Origin: Hemileia vastatrix
Taxonomy: Eukaryota; Basidiomycota; Pucciniomycetes; Pucciniales; Zaghouaniaceae
Length of the DNA stretch: 64,000 nt
NCBI GenBank assembly: GCA_030280995.1
Contig: JASXTE010000001.1
Span: 23,755,106-23,819,105 of the forward strand
Reading direction: 5' to 3'
A model generated the notes under the pieces. That model had not been told where the DNA came from, made no database searches, and saw nothing but the letters and a program-made list of their open reading frames with translations. Positions 1 through 64,000 of the stretch are shown here, piece after piece. A program made the position numbers and the translations under genes. Numbering within the stretch: the stretch's first letter is position 1; every line of letters starts with the position of its first letter.

Positions 1-314
1 ATCCTCCACTATCCATTCCGTCCATGCTCACTACCCCTTTTAATAATTCACAGACATTTAATAAACCTCTTAGTGCACTATTACATTGACTATTGCACTG
101 TGGGTTGCTTATTGAAGAGAAGACTGAGACACACTATTGATATATTGACTAATTTAGATTTAGAGTTTAGACTAGCGCAATTGGATAGCGAGTACACAAA
201 GGAAAGTCGCAGTTGCTATGGAGAATTGCTTTCAGTGCTTCCAGTATGGATTTGAGCCTTTTATTATTGATTCAATGAGCTACTTTTGCCTCGAGTATCA
301 CGTGGTGCATGACA
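1..314 (-). repeat. Partial LTR of chromovirus copy A
   Basis: Positions 1-314 match 7314-7629 in the left LTR of copy B almost base for base. The LTR end is the GACA at 311-314, followed by the same internal sequence GATGCCCGGGTATAA as in copy B. The other end of this LTR lies outside the window. Confidence 0.85.
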
Positions 315-418
315 GATGCCCGGGTATAAGAACGCAAGCTCCGTTGAGCGTAAGACATACTTCCCACACTAATTTTCCTTCCTCTTTATTTAATTATTAT
401 TATTTTTTTTAACTCACT

Positions 419-1384
419 ATGACGGATTTCCCCACACCAACTCCCACACCTCCACACCCTAAAGCGGATGGGGGTATCATTACACGACAGTTTTCCAAGA
501 CTTGCACGGCCTACGAGTCAATGGAATATTTTTGCGTGGAAAGCACGGCGACACGAGGGCCTTGCCAGAAGGGCGAATTTTGCCGATGGAGAAGGGTGGT
601 GTGTGACGCCTTGTTGAAGAATGCCGATATCGAGAGTCAGTTTACTAAAACAAAATACTGGGTAATCCCTAAGACAAAGGAAGTAGTTGAAGACATTTGG
701 GACGTCTCAATTAGGGACAATCAATTGGTGGGGGAGAGTGAGGAGGAGGTTGAGGATGATGTGACAACATGGGTGACTCGGGCTGCGAGTAAAAAGCAAG
801 TAGTAGAAGAGGAAGTTGACGAGTTGGTCGAGGAGGACCCCGAAAAAACAATGGGTGGTCATCAAGGATGACAAAGAGGAGAGGGATGTGGCGGTGGAGG
901 TCACTCCAAAATTATTTTTGGAGGCTTACCCTATTTTCAAAGTAAGTCTATTCCTTGATATTTTAGAAATTTAGGTACTGATGGTCTTGTTTTAGAATTC
1001 AGATGTCATCATCGAAGTCCCTATGGCAGAAGCTTCAAATGTGGAAGCGACCCTTGTGGAACCCACTGCTGTGGGTGTGGCAGTGTTGGTTGAAGATAGA
1101 TTACCGGTGGTTACCTCGAGGGAGGAACACAAAGAAGCCCTCGATCAGGTATGGTCAAAGAAGCCTTGTCAGGTTCAAGGAGCGAAATTTATTGAAGACT
1201 TAAGCAGCAAAATCGATAAGATTGTCGATGCTGCTTCCTTCGATGTAGCCGAGGAGCTACTGGAATTGGGGAATTGATTCCGGTAGGAGAGGCGGAGAAT
1301 TTTGAAAAATGTAGAAAGGAGATAAGGGAAATTTTGGAGAAGATGAAGGGATTGGTTTGAGAGAAGATAAAAGAGAAAATTTAA
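419..1384 (+). pseudogene. Antisense accessory gene of chromovirus copy A
   Basis: This gene lies between the 3' LTR and the chromodomain, on the strand opposite to pol. Exon 1 starts at ATG 419 and encodes a Pro/Thr-rich start, a Cys-containing patch (YFCVESTATRGPCQ...FCRW, one Cys of the cluster changed to Gly) and an acidic stretch rich in Glu/Val. An intron with good signals (gtaagt at 942, ttttag ending at 995) joins it to exon 2, which encodes DQVWSKKP and a helical Lys/Glu-rich tail. A frameshift near 855 and another near 1272 break this copy. The same layout recurs in copy B at 7729-8701, so it is a family trait. I do not recognise the protein. The Cys spacing does not fit a Zn2Cys6 or CCHC motif. 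Confidence 0.65.
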
Positions 1385-2138
1385 AATGAAAGAAAAAGGA
1401 AGAAAAAGGAATGTAGAAACAATTTGTATTTAGTTATTTTATTTTGTTATTTTATTTAGAATTTTAATATTTATTTTTATAAGATTTTGAGAGGAATAAG
1501 AACAAAGAAAAGACAGAGAAAAAATTTAAATAGAAATTTTGTTTTAAATTTTGAAAGAAGATGTTTGAATGAGAGAAGAAAGAAGAAAAAAAATAGTTGA
1601 TTGAAACAATTTTGTTGTAAAGAAAATTTAATGAAAAGAAAAAAATTTGTTATTTAAGTTTGTTAATTGAAGATTTGAGGGATTTTAGTTACTTGAAAAA
1701 AGAAAAGAAAGCAAAGGAAAAGAAGAAATAAAAATTTTAAGAGGAGTTTGAAAGAAAGAAGTAATTTTTTCGAAGAATTTAAAAGAGTGATTTAGAAGTT
1801 AAAGTGAAGTTCGAGAAAGATGGTCGTGTAATGTTTATGAAGAATTTTGATAGTTCGAGGAAAAGAAAATTTTAAAGAAAAAATGTATATAGAAAATTGA
1901 GAAGAAAAAAATTTATTTTTATTTGTTTTATTTTATTTTATTTTAATTTGGTTTTATTTTTATTTTATTTTATTTTAATTTTATTTTATTTATTTTTAAA
2001 AAAGGTTGAAAAAATTTTGAAAAGAAAAAGAATAAAGAAGAAAACAAAAAAGAATTTTTTAGAAGGAAAGATGTTTTACATTTTAAAAGAAAAAAAACAG
2101 AGAAAAGAAAAAAGAAAAGAAAAAAGTAAAAGAGAGTC
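1385..2138 (+). other. A/G-rich spacer inside chromovirus copy A
   Basis: About 750 bases dominated by GAAAGAAAAG-like purine runs and T-rich blocks. The equivalent spacer in copy B is 8702-9548. No believable coding region is visible on either strand. On the pol strand this is a long polypyrimidine 3' untranslated stretch. Confidence 0.6.
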
Positions 2139-3637
2139 TTAAGGTTTTGGTTTTAAAGGATATTTAAGATGAAAAGATTTTAGGAGTTCAGGGGCGTTAG
2201 AAACATTGATGGCTGGTTCCCAGGATGTTTTATCTGAGTCATTGAGGAATCCTTCCCATTCCACAAGGTATTGAAGCTTCCCCTTGCGTATTCTTGAATC
2301 AAGGATATGGCTTACTTCCCACTCTAGATGGTCTTCTACTTTGACCGGGTCTGGAGGAGGTTGGTTCATGCCCGGGTATGTTTCTCGAGCCAGTTCCAGG
2401 AGAGATACGTGAAAAACAGGGTGAATAGCCTGCCATTTGGGAGGTAGCTTGAGTTGAAATGCAGTTTTAGAGACTTCAGAGTCTATTTCAAATGTCCTCA
2501 AGAGTTTTGCAGCCAGTTTCTTTGATGGTCAAGTCCTTTGAATGTTTCGTGTGTTGAGCCATACCTTGTCGCCTGGTTTAAAAGAAGGAGAAGTTTGTCA
2601 ATGTTTGTCGGCCTGTCCCTTGTACCTTTGAAGCGCTAATTCCAAATTTGATTAAAGTTCTTCTTGGAGTCGTGATATGGTTCGAAGATAATGCTCTGCA
2701 GGATGACTAGTTCCTACATGCATTGAGTTGAATTGAGGATGTCTTCCATAAACAGTTTCAAAAGGAGATTGTTGTGTCAAAGAATGAGTCGAGTTATTAT
2801 AAGCAAATTCGGCCAATGGTAACCATGTGGTCCAATTGTCTTGTTGGTAACTGACATACATTTGAAGATATTGTTTGAGGATTTGGTTGACCCTTTCCGT
2901 TTTCCCATTGGTTTCAGGGTGATAAGCTGTGGAGAGGTTCCTTGTGATATTGAGTTGTCAACACAGTTGAGTCCAGAATGTGGATACAAACAATGAGCCT
3001 CTATCTGAAATAATATCATTAGGTAAGCCATGTTTGGAAAATACATATCCTAGAAACAATTTTGACAAATCTTCTGCAGTAGCAGTAGTAGTGGTTTTAA
3101 TGAAAATAGACATTTTTGAAAATCTATCTACTATTACTAATATAGAATCAAAATTATTAGAGAGAGGAAGTTGAGAAATGAAATCCATCAATAAAGATTC
3201 CCAAGGTTTAGAGGGAATAGGAAGTGGTTGAAGCAGCCCATACTTCCGGTGACGGGGAGCCTTATTCCTATTACATTCGTAACAAGCTTTTATATAGGCC
3301 TTGATTTCCCTGGTCATACCTGGCCAGAAGAAATCCCTCACTATTAACTGGTAGGTTTTATCAACCCCAAAATGACCAGCTAATGGAGAATCATGTCAAC
3401 TATTGAAAATCCATAATTTTATTTCATTGTTGTCAGGTATGACTACTCTACCCTCGAAAACTAATAGACTTGATTCAATACTAAATCTTTTGGCCCCTTG
3501 CTTCAAGAGTATTTTGTTTTTCAACCCTAAACAATAATTGTCCTTTGATTGAGCTTCAAGGATGTTGGATAGTGGATTTTGAAAGGATTAAATTGTTATC
3601 TAATTAAGTTGATGAGTTGTTAACATTTATTCGTTTA
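2139..3637 (-). pseudogene. Chromovirus integrase and chromodomain, broken (copy A)
   Basis: On the minus strand, 3341-2958 encodes the end of the zinc-binding region and the integrase core (DFFWPGMTREIKAYIKACYE, then MDFISQLPL and SDRGSLF). Two further pieces follow in shifted frames: the third catalytic-region segment with [15 protein letters not shown] at 2861-2652, and a 120-residue end at 2501-2139. That end carries a chromodomain (EDHLEWEVSHILDSR..., LQYLVEWEGF...SWEP). Upstream sequence to 3637 encodes the linker before the integrase zinc finger. Integrase inserts the cDNA; the chromodomain is known in chromoviruses for targeting modified histones. Frameshifts and an in-frame TGA after FWTQLC make it non-functional. 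Confidence 0.85.
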
Positions 3638-4769
3638 GTTATATTATGTATATTTAGGTCTATAAGTGGGGTTTAACCTCTTAATAGCCTATAAACTTTA
3701 TTTTTTTGCTTGTTTTAGGTCATATGGACATATCCAGTGGACTCACAACACCTACACAAGCATATACACTTATTTCAGGGGCATATATCCATTTTGGATA
3801 ACTTAATCTGCTTCCTTTGATGGATTTTCACAGATTTATGAGTTGAGATATGATTACTGGGTTAATGTGGATGCTTGGGGATGTTATTGGGAGCTTAGAA
3901 AGTTAATTTGGTTCCTTTATATGCTTTGGGTTTCATTTTATCCTCTTTGGATGAGTTATTTTACCTGTTTCTTTATGGTATCCGCTTTGATCTGTTTATT
4001 CTATTTATGGTATGGGTCTGATGTATCATTAATTGTGATGGAGGGTCCTTACTGGAGGTCTGCGTGTTGAAACTGCTTCAAGTGGACGCCATGGGGAGGT
4101 GATGGTCCCTCACAGTTCTGTAATTGCTGGGGATAGAAGTGACATTATCTGGATTGAAGGTCTGTGCACTCCAGTGGATTTTGGTATAAGTAAGGGAGGA
4201 TTTTGATGGTTATTAGACATCATTTACTTACTAAAAATAAAATAAACACTACAAAACAATTATTATCATATAAAAATATATTATAAAGCCTTTCTAAATT
4301 TGTATTATCTTTATATAAGCTATAACTATATTTTATTATTCTATTTTCCACCACTAGCACACATAAAATCCAAGTATTGTGAGTTTAAATTGAGAATAAC
4401 TATTTTATTAGTCTTCCCCTGAGGTTTAATCACTAAGTCATTTATTAATAAGTAGTTGGACTATTAATTTTTACTATTAAATCATACTTATATACTAGCA
4501 TAAACTGACAAATGTGATCTATCAGTGTAGATGAAGTGGTTTCAGAGGGGGAAGATTATAGTAAGGAAGAAACTTCTCTTATGAAATTTTATTTTTTGGT
4601 TTTTTGAGTGTTAAAAAGAGGAGAGTTGGAAGGTGTGGGTTAAGGGCATTTAGATATGATATGAGGGGTGAGGGGAGGGAAGAAATGGTTGAAGGATATG
4701 ATATGAGATTGTTTGCAGTGTTACTTAGGAAGAGGGACTTGAATGGGGATTTTTGGAAATTTTGGTCAT
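3638..4769. other. AT-rich stretch, nothing recognised
   Basis: Short ORFs exist (for example 3843-4070) but none shows a family motif or a partner copy elsewhere in the window. It lies between the chromovirus break and a decayed LINE, so it is probably old transposon-derived or spacer DNA. Confidence 0.4.
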
Positions 4770-5860
4770 TTAGTTACATGATGGGATTGATAGGAGGAAA
4801 AGCCAAGCTTTTTTCACCACTAAACTCAGTCTCTGAAAAACATTTAGAAAAGTGGAGTCATTTAACAGTGAAATTACCATAGTAGTACAAAAACATCCTA
4901 AGGCATGTCTCATTACTTTTTTGTCAACTACCTGGAGCATGCATGTTACTCTGGTGGGTTCCATGGGTTTATTCCATACAATAGCTGCATAATCAGTCCT
5001 TGAGTGTACTAGGGAGGTATTAATAGTGAATTGGAAGAATGAGATACCCCAGAAAGGGGAATCCAGGTAGATCCTAGAGCTTCTAGTCTGTTAAAGACCC
5101 AATCACCGTTATGGTTTGATGCTAAATATATCACGTAATCCATATAGGCTAATGACAGGCAATTTAAAAATAGTGAGGGAAGGGTTAAAAGTGCAGAATT
5201 TTAGTTAATGTATAAGATGGTGGAATATAGTTTAACCTTATGGAAGGCTCTTGGGATGGAAGATTTGAGGGGACTCATATGAAGAGAAAGATATTCTGGT
5301 GCATATATCTCTGAGGGAGTTGGTTATGAGACTGATGAGGTTGCAGGGAAGTGGGAAGGGAGGGGAGAAAAGATTCTAATCTCTCAAGGCTCACTCTAGG
5401 GAATGCACCTTTTATTTCAAGAGAAAGAGAACCAACTACATTACCTAAGGTTGAGCAGAGTAGAAAGCCACTTTAATGCATGTCAGTGAGGAGGTTACCT
5501 GCTTCAAGAAAAAATTCAAAGATGTTTGGTTAGGATGGAGCCTAGGAGCTTACCCATTGTGTTTAGTAGCACAATTTGGTTGTAAGCATTGGGAATAGAG
5601 TAGTTTCGTTGATTTGGATTAGGAATAATGACAGCTTTTACTTTTTAGATTTTTTGCATAATATCCAACCTCTAAACATGCTTGAACATTGGAATTATCA
5701 GCCTGCCTATTTTAGTGGGGCATAGGTTGAGCATAATATTTGGAATTCCATCTAGGCCTGGGGCTTTCTTCAGCTTTTTACTCAGGATTTCCAATATTTA
5801 TTCATCTTTGGAAAACGGGGAAGAGGGGGGATTGATTGTGGAGGGGTAGAGTGTTGAACT
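4770..5860 (-). pseudogene. LINE (non-LTR) reverse transcriptase remnant
   Basis: Minus-strand translation from about 5820 reads LSKKLKKAPGLDGIPNIMLN, followed by VIIPNPNQRNYSIPNAYNQ and a VLLNTMGKLLGSILTKHL segment. These are the classic early blocks of LINE reverse transcriptase (KAPGPDGIPNE... and ...YRPISLLSTLGKLLEKI...). Further down (5160-4770) come weaker matches such as LALYMDYVIYLASNHNGDW-like text in shifting frames. Many stops and frameshifts interrupt it. RNase H-bearing LINE fragments elsewhere in the window (40644, 51542, 62062) suggest a Tad1-like clade, but that assignment is inference. Confidence 0.7.
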
Positions 5861-5889
5861 TCTGTGAGGTCACACAAAGGGAGGGCTTT

Positions 5890-6352
5890 TTTAACCACAC
5901 AAAAGTCCCCTTGGTTATACTTCCTGTTCAACATCTAACATCAAAGACAATGTTTGTGCATGTGTACCAAGGCTGCTTCCTTCCATTCCTGAATTCAAAT
6001 TATTCCAGCTCAGACCTTGTCCTCATGGAGGATAACATGTAAATACATACTTTGAAGAAAGTTCAAGATTTCTGTGATGAAGTACATTTGAAAAAGATTG
6101 AGTGGCCAGCTCAATAACCAGATTTTAATTCCATCAAGAACCTATGGAAGATGAACAAAAATAATACTCATCAGTTTCACAATCTAAAAAAGAAGGAGGA
6201 TATGGTGAATTTGTTTCATTCTTCTTGGGAAAAACCTTTCCAACAAATTTTTAAAGAATCTTATTTCATCTATACCTCAAAGAATGAAGGTTTTCATCAG
6301 GAGTCTTTGGAGGTTCTACTTGCTGGTGAAAATGTGTTTTTACAAGTTTGAC
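5890..6352 (+). pseudogene. Tc1/mariner transposase C-terminal fragment
   Basis: Plus-strand frames read LVLMEDNM, then KKVQDFCDEVHLKKIEWPAQ, PDFNSIKNLWKM and a 66-residue tail. This is the C-terminal half of a Tc1-like transposase: the (M/V)EDN block holds the second catalytic Asp, and the family's WPAQSPDLNPIENLW block is plain. The third catalytic position reads Lys (SIKNLW) instead of Glu, and stops interrupt the frame, so the enzyme is dead. The N-terminal helix-turn-helix part was not found, and no terminal inverted repeats were seen. Confidence 0.75.
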
Positions 6353-6824
6353 TTTTTTTTCAAGAATTACTTTTTATGATATCTACATGGTCTATCATTG
6401 TAAATAACACTTTTTTTCTATATATTGGCTGCTTGTGTAGAAAACATGGGGAAGGAAAAAATGATAAATAAATAAACATTGTTGGACTTCTGCCTTTTTC
6501 TAATTAATACTCAGTTTCTGTATCTACAATTTAGTCATGTTACACCTTTACTTTAAAATATTGTGTGATTTTTTGAGAGAAATGAAAATTTTTAGTGTTG
6601 ATGAGAATTTATTTCCTGGCACTGTAAATGCTCTTAGAGAATCTACCACAGTTTTTATCAAATTTTTGGTATGCATACCTCACTGAACATTTTAACAAAT
6701 TTTAACCACTGTTGTATTAAACTCACAAATTATTAGAAATTTAAGTAGATAATCCAACCCTGTAAGAAAATTTACTGAAGCATTCAGATGTTGCATCTGT
6801 AAATTTCACCTGCTCCTGCCATTT

Positions 6825-7629
6825 TGTCACCGGATGACCTACGCACAAGGTTGAGGATGTTCCTGAAAGTGAGATGAGGGGTTTAGAGACTTCTTTGAAG
6901 CACAGAGGAATGATTCAAGGAAGTGATTCGAAGATGACTCAAAGGAAGAGCTACTTCTTCGAGATATGTTCGAGAAGAATTCTAATATAATTTAAAGGTA
7001 ATTTTAAAATTCTTAAAATCTCACAAAGGGTTGGAAACTCAATAATCAAAGATTTAGGATTTAGAAATGATTATTGAGAAAATAAGGAAAGATACAATAA
7101 CAATGATTTAACTTGCAGTTTTACCACTACTAACTATAAATACGTTTTATAATTTAATTCTAAAGAATGTCGAGCCAAAAACCCAACCCTTTTTATATCC
7201 TTTACTCCTCCTCGCATTGACCTCATACCCATTCACTATTCCGCACACCACAGACCATTAAAAATACACCCCTTACACCTGGACCCTCCTCACTAACATC
7301 CATTAACCCCTTAATCCTCCACTAACCATTCTGTTCATGCTCACTACCACTTTTAATAATCCACAGACATTTAATAAACCTTTTTAGTGTACTATTACAT
7401 TGACTATTGTGCTGTGCGTTGCTTATTGAGAAAAAGACTAAGACACACTATTGAGAGATTGACTAATTTAGATTTAGAGTTTAGACTAGCGCGGTTGAAT
7501 AGTGAGTACACAAAGGAAAGTCGCAGTTGCTATGTAGAATTGCTTTCTGCGCTTCAAGTATGGATTTAGACCTCTGTGTTATTGATTTAATGAGCTGCTT
7601 TTTCCTCGAGTGTCACGTGGCGTGTGACA
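6825..7629 (-). repeat. 3' LTR of chromovirus copy B
   Basis: 805 bp, TGTCAC...GTGACA, collinear with 14442-15246. In the sense of pol this is the downstream LTR. The sequence just inside it (minus strand ...TACCCGGGCATC) is not polypurine, so the usual plus-strand primer is not obvious. Confidence 0.92.
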
Positions 7630-7639
7630 GATGCCCGGG

Positions 7640-7646
7640 TATAAAA
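7640..7646 (+). promoter_or_regulatory. Putative TATA box of the antisense accessory gene
   Basis: TATAAAA at 7640-7646 lies 11 bp inside the LTR junction and 89 bp before the accessory gene ATG at 7729. Copy A has TATAAG at 325-330, 94 bp before its ATG. It points away from the LTR on the strand opposite to pol, so the accessory gene probably has its own promoter. This is inferred from position and motif only. Confidence 0.4.
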
Positions 7647-7728
7647 ACGCGATCTCTGTTGAGCATGAGACATACTTCCCACATTATTTTCCCTTTATTT
7701 AATTCTTGTTTATTTATTTATTATTATT

Positions 7729-8701
7729 ATGTCAGCTTTTCCAACTCCAGCTCCCATGCCTCCTCACCCCAAAGCGGATGGTGGGCTTTTTACTTGACAG
7801 TATTCCCAAGCATGCACAGCCTGAGAATCAATGGAGTACTTTTGTTTGGAAAGTACAGCCACTCAAGGTCCTTGCCAGAAATGCGAGTTTTGCCGATGGA
7901 GACAGGTGGCGTGCAATGCGTTAGCAAAAAATTTGGATATCGAACAAAGGTTTACCAAGACTAAATATTGGGTAATACCGAAGACAAAAGAAGTGGTTGA
8001 AGACATATGGGACGTTTCAATCGATGATGATCAATCAGAAGCAGTTGAGGAGGAAGTTGAGGACAATACAACGTTCTGGGTAAACAAAGGGTAGAAGAGG
8101 AGGAAGTCCCCATTTAAAGGCGGACGCTGGAAAAGCAACGAATGGTCATCAAAGATGACGAGGAAGAAAAAGAAGTGGCGGTGGAAGTCAAATTGAAGTT
8201 ATTTCTAGAAGCTGACCCATTATTTGAATTAAGTTTTATTTTATTTTATTTTACTTTAATTTTATTTTCCCAAAGAAAAATTTTACTGATGACCATATGA
8301 TTTAGAATTTAGATGTCATTGCGGAAGCCCCTATGGTGGAAGCTTCGAGTGTGGGAGCTCCTATTGTGGACACCACTGCTGTGGAAGTGGCGCCGTCGAT
8401 CCCTACCGAAGAACAGTTACCAGTGATTGCCTCAAGGGAGGATAATGAAGAAACTCTTGACCAGGTATGGTCAAAGAAACCTTGCCAGGGTCGATGAGCT
8501 AGGTTTATTGAAGATTTAAGCGCTGAAGTCAATAAGATTATTGATGCTGCTTCCTTTGACGTGGCCGAAGAACTACTGGAATTTGGGGAAGTGGTACTGG
8601 TAGGAGAGGATGAGGTTTTTGAGAAATGTAGGAAGGAAATAAGGGAGATTTTGGAGAAGATGAAGGGATTGGTTGGAGAGAAAATAAAGGAGAGAATTTA
8701 A
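7729..8701 (+). pseudogene. Antisense accessory gene of chromovirus copy B
   Basis: The gene opens with MSAFPTPAPMPPHPKADGG, continues with a Cys cluster (YFC...GPCQKCEFCRW...ACN), KTKYWVIPKTKEVVEDIWDV and an acidic region. After an intron (8229-8305; donor decayed to ttaagt, acceptor tttag intact) exon 2 runs in frame to TAA at 8699-8701. Exon 2 ends in a charged helix (KCRKEIREILEKMKGLVGEK), probably a coiled coil. Premature TGAs at codons where copy A reads Arg and Tyr, a TGA in exon 2, and a break near 8092 kill this copy. Between the two copies the amino-acid text is better kept than the surrounding spacer, which argues for a once-functional protein. Family unknown to me. Confidence 0.65.
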
Positions 8702-9548
8702 AATGGAAGGAAAAAGGAAAAGAAAGAAAAAAGAAAAGTAGAAACAATTTGTATTTTTAGTTATTTTTATTTTGTTGTTTTATTTAAAATTTTAATATTT
8801 ATTATTATAAGATTTTGAGAGAAAAAGAAAAAAGAAAGAAAAATAAAATTTAAATAAAATTTTGTTTTAAATTTTGAAAGAAGAAAAGAAAGAATATTTA
8901 ATTGAAGGAGTTTTAGTTTAAATTTTGAAAAGAAAAAATTTAAGTAAGAAAAAAAGAAATAGTTGATTGAAATAATTTTGTTGGAAATGAAAATTTAATG
9001 AAAGAAAAAAATTGTTATTTGTGAAAATTTATTTATTGAAGTTTTGAGGAATTTTAGTTATTTGAAAAGAAAGAAAGAAAAGAAGAGAAGAAATAATTTT
9101 TAAAAGAATTTGAAAAGAGACTTTGAAAGAAAAGAAGTAATTTGTTCAAAGAATTTTAAAAGAGAGATTTAGAGGTTGAAGTGAAGTTCGAGAAAATGGT
9201 CGTGTTGCGTTCGTGAAAAAATTTTGATAGTTCAAAGAAAAAGAATTTTTAAGAAAGAATGTATATAGAAAATTGAAAAAGAAAAAAGAAAAGAAAAATT
9301 TAAAGAAATTTAAAAAGGTTTTATGAAGATTTTTTATTTATTTTGTTTTAAATTTTATTTTTAATAATTTTCTTTTATTTTCATTTTTTTAATGTAGTTT
9401 TATTTTTATTTTATTTTATTTTATTCATTTTAAAGAAGGTTGAAAAAATTTTTGAAAAGAAAAAAAAGAAAACAAAATAAGGAATTTTTTTAGAAGTAAA
9501 GACGTTTTAGATTTTTAGAGAGAAGAAAAAAATAAAATAAAGAGAGTT
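8702..9548 (+). other. A/G-rich spacer inside chromovirus copy B
   Basis: Purine-rich runs (GAAAGAAAAGA) mixed with ATTTTATTTTA blocks, collinear with 1385-2138 in copy A. It separates the convergent ends of the accessory gene (plus) and pol (minus). No coding region is seen. Confidence 0.6.
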
Positions 9549-10367
9549 TTAAGGTTTTGGTTTTAAAGGATATTTTAGATGAAAAGATTTTAGGAGTTCA
9601 GGGGCGTTAGAAACATTGATGTCTGGTTCCCAGGATTTTTTGTCTGAGTCATAGAGGAAGCCTTCCCATTCCACGAGGTATTGAAGTTTCCCCTTGCGCA
9701 TTCTTGAATCAAGGATACAGCTTACTTCCCACTCTAGATGGTCTTCTACTTTGACCGGTTCTGGAGGAGGTTGGTTCATGCCTGGGTATGTTTCTCAAGC
9801 CAGTTTCAGGAGAGATACGTGGAAAACAGGGTGAATAGCCTGCCATTTAGGAGGTAGCTTGAGTCAAAATGCAGTTTTAGAGACTTCAGAGTCTATTTCG
9901 AATGGTCCCAAGCATTTTTCTGCCAGTTTCTTTGATGGTTGAGTTGTTCAAATGTTTTGTGCATCGAGCCATACTTTGTTGCCTGGTTTAAAAGAAGGAT
10001 CAGATTGTCAATGTTTGTCGGCCTTTTCCTTGTACCCTCAAATCGCTAATTCCAAATTTGATTTAAACTCCTCTTGGAGTCGTGATATGGTTCGAAGATA
10101 ATGTTCCGCAGGATGATTAGCTCCTACATGGATTGAGTTGAATCAAGGATGTCTTCCATAAATAGTTTCGAAAGGAGATTTTCATGTTGAAGAATGAGTT
10201 GAGTTATTATAATCAAATTCCGCCAATGGTAACCATGTGGTCCAATCATGTTGTTGGTAACTGACATACATTTGAAGGTATTGTTTGAGGATTTGGTTGA
10301 CCCTTTCCGTTTGCCCATCAGTTTCAGGGTGATAGGCAGTGGAGAGATTCCTTGTTATATTGAGTTG
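9549..10367 (-). pseudogene. Integrase C-terminus and chromodomain (copy B)
   Basis: Minus strand, continuing after the TGA that ends the ORF above. The text reads [14 protein letters not shown] (third catalytic Glu of integrase, in a shifted frame), [28 protein letters not shown] and then a chromodomain at 9779-9549 (VEDHLEWEVSCILDSRMRKG, LQYLVEWEGF...SWEP). The aromatic positions of the chromodomain cage (Trp/Tyr, Trp, Trp) look kept. At least two frame breaks and several stops are present. The stop at 9549 is the end of pol. Confidence 0.85.
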
Positions 10368-12917
10368 TCAACACAGTTGAGTCCAGAATGTGGATACAAA
10401 CAATGAGACTCTATCTGAAATAATATCATTAGGTAAGCCGTGTTTGGAAAATACATATTCTAGAAACAATTTTGACAAATCCTCTGCTGTAGCAGTAGTA
10501 GTGGTTTTAATAAAAATAGACATTTTTGAAAATCTATCTACTATTGCTAATATAGCATCAAAATTATTAGAAAGAGGAAGTTGAGAAATGAAATCCATCA
10601 ATAAAGATTCCCAAGGTTTAGAGGGAATAGGAAGTGGTTGAAGCAACCCATGCTTCTGGTGACGGGGAGCCTTATTCCTATTACATTCATAACAAGCTAT
10701 TATATAGGCCTTGATTTCTCTGGTCATACCTGGCCAGAAGAAATCCCTTTCTATTGACTGGTAGGTTTTATCAACCCCAAAATGACCAGCTAATGGAGAA
10801 TCATGTCGACTATTGAAAATCCATAATTTTATTTCATTGTTGTTGGGTATGACTACTCTACCTTTGAAAACTAATAGACCTGATTCAATACTAAATCTTT
10901 TGGCCCCTTGCTTCAAGAGTATTTTGTCTTTTAACCCTAAACAATAATTGTCCTTCGACTGAGCTTTGAGGATGTTGGATAGTGGATTTTGAAAGGATTG
11001 AATTGTCATCAAATTAAGTTGATGAGTTGTTAACATTGATTCGTTGAAAATTGATTTCATATTTGCTGGGTTCTTGTCAGCAAATGCATCCCCCCGCTGT
11101 GGGTAAAAGTTGTCCTGACGTGACAAGATATCTGGGACAATGCAGCTCTTACCTGGGCGATAGGAAATAGAAAAAGGAAATTCAGACAGAAATTCAGCCC
11201 ACCTGCCTTGACACCTGGTTAACACTTTGGAAGACATGAAGTATTTCAAAGCATTATGGTCTGTTAAAATTTGAAAAGGACTATCTAGGCTGAGAAGAAA
11301 AGAGCGCCATTTTTTAAGACAATGGATAATAGCTAAAAGCTCTTTGTCATGAATTTCATAATTTAATTCTGCTGCAATGAGTTTGCGTGACTCAAAAGCA
11401 ACAGGATGAAACAATTTTGTTCCAGGATTTAATTGAGAAACGACCCCTGCGATAGCATAATCGCTCGCATCTGTCTCAACAATTGTCAAAGCAGAAGGAT
11501 CAAAGTGTCGAAGAATTGGAGCTGTGGTGAAAGTAGTCTTCAATTCTTTGAATTCCTTTCGTGCTGTAGAAGTAAAAACAAAAGGAATATCTTTTCTAAG
11601 AAGAGAGGTAAGATTGGAAATAGTTTTAGAGTAATCTTTAATAAATCTTCTATAGAAATTTTCAAAACCCGAAAATCCTTGGAGGCATTTAACGGTTTTG
11701 GGCTCAGGCCATTCCAGGACTTTTTGGACCTTTTTGTCGTCCATGACTAAACCAACAGTGAACAACGTAAAACCCAAAAAATTGATTGATTTAAGATGGA
11801 ATTCACATTTATTGTGCTTGGTGTAGAGACCGTGATCTCGAAGTTGATTTAGAACCTGTCGACCATGATGAATATGTTCATCTAGTGTCTTCAAGAAAAT
11901 TAAAATATCATCTAGATAGACAACAACAAATTGTTTGAAAACATCTTGGAAGATGTCATTAACAAAAGTTTGAAAATTTGATGGTGCGTTACACAATCCA
12001 AAAGGCATAACTAAATATTTAAAACTACCAAATCTAGTGCACATTGCAGTCAGTGGTTCATGACTTTCCGCAATGCAAATAAGATTGTAAGCGCCTCTAA
12101 GATCAATTTTAGAAAAGAAATTAGCACCATTGAAAAGGGTAAGAAGCAATGACATAGGAGGAACAGGATATGCATTCTTCTTAGTGACTGTGTTGAGCTT
12201 TCTATAGTCAACACACAACCTAAGACTACCATCCTTCTTCTTTACAAAAAGAACAGGGGAGCTGGTTGGGGATTTACTGGTTCTGATGAAACCTTTGGCT
12301 ACATTCTCTGCAATGTAGTCTTAAAGAACTTGAGATTCATCCTTCGACAAAGAATAGACAGGACCTACCAGAGGTACTGTACCTATTAACTCTATTTGAT
12401 GGTCGTAGGGTCGATGAGGTGGTAACTTATTGGCCTTGCGGATTGAGAAAACATCAAGGAAATCATGATAGATCTCCGGTAGAGTTGATTTAATGGTTTC
12501 AACGTTGATTTGGTTGTCCTCATCATCTTTGAGAGAATCTATCAAGGGAAGACCAGAATTGAGAGAGCAGAATCTGATTACTTTGAGGAAATTTAAATCC
12601 TCTTTGAGTGAAGTCATTGAGCTAGAAGGGTTAGCCAATTGCTCATTTAGAGAAAGATCAGATACTTGCAAGTCATCTGGCAGAGATTTGTCCTCTAGCA
12701 GGACATTGTCAGGCGGGTTGTTTAACTCCCTATTGACCTGCATTGAAGAATCAGAAATATACTTAGTGCGTGGGGTGATCAATCCCCGTGTCCAATCAAT
12801 TTCAGGATTCCAATGCGTTAAAAAGTCATGGCCAAGAATTGTATCATCCATTCTTGGGGCATCCAAGACTGATAATTCCCACTTGAAGGGGGAAAGTTCA
12901 GAAAGTTGAAAACCCAT
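10368..12917 (-). pseudogene. Chromovirus RT, RNase H and integrase core (copy B)
   Basis: A 616-codon open stretch (12218-10368) carries reverse transcriptase (MCVDYRKLN, MPFGLCNAPSNFQ, catalytic YLDD), RNase H (ETDASDYAIAG, ELNYEIHDKELLAI, TDHNALKYF), and the integrase zinc finger (GHFGVDKTYQ...CYECNRNK). The integrase core follows (MDFISQL, SDRVSLF). Upstream, 12917-12321 encodes the protease-RT linker (HDFLTHWNPEIDW, then VPLVGPVYSLSKDESQVL) and ends at a TAA. In-frame RT residues (DYIAENVAKGFI...) continue past that stop, so the TAA is a nonsense mutation. The open stretch ends at TGA after FWTQLC, a stop shared with copy A. Confidence 0.9.
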
Positions 12918-13180
12918 AAAACTTTCTTACTTACCCAATATATGGGTTCCTCTGATTCAACCAAGTAAATTGGAGTTCGATCAATATCTGTAAATGTCAG
13001 TTGTAACTTCTCGGCAAAAGATAAACTGACAAACAAAATTGAAGCTCCAGAGTCTATAAGACAACTGAAGGAGATATCCTCCTCAAAAAGAATGAATCTT
13101 AAGCAGTTTAAGGCAACTCCAGTCCTTAAGACATGGAGGTTCTGTGCACTGGGAGAGATAAGATAGTTTGCTTTGCACAC
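12818..13180 (-). pseudogene. Retropepsin-like aspartic protease (copy B)
   Basis: The ORF encodes FILFEEDISFSCLIDSGASI, whose DSGA is the active-site motif of retroviral-type proteases, followed by the expected hydrophobic strand pattern (LFVSLSFAEKLQL). It would cut the Gag-Pol polyprotein. It lies directly downstream of gag in the sense of the element. It overlaps the linker ORF (12917-12321) in another frame, so one frameshift has occurred near 12900. Confidence 0.75.
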
Positions 13181-13194
13181 AAGTAAACTATCTA

Positions 13195-14367
13195 CTAGTT
13201 TTTTGACTTCAAACTAGTACCTTCTCTTTCCTTCAATTTTACACAATCTTTCAGCTTGTGCTTACCCCCACAATACATACATAACCCATTATCTGCTTGT
13301 CTCTTCCTCTCAGCTTCTTTAAGTTCCCCTTTAGGATCCAGTACCTTGCTGATATCGCCTGGGGTCGAGCTTTTTGGTTGAGGTTTGTCTTTTCCCTTAT
13401 TGGGTTTGGATTGAGCTGTCCGTGGGTGTGTAGAAGATCCCGATTTAAAATTTAGGCCTTGAGATTTGTTGGCATATTGACTATGTTGAAGTCGTCCTTG
13501 GTAAACGCCGTTGAGTTCAAGGGTTCGATCCATTAAATCCGTTAAAGTAGTCATCTTCTGACCGTGGAGATTTAATTGATCCAGAATCCTCGAAGGAAGT
13601 CCTTTTTTGAAATGATACCTAAGGGCAGCATCATTCCAACCTACATGAGTTTGAAGTGCTCTGAAGTTCAAAATATATTCAGAGGCTTTACCATTATCAC
13701 TAATGCGAAGAAAATTAAGTTCAATTTCTGAGTTGTCAGTTTCATTAGGGTCACCAAACAACGTGAAGAGTTGGTCTTCAAACTTTGCCCAGTTATTAAT
13801 AAGTAAGTGGGTTTCTGTCGAAGAGAGCATGAGAAGATAAGGCTCAAACCATCTTGCTGCTTTCCCGGCTAGGAATGAAGAAGCGTAAATAAACTTTGAT
13901 TGGTAGTTATTGAAGGTTCAAAGGTCATTATGGAACAGGATTTTGCAGGCTTGCTAAAAGGGTCACAATATTCCTGGATGTTCTCCATCTAATTTATCAG
14001 GAGATTTCATGGAAGGAGTTTTGAATTTAGATCCCTCCGAAGACGTTGTATTGGAAAGGGTCTTCATGAAAAGTCTCATGAAGTCCTCCAGCAAATTAGA
14101 TGGTCCAGGTTCCAAAGGTTGACCAGAAGTGTGAGTAGCAGGGGTGGATGGTGCCTCGTGCATTGTATCCTCTCCTTCTTCATCATCACTAGAATCATCA
14201 AAATCCTGTGGGATATCTTCTACAGATTGGACTGAATGTTGCCGTTCCATTAGGTTGAGTGGCTCCAAGGAGTGAGTGCGGGAAACAGGCCATGTGGCTG
14301 TTGGCCTGCCTCTGGTGCGAGCTCTAATAGTAGCGCCCGTAGGAGGAGTGCGTTGAACAGGTGCCAT
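13195..14367 (-). pseudogene. Chromovirus gag (copy B)
   Basis: The N-terminal piece (14367-13963, 134 codons from ATG) is Pro/Thr- and Asp/Glu-rich. After a break at about 13963-13830 the capsid-like part follows (13830-13195): INNWAKFEDQLFTLFGDPNE, ASEYILNFRALQTHVGWND and LRYHFKKGLPSRILDQL, typical of the retrotransposon gag domain. It ends with a basic region and one zinc knuckle LCMYCGGKHKLKDC (CX2CX3HX4C, one residue shorter than the canonical CX2CX4HX4C). Gag forms the particle and binds the RNA. One frame break plus an internal gap make it non-functional. Confidence 0.85.
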
Positions 14368-14426
14368 TTAAGAATTTAGAAAACACCTGAAAAGGGACGT
14401 AGTAGTACAAAGAATGAGAACTACGG

Positions 14427-14440
14427 AGAATTAAATTATA
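14427..14440 (-). other. Putative self-priming site (PBS) of copy B
   Basis: The sense strand immediately inside the 5' LTR does not start with TGG, so no standard tRNA primer site is present. Instead 14 bases here are the exact complement of LTR positions 14765-14778. In Tf1/sushi-group elements the RNA 5' end folds back on the PBS and primes reverse transcription. The geometry seen here fits that mechanism. Confidence 0.55.
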
Positions 14441-14441
14441 C

Positions 14442-15246
14442 TGTCACCGGACAACCTACGCACAAGGTCGAGGATGTTCCTGAAAGTGAGATGAGGGGTT
14501 TAGAGACTTCTTTGAAGCACAGAGGAATGATTCAAGGAAGTGATTCAAAGATGAGTCAAAGGAAGAGCTACTGCTTTGAGATATGTTCGAGAAGAATTCT
14601 AATATAATTTAAAGGTAATGTTAAAATTCTTAAAATCTCACAAAGGGTTGGAAACTCAATAATCAAAGATTTAGGATTTAGAAATGATTATTGAGAAAAT
14701 AAGGAAAGATACAATAACAATGATTTAACTTGCAGTTTTACTACTATTAACTATAAATATGTTTTATAATTTAATTCTAAAGAATGTCAAACCAAAAACC
14801 CAACCCCTTTTATATCCTTTACTCCTCCTTGCATTGACCTCATACCCATTCACTATTCCGCACACCACAGACCATTAAAAATACACCCCTTACACCTGGA
14901 CCCTCCTCACTAACATCCGTTAACCCCTTAATCCTTTACTAACCATTCCGTCCATGCTCACTACCCCTTTTAATAATCCACAGAAATTTAATAAACCTTT
15001 TTAGTGTACTATTAAATTGACTATTGTGCTGTGCATCGCTTATTGAGAAAAAGACTAAGACACACTATTGATAGATTGGCTAATTTAGATTTAGAGTTTA
15101 GACTAGCGTGGTTGAATAGTGAGTACACAAAGGAAAGTCGCAGATGCTATGGGGAATTGCTTTCTGTGCTTTGAGTATGGATTTAGACCTCTGTTTTATG
15201 GATTTAATGAGCTGCTTTTGCCTTGAGTGTCACGTGGCGTGTGACA
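14442..15246 (-). repeat. 5' LTR of chromovirus copy B
   Basis: 805 bp with the TGTCAC/GTGACA ends, same length as the partner LTR. It should carry the promoter of the element: on the minus strand TATAAAAGGGG (TATA at 14814-14808) precedes the predicted RNA start by 36 bases. Confidence 0.92.
14765..14814 (-). promoter_or_regulatory. LTR core promoter and predicted RNA start
   Basis: Minus strand TATAAAA at 14814-14808, then 29 bases, then AGAATTAAATTATA at 14778-14765. The latter is complementary to the bases just inside the LTR (14427-14440). A TATA box 36 bases before the self-primer places the RNA 5' end where the self-priming model needs it. The same pair is present in the 3' LTR (self-primer equivalent at 7148-7161). 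Confidence 0.5.
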
Positions 15247-15718
15247 CATTTTTTTCAAACTCATCTGCAACACCCAACACTCTCAAATCTCTCCAATCAC
15301 TTTTTGAATTGTTCACTTTCACTTCACATCATCTCAAACACTACACAACAATATTTATTGGCACCATTCAATTTTTAATATCATCCCCTATGATCTCCCA
15401 TCACCCTTATATCCATTTAAAATACATAAAATCAGAGTATAAAAACAACTGGGGGAAAAATCATGTAGAATTTTCAATGCAGATTGCAATGTCCTGAAAT
15501 GAAATGTGACATGGTGCAATGTCCCATGTCATGCAGAAATTAAATTAGCAGGTTTTTACTGAAGTTGTGTTGGGAAAAATATTTGAAAATTCAGTTTAAT
15601 ATGCCAGTTGTAAATGAGGGTTCATACAGTGGTTATTTCAGTCAGTTCATTAACCAATGTTGTGTCAATTATTAATTTTGCTATTCATAATTCATCAACA
15701 TGGTGGTAGATTCTTATA

Positions 15719-15940
15719 GGGAATCTACCTCTTTTTCAGTAAAAAATAAGTATATAATTGCATGTTACTTGGTCATTTCATAATGAATTTTAATATTCAA
15801 CCTCCCTATGCAGTATCTCTTACTAATCACTACATTTAGTTAATATTCAACCCTGGACTTTTGGAGTCATTAAATAAACCTTGACTGCTAGTTATTTACA
15901 CATGTCATTCAATTTTCTTAATGAATAACTTGGTACAAAA
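15719..15940 (+). repeat. Left long terminal inverted repeat
   Basis: About 210-220 bp, diverged but collinear with the reverse complement of 31194-31400 and with the direct copy at 40959-41120. Confidence 0.6.
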
Positions 15941-16343
15941 GAATAAGAGTATACTATTTCCTATCTATGTTTAGACAGCACTTTTTCTAGTGGTTTCTTG
16001 GCATATTTTAGTAATTGAGGCTTGGAATGTGCAGCCAGTAGTGTAAAATAGTGAAAATCTATAAAATCTGCTGATGAGTAGTGAGTATTGTGACTTGAAA
16101 AGATAATTTGTGAAACAATGGTGGAATCAAGGTCACAATTAAGTATCTTGATGAGTGATACAAAACAAAGAACATTTAGTATGGAGAGGTGCAAGTTAAT
16201 GATGCAAAGTAAGTATCTGTAAGTATATATACTTACTTGTACCCAATATTAACTGAAATGAAAAGCTAAGGGCATCTACCACTGCATTGGTAACACCCCA
16301 CTCCATGCATATTCTGGCACCGTTTCATTTACACCTCACATTA
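15941..16343. other. Interior of the long-TIR element, no gene
   Basis: No coding region is supported. At 16270 a further GGGCATCTACCACTG sequence resembles the same PIF-type terminus, so another end or a tandem insertion may lie here. The next Harbinger begins after TTA at 16341-16343. Confidence 0.35.
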
Positions 16344-16666
16344 GGGGATGTCAGTTTTTGGAAATCTGTGTTTAAAAATCTCCATTTTTTCTAAGTGCAG
16401 ATTTCCAAAACACACTGGTCCCAACACTGGTGGATTTAAAAAGTGAAATAAGTGACTTCTTTCACTTAAATCCTCACTTTCTCAACCAAAAGTTCTGATC
16501 TCATGATAAAGTCTCATTTCAATAATATTTCAGAATCATCCCATTCATATGCAACACTCCACAGCATAAAACTTTATAGCTCAAAGAATTGTACAGCATT
16601 TACATTTCTTGCCATAAAAGATTTATGCCTTCCTAAATCTCAAATCATGATAAATTACATCAAGAA

Positions 16667-17884
16667 ATGACTTTCATAGCTCTTTATCTGCGCTTGGACT
16701 CTGATTGTGATTCTGATTCTGATCTTGAAGAAAATTTTGTCTTTTTATCAAAAATTCCCAGGAAAGTTACCTTTTTCCCAGAATGCCTCAAGTACTTCAT
16801 ACCCTTAAGTACACCATTCAAACACTTCTTAACCTATCTGAGAACAGTTTTAGAAAGTTTTTCAGGACTTCTCAGGAATTTTTCCTTAAATTGATTGAGC
16901 TTCTTCAGGATCACCCCTTGTTTCATAATAATTCTCAAAAACAACAATTTTATCCTTCAATTAAAGTGGGCATCACACTATGTTTTTTTGGTTCCAATGG
17001 TAATGGAGCTTCCTGAAAAATATTGTAAAATGCCTTTGATTTAGGGTAAGGTTCTGTTAAAACTTATACAAATTGATGCATCACTGCTATCAACTATTTG
17101 GAATATCAAATTTTCACCTCTCCAACAAAAGAAGTGCAACTTGAATCATCTCAGGTTATGAAAACGGAAGTTTTACCAGGATGTATTGGCTTTTTTGATG
17201 ATACATTTATTCCTTTGAGTGAGAAACCTACTTAAGGTGGAAACATTTAATTTTACCAAAAAAAGAAGTAGCTTATTTTTTAATTCCTTTCATTATTCAT
17301 CATACTAACAAAAAAAACTATATCTTCTCTATAGATATTCAATTTCTATTCAGCTTATATGTGAATTCAATAAAAATTTATTTATATATTTTCTGCCTAT
17401 CCTGGATCCTGTAATGCTTCCTACATCTTATAAAGAGTGCAAATTTTAAAAGAATGTAAAAAATTCTTCAATGAAGATCAGTATCTTCTGGTAGATTCTG
17501 CTTATGTGGATTGAAATAATTTACTTCCTAATTATTTGGGAACATCTTCAGAAGACAGACCAAATGCTAAGCTCAACAATCATTTGGTATAGTCAAGATT
17601 CCATATTGAACATTCTATCATAATCTTGAAAGGTTTTTTTTTCTATTTTAATGAAATAAAGAATTCCTCTTAGAAATAAATCCAAAATGGAGGCAGAGAT
17701 CAACTGGATTCTGTGTTTCACTATACTTCATAACCTACTCACTGACCTCAAAGATAAATGGTTAGAGTTTTATGAAGATGAAGAATTCAAAAAACTTCAC
17801 ACTATATCCAAAACTTATATTTATCAAACCACTGACATAAGGGAAAAAATTCTTTCAATCACACTAGCACATTGGGATATTTAG
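16667..17884 (+). pseudogene. PIF/Harbinger transposase, decayed (outer element)
   Basis: Successive frames encode TFIALYLRLDSDCDSDSDLEE, FRTSQEFFLKLIELLQDHP, LGSNGNGA-like text, PGCIGFFDDTFIPLSEKP (first catalytic Asp region), LLVDSAYVD, RFHIEHSIIILKGFFF (catalytic Glu region) and INWILCFTILHNLLTDLKD. Block order matches the better-kept sibling at 28461-29768 and the DDE_4/HARBI1 family. Many frameshifts and stops are present. The transposase would cut and paste the element together with an ORF2 partner. Confidence 0.8.
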
Positions 17885-17961
17885 CTTTATATTGTTCTTG
17901 AATTATGAAGAATCTTATTAAACTTGATTTTTACTGTGATAAGCTCCATCATATTATCTAC

Positions 17962-18640
17962 TATTAGTCAAATTATTTCTTTATTTCTTCTTTCACATCT
18001 TTGTGAAAGTCTTTTAAAACATCTCCTATATAATCTTGTACATCATTAAACCTTTCTATATTTGTTTTACTCACTAGCCTACTGATTTCTAATACTTTTT
18101 TTCCTATCCCTATTTCAACCCTTCAACACACTTTTCAATAAACTCCAGGATAGCTTCTTTGTGCTTAGTATCATCACATTCCAATCTCAAATTCCAAACA
18201 CATTCTTCATCCTCTGAATTTATATGATTATTTTTTGATTGTTTTCTTACTAATGAAGTTCTAAATTTTAGTCATATATTTGTATTTTCAAATAACTACT
18301 TAAAAATCACTTAGAATAATTATCTTTATCCTTTTTCTGGGAATATATTCTTTGGTTGAAGCTTCTTCATCAAAAACTTGTTCGGTAGGAGTAGTTCTAT
18401 ATAATGGCCTATTAGAATTGATATACTTAAAACTCAAATATATCAAAGATATATAATGAAGCTCTCTTAGATAATATCTCTTTCTGTCTCATTAGTCAAG
18501 TATTGAGTAGATTTAAATTGGCCTTGAGTATCTGGATTGATCTCATGGACATCACTTTGTATATGTCACAATTGAAAAAACTCACATGTTGAACTGAATC
18601 CTTTTACTCCTGTGTTTTTAACACAATATTAATTAGACCT
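17962..18640 (-). pseudogene. Unrecognised broken gene, convergent to transposase
   Basis: Minus-strand frames give long protein-like text between stops: SDVHEINPDTQGQFKSTQYL, NRPLYRTTPTEQVFDEEAST, HINSEDEECVWNLRLECDD, HKEAILEFIEKCVEGLK and LEISRLVSKTNIERFNDVQD, then a charged helical end. The composition suggests an acidic, helical C-terminal region. No equivalent is seen in the inner element. It could be a third cargo gene of the outer Harbinger or a remnant of another transposon. The family is not recognised. Confidence 0.35.
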
Positions 18641-20413
18641 TTCACATTAAGTACAAGAAATTCAGTATCCACTTGTGTTATTATAGTCTTCTGTACTGTA
18701 CTGTTTCTGAGTATATTATGATGTTGGTAGAGAAATCATAATGGGAAACTATAAAGGACTAAGTAAAATGTTTTGGTTTTTGGTGCAAATTAACAATATT
18801 TGTTTTTTGAGATTTAAAGCAAAAGAGCTTCATTTTTATTACCCACACTTGTATTTTCTTGTACCAAATTATGAAATGAGACCTACTTATTTGGGTGCAC
18901 TTAAAATGTTTAGAGCTTTTTATTCCTTTGTGCTATCATTTTTGAAAAGAAGTTAAATTATAAAATGTAAGTCTTCATGAAAGTAAATGTATAAAACATG
19001 TATCTTTATTCTCAAAAGAAAGGCTATGATTAAATAATTTATTTTAATATGTTCTTCTTTTCTTTTTGAATTTTTTTTGTATAGGTGTATAAAATTTATT
19101 TTCCAACCAAATTTCAAAAAAAAAGAAAAAAAAGGTGATTCCCTACCCTGAAATTTACTATGGGAGGGGGTCGAGATTACCAAATTTTCATTTTTATTTC
19201 ATAAATTAATAATTAAACCAATCAAAAAAGATAATCAACAAACTAAAAGTAATGGCATTCAGAATACTACCTGCAAATGAGATCTGATGTGACCAAAGTC
19301 AAAGAATACATTTGACATGGAATTTTATTTTGACCTCATTCAAACAATTAAATGCTTGAATTAGTATCTTTTTAAGCTTTTATGGTAGGGATGGTAAGAA
19401 TTTTAGAAGGAATGGTTACTAATTGATAAAGAATTAAAGCTAGAGTGGAAAATATTAGACTTTATTTTTGTAATTTAAATAAATATAACATCTATTTCAC
19501 ATTGAACAATTATATATTTAAAATAAGTTAAAATTCTATTAACTAATTATTTCAGGAATTGATTTAATCATTTATGATATTAAATAATAAAAATTTTAAT
19601 TTCTCAAATAATAATATTCAATGCTTTGATGATTTTTAATTTAAATTTAATCATAATAATATTGAAAAAGATACTTTAAAACAACAAAAGGGAACCCCTT
19701 TTATACTGAATAGTAAGTTCAACCTGAATTTTGTTGAAGTCAACAAAATCATTGATAAAACTAAAATAAAAAATATAGTGCAATTAATATTTAATTTAAT
19801 GATGAAATGAAAATAAACCTTTAAATTTTTAGAGTGAGGCTTTAATAAAATAAATAAAATAATTTAAATGCACCTGTATACCAAATATTTAATCATAAAT
19901 TAAATTTTAATAAAACTATATCCCTTAATGTTCCAAGGAGATAATAAAGACCCTCTCTAGTTCTCCCTGTCCCCCCTCTATCTAGCTTCAAACAAGGTCT
20001 AAGACTCAGTAATTTAAAGGACTTAGATCTACAACTTTTCTGTATCTTTTTCCCCATAAACTCAATTAAAACAATAATCATAATTTTGTAAGTTTAAATA
20101 AATTAATTGTTTTATGGTTAAATAATATAAATAATGTAGTTACATAATAATTTATAATACCTATAGAATTTAAAATATTAATATTATAATATTTTTAATA
20201 ATTAAGTAAGAAATTCTATCAGGCCAGTTTACATGTATAAAATAAGTTACTGGCTGACAGCCTTTATATGGAAGCAAGGACCAACTACTTAAAACTGATG
20301 ATTATCTTTTATGGCTAATTAATTATAAATTTATGAAAAGAAAATGAATCTTTGAAAATCCTTTCTTTACTATATTTAGCCTCCCTCCCTAATGACTTAC
20401 TTTTCATTGAAAC
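18641..20413. other. AT-rich stretch without a supported gene
   Basis: Very AT-rich (TAAATAAAATAA-like). Short ORFs such as 18741-18956 have no family signal. It lies downstream of the dioxygenase gene inside the outer Harbinger. Confidence 0.4.
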
Positions 20414-21528
20414 TTAACATCTCACTTTATTTACCCTTTTTATCAAATTTTGGTTGATCTGGACTGAAAATCCAAAATGAGTAAACCTTTTACAAGTTTG
20501 TAATCCAGGAGGAGCTTGTGTTGCTTGATGGTTATCCTGAGAAGAATTCCAAATTTCTTCCACAGCTACATTTGCTAATCCAAATTCAATAATACAATTA
20601 TGATCAGGGGAGTATAGTCCATGGCTTTTGACTAAAGCAGTTAAAGGATTTTTCTGACCAGTGATGGGATCAATATAACAGAAAAGACCAAATGTGTGGG
20701 AAATTAGAATTATTTTTATCAACATGAATATTGTTATATAATCCTCCAAAGCTAATGATGACATTAGAAGAAAAGATATAATCATCTTCAAGTGTGATCC
20801 ATTTCAAATCTGTCCAATTTGGTATGCCTTCTATCATGGCTAGTTCATGATTATATTCAAAAGCACAAATGCATAATTTTTTAATTTCTTTGTCTAAAAC
20901 TTATAGAAGGATCCCAAGAGTTTTCATCTTTCTTAATCATCCTTCATTTCACTAGAGCTTAATTTTATAATAAAGGAATAAATACATACTATTGGAGTAA
21001 GAAAATATATTTATTCAAAGTAAATAATGATAAACTCTTACCAAGAGATTTTCCCTTTTAATAACCAGGTCCAAATCTAAGTCCAATCATAATACCTACT
21101 GCAATTTTTTTATTATTCAAAGGTTGTTCAAAAAAATATATCTTATAAAAAGTTGTTATAAGATCTAATAATTTCTTAAAAACTACATCTTGAACTCCAT
21201 CAAATCAATGAACCTCTAAAATAAATTGAGGTTTGTAACAATTACTCACAACAGCAACAAAAAGATTCTTTCCACTAACAGTTAATTACTTGATTTTTTC
21301 AGGTAGTAATTTCAGATACCTTTTTTTCTTACATATTTTAGTTTTATAAAAATTCAGATTTTCTATATGGCCAAAGTATGCTTGACACCATTGTTTCATT
21401 AAAACTTATTTATGTTTTTGATATGATACCCTCTTCCCCTCAGAAATAGTTGGTTTTCCATTAGAAATATTCAGTGATTCATTCAAATGTTTAATTTAAT
21501 AAAGAGATGAGAGTGAAGAAGAGGACAT
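20414..21528 (-). pseudogene. Tet/JBP-like 2OG-Fe(II) dioxygenase, outer element
   Basis: Minus strand. The N-terminal part (AYFGHIENLNFYKTKI, YKPQFILEVH, VGIMIGLRFGPGY) is followed by an intron after SLG (gtaaga) as in the sibling gene. The catalytic half reads NVIISFGGLYNNIHVDKNN, then FCYIDPITGQKNPL, HGLYSPDHNCIIEFGLANV, EEIWNSSQDNHQATQAPPG and FTHFGFSVQINQ. The metal-binding HxD is His-Val-Asp (20718-20726) and the distal His lies in DNHQAT (20528-20530). This pattern matches Tet-like 2OG-Fe(II) oxygenases, which in the Tet/JBP family oxidise 5-methylpyrimidines in DNA. Stops in the N-terminal half and a frameshift after HVD make it a pseudogene. Family call is from motif memory, so moderate. 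Confidence 0.6.
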
Positions 21529-21614
21529 TTTTTTTAAAAGATTTGATTGAAGAAAGGGATTTAAAGATGAAAGAGATGAAGAGGACATGAAAAAATCTTT
21601 CTGAAGATAAAAAA

Positions 21615-21905
21615 AAGTCAGTAAAATGCTTGGAAATGTTTTGAAAGTATTTCCAAGGCAATTCAGAGCAAATAAAAAACTTACTCAGAATGCATGGAAA
21701 CAGGAAGAAAATGTCAGGGGACTGTTTTGAAAGTGATTGGAAGAAAGAAAATAAAAAAATTTCATTAACATGCTTGGAAACATCTTGGAGACATTTTTGA
21801 AGCATTTTAAAGGTAATTCCAAGAAAGAAAGAAATAACTTACCTAGAACACTTGGAAACAGTCAGAAAAAATGCTGGGATTTTTTCTAAAGTTATTGGAA
21901 GTAAA
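21615..21905. repeat. Degenerate ~78-bp tandem repeat
   Basis: Four loosely similar units share a pattern of 'atgcttggaaa', then 'tttgaaag...attccaag', then an A-rich end. They lie between the dioxygenase start and ORF2 of the outer Harbinger. Similarity is judged by eye. Confidence 0.35.
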
Positions 21906-22698
21906 ATACACAAAAGAAACAAAAAAAATAAAAAAATAAAAGTTAGTAAGAGAAAGAAAAGGGAAAATAAATATTAGTAAGTACTAACCTGGGCTAAGCA
22001 TAAGATGGACCTATGATCAAAGAAGAAGAAATAAAGCAAGTAAAAAAGTTAGCAAGGGTGGAGAAAGCAAAGAGAGAAAAGAAAGAAAAAGGGGACAAAT
22101 GATATTAGAAAACATGAGGGTAAAGGAATGAAAAGATGAGAGGAATGAGAAAATTATGAAAATGGTGAAAAGAATAAAAAACACACAACTTGATGAAAAG
22201 GCAGAATAACAAGTGAAGAGAAAGATAGTTGAAGGGATCTGGAAGGATAATTTCATCATGAAGGCGCTATGATATGTGTTATGATATGTTTTATGAAATG
22301 CATTCTGAAATCTGTTATGCAGATGTAACAAGAAAAAAAACATGGGCACCTGGTAGAAGGTGCCAATCCCTATCTTTAATTTGACTCAATTTTAGCTCAG
22401 TTGTAATTCTGCTGGAGAGACTTCACACTGAAAAATGAGAACACTAGCTTGCACAATATTAAAGAAAATTTACTCTTAAATCAAAACTTAATATAGCAAT
22501 AGACACCTGCTAGCAGGTGTGACTTGATTTTTTGTGGTGTGCATGTATTGAAAACAGAAATTTTTATGGAAAATGCAAAATGACTGTTAAAAATATACAA
22601 TTTTAAAGTTATGGAGAGGGAGGAAAAGAATATAATCAGGAAAAAAAAGTTTTCATTGTGAATATGAGTCATCTATTGCAAAAAGAAAAACCAATTAA
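21906..22698. other. Purine-rich spacer, no supported gene
   Basis: GAAAGAAAAGGG-like runs; the T-rich minus-strand ORF at 22017-22349 is a by-product of this composition. A palindrome CACCTGCTAGCAGGTG at 22505-22520 is the only feature noted. Confidence 0.4.
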
Positions 22699-23314
22699 TC
22701 AGTTAAATAATTCAAGTAATTTTTTAATGTCCTCATAAAATTGGCCATTTTCTACCCATTCCATAATAGATTTTTTTTTAATTTTCTTGCTTTTCCAAAT
22801 CAAGACTTTACATTTCTCTTTCAAAATCATGCTTTTTTGTTTTCTCTGAGAAAAGATGAGCTCTTTCCATCTCCTCTGCATCAAATCTAGCCTTTTCGAA
22901 AATTGATTGAAGAAAAAAACATGTTCCTCCAAATCTAAGGCCCATTTATCTTTCATTAGCATATGATCAAACTTCATTTTCTCAAAGTTGAGGGCATTTT
23001 TTTCAATAGAGGATTTTGCTGAGAAAATTGAATAGAAAAAAAGAAATAAATATGTTATTGAAGAAGGTATATAGTGGCCAAATCTTACTTGTATCTTTTT
23101 TCTCAAAATAATTATAAAGGGAGAAAAAAGAGCTGGCTGAAGTATTACCACATTTTAAAAGAAGTTTCAAGTTCATTGAAGTTAAGGCTTGGAACTTTAG
23201 TTTGGATTTTGAGCTAGAGGGTTCAGGCAGTTCATCTAAAGCTGCTTCCAAAGCAGAATTCTCATTGCCAGAATTGTTAATATTTTTTGAAATTTGAGCT
23301 TCAGTAGGAGGAGA
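22699..23314 (-). pseudogene. ORF2 of outer Harbinger, exons 2 and 3
   Basis: This is the 3' part of the gene whose first exon lies at 30693-30003, separated by the 6.6-kb inner Harbinger. Exon 2 starts at 23314 after ttatag (SPPTEAQISK..., MEAALDELPEPSSSKSKLKF, YFEKKD) and exon 3 ends with MEWVENGQFYEDIKKLLELFN. The inner element's own ORF2 has the same exon structure and the same ending (EDIKKLLDLFN). Frameshifts interrupt exon 3. Function is described with the exon 1 entry. Confidence 0.7.
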
Positions 23315-23712
23315 CTATAAGAGGAGGAATGAGAATTTTAGATAAGAAACAATGAAAAAAGAAAAATTAATCATACATTAGGGGTTGTCAGTTCTGGCGA
23401 ATCAGCACTTAAATTTTGCAAAAAAGTCACTTATTTCAAGAAAGGGTGTCAGTTATGACCTCAAATCAGCACTTTTTTCCTGTTTTTTTTCACAACCACA
23501 TTTTGGCCACAACATCCCTTCCTTTCTTACCCCATCCCTGTTGCATGTGACACACTGACCTTCCTCGCTCCCTACCCATCAATCCTTGGCACACACCCCT
23601 TCCTAACATTTTCACCATTTTATTACAACATTTTTAACAGGCATGTATACATTCTTTTTTACTTATTTATTCTACCTCTTAATCTATTTTCTTGTTATGT
23701 ACCAGTTTTATA

Positions 23713-25022
23713 ATACCTCCAAGACATTCCAAATCTCAAAAGGTAAATCAAAAATCTGCTTCATCACAAAAGTCTCCTCATAAAGCAAGCCCCACACCTA
23801 AAAAATCAAAGTTGGGTCAGCTAAAAAAGGATGATTATCTGATCATAATCAACTTCCTTAATGTAAAATCAAATTATGATGCTTGTTTTGGATGTGAAAA
23901 GTTCACTTGTATCGGATGCCCACCTTCTTTAAAGGTTAATGGCTACTTATTGATTGCCAATGAAGTAAGGAAGAAAACAAGGGGGAGAATCTATGTCAAT
24001 CCTAAACAAATGAAGGAGAGATTTAAGAGTTATCAATCAAAATATAAAAAGGCTCATCATGCTGCAAATGAAACTGGCTTTGGTATTGACAATGATGATT
24101 TGGAGATTGGAATTACTACTGCTTCCAAAAAGCTCAATGTCATGTGTCCTTTCTATGAGGAAATGGATAATCTTTTTGGCTCCCGAGTTGATGTAAACCC
24201 ATGGTTTCTACATGATACTACTAAGGATATACCCTCTGGATCCAAACCTTCCTATAATCCTCCCAACACACTTTTACTTGAAGGATATCAATCCCCTCCA
24301 CTTTCTAACCATAGTTCAGCAGAAGATGATCCCGACTATCAAGCAGAACAATTATATTGCAGCAGATCTGAATCCTCAAAGCCCCAAAATTTAGATGTAT
24401 GTTTACTTTTTCTTTTTTCTTCAATTCCTCTCTAAATTTCTATTTCTTTCTAGTCTCCTCCTACTCAAACTCAAACTCTATTAAATAATCTCGATGATGG
24501 AAATGTGAATCCCGCTTTAGAAGCTGCTTTAGATGAACTTTCTGAAGCCTCTTTTTCAAACTCTGAACTAAAGAAACGACCCTCAACTTCAATGAACTTG
24601 AACCATCTTTTAAAACGTGGTAATACTTCAACAAGCTTGATTGGCTCCCTTGAAGATTATTTTGAAAAAAAGATATAAGTAAGATTTGTTTACTATATAT
24701 CTTATTCATTAACTTATTCACTTATTTATTTCTATTTAATTTTCTCAGAAAAATCAACTATTGTAAAAAATGCCCTTGACTTTGAGAATATGAAGTTTGC
24801 TCATATGCTAAGGAAAGATCAGCAAGCCTTATATTTGGAAGAAAAAAAATTTGAGGCAGAGGAGATGGAAAGAGTAAATGACCATCAATTTCAAAGAGAA
24901 ATGGCTACTTGTGAATTGGAAAAACAAGAAAGTTTTAAAAAAAAGATTTCATTATGGAATGTGTAAAAAATGGCCAATCTTATGAGGACATTAAAAAACT
25001 GCTTGACCTTTTCAATCAATAA
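23713..25022 (+). pseudogene. Harbinger ORF2 (Myb/SANT-like partner protein), inner element
   Basis: Three exons: 23713-24396, 24454-24678 and 24749-25022, with gtatgt...ctag and gtaaga...ctcag introns. The product has a basic N-terminus, a Cys cluster CFGCEKFTCIGC (CX2CX4CX2C), and GRIYVNPKQMKERFKSYQSK, a helical block typical of Myb/SANT-like transposon proteins. A Pro/Ser-rich linker and a coiled C-terminus (EEMERVNDHQFQREM, ending EDIKKLLDLFNQ) follow. In Harbinger elements the second ORF binds DNA and helps import and target the transposase. The start codon reads ATA where the outer copy has ATG. One-base losses in A-runs near 24672 and 24940 shift the frame, so this copy is dead. Confidence 0.7.
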
Positions 25023-25741
25023 ATTGTTTTTCTAGTTAAATTAATTTTGTTTGATTTCTTTTTGGTAATATTTCCTTATATGCTGACTTATAAAAGGTCT
25101 TGAATATAGTAACTTTTTTTTGACAAATTTTCAAAAACATCATACAATTTTTCTATCTTTACATTCAAGTCAATAAGTTTGCTTATACTTTTTTTTGACA
25201 AAAATTTGAAAATATAATACAATTTTTCTATCTTTACTTTCAAGTCAATAATTTTGCTTATCTAAATACTGCTAAGTCATTAAAATTCTATATCTTTTTT
25301 GAAGATTTGGCAATACCTCCTCTTGAACTTTATTGAAACAAGGGGTGGTGGGTACCACCAAATTTTTCTAAATCATCAATTTCACATGTCAGATTTAAAA
25401 ATTTGGAAATATGCTCCCCTGCATTTTATTGAAGTAAAGGGTGAAAGTCACCAAAATTTAATATAATTACATAAATTAATTAATATATAAATAAGTTATG
25501 TCAAATCTACTACTTTTAAAGTAATGACAATTCCTCATTCCAAAATGCAGATCAAGTCTAGAAACTAAGTTTGGGACTTTCCACAGCTATAGGCTAGAGG
25601 AACCCCATGAAACAAATTAATTTTTTCATGATTACCTTTTATACAACCCAAGGTCATTGGCTCATTACTTTAATTTGGTAAAGTGACATATCAGATTTAT
25701 TTATTAAAAATTTATGGAAGAATATTAAATATTTGGTGACT
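25023..25741. other. AT-rich spacer between convergent genes
   Basis: Lies between the ends of ORF2 (plus) and the dioxygenase (minus). A repeated block 'acaaatttttctatctttac...caagtcaataa' occurs at about 25145 and 25218. No gene is supported. Confidence 0.4.
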
Positions 25742-26924
25742 CTATTGATCCCCATACTTTTTAGATCTACATAAAGAATTTTTAAATTTATTACCTTTTT
25801 CTTCTTTTTTTAACTTGTTTATTTGTTGGATTAACATTTGACTGATCTTGAAAGAGCAACCAAAATGTGTGAAGTCTTGACAAGATTCCCAACCTGGAGG
25901 AGCCTTTGTGGTTTGGTGATTATTGTAAGAAGAATTCCAAACTGTTTCAATGATTTCATTTCCTAATCCAAAATCGATTAAACATCTATGATCTGGGAAA
26001 TATAGTCCATGTCCTTTAATTTTAGCAGGTGACGGAATAGGTTGACCAGTGATAGGATTAATATATGAGAAAATTCCATAAGGTAATTGGCATCATTTGA
26101 GTCAGTGTGAATTCAGCTATGAAATCCAGAATGAGTTATTATAATATTTGAAAACATTAGATAATCACTGCTAATATCTTCCCATTCAGAGTTGCACCAA
26201 TCTGGTATTCCAAGTCTTGTAGCAAGTTCATGATTTTTTTCAAAAGCTTTATTGAAGAGTTTTTCAAGTCAAAGAGCAAGAAATGAATTAAATGAAGGTA
26301 GTGTATTCCATTTTTGAAAATCATTATCTAATTCAGATTTAGATAAAGATCTGAGTAAAGAATATATGCCTATATAATTAAATTCAGTAATATGATATTA
26401 AAAAATCAAGAAATAATTTTAAACATACCAAGAGAAAATCCTTTATCAAATCTAGGTCTCCATCCAATACCAATCATAATACCACCCAAAAAATTCTTAT
26501 TCCTTAAAGGTAAGCAAACCAAAGCCATTTAATAGAGTGTTATGATGAGATTGCAGAGTTGATTAAATGATTCATCTTTTAAACCATTAAAAGAATGGTT
26601 TTCATAAATAAATTGAGGTTTGAAAGTATTATTAATAACAGCTTTAACTTCATCACCTCCAATTTCAGTTAAATAATGTATATTTTCAGGTAACGTTTTT
26701 GGAAAATTGTTTTTTTTTTCAACTTTAGTTTTATAGTACTTGATTTTTGAAATATGGCCAAATATTTGATCCAAGTGAATTTTTTTTAAATATCTTTTAT
26801 TTCAATACTCTTCATTTTTCGTCAATGTTTTAGATGATGATTGAAAAGAAGTTGAATTTGAAGATGATAATGAAGTTAAAGAAGAAGAGAGTGAGGTAAG
26901 TGGTGAATCTGAAGTTAAAGACAT
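25742..26924 (-). pseudogene. Tet/JBP-like 2OG-Fe(II) dioxygenase, inner element
   Basis: Minus strand from ATG at 26924. A Ser-rich start is followed by QIFGHISKIKYYKTKVEKKN, TEIGGDEVKAVINNTFKPQF, GGIMIGIGWRPRFDKGFSLG and an intron (gtatgt...tatag, about 26375-26430). Next comes LGIPDWCNSEWEDISSDYLM, and then the catalytic core: NIIITHSGFHS, HxD as His-Thr-Asp (26101-26109), FSYINPITGQPIP, HGLYFPDHRCLIDFGLGNEI, ETVWNSSYNNHQTT with the distal His (25916-25918), and FTHFGCSFKISQ. The order fits the Tet-like 2OG-Fe(II) oxygenase fold. Relatives in basidiomycetes are known to travel with KDZ transposons. A few stops and one frameshift just after HTD inactivate it, but the metal ligands survive. 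Confidence 0.65.
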
Positions 26925-27119
26925 GTATTTTTCTACATAAAAAATTGTTACTTTTAAAATACCCAAAATTATACATTAAAAAAAACTCACTTAATTTAAA
27001 TTAAAGAAAATCCCCAAAAGACAAATAAGAATTTTTTTTATTTCACTTGAACTTGATGAATATTTTTCTCTAAAATTCAGAAAAAAATAAAAAATAAAAA
27101 AACTGTGAAATTTTTTTAT

Positions 27120-27560
27120 CACTTCCCCATTCCCCTCAATTCCCCCCTCCAAACCCCTCTCCCACCCCCCCAAAACCCTTGTACAAACCCCCCCAAACCT
27201 CCCCGCATCCTTCAAATTCCCCCCAATCCACCCCTTCAATCCCCCTCATAACCCCCCAATCCCCTTCAATCCCCCTCATAACCCCCCAATCCCCTCCAAT
27301 CCCCCTCATAACCCCCCAATTCCCCCCTCCTATCCCCCTCCAAATCTGCCAAATCCCCCCTCCAAATAACCCCCAATCCCCCCCTCCAATCCCCCTCAGA
27401 ACCCCTCCAATCCCCCCTCCAATCCCCCTCAGAACCCTCCAATCCCCCCCTCCAACCCCCCCTCCAATCCCCCCTCCAATCCCCCCTCCAATCCCCCCTC
27501 CTATCCCCCCTCCTATCCCCCCTCCTATCCCCCTCAAAATCTCCCCAATCCCCCCCCCTC
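27120..27560 (+). repeat. C-rich minisatellite (CCCCCTCCAAT-type)
   Basis: About 440 bases built of short units such as CCCCCCTCCAAT, CCCCCTCATAA and CCCCTCAGAA. The opposite strand is G-rich with many runs of four to six G. It breaks the otherwise AT-rich composition sharply. The Pro- or Gly-rich ORFs here are composition artefacts. Confidence 0.85.
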
Positions 27561-27692
27561 ATTCCTCCTTAACAATTTGCTAACGAATCTTTAAGTTACT
27601 GAATGATTAATCATAATCCTTCATTAACTTAATGATTTGCTAACAAATCGTTCAGTAACTTAACAATTTGTTAGTGAATCGTTAAGGAGGAA
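27556..27692. repeat. Large hairpin joining C-rich and G-rich arrays
   Basis: CTCATTCCTCCTTAAC at about 27557 is matched by GTTAAGGAGGAATGAG at about 27683. The inner sequences (aatttgctaacgaatctt...gttactgaatga against tcgttcagtaac...caatttgttagtgaatc) are also complementary. The loop lies around 27610-27640. Confidence 0.75.
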
Positions 27693-28000
27693 TGAGGGGG
27701 GGTAGGGGGATTGGGGGGATTGCAGGGGGGGTTGGGGGGGTTCTGAGGGGGAAAGGAGGGGGGTTCTGTGGGGGATAGGAGCAGGGGGTTGGAGAGAAAT
27801 GAATGAGGGGAGGAAATGAGAACACCAACAAGGGGGAGAAAGAGAGAGATGAGACCAAAGAGGGAGAATAGGGAGGTTAGAGTGAGCCAAGGAGGGGGAA
27901 ATAAGGCAGCCAAAGAGGGGAAAAGGGGGACATATCCAATCCAAGGAGAGGGTAAAGGTGGGAAAAAGCCCAGGCCAAGGGGGGATAAAGAATAGGATGA
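27683..28000 (+). repeat. G-rich tract, inverted partner of the C-rich array
   Basis: Runs such as GGGGGGGTAGGGGGATTGGGGGGATT change gradually to GGGAGAAAGAGAGA-type purine sequence. The first ~100 bases mirror the C-rich array across the hairpin. Confidence 0.7.
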
Positions 28001-28460
28001 ATGAGAGAAAAGAGGGAAGGGAGAGAGAAAAAAAAAGGTTAATTTTACCTATAAATTTAAAAAAAGCACTTACAAAAAAAACCAAAAAAAAACTACCAAA
28101 AAAAAAATTAGCAAAAAATTAAGTAAAAATGAAAAAAATGACTTGCCTGGAGAGATGAGTTGAGAAAAAAAAGAAATAGAATTGAAATTGGTTGAGTGAT
28201 GTAAGAAGAGAGGAGGAAACAGATATGAGTGAAGAAAAAAAAAAAAGAGAGCGACTGAAAAAATATGCATTTTCAGAAAATATGTGATTTCATGTTGAGT
28301 TGATGAAATATAACACAGAGAGATAAAAAAAAAATTAAGACTTTTAACAGAAAATTCAAAAACAAAATAAATATGCAAAAAAAAAAAAAAAAAAAAATTA
28401 CCATTCTCAGTGAATAAAACATACAAATTGATCATTTGAAGAGTATGAAAAAAAAAAAAA

Positions 28461-29768
28461 TTAAAATTGTGTTGAAAAATTTTGGAGTGTTATTGGAAGA
28501 ATTTTTGCCCTTAAAGTAGTCGATTGAGAAATAGAAGTGTTGGATATAGTTGGAGGTGAATCAACTTGTTCATCTTCATACAGCTCTAACCATTGATCTT
28601 TGAGGTCAGCAAGTAGGTTATGAAGTATAGTGCAACACAGAATCCAGTTGATCACTGTCTCCATTTCAGACTTATTTCTAAGAGGACTTTTTAATTCCCT
28701 TAAACTAGAAAAACAGCCTTTCAAGATTCCAATAGAATGTTCAATACGGACTCTTGACTTTTCCAAATGATTGTTGAACTTGGAATTTTGACTGTCTTCT
28801 GAAGCTGCTCCCCGAAAAAGCAGGAAGTACATACTTTCCATTTGCATAAGCAGAATCTGCAAGAAGATACTAATCTTCATCAAAGAATTTTTCAGGTTCA
28901 TTTTAAATTTGCATTCTTTGGAAGACGTAGGAGTCATGACATGAGCCAGGATAGCCAGCAAAGAATGATATAAATTTTTTGTTAACGTCACATATAAGCT
29001 GAATGGAAATTGAATATCTATAAAGAAGATACAGTTGTTTGTGTTAGTTTAAAAGAGAATGAAAGGAGTTAAAAATAATCTACCTTGTTTTATGGTCAAA
29101 TTAATTGGTTCCACCTTGAGGAGGTTTCTGGCTCAAAGGAATAGTAGTACCGTCAACAAAACCAATACATCCTGGGAAGCCCTCTGCTTGCATAACCTGA
29201 GATGATTCAAGTCGCTCTTCTTTTGTTGGACAGGTGAGAAGTTGAGATTCCAAGGAGTTGATGGCAGTGATGCATTGTTTGGTATAAGTGTTAACTGAAC
29301 CATACCCTAAATCAAAGACATTTTTTAAAGATTTCAAAGTGGCTCCATTACCATTTGAACCCAAACGACATAGTGCGGTGGCCAATTGAATTGAAGGATG
29401 TCGTTGTTCTTTTTGAGAATTATTGTGAAATATGGGATGATCCTGAATAAGCTCAATCAATTTAAGGAAAAATTCTGGAGAAGTCCTGAACAACTGTCTA
29501 AAACTGGGTGTAGATAGGTTAAGAAGTGTTTGGATGGTGTACTTGGGGGTATGAAGTACTTGAGGCTTTCTGGGAAGAAGGTAACGTTCCTGGGAATTTT
29601 TGATAAAAAGACAAAATTTTCTTCCAGATCAGAATTAGAATCGCAATCAGAGTCCAAGAGCAGTTCAAGAGCCATGAAAGTCATTGCTTTATGTAATTTA
29701 TCATGATTTGAAAGTGAGGAAGGCATGACTCTTATATGATATGATATGAAAATGTACATGATGTACAA
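28461..29768 (-). pseudogene. PIF/Harbinger DDE transposase, inner element
   Basis: Minus strand. The start (TFMALELLLDSDCDSNSDLE) is followed after one frameshift near 29580 by FRTSPEFFLKLIELIQDHPI, LGSNGNGATLKSLKNVFDLG and FPGCIGFVDGTTIPLSQKPP, which holds the first catalytic Asp. An intron follows (about 29072-29010). After it come YSISIQLICDVN (second Asp), AGYPGSCHDSYVF, LLADSAYANGKYVLPAF, KSRVRIEHSIGILKGCFSSL (catalytic Glu) and NWILCCTILHNLLADLKD. These are the DDE_4/HARBI1 blocks in order. Frameshifts remain at about 28880 and elsewhere. It faces ORF2 from the opposite end of the element. Confidence 0.85.
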
Positions 29769-30002
29769 TGTTTTGAGTTATGAAGTGTTATTCTGCAGAG
29801 TGCTGTGTATGATTGGGATGATGATGACAAATCAGTGAAATGGGACTTGATGGTGAAATCAGCACTTTTGGTTGATAAAGTGCAGATTTGAGTGAAATAA
29901 GTGACTTATTTCATTTTGAAATCCACCAGTATTGGGGCTAGTGTGTTTTGGAAATCCGCACTTAAATAAGTGCGGATTTGCCAGAACTGACACCTTCTAT
30001 TA

Positions 30003-30693
30003 AAAGATTGGGGCTATGAGGACTCAGATTTTCTCTGAAATAACTCTTCTGCTTGATAGTTGGGATCATTTTCAGCTGAACTATGGTTAAAAGCAGGAGG
30101 GGATTGATCTTGTTGAAGAACAGGTGTGTTGGGAGGATTATTAGATTGTTGAGAACCAGAGGGTATATCCTTGGTAGTATTGTGTGTAAACAAAGGGTTG
30201 AAATCAACTTGGGAACCAAAAAGATTATCCATTTCCACATAGAAAGGATACATGACATTGAGATTTTCAGAAACAGTAGTAATTAAAATCTTCAAATCAT
30301 TATCATAAATACTAAAAGCCAGTTGAAGTGGTAGAAAAATGAGCTTTTTTATATTTGGATTGATAACTTTTGAACCTCTCCTTCATTTGCTTAGGATTGA
30401 TGTGGATTCTCCCTTTTGTTTTCATTTTTTACTTTATTTGCCATCAACAAGAAGCCATTGACCTTTGATGAAGGTGGATGTCTGAATTGGGTGGACTTCT
30501 CACATCCAAAACATGCATCATAATTTGATTTAATTTGAAGAAGTTGATGATGATGAGATAATCTTCCTTTTTTTTTAGCTTTCCAGACTTTTATTTCTTA
30601 GTTAAGGGGCTTGCATTACATGAAGACCTTTGTGAGGAAGCATTTTTTTTTTTTTTGGGTTGCCTTTTGAGTGTTGGATTGTTTGGGAGGCAT
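30003..30693 (-). pseudogene. ORF2 of outer Harbinger, exon 1
   Basis: It starts at ATG 30693 (MPPKQSNTQKATQKKKK), then a decayed Cys cluster (CFGCEKSTQF...), KVNGFLLMAN, LNVMYPFYVEMDNLFGSQVD, NTTKDIPSGSQQSNNPPNTP and NHSSAENDPNYQAEELF. It parallels the inner ORF2 exon 1 throughout. The reading is cut after SPNLL by the inner transposon at 30002; exons 2 and 3 resume at 23314. By analogy with Harbinger Myb-like proteins it would bind DNA and assist the transposase. Several frameshifts are present. Confidence 0.7.
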
Positions 30694-30808
30694 TATGAAA
30701 CTGGTATGTTACAAGTAAAGAGATGAAGAGGTTGAAAACATTAAAAAAAAAAAAAAAAAGGAAAAAAAAAAACATGCCTGGTTAAAATTTTGCAATAAAA
30801 TTATTTTA

Positions 30809-30939
30809 AATCTCAGTGAGGGGGGGGGTGTGTGTGTGTGTGTGTGTGCTGAGGATTGATGAGAGGATGGAGAGGTCTGGGTGTCACATGGGACAGGGAC
30901 AAAGTCGGCAAGGATAGGGATGATGTGTCCAACATGTGG

Positions 30940-31016
<77 letters not shown>
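30809..31016. repeat. (GT)n and long A-tracts near the outer element end
   Basis: G-run plus GTGTGTGTG at about 30820-30848, and an almost pure A-tract at 30943-31016 with one interrupting G. Lys-rich and Phe-rich ORFs over it are artefacts. Confidence 0.85.
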
Positions 31017-31019
<3 letters not shown>

Positions 31020-31193
31020 TGAAAAAAAAAAAAATTGTGAAAAAAAAAGTGCTGATGGTGAGGTCATAACTGATACCCATTTTTTGGAAATAGATGACTT
31101 TTTTTTTTTTGGAAAAATTGAAGTGCTGATTTGGTTTGAAGTCTGCACTCAAGTTAAGTGCAGATTTTCTAGAACTGACACCTTCCCCTATTG

Positions 31194-31400
31194 AGAAGAG
31201 CATTGAATGACATGCATAAAAAATTAGCAGTCAAGGTTGACCTAAAATGACTGCCAAAGTCCCAGGGTTGAATATTAACTAAATGTGGTGATTAGTAAAA
31301 GATACTGCATAGGGCGGTTGAATATTGAAATTCATTATGAAATGACTCAAGTAAAATGCAATCATATACTTATTTTTTACCGACACGGAGACAGATGCCC
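31194..31400 (-). repeat. Right long terminal inverted repeat
   Basis: Reverse complement partner of 15719-15940, ending ...GAGACAGATGCCC at 31400 and followed by ATA. Confidence 0.6.
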
Positions 31401-32029
31401 ATAGCGGTTAGATAAAGTCGCCCTCATAGGGACGGTCATAACACTTGCAACATGAATTTTTCTATTTCTCTTTACTCCAAAACCACCAACACGCAGCATA
31501 TCCGCCTATTTCTTTAACAACCCTTTCCCTCTCTTTCCCTCTCTCTTTCACACACACACACACGCACACACACACATCCAAAACAAAAACTGCCAAATAA
31601 AATAATTTCTTTCAATATATATATTTATATATGTGTGTGTGTAACTAAAATAAACAAAATATAAATGGAATGCATGATAATGAATAATATGAAAAAAAAA
31701 TGAAAAACTAAGTTGAGAAGTTGTTTTATCAAAACAATAAATAGAAAGAAAATAGAAAGAAAAGCTGAAAAGGAAGCAGCAGGAGAGGGGATAAACAAAG
31801 AACCAACAAGATCAGGAGCTTGAGCAGTAAAAACTGCCCGAAAAAAAACCAATAACAAAATCTATCCATCCATCATGATGGTTATTTCTTACATTACCAA
31901 CACACGATATAAATAGCGAGAACTGATATGAAATGGTAAAGTGAGATAGAGAAATGGGATAAAGAGAAAATAAAAATAAAAATAAAACCAAGGAATCTAA
32001 CTAATATATATATGTATAAGTCTCGATTC
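31401..32029. other. 3' flank of the host gene, microsatellites
   Basis: Contains (CA)n at about 31551-31575 and TATATA/GTGTGT at 31613-31642. No gene is supported. The last ~130 bases probably include the 3' untranslated region of the minus-strand host gene. Confidence 0.5.
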
Positions 32030-38745
<6,716 letters not shown>

Positions 38746-38958
38746 TCTTGTAAAGATGATAATATAAAAATAGTGGGTGCAAGCCAGTCAAACTTGGAAA
38801 CACGATATATACTTTTAAGGGTGTATATATACCACTAATGTCCAACTGTAGATAAATGTCGTGAATAATAATTTATCAAACAAACTTGTAACAGCAACGA
38901 GATGGCAGTGGCAGACGCGGCTGCTGGGAGAGCAAGGCAGGAAGAGCAATAGGCTTTT
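38746..38958. promoter_or_regulatory. Divergent promoter between host gene and tafazzin
   Basis: 213 bp separate the two start codons. A TATATATA lies at about 38823-38830 within the near-palindrome GGGTGTATATATACC. Co-regulation is inference. Confidence 0.45.
38902..38952 (+). CDS. Upstream ORF of tafazzin (16 codons)
   Basis: ATG at 38902 opens MAVADAAAGRARQEEQ and stops 6 bases before the tafazzin ATG. If the transcript starts upstream, reinitiation after this uORF would set tafazzin output. It could instead be non-functional. Confidence 0.3.
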   Translation: MAVADAAAGRARQEEQ

Positions 38959-40026
38959 ATGTCTGCCGAGTGTTCCCAGTGGCCAATCCACATGTCCACC
39001 TACATTGCTGCCGTTTCAACTTTCTTTCAAGCCCTTCTTCCACTCGTTGTCACCCAGTCTCCACGCCGGATCACCCTTCATGGCCAACATGCTTCCTTCT
39101 TCGACTGGATCGACGCCCCCTCAGCTGCTCCCCTCCTCACTATCTCAAATCACATCTCTACCCTCGATGACCCGCTCATGTGGTCTTTCCTGCCCTGGAA
39201 GTCGCTCTCTGATCCCGCAAAGATCCGCTGGTCACTGGGGGCGTCCGATATCCTCTTCAACAATCCGTAGCTTTTTTTCTATCTGGAATGTCTCTCTCTC
39301 ATATTCACTTGCTCCCCTTCCCATAGGCTCACTTCTTTCCTGTTCTCACGTGGTCAAGTCATTGAAACTGTTCGCGGCAGAGGAATCTATCAGCCAGCCA
39401 TTGACCAAGCTATCCAGCACATCAATCTTTCCCACTGGGTATAAACGCCCCTGACCCCCCTCCCTCCCCATGTTTCTCTCCCTTCTCACATCTTCCTTCC
39501 TAGGTCCATATCTTTCCTGAAGGTCGCGTCCATCAGCCTTGCCATCCTCACTCTCCTCATTCTTTACTCAGATTCAAATGGGGGGTATGTCAATGTTCCC
39601 ATTACTAATCCCACTTTGTCTTAGATATCTTACTATTCCCTTTCTCGCCATGCTTAGGTTTCAAGGATCTTGATGGAGTCTGATCCAGAGCCATTCGTCA
39701 TCCCAATTTGGCTCCACAACTTTGATCGCCTCATGCCTGAAAACCGTCCTTTTCCCAACAAATTTTTCCCTCGTCGAGTTGATTCTCTTTCCCTCACATT
39801 CTCCACTCCGATCAATCGGAAACCTTTCAGAAATGATGATGGTACAATCACAAATCTATCTGAACTTATTTCTAAATACAAATCCTTACGTCACCCCACT
39901 CACCGGGTTTCTTCTCCTTCTGATTCCATTAAAATGAACTACAGAGTTCAAATTGCTAGCTTGTTGAGAACACATTTACAAGAATTAGGTAATCACGTTC
40001 ACTTGTCACAAAAAAGCTTAGTTTAG
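38959..40026 (+). CDS. TAZ1: Tafazzin, mitochondrial cardiolipin transacylase
   Basis: Exons 38959-39266, 39327-39438, 39504-39584 and 39658-40026 join in frame to 289 residues, close to the length of human tafazzin. The acyltransferase HX4D motif is NHISTLDD (His65, Asp70). RWSLGASDILFNNP follows, then GQVIETVRGRGIYQPAIDQA, the second motif VHIFPEGRVHQP (residues 141-152), FKWGVSRILMESDPEPFVIP and IWLHNFD. All are tafazzin hallmarks. The N-terminal hydrophobic stretch (YIAAVSTFFQALLPLVV) would anchor it in the mitochondrial membrane. Tafazzin moves acyl chains between phospholipids to mature cardiolipin. Intron 1 has a weak donor (gtagct). The C-terminal ~20 residues are less certain because a gt at 'gaattaggtaat' could start a further intron. 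Confidence 0.9.
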
Positions 40027-40086
40027 CATTTGTTGCTCCTTCGTTTTTTTACATATCAATCAGTTTCGTGTACAAACTCTCCGATA

Positions 40087-40117
40087 AGTTCCTTTTTTTT
40101 TTTTTTTTTTTTTTTAG
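40087..40117 (+). repeat. T-tract downstream of tafazzin
   Basis: About 28 consecutive T after the tafazzin stop. It could be the reverse-complemented tail of a retroposed sequence. Confidence 0.6.
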
Positions 40118-40158
40118 CATGTAATTACAATCATATCTTTCATTTGTCGCACATATAG

Positions 40159-40286
40159 CTACAGCTAAACCAAAAAAAGCTTGCGGGTTTCTTGCCACTC
40201 ATTTCCTGCCAAAAGCGACCTCAACTCATGTTTTTTTGCGGGGAATCGGAGACAAGAAAGCCGCAAGCTTTTCTGGTTTTGCTGTA
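40159..40286. repeat. Hairpin 1 of the foldback cluster
   Basis: The left arm CTACAGCTAAACC...AAGCTTGCGGGTTTCTTG is complementary to CAAGAAAGCCGCAAGCTT...GGTTTTGCTGTAC, arms about 40 bp with few mismatches. Confidence 0.7.
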
Positions 40287-40511
40287 CTTCAATAAATGTT
40301 GGTGAGTTTTCGCCACTCCAACTTCAACTTTGGGACACAGGTATCTGCAAAAGCGGCTGGTGCCTGTTCCACTTTCAATGTAACATTTCGGCTTAGTGTG
40401 TATAAAAAGATAAAACGATATTGAAAGTGGAACAGGTATCTGCCGTTTCTGCAAGTACCTCTCCCAAAGTTGAAGTTGGCGTTGCGAAAATTCGTTAACA
40501 TTTATTGAAGT
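40286..40511. repeat. Hairpin 2 of the foldback cluster
   Basis: Arms 40286-40379 and 40420-40511 are imperfect reverse complements over about 92 bp (ACTTCAATAAATGTT ... AACATTTATTGAAGT at the base; CCTGTTCCACTTTCAAT / ATTGAAAGTGGAACAGG near the loop). The loop is 40 bases. The region is non-coding as far as I can see. Confidence 0.85.
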
Positions 40512-40559
40512 GCCTATACTTACATTTTTTTTCTCCATGTGTATGAACCTCTCACCGCG

Positions 40560-40630
40560 GGCAAAAGTGTCACATTTGCATGTTGAGTGGAGCATTGCCA
40601 GACAAAATGCAAATGTGACACACTTTTGCC
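40560..40630. repeat. Hairpin 3 of the foldback cluster
   Basis: GGCAAAAGTGTCACATTTGCAT (40560-40581) pairs with 40607-40630, with a 2-base CA insertion. The loop is 25 bases. Confidence 0.85.
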
Positions 40631-40643
40631 TCCAAAGGAAAAA

Positions 40644-40958
40644 CTAGTGCAATGATAAGAAGAAAACTATTAGGAAGGGACTTAGCCCGTGAGGGACAAA
40701 TGAAGTATAAATCTTTTTGGAGGCAATTAAGAAAGTGGCAACGTCGGAGATAATAGGAGATAAGGAGAGAGTATATAAAGAAGAAGTGTTAAAGGGGATT
40801 TTGTATTGCTTGGCAGCATGGAGAATAGCATATGCTGGGTAGGTGTAGCAATACATAAGTGTGTTCAGGTATGTCTTTACTGCTCGTGGCACAGTTTGTA
40901 TGTATATACATACAGGTTGGTAAGTCCACAACTCTAAAATGGTAAGGATAGTTGTTGA
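40644..40958 (-). pseudogene. LINE ORF2 C-terminal fragment
   Basis: Minus-strand text ending YKIPFNTSSLYTLSLSPIIS, DVATFLIASKKIYTSF resembles the end of the LINE at 62062-62268 (HKLPFTTSAILSNSPVMAAV, AKFLVDTCRF). The upstream part includes ILTILELWTYQP, also found at 51542-51745. A PIF-type element begins at 40959 inside it. Confidence 0.6.
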
Positions 40959-41667
40959 GGGCATCTACCATCGTGTCGGTAAAAAATAAGTATATAATTG
41001 CATGTTACTTGGGTCATTTCATAATGAATTGCCATATTCAACCACCCTATGCAGTATCTTTTACTATTCACTCCATTTAGTTAATATTCAACCATCGTAG
41101 TTTGGCTCCTATTCATTAAACCTCAATTCTTTTTTTTCCTTCTCATGGCTTTTAACATAGTTGATGAATTACTTGAAATGGAAGAAGAAGATTATATCAT
41201 TTCATATCTCTTTGACAATACAAACAAAAATAGATCAAGACAAAAAAAAAGAAATACTCAATTGAAATCGACTAGAAGGCCATCAAAGACTAATGAATGA
41301 CTACTTTTACCCCTTCTGTACATACAACAGCATCATGTTTGAGTGATGTTTCTGTATGACCAGGGATTTGTTTAACAAGATTTGTGAAGACTTACAAAGA
41401 CATAACTCTTTTTGGATATGGAAAAAGGTAAGATAGGTTTTTATCAGTAACACTAATCACAAATTTATTTACATAATATTTTTTAGGACTGTTGTGGTCA
41501 ATTAGGCTTATCACCACAGCAAAAAAATGACATCTGCTTTACAACAACTTGCTTTTGGGATCTCTGCTGATAGCACTGATGAGTATGTATGTATTGGTGA
41601 AACAACTGCCCTCAGAGCACTCAAGCATTTCATAAAAGATATAATCAGTATATATGAAGAGGAATAC
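40959..41667 (+). mobile_element. ALP1-like PIF element, 5' part only
   Basis: It begins GGGCATCTACCATCG and then carries the same ~160-bp terminus as the long inverted repeats at 15719 and 31400, followed by a transposase gene. The 3' part is replaced by an LTR from about 41668. It inserted into the LINE fragment after TTGTTGA. Confidence 0.6.
41145..41667 (+). pseudogene. ALP1/PIF-like transposase N-terminal fragment
   Basis: From ATG 41145 the product reads MAFNIVDELLEMEEEDYIIS, then after a frameshift DYFYPFCTYNSIMFE and CMTRDLFNKICEDLQRHNSF. An intron (gtaaga...ttttttag, about 41428-41487) leads to DCCGQLGLSPQQK, TSALQQLAFGISADSTDEY, GETTALRALKHFIKDI and IYEEEYCWP. This is the N-terminal region of the plant-type PIF/ALP1 nuclease family. 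The catalytic DDE part is lost. It is unrelated in sequence to the Harbinger transposases at 16667 and 28461. Confidence 0.75.
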
Positions 41668-42392
41668 TGTTGGCCAGGCTATTCCAGGAGCCCAGTAAAT
41701 GATATGTTAACTTATAAGACCTGAAAGAGGGGGTAAGAATTGTATTTAATGTATATAAATTAATATTTTATTGCATAATAAAATTATATAAGTATTTTAT
41801 TACATATAAGTGTTATATTAATTTTATTGGTTATATAAATTTTTTATACATTTAAATTAAACATAATATATATTATATTCTACAAATAATGGCGCATTTT
41901 TATGTATTTAATAATTATAAGTTTATATTTAATTAATTAAAAACATATATTATAATTATAAGTGTAAAATTTACTTATAATATAATTAAATTAATTATTT
42001 ATATTTATATATTAAATATCATTTTTTATAGTATTAAACAATAAATAATGACGCTTCTTTTGACCCATAATTGTGTCAGGAAAAACTAATTAATACTAAA
42101 TTGAAATTAATTACATATTTTGTTGCGTCAGAATATTTTTTGTTTCACTTAAAAATCCTTAAATCAGACTGTACCATCTGTTTTGAATTATTTTTCTTAT
42201 AGTTCCTATGTTCCAGGCTTGTTTAGTTATTCACTATTTTTACTTACTGATTTGGGAATTAATGGTGGGAAAATTGGATTCTTAATTGGGGTTTTTAATT
42301 ATTTGTTTCATATTTTTCTCTACATTGTTATGTTTCACTTATTCTTTTAGATTCTTGTTTCATTCTATTATATTTCTTGTATTTACAAATAT
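41668..42392 (+). repeat. Truncated LTR directly before element 2
   Basis: Collinear with the first ~725 bp of the element 2 LTR (GGCTATTCCAGGAG..., TTTATTGCATAATAAAATTA, GACGCTTCTTTTGACCC). It stops at ACAAATAT, where the full 5' LTR begins with TGTCAG. The missing 3' part of this LTR is not found after element 2. Confidence 0.85.
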
Positions 42393-43523
42393 TGTCAGCC
42401 AGGCTATTCCAGGAGTCCAGTAAATGATATGTAACTTATAAAACCTGAAAGAGTGGGTAAGAATTGTATTTAATGTATATAAATTAATATTTTATTGAAT
42501 AATAAAATTATATAAGTATCTTATTACATATAAGTGTTATATTAATTTTATTGATTATATAAATTTTTATATACATTTAAATTGAACATGATATAATATA
42601 TTCTACAAATAATGGCGCATTCTTATGTATTTAATAATTATAAATTTATATTTAATTAATTGAAAAATATATATTATAATTATAAGTGTAAAATTGACTT
42701 ATAATATATTTAAATTAATTATTTAAATTTATATATTAAATAACACCTTTCATATAATACTAAACAATAATTAATGACGCTTCTTTTGACCCTTAATTGT
42801 GTCAGGAAAAACCAATTAATTAATTTATACTAAATTGAGATTAATTACATGTTTTGTTGCGTCAAAGTATTTTTTGTTTCACTTAAAATATCCTTAAATC
42901 AGACTGTACCATCTGTTTGGAATTATTTTTCTCATAGTTCCTATGTTCCAATCTTGTTTAGTTATTCACTATTTTTACTTACTGATTTGGGAATTAATGG
43001 CGGGAAAATTGGATTCTTAATTGGGGTTTTTAATTATTTGTTTCATATTTTTCTCTACATTGTTATGTTTCATTTACTCTTTGATATATTTGTTTTATTC
43101 TATTCTAATTATTGTATTTACAAATATAGTGGCGCTTCAGAGGACCCATTGCCTATAAAAGGGCCTTGGATAATCCCCTGTAGCCCCATCACTTACTATA
43201 TACTCAACAATTTAACATATTTTATTATAACCGTTTGATTATTATTTTTATTAGTATTACAAATCTAATTTAAATTTTATATAACAAATTAAAGGTTGCA
43301 ATAAGTTTGATAGTAAATACAGTGCTTGCCGCGCATAACCCTTACTTGAAATAATAATATTATTAATAAAACCTCATCCTTTGTCACCTCTCCAGATACT
43401 CGTCGTTGGTTTCCTTTTAAATAAATTAAATAATATTTTACATCTTGTTTTCTTTTTATTTTCTCCTTGTCCTCCTCCTTTTCTCCCTTTTTCTTCTTCC
43501 CTCTTCTAGACGAGTGACCGACA
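42393..43523 (+). repeat. 5' LTR of element 2
   Basis: 1131 bp, TGTCAG...CGACA. It contains CCTATAAAAGGGCC at about 43151-43164, also in the 3' LTR, a good candidate for the element promoter TATA box. Confidence 0.9.
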
Positions 43524-43525
43524 AC

Positions 43526-43538
43526 TGGGGACCTTTCC
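43526..43538 (+). other. Primer-binding site of element 2
   Basis: TGGGGACCTTTCC two bases after the LTR; TGG is the complement of a tRNA CCA end. Element 3 has TGGGGGCCTTTCC at the same offset. The tRNA was not identified. Confidence 0.6.
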
Positions 43539-44199
43539 TAAACGATGACGATGATCGAGCCTGGCGACGAACGACAAATGCACGGACCACCTAGCAAAAA
43601 AAGAAACTTTTGCTGCGACCATGTTTCAAACTTGGGTTCAATATATTAGGTTTATATTATATTAAATCATATATTATTTTGAAGTGATTTTTTGATCACT
43701 ATAGTAAGTTCACCTTTGCACCACTCACTCATATTACTATATTTTTACTGCAATAACAGTGATTGTGGCTTAATTGCTGATTCACTGAGTGTAAGTGTTC
43801 AACTATTAATTTTTTTTTCCTAGTTGACCATTATAGAGTGTTAAATCCTCTTAGTCCTAGAAAAATCAACATTATTATTAATACAAATTGAATTATTAAA
43901 TTAATTTTTTATTATTATTAATTATTATTAATTTTGGTTGACTTAAAAGTACTTTGTGCTTAGTCCCATATATATTTCCATATTTAATATTGGTAATTTA
44001 ATTAATTGGTTGAATTAACTTGATTGTTTATTCCCAATTTAGCTTTGCAATCCATTTTATTAATTAATTTTATTATAAATATTACTTTATATTAAAAATT
44101 TTTTTTATATATAATTTAATTAATTAAAAATTTTTTTTGGAGCAATTATTAACTGACTTTTATTAATTTTTTTACAAGTTAATTAATCTTCCCACTATT
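43539..44199 (+). other. Untranslated leader of element 2
   Basis: About 660 bases, AT-rich, without a supported ORF, between the primer site and the gag ATG. Confidence 0.6.
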
Positions 44200-47100
44200 A
44201 TGTCCAACAATTTGGCTGAAAAAATGGATAAGATGCAAGTGGATGAAATTGAAATTGATTATGATGCTGATACTGTGAGTTCTTCTAAAGTTGAACATAA
44301 CAAATCTTATGCTAACAAGAAAAATTCACATAATTCAGGATATGGAAATGACAGGAGAGGTAAACAAATCAAACCCCCTTCCCCCAGCACAACAGAAGGA
44401 AGTAAAGCCTCTAGTACCTCAAGAAGGTCTTCCAAAAGGATTCAAAATAAAAAAGCTTCCTCTACGACAACAAATCAGCAACCTGTCCAGTCATATAAAA
44501 GAGCTGAAGACAGAAAACATGAGGTACAAAGCAAAAGTAGACACCTTGTGGGATCAGGTTCAAGAACTCAGGAACCAAAATCAGGCCCAGGCCCCTCCTC
44601 AGTTGCCTCCCAATCAGCCTCAGTTTCAGGCTCAACCTTCACAGCCACCCAGCTCAACCATCCAAAATCCAAATACTATGGAAGTAGAGCAATGGAAATG
44701 GGATTATCTAATCAGTCACTACCAACAGAATGTGCAACACCCTCCTCATCATCAGCCTGGCCCATCCAGAACACCCAATTTCCATCCACCTCCTCATCCC
44801 TTCCAACAAAGCAGGAGAAAGAAGGCCCAAGCACAATCCCAAACTCAGTCTCAGGGGAAGTTTCCTCCTCTGCTATGGTAAGTAAATTGGTTGATAGTCA
44901 CTTGGGTATGTTTTCTAATAAAACTTCTTCTGCAGGTAATATTATTGAACATGGTGAAAGAACAGTTAAACCTGTTGAAAGACAGCTTCCTGTAACTAGT
45001 AGCCCTATTGATGTAATTAGCAAATTGTCATTTGATGAACCTTTACATTTAACTTCTACTTCTTTAATTAATCCTTCTCTTGCAATTAAAAATGATTCTG
45101 TTCCCCCTGAAATCTATACCTTAATTGAAAAAACTTCTGAGGAAATATTGAAAGATACCCTTGATTTTAATGTTGTGAAAGACAAACGTTTGAGAGATGT
45201 GTTAATCCATGAAAATGATAGATTAAATAATTTACACTTTCAATGTAAAGTGAGTTCTTCTGTACAAAATACAGCTTATTTAAAAATCAAAGAGACCTTG
45301 AATATTGTTCTTAGTCAACAAAAACAAATAAGGAGTGACAATAGAGCTATCTCAGATAAAAATATCAATCTACATAAGACCTTGAGTGAATTGAAACCCC
45401 TTATCGAGGAAAATTATTCATTAAAAAGTGAAATAAAGTCTCTAAAAAATGAGTTTAAAAAGCTAAAGAATGATTTCCATGCACCGAATACCAAACACAC
45501 AGTTTCTGAGGACAGAAATGTTTTATCTCTTGCAAAAATAGATGACCAAATGTCTGAAATTCCAAGGATAAGAAACTATATGTCTGACCTGCAGGAAAAA
45601 TTTTCAACCTTAACCATCAATAATCATGGTATAAGTGAGAATGCTGCCCATATGCTGCATAGAAATAAAGAAAAAGAACCTGAACAGAGTTCCTCTTTTC
45701 TTCCTCATATTTCAGCCATTAAAAAAGCTGATAATGAGTCTGTCAAATCTTTTGCTACTAGCAAAAAATCTTGTGATGGTCATGTACCAACTGGTTCTGT
45801 AAATAATGAAATTTCTGAACACCTGGCTAAACTTCAGGAATTATTAATAATGAATAATTCAAACCAGAAAATGGACCATCCCAGTAGTCAGAAAAATTGG
45901 CCTAAATTGGACCAATATCCTACCTTTGATGGTGATTCTTCTTCTGATTGGCAACACTTTATCCAAAGAATTAATAATTTAAAGAGATATTATAAACTAC
46001 CTGATGAGGAAATTGTTTCTAAGCTAATTTCTTTATTTTCCAATGTAGCCTTGATGTGGTATGAATCTGTTCTTCTAGATAACAATCATTATACATGGAA
46101 TGATTGGAAATCCTTGATTGAGAATCAGTTTGGTGGTTCAAAATTCAGGTTAGCTCATCAAAGACTGTATGAGAATACTAGATATGTATCCTCCTCTGTT
46201 GAAAAGCCCATTGTTTTACTTATGAAAGTGACAAAAATCCTAAGAGCAATTGATCCAAAGATGGATTATGATATTTGGAGAGATAAAATCTTGTATAAAT
46301 TACCAAATTCTCTTAGAGATTTGATTGTGGCTAGAACTGAACATGTAAGGGAAAATTCTTCTTTCATTAATATCTGTAATGAAGTACTGCTCAACCATAG
46401 ATATGAACCAAAGAATTACCTTGGTAAATCTTATAATGATCAGAATAAACCTTCTACAAAGCTCCCAGAAAAACCTGGTAAACCCTCTGCCCCAGTTGCA
46501 CCTAAAAAATATGCAACAAATACTTGTTATAAATGTAACAAACCGTGGCAGAAGGGTCATGTTTGTGACAAGAAAATTCATCTTGTTGAACAAAATGAAG
46601 ACACTGATGAAGTTGAACTTGATGTCAATAACTCTTCTAGTGACTGTGAAAGTAATATCTCCTATGACAATGAATCTGTTAAAGATGTTTTAATGTTGGA
46701 ACAGGATGTCCATTATTTAAATAATATATCTGAAGAATGTGTATTGGATTTATCTTCAGTAGAAAATGCTGAAATAATTAAAGATATTACTAACAATTCT
46801 ATACCTATATCCCCTTTGAAGGCACCTGTTATCATTAATGGTAAAAATGTTGATGTAGTTCTTGATTCTGGTGCTGGAGGAAGTGTAGTGTCTGAAAAAG
46901 CTTTAGCTTCAGTGGATAAGGAATATTTGAGTAAATTATTACCTATAACTTCTGAAAAATGGAGAGGGTATGGTTCTACCTTAATTCCTATTGGCAAATA
47001 CAAAACCTCTGTATTCTTCAAATATAATGGTGGTTTTATCAGAGCTATTTGTGAATTTGTTGTCATGAAAAATGATAATTTAAGCAATTGGTTTATTATG

Positions 47101-48702
47101 GTAAGTGATATTTTAACCATGTTTGGTGTAAAACTGGACCCAGCAAATAATTGCTTTACCTTAGGAATAAATAGCAAAAGGAAATTCAAAATTTCCTCTC
47201 CTAGAACTTCTAAGCATCTGTTGAAATCTTGTAACTCACTAATCCACTGTAAAGGAAGAACAACAACTGAAATGGATGATTTATTAAATGAAATAAATAC
47301 TGCTTCTTTTGGTGATCAGTTGACTAGTGAACAAAAGGATTCTATTATTGCCTCTATTACCTCTTTCCCTATGGCTTTTGCTCATGGTTCTCATGTCTTG
47401 GGAATTGTTCAGGAAGAAATTAAAATTACCTTATCCTGTAATTTGAGTGATATTCCTCCTACTCTTAAGAAAAAACCATATCCTGCTTCTCCATCAAAAA
47501 GAAAAGATATTGAAGATAATATTGCAACATTATTAAAAATGAATATCATTGAGAAAGTAGATGTCACCCCCAAATATTGTGTCATCTCCCCAGTCTTGAT
47601 TTCTTATGAAAAAGATAAGGCTAGATTATGTGGAGATTACAGAGCTTTGAACACTTATACTGTTGATGATATCTATCCTTTACCCAGAATTAATTCAATA
47701 CATGCTACCTTGCAAGGTGCAAAATTTATTAGTTGTCTGGATGGTAATAAAGGTTATCATCAAGTTCCAGTTGAGAAAAATTCTCAAAATTTTTTGCTTA
47801 TTGCTACTCATATGGGAATATATAAGTATGTTAGGATGCCATTTGGCCCTAAAAATGCTCCTTCAGTTTTCCAGAAAGTCATGGATAACACTTTCCATCA
47901 AGAAATTATTGAAGGATGGCTCATGGTTTATATTGATGACATTATTGTTTTTTCTAAAACTTTTGATGAACATATGATTCACTTGAATAGAGTTTTCCAA
48001 AAAATGGATGATATCAATATGACCTTATCGTTAAAAAAGTGTAAATTTGGTTTTCAATCTTTGAAAGTCCTTGGCCATGTTGTGTCAGGCTTACAAATTT
48101 GTGTAGACCAAAACAAAGTTGCAGCCATCCAAAATGTGAAAGCACCAACTTCTGTAAGAGAAGTCCAAAGTTTTTTGGGGATGTGTGGCTATTATAGACA
48201 ATATATTAAAAATTATCAGGTCATAGCCTTGCCTCTTACAAAACTGACCAGAAATGATGTTGCCTTTCTCTGGAATAATGACTGTCAAAAAGATTTTGAT
48301 ACATTAAAAAGTTGCTTGATGACAGCCCCTATATTGGCTCTTCCAGATTTTAACAAGCCATTTGTCCTATATACAGATGCTAGCTTTATTGGTCTGGGTG
48401 CTGCCCTTCACCAAAAGCAAATTATTGATGATAAATCCTCAGAGGTTGTAATTTGTTATATTTCAAGAACCTTAAGAAATAGTGAATTGAAATATGGTGC
48501 CACTCAATTGGAGTGCTTAGCAGTTGTTTGGGCTCTTGAGAAACTTCATTACTATTTGGATGACCAAAAATTTGAGTTGGTAACTGACTGTAGTGCTGTG
48601 AAGTCTCTCTTAAACCTAAAGACACCTAACAGACATATGTTCAGGTGGCAACTAGCTGTTCAAGAATACAGAGGAAGGATGACAATTATCCATAGAGCTT
48701 GA
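44200..48702 (+). CDS. Gag-protease-RT-RNase H polyprotein of element 2
   Basis: 1500 codons from ATG 44200. A Ser/Thr-rich N-terminus (1-230) overlaps a second frame, and a coiled region (LKSEIKSLKNEFKKLKNDF, about 405-425) follows. The gag core contains WPKLDQYPTFDGDSSSDWQ, and a zinc knuckle CYKCNKPWQKGHVC sits near residue 775. The protease motif LDSGAGGSV is near 889. Reverse transcriptase has LCGDYRALN, MPFGPKNAPSVFQ and catalytic YIDD near 1244, and RNase H has YTDASFIGLGA near 1391 with ECLAVVWALEKL. It ends at a TGA right after IIHRA, where element 3 has the sense text AGTLHSNVD. The downstream integrase is in the same frame, so this is one polyprotein with a single nonsense codon. 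Confidence 0.9.
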   Translation: MSNNLAEKMDKMQVDEIEIDYDADTVSSSKVEHNKSYANKKNSHNSGYGNDRRGKQIKPPSPSTTEGSKASSTSRRSSKRIQNKKASSTTTNQQPVQSYKRAEDRKHEVQSKSRHLVGSGSRTQEPKSGPGPSSVASQSASVSGSTFTATQLNHPKSKYYGSRAMEMGLSNQSLPTECATPSSSSAWPIQNTQFPSTSSSLPTKQEKEGPSTIPNSVSGEVSSSAMVSKLVDSHLGMFSNKTSSAGNIIEHGERTVKPVERQLPVTSSPIDVISKLSFDEPLHLTSTSLINPSLAIKNDSVPPEIYTLIEKTSEEILKDTLDFNVVKDKRLRDVLIHENDRLNNLHFQCKVSSSVQNTAYLKIKETLNIVLSQQKQIRSDNRAISDKNINLHKTLSELKPLIEENYSLKSEIKSLKNEFKKLKNDFHAPNTKHTVSEDRNVLSLAKIDDQMSEIPRIRNYMSDLQEKFSTLTINNHGISENAAHMLHRNKEKEPEQSSSFLPHISAIKKADNESVKSFATSKKSCDGHVPTGSVNNEISEHLAKLQELLIMNNSNQKMDHPSSQKNWPKLDQYPTFDGDSSSDWQHFIQRINNLKRYYKLPDEEIVSKLISLFSNVALMWYESVLLDNNHYTWNDWKSLIENQFGGSKFRLAHQRLYENTRYVSSSVEKPIVLLMKVTKILRAIDPKMDYDIWRDKILYKLPNSLRDLIVARTEHVRENSSFINICNEVLLNHRYEPKNYLGKSYNDQNKPSTKLPEKPGKPSAPVAPKKYATNTCYKCNKPWQKGHVCDKKIHLVEQNEDTDEVELDVNNSSSDCESNISYDNESVKDVLMLEQDVHYLNNISEECVLDLSSVENAEIIKDITNNSIPISPLKAPVIINGKNVDVVLDSGAGGSVVSEKALASVDKEYLSKLLPITSEKWRGYGSTLIPIGKYKTSVFFKYNGGFIRAICEFVVMKNDNLSNWFIMVSDILTMFGVKLDPANNCFTLGINSKRKFKISSPRTSKHLLKSCNSLIHCKGRTTTEMDDLLNEINTASFGDQLTSEQKDSIIASITSFPMAFAHGSHVLGIVQEEIKITLSCNLSDIPPTLKKKPYPASPSKRKDIEDNIATLLKMNIIEKVDVTPKYCVISPVLISYEKDKARLCGDYRALNTYTVDDIYPLPRINSIHATLQGAKFISCLDGNKGYHQVPVEKNSQNFLLIATHMGIYKYVRMPFGPKNAPSVFQKVMDNTFHQEIIEGWLMVYIDDIIVFSKTFDEHMIHLNRVFQKMDDINMTLSLKKCKFGFQSLKVLGHVVSGLQICVDQNKVAAIQNVKAPTSVREVQSFLGMCGYYRQYIKNYQVIALPLTKLTRNDVAFLWNNDCQKDFDTLKSCLMTAPILALPDFNKPFVLYTDASFIGLGAALHQKQIIDDKSSEVVICYISRTLRNSELKYGATQLECLAVVWALEKLHYYLDDQKFELVTDCSAVKSLLNLKTPNRHMFRWQLAVQEYRGRMTIIHRA
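44291..44881 (+). CDS. Overlapping +1-frame ORF at the gag start (196 aa)
   Basis: Fully inside the gag region but one frame over. It encodes PPAQQKEVKPLVPQEG, LRQQISNLSSHIKELKTEN (coiled coil), a Gln/Pro-rich middle, VEQWKWDYLISHYQQN and a basic tail (QQSRRKKAQAQ). The matching frame of element 3 has LQEQIHSLSTLLNTL, SKWKWDFYAQNYNN and RGKPRRGRGNG in the same order. The gag frame over the same bases is low-complexity. Conservation in this frame suggests a real product, perhaps the true gag N-terminus reached by frameshifting or an accessory protein. Family unknown. Confidence 0.6.
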   Translation: MNITNLMLTRKIHIIQDMEMTGEVNKSNPLPPAQQKEVKPLVPQEGLPKGFKIKKLPLRQQISNLSSHIKELKTENMRYKAKVDTLWDQVQELRNQNQAQAPPQLPPNQPQFQAQPSQPPSSTIQNPNTMEVEQWKWDYLISHYQQNVQHPPHHQPGPSRTPNFHPPPHPFQQSRRKKAQAQSQTQSQGKFPPLLW

Positions 48703-50370
48703 AATGTTCACTCTAATGTTGATATGCTCTCCAGATTTCCTCTGCCAAATAATGACTCAAATCCTACTTATGTACCTGAAGATGATACTGTTCATATCCA
48801 TGTTATATTTATAGTTGATATGGAAGAAGAGTTATTACAATTAATACTGGATTCATATGATAAGGATTCTGATTTAAATAAATTGATTACTATCTTAAAT
48901 GATCCTAAGAATGCTTCAATTCAAGCATTAATAAAAACTCTTCCTGCAAAGTATCAAAATGCTTTGAATAAAGGAAAGTTTTCTATTGAAGATGGTTATA
49001 TATATTATAGACTAAAGCTTACTAATGTAATTGTAATTCCTCCTTCTATGAAAGAAACTATCCTCAAACTTTGTCATGATGACATATTAACTGGTCATTT
49101 TGATCATGAAAAAACATTTATTAGAATCAAAAACACTGCATGGTGGGCTAATATGTCTGAAGACACAAAATTATATGTTGAATATTGTGATTCCTGCCAA
49201 AAATCTAAAAGGTTAACAGGTAAGAGAGCAGGGTTATTACAACATATTGAAGCACCTAGTGCTCCCTGGAAAATCATTAATATGGATTTTGTCACTGGTC
49301 TTCCTGTTGCAGGTGTAGACAGCTTTAACTCTTGTTGGGTGATAGTGGATAGATTCACAAAAATGTGCAAATTTATTCCAACCCACAAAGATGTATCCAC
49401 CAAAGAATTAGCTTTCTTATGGTGGTCTTACATGTTTAATATTCTTGGTTTTCCAAAAGCCATTATCTCTGATAGGGATCCAAAATTCACTTCTGAGTTT
49501 TGGACCTCTTTGATGGATATTTGTGGCTGTGAGTTAAAATTGTCTACAGCTCACCATCCTCAGACTGATGGTCTAGCTGAAAGAATGATTCAAACTCTGG
49601 AAGATATGATTAGAAGGTATTGTGCCTTTGGTTTAGAATATAAAGAAAATGACAGATTTACTCATGATTGGGTCACTCTTTTGCCTGGTCTTGAATTTGC
49701 ATATAATAGCACTGTTCATTCTGTCACTGAGAAAAAGCCTTTTGAGCTTTGGTTAGGTTATGTCCCAAACACTCCTGCTCAGATTCTCAATAATAAATTA
49801 CCTAAGTTGGAACTACACCCTGGTGTAAAATCTTTTATGCAAATGCAACAGCTATGCAGAAAACATGCTCAGAGTTGTATTGATAAAGCATTTGAATATG
49901 AAAAGAAAAGATGGGATAAATCCCATAAAGAGCACACATTTAACATAGGTGATGAAGTGTTGATCTCTACTGTCCATTTCAATTTACAAGGTAACCACAA
50001 ATTAAAAGATCCGTTTGTAGAACCATTTGTTGTTAAAAGAATGGTTGGTGATAATGCAGTAGAAGTTGTATTGTATTCTCCATATGATAGGAAACATCCT
50101 GTCTTTCCCATTTCTTTGCTTAAGCCTTATACTTCCAACAGTGACTTATTTCCAAAAAGAAGAGGAAGACCTAAGAAGAACCCTCAGGAAGTCACAGAAA
50201 CAGCAGAAATTGATAAAATTCTCAATGATAGAATTATCACTTCTGAAAGAGGTACTGAATATTTATTGAGATATAAGAACAAATCATCTGAACATGATGC
50301 ATGGATACCAGGCAAGGAGATTTCAAATCTCCCTACTCTGTTGAAAAAGTACAAAAAGAAAAAGTCTTAG
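48703..50370 (+). CDS. Integrase with AT-hook and chromodomain, element 2
   Basis: Same frame as the upstream polyprotein, from the codon after the TGA to TAG; the first ATG is 48724. Zinc finger: CHDDILTGHFDHEKTFIRI ... YCDSCQKSK. Catalytic core: INMDFVTGLP (first Asp), ISDRDPKFTSEFW (second Asp) and QTDGLAERMIQTLEDM (Glu). A GPY-like region (VEPFVVKRMVGDNAVEV) is followed by an AT-hook-like KRRGRPKKN and a chromodomain (EIDKILNDRIITSERGTEYL, LRYKNKSSEHDAWIPGKEIS). It would insert cDNA, with the tail guiding target choice. No frameshift is seen. If the TGA is not read through, this domain is not made. Confidence 0.9.
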   Translation, partial: NVHSNVDMLSRFPLPNNDSNPTYVPEDDTVHIHVIFIVDMEEELLQLILDSYDKDSDLNKLITILNDPKNASIQALIKTLPAKYQNALNKGKFSIEDGYIYYRLKLTNVIVIPPSMKETILKLCHDDILTGHFDHEKTFIRIKNTAWWANMSEDTKLYVEYCDSCQKSKRLTGKRAGLLQHIEAPSAPWKIINMDFVTGLPVAGVDSFNSCWVIVDRFTKMCKFIPTHKDVSTKELAFLWWSYMFNILGFPKAIISDRDPKFTSEFWTSLMDICGCELKLSTAHHPQTDGLAERMIQTLEDMIRRYCAFGLEYKENDRFTHDWVTLLPGLEFAYNSTVHSVTEKKPFELWLGYVPNTPAQILNNKLPKLELHPGVKSFMQMQQLCRKHAQSCIDKAFEYEKKRWDKSHKEHTFNIGDEVLISTVHFNLQGNHKLKDPFVEPFVVKRMVGDNAVEVVLYSPYDRKHPVFPISLLKPYTSNSDLFPKRRGRPKKNPQEVTETAEIDKILNDRIITSERGTEYLLRYKNKSSEHDAWIPGKEISNLPTLLKKYKKKKS

Positions 50371-50391
50371 CATTTTTTTTATTGCCTTTTT

Positions 50392-50403
50392 AGAGTGAGG
50401 GAG
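50392..50403 (+). other. Polypurine tract of element 2
   Basis: AGAGTGAGGGAG directly abuts the TGTCAG of the 3' LTR, as expected for the plus-strand primer. Confidence 0.75.
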
Positions 50404-51541
50404 TGTCAGAAAGGCTATTCCAGGAGTCCAGTAAATTATATGATAACTTATAAGACCTGAAAGAGGGCGTAAGAATTGTATTTAATGTATATAAATTAAT
50501 ATTTTATTGCATAATAAAATTATTTAAGTATCTTATTACATATAAGTGTTATATTAATTTTATTGTTTATATAAATTTTTATACATTTAAATTAAACATA
50601 ATATATTTTATATTCTACAAATAATGGCGCATTTTTATGTATTTAATAATTATAAATTTATATTTAATTAATTGAAAAACATATATTATAATTATAAGTG
50701 TAAAATTGGCTTATAATATAATTAAATTAATTATTTAAATCTATATATTAAATAACACCTTTCATATAATACTAAACAATAATTAATGACGCTTCTTTTG
50801 ACCCTTAATTGTGTCAGGAAAACCCAATTAATTAATTTATACTAAATTGAGATTAATTACATGTTTTGTTGCGTCAAAGTATTTTTTGTTTCACTTAAAA
50901 TATCCTTAAATCAGACTGTACCATCTGTTTGGAATTATTTTTCTCATAGTTCCTATGTTCCAGTCTTGTTTAGTTATTCACCATTTTTACTTACTGATTT
51001 GGGAATTAATGGCGGGAAAATTGGATTCTTAATTGGGGTTTTTAATTATTTGTTTCATATTTTTCTCTACATTGTTATGTTTCACTTACTCTTTGATATA
51101 CTTGTTTTATTCTATTATAATTATTGTATTTACAAACATAGTGGCGCTTCAGAGGACCCATTGCCTATAAAAGGGCCTTGGATATCCCCTGTAGCCTCAT
51201 CACTTACTATACACTCAACAATTTAAAAGATAATTTTATTACGTTTATTATTATTTTTATTAGTATTACAATCTAATTAAAAATTCTCAATAACAAATTA
51301 AAGGTTGCCTTAAGTCTGATAGGAATTATAGTGTTTGCCGCGCAGAACTCTTATTTAAATAATATTAATATTTAATAAAACCTCAATTTGTTCTTCTCCC
51401 AACTCACTCGTCGTTGCTTCATTTTAAATAAATTATTTCTATTATTATTTTTATTTTTCTATTTACCCTTAGTACCTTTTCCTATTTGTTTCTCTTCTTT
51501 TTTGCCCCTTTTCTTTCCCTCTTCTAGACAACTGACCGACA
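50404..51541 (+). repeat. 3' LTR of element 2
   Basis: 1138 bp, collinear with 42393-43523 with small indels; ends CTGACCGACA. Confidence 0.9.
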
Positions 51542-51745
51542 GTTTGTATGTATCTATGTACCATACAATACATACCACAGGTTGGTAAGTCCACAACTCT
51601 AAAATGGTAAAGATAGTTGTTGAGGCAGCAGTGGCCTGCATAACATTGTGCAAATGCTGTGGCTTGGGCTTTAGGAAGTCGTGATAATTCAGAAAGCATT
51701 TGCAAGGAGAGAAGGGGGGGAGGGAGGGGGTTGGCAATGATCACT
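51542..51745 (-). pseudogene. LINE ORF2 fragment with zinc-binding region
   Basis: Minus-strand text QCYAGHCCLNNYLYHFRVVD parallels the LINE at 62281 (QCCYGHSPLKNYLFCFKAAD). Bases 51542-51625 repeat 40903-40958, after which this copy continues where the other is cut by the PIF element. Confidence 0.5.
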
Positions 51746-51972
51746 TCAAAAAATTACACCATTTTACACATACAAGTTTCTTCTTATGTATTACAAATTG
51801 ACATGATTCACGCTCTGGATGGGATTGACAGCTACATTAAGAACACTTGGTGCAGTCCATGGTAAAAAAAATTAAAAAAAATTAAAAAAAATAAAAAATA
51901 AAAAAAGTCAAGAATTTTCACCCAGCAATTTAAGGTAAATCATGTCAAATCTGCCATAATCAACATGGACTC
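51746..51972. other. Short unassigned stretch with A-rich run
   Basis: Contains an AAAATTAAAAAAAATT run at 51862-51907 that may be a retroposon tail. No gene is supported. Confidence 0.4.
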
Positions 51973-52223
51973 TGTCAGGCTGAGTTCAAGTACAGAGACG
52001 TGAGTAGCTGGGTTAGTCAGTTGTCTAGAAGATTTTAATGGTCCTTTATGAATACTGTAGTACAAATCCAATAAGTAGTAAAATATAACTCAATATAAGG
52101 GACTCAGCAATTCAATCTCCCTAATGATAATTGCTTTACAATTTATAGTTGGTAGAAAAATAAAGATAATAATTCAAACACTATTCAAAGACTTTTACAG
52201 GTACTATTGATCTGTATTGTAAT
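51973..52223. repeat. Older related LTR, left part, split by element 3
   Basis: TGTCAGGCTGAGTTC... followed by TTGTCTAGAAGATTTTAATGG matches the start of the element 3 LTR with many differences. Its continuation is at 61865-61911, on the other side of element 3. Confidence 0.65.
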
Positions 52224-53724
52224 TTTCAGGCAAGATCAACTAAAACAACGTGAACTAGCTTGAAAAGTCTTTGTCTAGAAGATTTAAATGGTCCTATATG
52301 AATACTGTAGTATAAATCCAACAAATAGTAAAATATAATTCAGAATTAAGGTCTCAGTAATATAATTCTCACTATTTTTATATGTGGCTTACAATCTTTT
52401 TAGTTGGTTGAAAAATAGATTCTAATAATTCAGATACTATTCAAAAGTCTTATAAAAGTACTAATTGATATGTATTGTAATTTATTTGGTTATATTGGTT
52501 AAATTGTAATGATAAAGAATGTAGAAACAAGACCCAAAATCCTCCTCCTTTTATACACACTGAGTTCCCCAATAAATCCCTTGATGTACCATCCAATACA
52601 CAGTTAATAACACCTCAAAACAACTAATAGACCTTCCCATCAACATCCCTAGTGACTCATGACATAATTAGACCAGTAGCAACTGTCGAAATCCTGTAAT
52701 AATAAGGGAAATCCATCAAAATTAAAGAAAAAGACAAAAAGAGAGTATATGCATATAAAACAATAATAAAAAAGACTAATTGAGACCTTTTAAGGTTAAT
52801 AATAGCTTAATAATAAGGGGGATTTACTGTAGAAATGGAGGGGCTAATCCTGACATTATACTACGTGAAATTCCCATCCAAAAATAACCAAAATTGACTG
52901 AGAAACCACCAAAAAACTCAAAAAAGAGTGTGAGATGTGGGGTAACTATATGCAGTCCTAGGAAGGCGCTTGCATGGGTAAATCCTTGAACTAAAATTAG
53001 GCGAATTTAAACGTGGTAATGAAATAAGAATCCAAGAGTGAGGTTATTAATGAAATTAGTGCATATAAACAAGGTCAATGCACTATTAATTAAGCTAGGA
53101 CACTAAATAAGCGCCTGTCGCCTATTTTAGTGTGTTTCCCCACAGTGGGCATAGAATGTGGGGTAATTATAGTGTGAAAAAGCTAACTTTGCTAAAAATG
53201 AAGCTATTCACACAGGAAAAAAGCAGGCAGTATGTGGCCAGTACACAGAAGCCATTTCTGGCATAAAAAACACCAAATTTGAAAAGTGTTATTTTTATGC
53301 ATTTTAATAGCCAAATCAATAGTCCTAAATGAGCCCAAATGATCTGTCAAAGTGCAATTTTGATATTCTCAATTTTATAGCGCATATAGTCAACTTTTAA
53401 GTGAAATAAAGCGCATTTCTTGTTTTTTGCATAAAACAATGAATATAACAGCTTTAAGTGTACTTAAAAATTATGTAGACTTATAATTAAGGCTCTTAAG
53501 ATTACCCTCACATATTCCAACTTAATATTAAGTACATAAGACCTATAAAAGGTGGATATATGCATGTATTTAAGGTGTTACAATGGCATTTTTTGTGTAT
53601 TTATCATAATTTTACTTATGTATACTGTTTGTGTACTCTCATTTATTGTTCCCATGTATAGTTCATGTGTTTAACATAACTTATAAGCACTTTTTACTCA
53701 GTCCTGGGGATATACAGGCTGACA
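52224..53724 (-). repeat. 3' LTR of element 3
   Basis: 1501 bp, begins TTTTCAGGC (TGTCAGGC decayed) and ends CAGGCTGACA. Confidence 0.9.
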
Positions 53725-53735
53725 CTCGCCCACCC
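53725..53735 (-). other. Polypurine tract of element 3
   Basis: On the minus strand GGGTGGGCGAG directly before the 3' LTR. Confidence 0.6.
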
Positions 53736-53903
53736 AAAAAAACAATTAAAAATGATAAGTTATACATTTTTATTTATTTATTTGGTTAATTTTCAGGTAT
53801 TCAGATTTATTCTGTAGCATTAAAGATTATACTTTAAAGAAATAAAACATCATAAAATATTATGAGTACTGGTTTTTAACCCCTCAGCTGGTTGAACAGA
53901 AAT

Positions 53904-54770
53904 TTATTTCTGTTTAAATTTTTTAAGAAGGGTGGATAAATTAGAAATTTCTTTTTCAGGTATCCATTTATCAAATTCATTTGATTTCCCTTTAAATCTT
54001 AGTAAATACTCAGCTCCTTTTTCTTTAGTAAGGATTCTTTTCTTGAGTATTTTTTCAATCTCTTCTTTTTCCACAATTTCTTCAGCTTGCTTTTTAGGCC
54101 TTCCCCTTCTTTTTGGAAATAAGTCAGGATCATTTGCATGGTAAGGTTTCAATAATGAGATAGGGAAAACTGGATGTTTCCTATCATATGGAGCATATAA
54201 TATGACTTCCACTGCATTATTACCAACCATTTTACTTACTACAAAAGGTCCTAAAAAAGAATCCTCTAATTTAACATTACCTTGTAAGTTAAAATGTAGT
54301 GTTGATATGAGGTCTTCATCTCCCTTTTTGAATTCAAATTCTTTATGAGATTTGTCCCACCTTTTCTTTTAATATTCAAATGCTTTTTGGATGCATTCTT
54401 CTGCATGCTTTCTACACATTTGTTGCATACGAATAAAGGATTTAGTACCAGGGTGTATATCAAACCTTGGTAATTTATTTAAATGATTTAATGGGGTGTT
54501 TGGTACGTATCCCAGCCAGAGTTCAAATGGTTTCTTCTCTGTTACAGAATGAGTTGTGCTGTTATAAGCAAATTCAAGGCCAGGAATTAATGTTACCCAG
54601 TCATGTGTGAATTTCTCATTTTCTTTGTATTCTAATCCAAAGGCACAATATCTTCTGATCATGTCTTCTAGAGTTTGTATCATTCTCTCAGCCAGCCCAT
54701 CAGTTTGTGGATGGTGTGCTGTAGACAATTTCAATTGACAACCTGATACTTCCACCAAAGATGTCCAGAA
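53904..54770 (-). pseudogene. Integrase C-terminus, AT-hook and chromodomain (element 3)
   Basis: 54758-54369 encodes the end of the integrase core (STAHHPQTDGLAERMIQTLE with the catalytic Glu, and KPFELWLGYVPN). After frame breaks in the linker, 54230-53904 encodes MVGNNAVEVILYAPYD, the AT-hook-like KRRGRPKKQ and a chromodomain (EIEKILKKRILTKEKGAEYL, LRFKGKSNEFDKWIPEKEIS). The tail is very similar to that of element 2. A stop at about 54774 separates it from the upstream integrase part. Confidence 0.85.
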
Positions 54771-54773
54771 CTC

Positions 54774-55949
54774 TTAAGTAAATTTAGGGTCTCTGTCAGA
54801 GATTATGGCTTTGGGGAACCCAGCAGTATTCATCATCTGAGTCCACCATAGTAATGCCAAGTCTTTTGCAGATACCTCTTTATGGGTAGGGATAAATTTA
54901 CACATTTTTGTTAATCTATCCACTATTACCCAGCAAGAATTGAAACTTTCTTTTCCTGCTAATGGCAAGCCAGTTGAAAAATCCATGTTTATAATTTCCC
55001 ATGGAGCTTTTGGCTGCTCTATTTGTTGTAACAACCCAGCTCTCTTCCCAGTTAATCTTTTAGATTTCTGACAAGAGTCACATGTTTCAATGTATTTTTG
55101 TACATCTTCTTTTATGTTTATCCACCAGGCTGTATTTTTAACTCTGGTTAATGTTTTGTTAAAGTCAAAATGACCAGCTAAGATGTCATCATGACAAGTA
55201 CTCAACATTAACTCTTTCATAGAAGGTGGTATTACTATTACATTACTTAACTTTTTTCTGTAATATATATATCCATCTTCAATTGATAGTTTACCTTTTT
55301 CCAATGCATTTTTATACTTTGGAGGCAAGGTTTTAATTAATGCACTCATGGAGGCATTTGTTGGATTATTAAGAATGGTAGATACTTTAGTCAAATATTT
55401 ATCAGATGAATAATTTTCTAATATAGTTTGCATAAACTCTTCTTCTAAATCCACTATATAAATCCCAAATATATGTATAACCTCATTTTCAGGTACATAA
55501 GCTGGGTTGCCAGCATAATTTGGCAAAGGACTTCTGGATAATAAATCCACATTAGAATGCAATGTTCCTGCTATGTGAGTGATTGTCATTCTTCCTCTGT
55601 ACTCTTGTACAGCTAGTTGCCATCTAAACATGTGCTTATTAGGTGTTTTCATGTTTAGTAATGATTTTACTGCACTGCAATCTGTTATAAGTTCAAACTT
55701 CTGGTCTTCAAGATAGTAATGAAGTTTCTCTAAAGCCCACACCACGGCTAAACATTCTAGCTGTGTGGCACCATACCTTAATTCTGTTTTTCTTAAGGTT
55801 CTGGATATATAACAGATAGCTACTTCAGATAATTTTCCATTTATTATCTGTTTCTGCTGTAAATCAGCACCTAAACCTATGAAACTTGCATCAGTGTACA
55901 AGATAAAAGGTAGGGTGAAATCTGGCAGTACCAATATTGGAGCTGACAT
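54774..55949 (-). pseudogene. RNase H and integrase core of element 3
   Basis: 391 codons: RNase H (LYTDASFIGLGADLQQKQ, ECLAVVWALEKLHYYL), the sense linker AGTLHSNVDLLSR where element 2 has its TGA, and the zinc finger (CHDDILAGHFDFNKTLTRV ... TCDSCQKSK). The first and second catalytic Asp blocks follow (INMDFSTGLPLAG, ISDRDPKFT). It ends at a stop directly after PKFT. The gap 56066-55950 contains the end of the RT thumb in another frame. Confidence 0.85.
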
Positions 55950-56066
55950 TAAACATTCCTTTAATTTATTAAAGGCGTGTTGTCTTTCATTATTCCAAAT
56001 GAAAGCCTCATTTTTCCTGATTGATGTTGTTAAAGGAGCTGCAATGGATTGGTAATTTTTAATATA

Positions 56067-57200
56067 TTATCTATAATATCCACACATACCCAAAAAACTT
56101 TGAACCTCTTTTACATTTTTAGGTATCCCAATGTTTTTAATTGCTGCCACCTTATTCTGGTCAACACAAATTTGTAATCCAGATACAACATGTCCAAGTA
56201 CTTTCAAGGATTGAAATTCAAACTTACATTTCTTTAATGCAATTGTCATATTAATTTCATCCATTTTTTGAAAGACTCTTTTCAGGTGATTTAAATACTC
56301 ATCATATGTTTTTGAAAACACTATGATGTCATCAATATATACCAATAGCCATCCTTCAACCATTTCCTGATGAAAAACACTATCCATCAATTTTTGGAAG
56401 ACTGAAGGCGCTTTCTTTGGGCCAAATGGCATTCTCACATACTTATATATACCCATATGTGTGGTTATTAATAAGTAATTTTGAGAATTTCTTTTCACAG
56501 GAATCTGGTGGTAACCCTTGTTTCCATCCAGACAGGAAATATATTTTGCTCCTTGTAAAGTAGCATGGATAGAAGCTATCCTTGGTAGTGGGTAAATATC
56601 ATCTACTGTGTATGTATTCAGAGCTCTATAATCACTGCATAATCTTTCCTTATATTTTTCATCAAAGATCAATACTGGTGAAATGACACAATACTTAGGT
56701 GTTGTGTCTACTTTTTCAACAATACCCATTTCCAACAACATCTTTATATTGTCTTCAATATCTTTACTTTTTGCAGGAGATGCTGGGTAAGGTTTCTTTT
56801 TCAAGCTGCCTGGAATATTATCTAAATCACAGCTTAAAGAGATTTTCATCTCATGGTCTTTTACCAATCCTAGTTCATTTGAACCATGAGCAAATGCCCT
56901 AGGATATGATTTAATCAATCTCAAAATATTTTCTTCTTCAATTTTTGAGAGTTGAGGACTGAATGAGGCCTTTTGGATTTCATTTTCAAATTCAACCACT
57001 TCAGTGGTGGTTCTTCCACTTTGCAGTTGTTCTTCTCTAGGAGAAATGGCATATACTGAATTTTCAGACCATATTTTGAATTTTATCTTACCATTCACGC
57101 CTATAGTGAAGCAACTGTTTGCAGGATCTAGTTTAATGCCAGATTTTGTCAATAAATCATTGCCAATAATAAACCAATCACTATAATTATTTTTATCCAT
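56067..57200 (-). pseudogene. Reverse transcriptase of element 3
   Basis: 377 codons with LCSDYRALNTYTVDDIYPLP, LDGNKGYHQIPV, MPFGPKKAPSVFQ and catalytic YIDD (VYIDDIIVFSKT), ending FLGMCGYYR. The upstream part is the protease-RT linker (DWFIIGNDLLTKSGIKLDPA). Closest relative in the window is element 2. Confidence 0.88.
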
Positions 57201-57635
57201 TACTACAAATTCACAAACTGCTCTAACATATCCATTATTATTTTTAAAGAATACAGAAGTTTTTTACTTTCCAATTGGATTTAATACTGAACCAAAACCC
57301 CTCCAGATCTTTTTCTGAACAGATTCTAGTTTTTCCTGGTACTTACTATCAAGTTTCATTAATGTATTAATTGAAACCACACTACCTGCAGCCCCAGTGT
57401 CAAGAATGGCATTCATTTCTTTTCAAAATATGATAACAGGTGCTCTGATAGGTGTTATTTTGTAAGTATCATGAGAGACATCCTTAATTATTTCAGCTTC
57501 CTCAATGGAAGTTAAAGATGTGCCCATATGAGGTATAGCATCATTCAGGAACATAATATCCTGTTCTAATAAAAATATCTCATTTTCATCATCACTGTAA
57601 GATATGTTACTTTTACCATCCTCACTGGATACCAC
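57201..57635 (-). pseudogene. Protease region of element 3
   Basis: The minus strand encodes an acidic stretch (ISYSDDENEIFLLEQDIMFL) and then, across a frame break near 57423, NAILDTGAAGSVVSINT with the DTGA active-site motif. A further stop lies near 57265. Equivalent to residues 840-950 of the element 2 polyprotein. Confidence 0.7.
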
Positions 57636-57659
57636 GTTCTAATCTTCATGATTACTTGG

Positions 57660-58712
57660 TTAAGAATTCTGTGATGTTTCAATAACATTTATTCTCTTCT
57701 TACACATGTGACCCTTAACCCAAGGTTCATTACATTTGTAACAAGTATTATTCTCTTGTCTCTTAGGGACAAGGGGAGCTGAAGGTTTTTTCTTCTCCAC
57801 TGGTAACTTACTTGTAGTAGGTTTTACCACGTCAACACTTTGTCTGTAATTACTATACTTGGTTTCATACTTGTGGTTTAATAATATTTCATTGCATATA
57901 TTAATGAATCCAGAGGTATCTCTGATGGTTTCAGTTCTAGCTACAATAATGTCTCTGACTGATATAGGCAACTTGTATATTTTTTTTTCTCTCCACTCTT
58001 CATAATATATTTTTGGATCCATAGCTTTCATGATTTTTATTAAATTCATTAAGAAGACCATGGGTTTATCTCCAGCATTTAGATTATATCTGGTACTTTC
58101 ATACAATCCTTGTTGAGTGATTCTAAATTTTGGGCCACCAAATTGCCTTTCAATTAGCGCCTTCCATTCATTCCAGGAGTAATTAATTCCCTCACTCAAT
58201 ACAGATTCAAACCATATGAAGGCCACATCTGTAAATAAAGATATTAACTTTGAATTAATTTCTTCATCAGGTAATTTGTATGAAAATTTTAAGCTATCAA
58301 TTCTTTGTATGAATTGCTACCAATCAGATTTTGAATCCCCGTCAAAAGAAGGGTACTGATCTAACTTAGGCCAGTTCTTTTGGCTAGTTTTTGCTTCCCT
58401 AACCTGAGGAATATTGAGTAATTCACTTAATTTAGACAGATGATCATTTATTTCATCTTTTACTGATTTTTTATTCTCAGAGCCCATGACACTATGTTCA
58501 TGTTCAATCATTGGTTTATCATAAGAGTGTTTCATAAAAACTGGTACTCTTTCCACATAAGAGGTATTATCTTTTATTTTTTCATTGTTTTTCAAAATGT
58601 TAGATACTTCAATTTCTACTCTTTGTAACCTATCTTTTATTACAGGTACATGAGTTAAGGTATCATTTACATTTGAAAAAGACAATTTTACACGTCCCTC
58701 TATGGTAGCCAT
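57660..58712 (-). pseudogene. Gag core and zinc knuckle of element 3
   Basis: 58712-58317 gives the region with SQKNWPKLDQYPSFDGDSKS, and after a stop at 58317 the core continues at 58226-57660 (FIWFESVLSEGINYSWNEWK, YKLPISVRDIIVARTE). It ends with the zinc knuckle CYKCNEPWVKGHMC. Matches element 2 gag block by block. Confidence 0.82.
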
Positions 58713-58954
58713 AACATTCTGAGAATGTTCTAATTTATTTTCTAAATTTTTAATCTCAGAGTTTAATCTTTTGTTTTCATTGATTAATTCATTATTTGAA
58801 TTCTCAATAATCTTTAATCATTGGCTGTTGTACTCAATGATTGTGTGAGGTTTAATAATATATTTTCTGTATTATTGTTGGACTCTCTAGAGAATTCTTC
58901 CAATTTTTCAATTCTTAATAATAATTTACTAATTATTTTTGATTCCATTGGATT

Positions 58955-59746
58955 TTATTTTATAAAATATTCAATTTTGTCTGTGTACAATTCAGAAGAC
59001 TCATCATCAGGGTCAAGACTTAATTCATTTAACTCCATTTTTATATTAATAGTATTTTCCTGGTGGTCAATAAAACTCTGTACATTGTCCTCATTGAAAG
59101 ACAAGTCTAACATGTTATTTTCGAATGAATAATTTTTTAAATCTTTATCAATTATATCCAATACCTCTCTATCAATTTCATTTCCTATAAGTAATTCATT
59201 GTTAGGATTATATAATGGATCCTGAGAATATGGATGACATACCATGGTCTTATTCCATTTCCCCTGCCTCTCCTTGGCTTTCCCCTGTAAGGGTGACTGC
59301 TGGATCCCTGTTGAGGAGGGTTGTTGTAGTTTTGGGCATAAAAATCCCACTTCCATTTGCTGAATGTTATCTTTTGGTCCTCTTCTGGGGCTGGAGGTGT
59401 TACTGTGGTATTTGGTACCACTGGTTGTTGATGAGACCTTATATCCACTAGAGCCTGGTTGACTTCTATAAAGTCCTGTGCCGCCCTTTAATCCAGATTG
59501 TTGATCAGGTCTACCATATTGTTTACTCTTATTGTTAGTGTATTCAGTAGGGTTGAGAGGGAGTGAATTTGCTCTTGTAAAGTGTTTTTGGACTTCTTTA
59601 TTGACATTTGTTTTAAGAGCTTTTCCTTTTCCTCCATGGACATTGGTGGGGCATTGTTTATTATTATTGGTAATTCTTGACCCTCCATTTGGATGTCCTG
59701 TAACAGGTCTTACAGCTCTAGCTCTTAAGTTATGAGGTTTTGCCAT
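58955..59746 (-). pseudogene. Gag N-terminal region of element 3
   Basis: 263 codons from ATG 59746: a basic, Gly/Ser/Asn-rich start (MAKPHNLRARAVRPVTGHPN), then a more acidic helical end (NEIDREVLDIIDKDLKNYSF, MELNELSLDPDDESSE). Same position as residues 1-250 of the element 2 polyprotein with little sequence similarity in this frame. It overlaps a better conserved frame (59688-59185). Confidence 0.55.
59185..59688 (-). pseudogene. Overlapping ORF of element 3 (partner of 44291-44881)
   Basis: Shifted frame inside the gag start: MEGQELPIIINNAPPMSMEE, TLQEQIHSLSTLLNTLTIRV, a TAA after NNLD (near 59488), then DIRSHQQPVVPNTTVTPPAP, ITFSKWKWDFYAQNYNN and RGKPRRGRGNG. The order (coiled coil, Pro/Gln linker, KWKWD(F/Y), basic tail) matches the element 2 ORF. 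One stop interrupts it. Confidence 0.55.
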
Positions 59747-60348
59747 ATTACTTACAATGTCATTGTTGTCACATATGTTTATGTGGAATATAAAGAATTG
59801 AAAGTTTAGATATGAAAAACTTCAAAAAGGAGTTTAATCAGTATTTATTAATACCACTGAAGACAATTTTATTGCTTAATTATTGGTATCAAGTGAATTT
59901 ATAAGTGCCAAAAGTCAAATATGCTTTTATGTGGTCACTTGATATAACTGGTCTATAATATGTAGCTGTGTATTTATATTTAAAAGAAAACAACTGTCAG
60001 TAAGATTCTTTCTAAATATTTAATGAATGTTACAAACCAATAAAAAGAAAAGATTAAGAGTCCTGTTAAAAGAATACAATTAATCAGTTTAATTGGTTTA
60101 TTATCTGCAAAGATCACAAATTTAATAGGTCTATTGACAGACTCCCACTAATAACAATTTTATGTTGAATTAGTGGTGAAATTGTTGATTCAATATCACA
60201 ATTTTATTATACAACAGGGCTTCTTTTCCTGAAATCAATATATAAGTGAACCCAACCTGTTGTAATTATCCAAATATTTCTATAGGGATATTATTTACGT
60301 GTACCTTCTTTGAAATCTTCACTTACTGGATTATAACAGAATTCTTGA
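59747..60348 (-). other. Untranslated leader of element 3
   Basis: AT-rich, no supported ORF, between primer site and gag. Confidence 0.6.
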
Positions 60349-60361
60349 GGAAAGGCCCCCA
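60349..60361 (-). other. Primer-binding site of element 3
   Basis: Minus strand TGGGGGCCTTTCC two bases inside the 5' LTR, matching 12 of 13 bases of the element 2 site at the same 2-base offset. Confidence 0.6.
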
Positions 60362-60363
60362 AT

Positions 60364-61864
60364 TGTCAGGCAAGATCAACTAAAAGGACATGAACTAGCT
60401 TAAAAAGTCTTTGTCTAGAAGATTTAAATGGTACTATATGAATACTGTAGTATAAATCCAACAAATAGTAAAATATAATTCAGAATTAAGGTCTCAGTAA
60501 TATAATTTTCACTATTTTTATATGTGGCTTACAATCTTTTTAGTTGGTAGAAAAATAGATTCTAATAATTCAGATACTATTCAAAAGTCTTATAAAAGTA
60601 CTAATTGATATGTATTGTAATTTATTTGGTTATATTGGTTAAATTGTAATAATAAAGAATGTAGAAACAAGACCCAAAATCCTCCTCCTTTTATACACAC
60701 TGAGTTCCCCAATAAATTCCATTGATGTACCATCCAATACACAGTTAATGACGCCTCAAAACAGCTAATAGACCTTCCCATCAACATCCCTAGTGACTCA
60801 TGACATAATTAGACCAGTAGCAACTGTCAAAATCCTGTAATAATAAGGGAAATCCATCAAAATTAAAGAAAAAGACAAAAAGAGAGTATATGCGTATAAA
60901 ACAATAATAAAAAAGACTAAAGGGGACTTTTTAAGGTTAATAATAGCTTAATAATAAGGGGGATTTACTGTAGAAATGGAGGGGCTAATCCTGACATTAT
61001 ACTACGTGAAATTCCCATCCAAAAATAACCAAAATTGACTGAGAAACCAGCAAAAAACTCAAAATAGAGCGTGAGATGTGGGGTAACTATATGCAGTCTT
61101 TGGCAGGCGCTTACACGGGTAAATCCTTGACTAAAATTAGGCGAATTTAAGTGTGGTGATGAAATAAGACGCCAAGAGTAAGTTTATTAATGAAATTAGT
61201 GCATATAAACAAGGTCAATGCACTATTAATTAAGCTAGGACACTAAATAAGCGCCTGTCGCCTATTTTAGTGTGTTTCCCCACAGTGGGCGTAGAATGTG
61301 GGGTAATTATAGTGTGAAAAAGCTAACTTTGCTAAAAATGAAGCTATTCACACGGGAAAAAAGCAGGCAGTATGTGGCCAGTACACAAAAGCCATTTCTG
61401 GCATAAAAAACACCAAATTTGAAAAGTGTTATTTTTATGAATTTGAATAGCCAAATCAATAGTCCTAAATGAGCCCAAATGATCTGTCAAAGTGCAATTT
61501 TGATATTCTCAATTTTATAGCGCATATAGTCAACTTTTAAGTGAAATAAAGCGCATTTCTTGTTTTTTGCATAAAACAATGAATATAACAGCTTCAAGTG
61601 TACTTAAAAACTATGTAGCCTTATATTTAAGGTTCTTAAAATTACCCTAGCATATTCCAACTTAATATTAAGTACATAAGACCTATAAAAGGTGGATATA
61701 TGCATGTATTTAAGGTGTTACAATGGCATTTTTTGTGTATTTATCATAATTTTACTTATGTATACTGTTTGTGTACTCTCATTTATTGTTCCCATGTATA
61801 GTTCATGTGTTTAACATAACTTAAAAGAACTTTTTACTCAGTCCTGGGGATATACAGGCTGAAA
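60364..61864 (-). repeat. 5' LTR of element 3
   Basis: 1501 bp, begins TGTCAGGC and ends CAGGCTGAAA (decayed GACA). Collinear with 52224-53724. Confidence 0.9.
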
Positions 61865-61911
61865 GTAATTGTATTGGTTATATGTTTTAATTGTAATGAT
61901 AAAGAATGTGG
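61865..61911. repeat. Older related LTR, right part
   Basis: GTAATTGTATTGGTTATATG... AATGATAAAGAATGTGG continues the LTR fragment 51973-52223 after removal of element 3. Confidence 0.55.
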
Positions 61912-62061
61912 AAATTTTTTATTTTTTTATTTCATACAATCTCACCCAGCAAGGGGCATGAAGGAGATGCATAACACATAGGAAAGTATGTACAAATTGA
62001 GAGAGACAGGAATACTGGGGAGAGACACATGGCAATTTAACAGTAACACTTAGAGAAAAAA

Positions 62062-62680
62062 CTACTGGGATAAAGGCAAGTTATTAGGGAACCTACAAGT
62101 ATCTACTAAGAATTTTGCCACAGCAGCCATGACAGGGGAATTAGACAAGATAGCAGAAGTAGTAAAAGGCAGTTTGTGTTTGGTAACAATTCTAATAAGA
62201 GTATGACAGATAACAGAATGAGCAGGGCAAAAAAGTAAAACATGTTCAGCAGTATCTTTTGCCCCCAAGGAGCAGAGAGTTCAAATTTGAGAGTCAGCTG
62301 CTTTGAAACAAAAGAGGTAGTTTTTTAGAGGGGAGTGACCATAGCAACATTGGGAAAAAACACTGGCCAGAGATGTTAGTAGAAGTGAGAGGGATTTGAA
62401 AATATGAGAGATTGCGAATTTTCCTCTGAGTTTCCTAAGAACATCTGGTGATGGAGAGGATAGAAGGAGGGAAGATTGATGTGATTTTAAGAAAGATTTC
62501 AAAGCAGATACAGAGGGGAGGTGAGGGGGGGGGAGGGGTAAAAGAAAAGAAAGACTCAGCAAAAAGGGGCCAGGCAGTGAGAACCATTGGCCAGAGTGTT
62601 GACCACCTCATTACCTGGGATGCCCGTGTAAATAAGTACACTAAAAAATGAAAAAACAGAAAGAAGAGGAGGCGCATGTT
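62062..62680 (-). pseudogene. LINE ORF2 3' part: RNase H end and zinc-binding domain
   Basis: Minus-strand frames give YTGIPGNEVVNTLANGSHCL, the end of a LINE RNase H (GIPGNExAD block). Next come SQCCYGHSPLKNYLFCFKAA and GAKDTAEHVLLFCPAH, the C/H pattern of the reverse-transcriptase zinc-binding domain, and a helical end (AKFLVDTCRFPNNLP). The sequence from 61940 down is the probable 3' untranslated part with a T-rich (A-tail complement) end at 61915-61940. Frameshifts and stops are present. A Tad1-like clade is likely because it carries RNase H. Confidence 0.65.
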
Positions 62681-63579
62681 AAAGAATTATCATAGCTGGT
62701 GGATCAGTGTGCAAGGTGAAGATGGGGTGAGAGGGGTGGTGAGGGGGGGGTGAGTAATGTGGGAGATGGTGTCAAGGGGTCTTTCAAGTCTAGAAGGTTT
62801 TATAGGGAGGTCCAATGGTGGTAACAATGGTTTTTAAGGGATTCAAACTCAGGTACGTATTTTCTTATCTTAAAGATTATTTACTCAATAATAAGAGGTA
62901 AAGAGTTGGATTATTATTAAAATTAATGGATTAGAATTACGTTTAATGTAAATACTAAGGCAATAATAAATAGCAATAAAAGGATTGTAAATAGTTGTAA
63001 TAAAATAAGTAAATAATCGATGAATAAAAAACAACCAAGAGAGAGGCCTTATATAGTCAAAGGAGGGACAAACCACGGCAATGAAATTCTAAAAACAGTA
63101 GTATGAGAGAGAGAGAAAAAGAATATTCCAGAAGGAGTATTTCAAATAACAAAGTTGTTCTAAAAAGAAGGCATCAAAAAGATGTATTTTAAAGATGTAT
63201 TTACAGAGTATGTCAGAAATACATAAATTTATTTACTATTTACTGTAGAAGTCAATTCTAAATAAGAAATTTGAATTTTTTGTATATATTTATTTTTATT
63301 TGAATATTAAAATTTTATTTTAATCTAAAAATCTATTTTTTTAATATAAAATTTTATTCCTTCTAACCTGTCAATGAGCACGGTGTTAGAGAATAAAAAT
63401 ATAAGGGACATTTTATATTTAATTTTAATTATTCATTTAATTTTACCATTCTGTACTTAGTTAATTTATTACAGGTAATTTTAATGTAACTAATTTAATT
63501 AAATAATTAAAATAATAAAGCATGGCTTCATCCAGTAAATAATTAATTATTTTACTGGGTAAGTCTAGTAGCCTGGCTG
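62681..63579. other. AT-rich stretch, nothing firmly assigned
   Basis: The left part may include more of the LINE. A GGCTGACA at 63572-63579 resembles the LTR ends of the elements here. No coding region is supported. Confidence 0.35.
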
Positions 63580-63899
63580 ACAGATGGGGTCTGAAGGAGG
63601 GATGCCAACATCAGTATTAAAAAGTAATTACTGAGCTCAAACAGGGTCACTCCCTAAATCTGACCCAGAAGTGAACCCTGAAGCCAAAAACTGAGCTAGA
63701 TGTCTAGTTCTGTTTTTTTTTTTTTTTCACCTATGTATGCATGTATAAAGGTAACTATTTGGAATATACTGTACTATATGACTTATTTTACCTATGTATA
63801 CTAATTATATATACTTAAATGTTTCTCACATGTTTATTGAATGTGTCAAGCATATTTTATATGCTTAATTTACTCAGCTCTTGGTATCATGAGGCTGAC
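63580..63899. repeat. LTR end (element 3-like family)
   Basis: Ends TTTACTCAGCTCTTGGTATC followed by ATGAGGCTGACA, similar to the element 3 LTR end (TTTACTCAGTCCTGGGGATA, then CAGGCTGACA). Preceding sequence has the same ACTTATTTTACCTATGTATACT pattern. The other boundary is not clear. Confidence 0.45.
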
Positions 63900-63900
63900 A

Positions 63901-64000
63901 GATTGAAACCTTTGTTTGTTGTTGATACTTCAAATGGACCCATCAGATCAACTGCTATAGTCTCATCAATAGGATGACTTCTATTAGGGGGTGGCATTTC
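63901..64000 (-). pseudogene. Probable copia integrase fragment at the window end
   Basis: Minus strand reads EMPPPNRSHPIDETIAVDLM, then GPFEVSTTNKGFN, resembling the start of the Ty1/copia integrase core (DLMGPF with the first catalytic Asp, then NKG). It is interrupted on the left by the LTR ending at 63899 and runs out of the window on the right. Confidence 0.5.

What the first reader, a model, noticed from the sequence alone, without database searches (positions are those of the whole stretch)
25742..26924. Tet/JBP-like DNA dioxygenase carried by a PIF/Harbinger transposon (inner copy)
Seen: inside an element with Harbinger TIRs, TTA duplications, ORF2 and DDE transposase lies a gene with the 2OG-Fe(II) core order HxD (HTD), FPDHRCLIDFG, distal His (NNHQTT) and FTHFG. 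Known: Tet/JBP enzymes oxidise methylated pyrimidines, and fungal members travel with KDZ transposons. Inference: a Harbinger line has taken up such an enzyme, perhaps to erase methylation silencing of itself. I do not know of a described case.
Basis: partly seen in the sequence, partly recalled or inferred. Interest (0 to 1): 0.87.

Follow-up and report, generated by a model that had tools for sequence, protein, structure and literature searches.

The report
Transposon carrying a DNA-demethylase-like gene
A high-copy jumping gene of what is most likely the coffee leaf rust fungus carries a gene related to Tet enzymes, which in other organisms help remove DNA methylation marks; rust transposons with such genes were already in print, and the copy in the window is a broken relic of a family that still has an intact-looking member.

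Summary
Window 23380-29998 is a PIF/Harbinger element (TIRs, 3-bp target duplication, Myb-like ORF2, DDE_Tnp_4 transposase) containing a gene of Pfam PF20515, Tet-like 2OG-Fe(II) oxygenase. It is nested in the ORF2 of a second such element (16343-31189). The genome is most likely Hemileia vastatrix. Diox and transposase are collinear with the window copy in 20 of 20 fetched copies (of 40 scored matches). One young copy elsewhere has perfect TIRs and an open diox frame (393 codons). The window copy is dead: four in-frame stops and a frameshift. Between two gene families of this genome the diox is under purifying selection (dN/dS about 0.10). The class is not undescribed: Kojima (2025, PMC12730594) reported TET+ Harbinger elements in Puccinia and Austropuccinia. 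New here: another genus; 3-bp ATT/AAT duplications shown by empty sites, not TA; a weak Myb-like ORF2 match; a related family with the diox inverted; discordant gene and backbone similarity; CpG-bearing subterminal repeats. Against a lasting protective role: old copies have lost most CpGs, no less than the few gypsy pairs I could compare. Enzyme activity is untested; structure prediction failed.

The parts
23380..29998 (.). inner TET+ Harbinger element (family F1), 6619 bp, flanked by ATT duplications at 23377-23379 and 29999-30001
   Evidence: TIR pair and gap-free empty sites in ORF2 paralogues; same content in fetched copies
23380..23411 (+). left TIR, AGGGG..TGTCAGTTCTGG..
29967..29998 (-). 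right TIR
23683..24966 (+). ORF2, Myb/SANT-like protein, in ORF pieces
   Evidence: PF13837 E 1.3e-3, below the gathering cut-off; homologues in L029 and L030 E 2.4e-3 and 4.6e-3, also below
25742..26924 (-). Tet-like 2OG-Fe(II) dioxygenase gene, broken copy (4 stops, 1 frameshift)
   Evidence: PF20515; frames; 39 further scored copies
25189..25744 (-). 3' non-coding block of the diox gene, conserved between families F1 and F2; contains an inverted repeat (arms 25662-25741 and 25446-25526)
27100..28060 (.). GC-rich, strand-asymmetric minisatellite with a palindrome (arms 27552-27608 and 27646-27702) between transposase and diox
   Evidence: a similar block in L029 and L030
28486..29754 (-). 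DDE transposase, ORF pieces
   Evidence: PF13359 DDE_Tnp_4 E 3.6e-9 for the 3' piece; no match for the 5' piece
16343..31189 (.). outer TET+ Harbinger element (family F5), interrupted by the inner one; ATT at 16340-16342 and 31190-31192 (read by eye)
   Evidence: the script did not match the right duplication because that TIR end holds an indel
16597..17865 (+). outer transposase, decayed
   Evidence: inside a stretch of 81.6% nt identity to L029
20372..21375 (-). outer Tet-like gene, decayed, inverted relative to its transposase
   Evidence: PF20515 E 3.3e-7 and 6.4e-5 in pieces; tblastn with the L029 protein E 2e-73; same order and strand in other copies
22684..23376 (-). outer ORF2, 3' part
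30002..30540 (-). outer ORF2, 5' part, split off by the inner element

Best explanation
The gene is a decayed copy of a Tet-like dioxygenase that is a standing component of a PIF/Harbinger transposon family, most likely in Hemileia vastatrix. Shown: it lies with ORF2 and transposase between one TIR pair; the family amplified as such; a copy with an open diox frame exists; the protein sequence was kept by purifying selection while families diverged. Inferred: active copies make a 2OG/Fe(II) enzyme that oxidises methylated cytosine in CpG on the element's own DNA, so that its promoters, and the CpG inside its subterminal repeats (AAATCCGCACTTA, possible transposase or Myb-protein binding sites), stay usable. 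Copies that fall silent are methylated and lose their CpGs.
For: PF20515 matches. Diox plus transposase collinear in 20 of 20 fetched copies, ORF2 at least in part in 19 of 20 (L012 lacks it). L029: perfect 32-bp TIRs, open 393-codon diox frame, transposase in two exon-like ORFs, ORF2 open in pieces. dN/dS of diox exon 2 between F1 and F2 0.10 (bootstrap 0.055-0.164); transposase exon 2 0.14 (0.0-0.23). Iron triad in the open pieces of alignment A3: H271 23/23, D273 23/23, H336 22/23 of the rows with a letter there. The 11 matches (up to 2 mismatches) of the subterminal 13-mer in L029 all lie within 300 bp of an end; 50 shuffles of the element held 0.14 on average, 2 at most; 7 of the 11 carry CG, 4 carry AG. 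In the form AAATC[CT][GA]CACTTA, L029 has CG in 6 of 6; the 20 old copies, flanks included, read CG 29, CA 21, TG 17. CpG is under methylation-like pressure: 287 of 1257 dinucleotides at 63 inferred ancestral CpG columns are still CG, and C>T is 491/991 in TCG, 415/1523 in other CpGs.
Against: No activity, expression or methylation data. With one and the same measure, F1 old copies have 0.368 of CpG bases changed at 6.1% other divergence (210 pairs), gypsy pairs 6 of 16 at 4.2% and 6 of 20 at 8.2%: no sign that TET+ copies were spared, though the control is tiny. In old copies the triad itself is often lost: 7 of the 17 pieces covering HxD no longer read HxD. AlphaFold2 gave no usable model (mean pLDDT 35.0 and 34.1), so fold and 2OG site were not checked; after the distal His there is no conserved Arg, only K340 and H353. 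dS is near saturation, so dN/dS is rough. The 13-mer was taken from the TIR itself, so its terminal place is partly given.
Confidence: 0.58

Rival explanations
1. The dioxygenase is maintained for the transposon but acts on another substrate (N6-methyladenine, thymine, RNA, or a host factor), not on CpG 5mC.
For: Kojima leaves other activities of rust-type enzymes open and cites 6mA activity of CcTET. No PDB sequence match for the protein; the profile's three matches (E 1.4 to 2.4) are unrelated. Old copies show no sparing of CpG.
Against: CpG is the context under visible attack in this family, and CpGs sit in its subterminal repeats.
Confidence: 0.25
2. The gene is a passive passenger without benefit to the element.
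For: None of the 21 old copies listed (window copy included) has the gene open throughout; Kojima calls the transfers between transposons passive.
Against: dN/dS 0.10 between F1 and F2; aa identity 80% against 64% and 56% (transposase exons) and 49% (ORF2); found in families F1, F2 and F5.
Confidence: 0.08
3. The dioxygenase belongs to a separate nested mobile unit with its own ends that happened to insert into a Harbinger.
For: In F5 the gene is inverted relative to the transposase; diox and backbone similarities disagree; an inverted repeat follows the gene in F1, F2 and F5.
Against: In F1 the 20 fetched copies all have it at the same place; no TIR pair or target duplication around the gene alone was seen; F1-F2 homology simply stops; the same script found no such repeat in 7 F3 and 3 F4 flanks, apart from a 14-bp match in L036.
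Confidence: 0.08

Closest known systems
TET+ Harbinger 'PHISTA' transposons of Puccinia and Austropuccinia (Kojima 2025, PMC12730594)
   Same: Harbinger-superfamily transposase, a rust Tet-like gene and a third protein inside one transposon
   Different: Here a 3-bp ATT/AAT duplication with gap-free empty sites instead of TA; ORF2 gives a weak Myb/SANT-like match where PHISTA third proteins are said to have none; another host genus. An ATT duplication plus the first TIR base also looks like TA at both ends, so the published TSD may deserve a re-check.
Nuwa / canonical PIF-Harbinger elements
   Same: 3-bp duplication; transposase plus Myb/SANT second protein (as stated)
   Different: No dioxygenase is mentioned for them there
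Kyakuja-Dileera-Zisupton transposons with TET/JBP (Iyer et al., as cited; not read)
   Same: fungal Tet-like gene carried by a DNA transposon
   Different: different transposase superfamily
PF20515 proteins of Austropuccinia psidii (P0001, P0002)
   Same: 37% and 36% identical, same HxD region and THFGCSFQI motif
   Different: transposon context not examined; P0002 has D at the distal His position

Membership tests
PF20515 Tet-like 2OG-Fe(II) oxygenase | profile score over the curated cut-off | tested here: met
   window C-terminal piece 29.6 bits and L029 110 bits, cut-off 27; another window piece 23.9, below
PF20515 Tet-like 2OG-Fe(II) oxygenase | HxD...H iron triad | tested here: met
   23/23, 23/23 and 22/23 rows of A3, whose rows I chose for open frames; changed in 7 of 17 pieces of old copies that cover HxD
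PF20515 Tet-like 2OG-Fe(II) oxygenase | double-stranded beta-helix fold and 2OG-binding Arg/Lys | tested here: inconclusive
   models at mean pLDDT 35.0 and 34.1; K340 in 22 of 23, no conserved Arg near
TET/JBP enzyme (oxidises 5mC or thymine in DNA) | catalytic activity | not testable with these tools
   no assay
PIF/Harbinger superfamily | DDE_Tnp_4 (HARBI1-like) transposase | tested here: met
   PF13359 E 3.6e-9 (window), 5.5e-26 (L029), 3.3e-24 (L030); relatives of the L030 protein are named DDE Tnp4 and, further down, HARBI1
PIF/Harbinger superfamily | TIRs and 3-bp duplication | tested here: met
   11 of 15 element end pairs match by script, 14 of 15 by eye (L024 fails); gap-free junctions in unoccupied relatives for the window element, L029, L025, L027 and L028
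PIF/Harbinger superfamily | Myb/SANT-like second ORF | tested here: inconclusive
   PF13837 E 1.3e-3, 2.4e-3 and 4.6e-3, each below the cut-off
PHISTA (Kojima 2025) | TA dinucleotide duplication | tested here: not met
   empty sites fit a 3-bp ATT/AAT duplication; a TA reading leaves three bases over
PHISTA (Kojima 2025) | transposase clusters with Puccinia PHISTA | not tested
   the nine best hits of the L030 transposase are Puccinia and Austropuccinia proteins at 44-52%, but no tree was made and whether they are PHISTA is not known to me

The most novel reading that the evidence does not exclude
Rust Harbinger elements have an exchangeable cargo bay between the 3' ends of transposase and ORF2. 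A block of Tet-like gene plus its conserved 3' non-coding foldback is swapped or flipped in it between families, by recombination or by a mechanism of its own. The enzyme serves to keep the CpG inside the subterminal transposase or Myb-protein binding repeats unmethylated, so that it directly controls whether the transposon can be cut.
Probability: 0.2. Interest if true: 0.75.

Novelty: new variant of a known kind. Interest (0 to 1): 0.5.

Why it matters
It adds a rust genus with a very large number of Tet-like gene matches (150 scored of 10,849 first-look candidates) to the evidence that transposons carry their own demethylase-like enzymes. Old and young copies side by side make the anti-silencing idea testable by methylation calls on one genome. 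The discordance between gene and backbone and the flipped gene bear on how such genes pass between transposons, for which Kojima found no signature. The 3-bp duplication bears on the definition of PHISTA.

Tried and rejected
Separate nested element with its own ends: looked for, not found. Intron: the 393-codon frame of L029 includes about 20 residues absent from the A. psidii proteins, most likely an in-frame intron. TA-only duplication: rejected by empty sites. Structure prediction: one single-sequence and one 25-sequence job, both useless, so no fold search was run. PDB by sequence: nothing relevant. Protein search with an exon piece: none of 92 candidates passed. Gypsy control for CpG decay: 1 and 3 stretches with 16 and 20 CpG bases, too few to decide (same measure for F1). 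Rfam: 10 matches up to E 1, none at its family's gathering score, most of them microRNA families on the palindrome; taken as chance. Transposon context of families F3 and F4 and genome-wide transposase counts: not obtained.

Full report
What is there. Translation shows the stated motifs on the minus strand, but in separate frames, with four in-frame stops and one frameshift. Pieces searched apart match Pfam PF20515, Tet-like 2OG-Fe(II) oxygenase superfamily, at E 8.5e-07 (over the cut-off) and 4.9e-05 (below it); the N-terminal piece has no match. The neighbouring ORFs match DDE_Tnp_4 (E 3.6e-09; the 5' transposase piece has no match) and, below its cut-off, Myb_DNA-bind_4 (E 1.3e-03).

Anatomy. 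The inner element runs from 23380 to 29998, with ORF2 (+), diox (-), a GC-rich minisatellite and transposase (-), TIR AGGGG..TGTCAGTTCTGG and an ATT duplication. It sits inside the ORF2 of an outer element, 16343-31189, whose transposase (+), Tet-like gene (-) and ORF2 (-, in two halves) are all decayed. The two duplications of the outer element were read by eye; the script did not match its right one.

Which genome. The window is in a 747,610,610-base assembly of 791 contigs; the longest contig among my loci has 71,415,227 bases. The published Hemileia vastatrix Race I assembly has 747.98 Mb, 794 scaffolds and a largest scaffold of 71,415,227 (PMC10652848, part 1 of 2 of the text read). I take the organism to be coffee leaf rust; this is an inference from these numbers.

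Copies. The DNA of the gene has 40 scored matches: the window copy and 39 others at 93-95% identity. I fetched 20 of these 39, ranks 2 to 21, with about 4.4 kb on each side. Diox and transposase are collinear with the window element in 20 of 20, ORF2 at least in part in 19 of 20 (L012 lacks it; L015, L016 and L019 have gaps). Both ends were found by script in 12 of these 20; with L029 and the two window elements that makes 15 end pairs. Of these, 11 have identical 3-bp flanks by script, ten ATT and one AAT (L029); by eye 14 of 15, the exception being L024. Unoccupied relatives with no gap at the junction exist for the window element (22 matches in ORF2 copies, one of them its own ORF2), L029 (two gypsy elements of the window, 92% and 74%), L025 (in L022), and, at lower similarity or with a less alike junction, L027 and L028; one further match, L024 to itself, is not an empty site. 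A TA duplication would leave three bases unexplained.

Age and decay. The 21 copies differ from one another by 5.6% on average in the diox stretch, and none of the 21 is open throughout. At 63 columns judged ancestral CpG (chosen partly because TG and CA both occur there, which favours decayed sites) 287 of 1257 dinucleotides are still CG; C>T is 491/991 in TCG and 415/1523 in other CpG contexts, while private C>T at other cytosines is 0.012 (private changes only, so not quite the same measure). So this family was exposed to CpG methylation or a RIP-like process with the TCG preference that Kojima cites for Pucciniomycotina. With one pairwise measure, F1 copies show 0.368 of CpG bases changed at 6.1% other divergence (210 pairs); gypsy stretches show 6 of 16 at 4.2% and 6 of 20 at 8.2%. 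Nothing here shows that TET+ copies were spared; the control is very small.

Intact relatives. A PF20515 search of the genome scored 150 of 10,849 candidates, each of the 150 over the cut-off, many with stops inside. I fetched two of these places with context and 20 others as short stretches. L029 is a young copy of the same family (F1): perfect 32-bp TIRs, a 393-codon open diox frame, transposase in two exon-like ORFs, inserted in a gypsy element. L030 holds a second family of genes, F2, in the same order (transposase, diox, opposite ORF2). F2's own ends are not established: only one TIR was found in L030, and the stretch beside it (7363-7806) resembles the transposase-side end of F1 (86%) and F5 (82%), so it may belong to another element. 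Of the 20 short loci, 9 are F1, 1 is F2, 7 form a family F3 and 3 a family F4, seen only as genes, without context (my sorting).

Selection and catalysis. Between F1 and F2 the diox exon 2 has dN 0.12, dS 1.2, ratio 0.10 (bootstrap 0.055-0.164), aa identity 80%; transposase exon 2 has ratio 0.14 and 64% identity, exon 1 56% (dS saturated), ORF2 ratio 0.24 and 49%. In the alignment of open pieces the triad is conserved in 23, 23 and 22 of 23 rows with a letter there. In old copies it is not: 7 of 17 pieces that cover HxD have lost H or D. AlphaFold2 failed twice.

Exchange. Backbone and diox tell different stories. F1 is close to F5 in transposase (81.6% nt) and ORF2 (74.9%) but far in diox (68%); F1 is close to F2 in diox plus 3' flank (79.0% over 1629 bases) but far in transposase (67.9%) and ORF2 (67.3% over 263 bases); F5 against F2 is about 66% in both transposase and diox. 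No tree or test was made. In F5 the diox points the other way from F1. This is not private to the window: five other F5 copies (two on C67, one each on C338, C194 and C631) match from the last part of the transposase through the bay, with the diox part beside it in the same order and strand. The F5 copy is decayed, so faster decay of its diox alone is an alternative. The non-coding stretch just after the diox is 85% identical between F1 and F2, while third codon positions of the adjacent exon differ by 40% (81/202), and the similarity ends abruptly. It contains an inverted repeat in F1, F2 and F5; the same script found none in the 3 F4 flanks and only a 14-bp match in one of 7 F3 flanks. Short parts of the stretch recur in two of the three F4 loci, L032 and L045. 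I cannot say whether this reflects function or recent recombination.

A possible target. In L029 the 11 copies of a 13-mer near AAATCCGCACTTA all lie within 300 bases of an end, in both orientations (50 shuffles: mean 0.14, maximum 2); 7 of 11 carry CG, 4 carry AG. The 13-mer was chosen from the TIR, so part of this is built in. In the form AAATC[CT][GA]CACTTA, L029 has CG in 6 of 6; the 20 old copies, flanks included, read CG 29, CA 21 and TG 17. That these are binding sites, and that the enzyme keeps them unmethylated, is inference.

What is known. Kojima 2025 (PMC12730594; outline, search passages, sections 10 and 23, and part 1 of 2 of section 24 read; supplements not seen) describes rust-type Tet-like genes in seven transposon lineages, among them 15 Harbinger families (PHISTA) with TA duplications and third proteins without Myb/SANT. 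Hemileia does not occur in its main text. My searches of the open-licence library showed no paper on this in Hemileia: searches gave none, one search listed 20 of 21, one search listed 10 of 4,913, and one search gave four papers with both Hemileia and Harbinger, seen as listings only. So the kind is known; the 3-bp duplication, the Myb-like ORF2, the flipped and perhaps exchanged gene and the host genus make it a variant.

Change after checking. The confidence of the main explanation went from 0.62 to 0.58 and that of the other-substrate rival from 0.22 to 0.25 because; the probability of the novel case went from 0.22 to 0.20 because the ends of F2 are not established.

Noticed in passing
window 15719-15919 and 31196-31400: The outer element is itself flanked by long imperfect inverted repeats (93 nt at 92%, 53 nt at 83%, 50 nt at 82%), as if it sat in the middle of another palindromic repeat.
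   Followed up: no
window 19375-20260: About 887 bases present in this outer copy are absent from other copies of that family, where the two matches join almost directly: a further insertion of unknown kind.
   Followed up: partly
window 27100-28060; L029:5297-5816; L030:2080-2750: Between transposase and diox lies a GC-rich, strand-asymmetric minisatellite with palindromes, similar in style but seemingly not in sequence between F1 and F2.
   Followed up: partly
21 copies of the inner element: Private C>A (G>T) changes at non-CpG sites are as frequent as C>T (0.0131 against 0.0120 per site), which looks unusual. Not compared with other repeats.
   Followed up: no
window 44167-50370 and 54774-58316: Two gypsy elements with long open frames are almost free of CpG (observed/expected 0.04 and 0.07), while a third (10368-13917) is at 0.43.
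   Followed up: partly
L030:7363-7825: A TIR end next to the F2 ORF2 resembles the transposase-side end of F1 and F5 (86% and 82%), so L030 may be a composite.
   Followed up: no
window 36625-37416: A reading frame with a run of 80 leucines, a simple repeat next to host-like reading frames.
   Followed up: no
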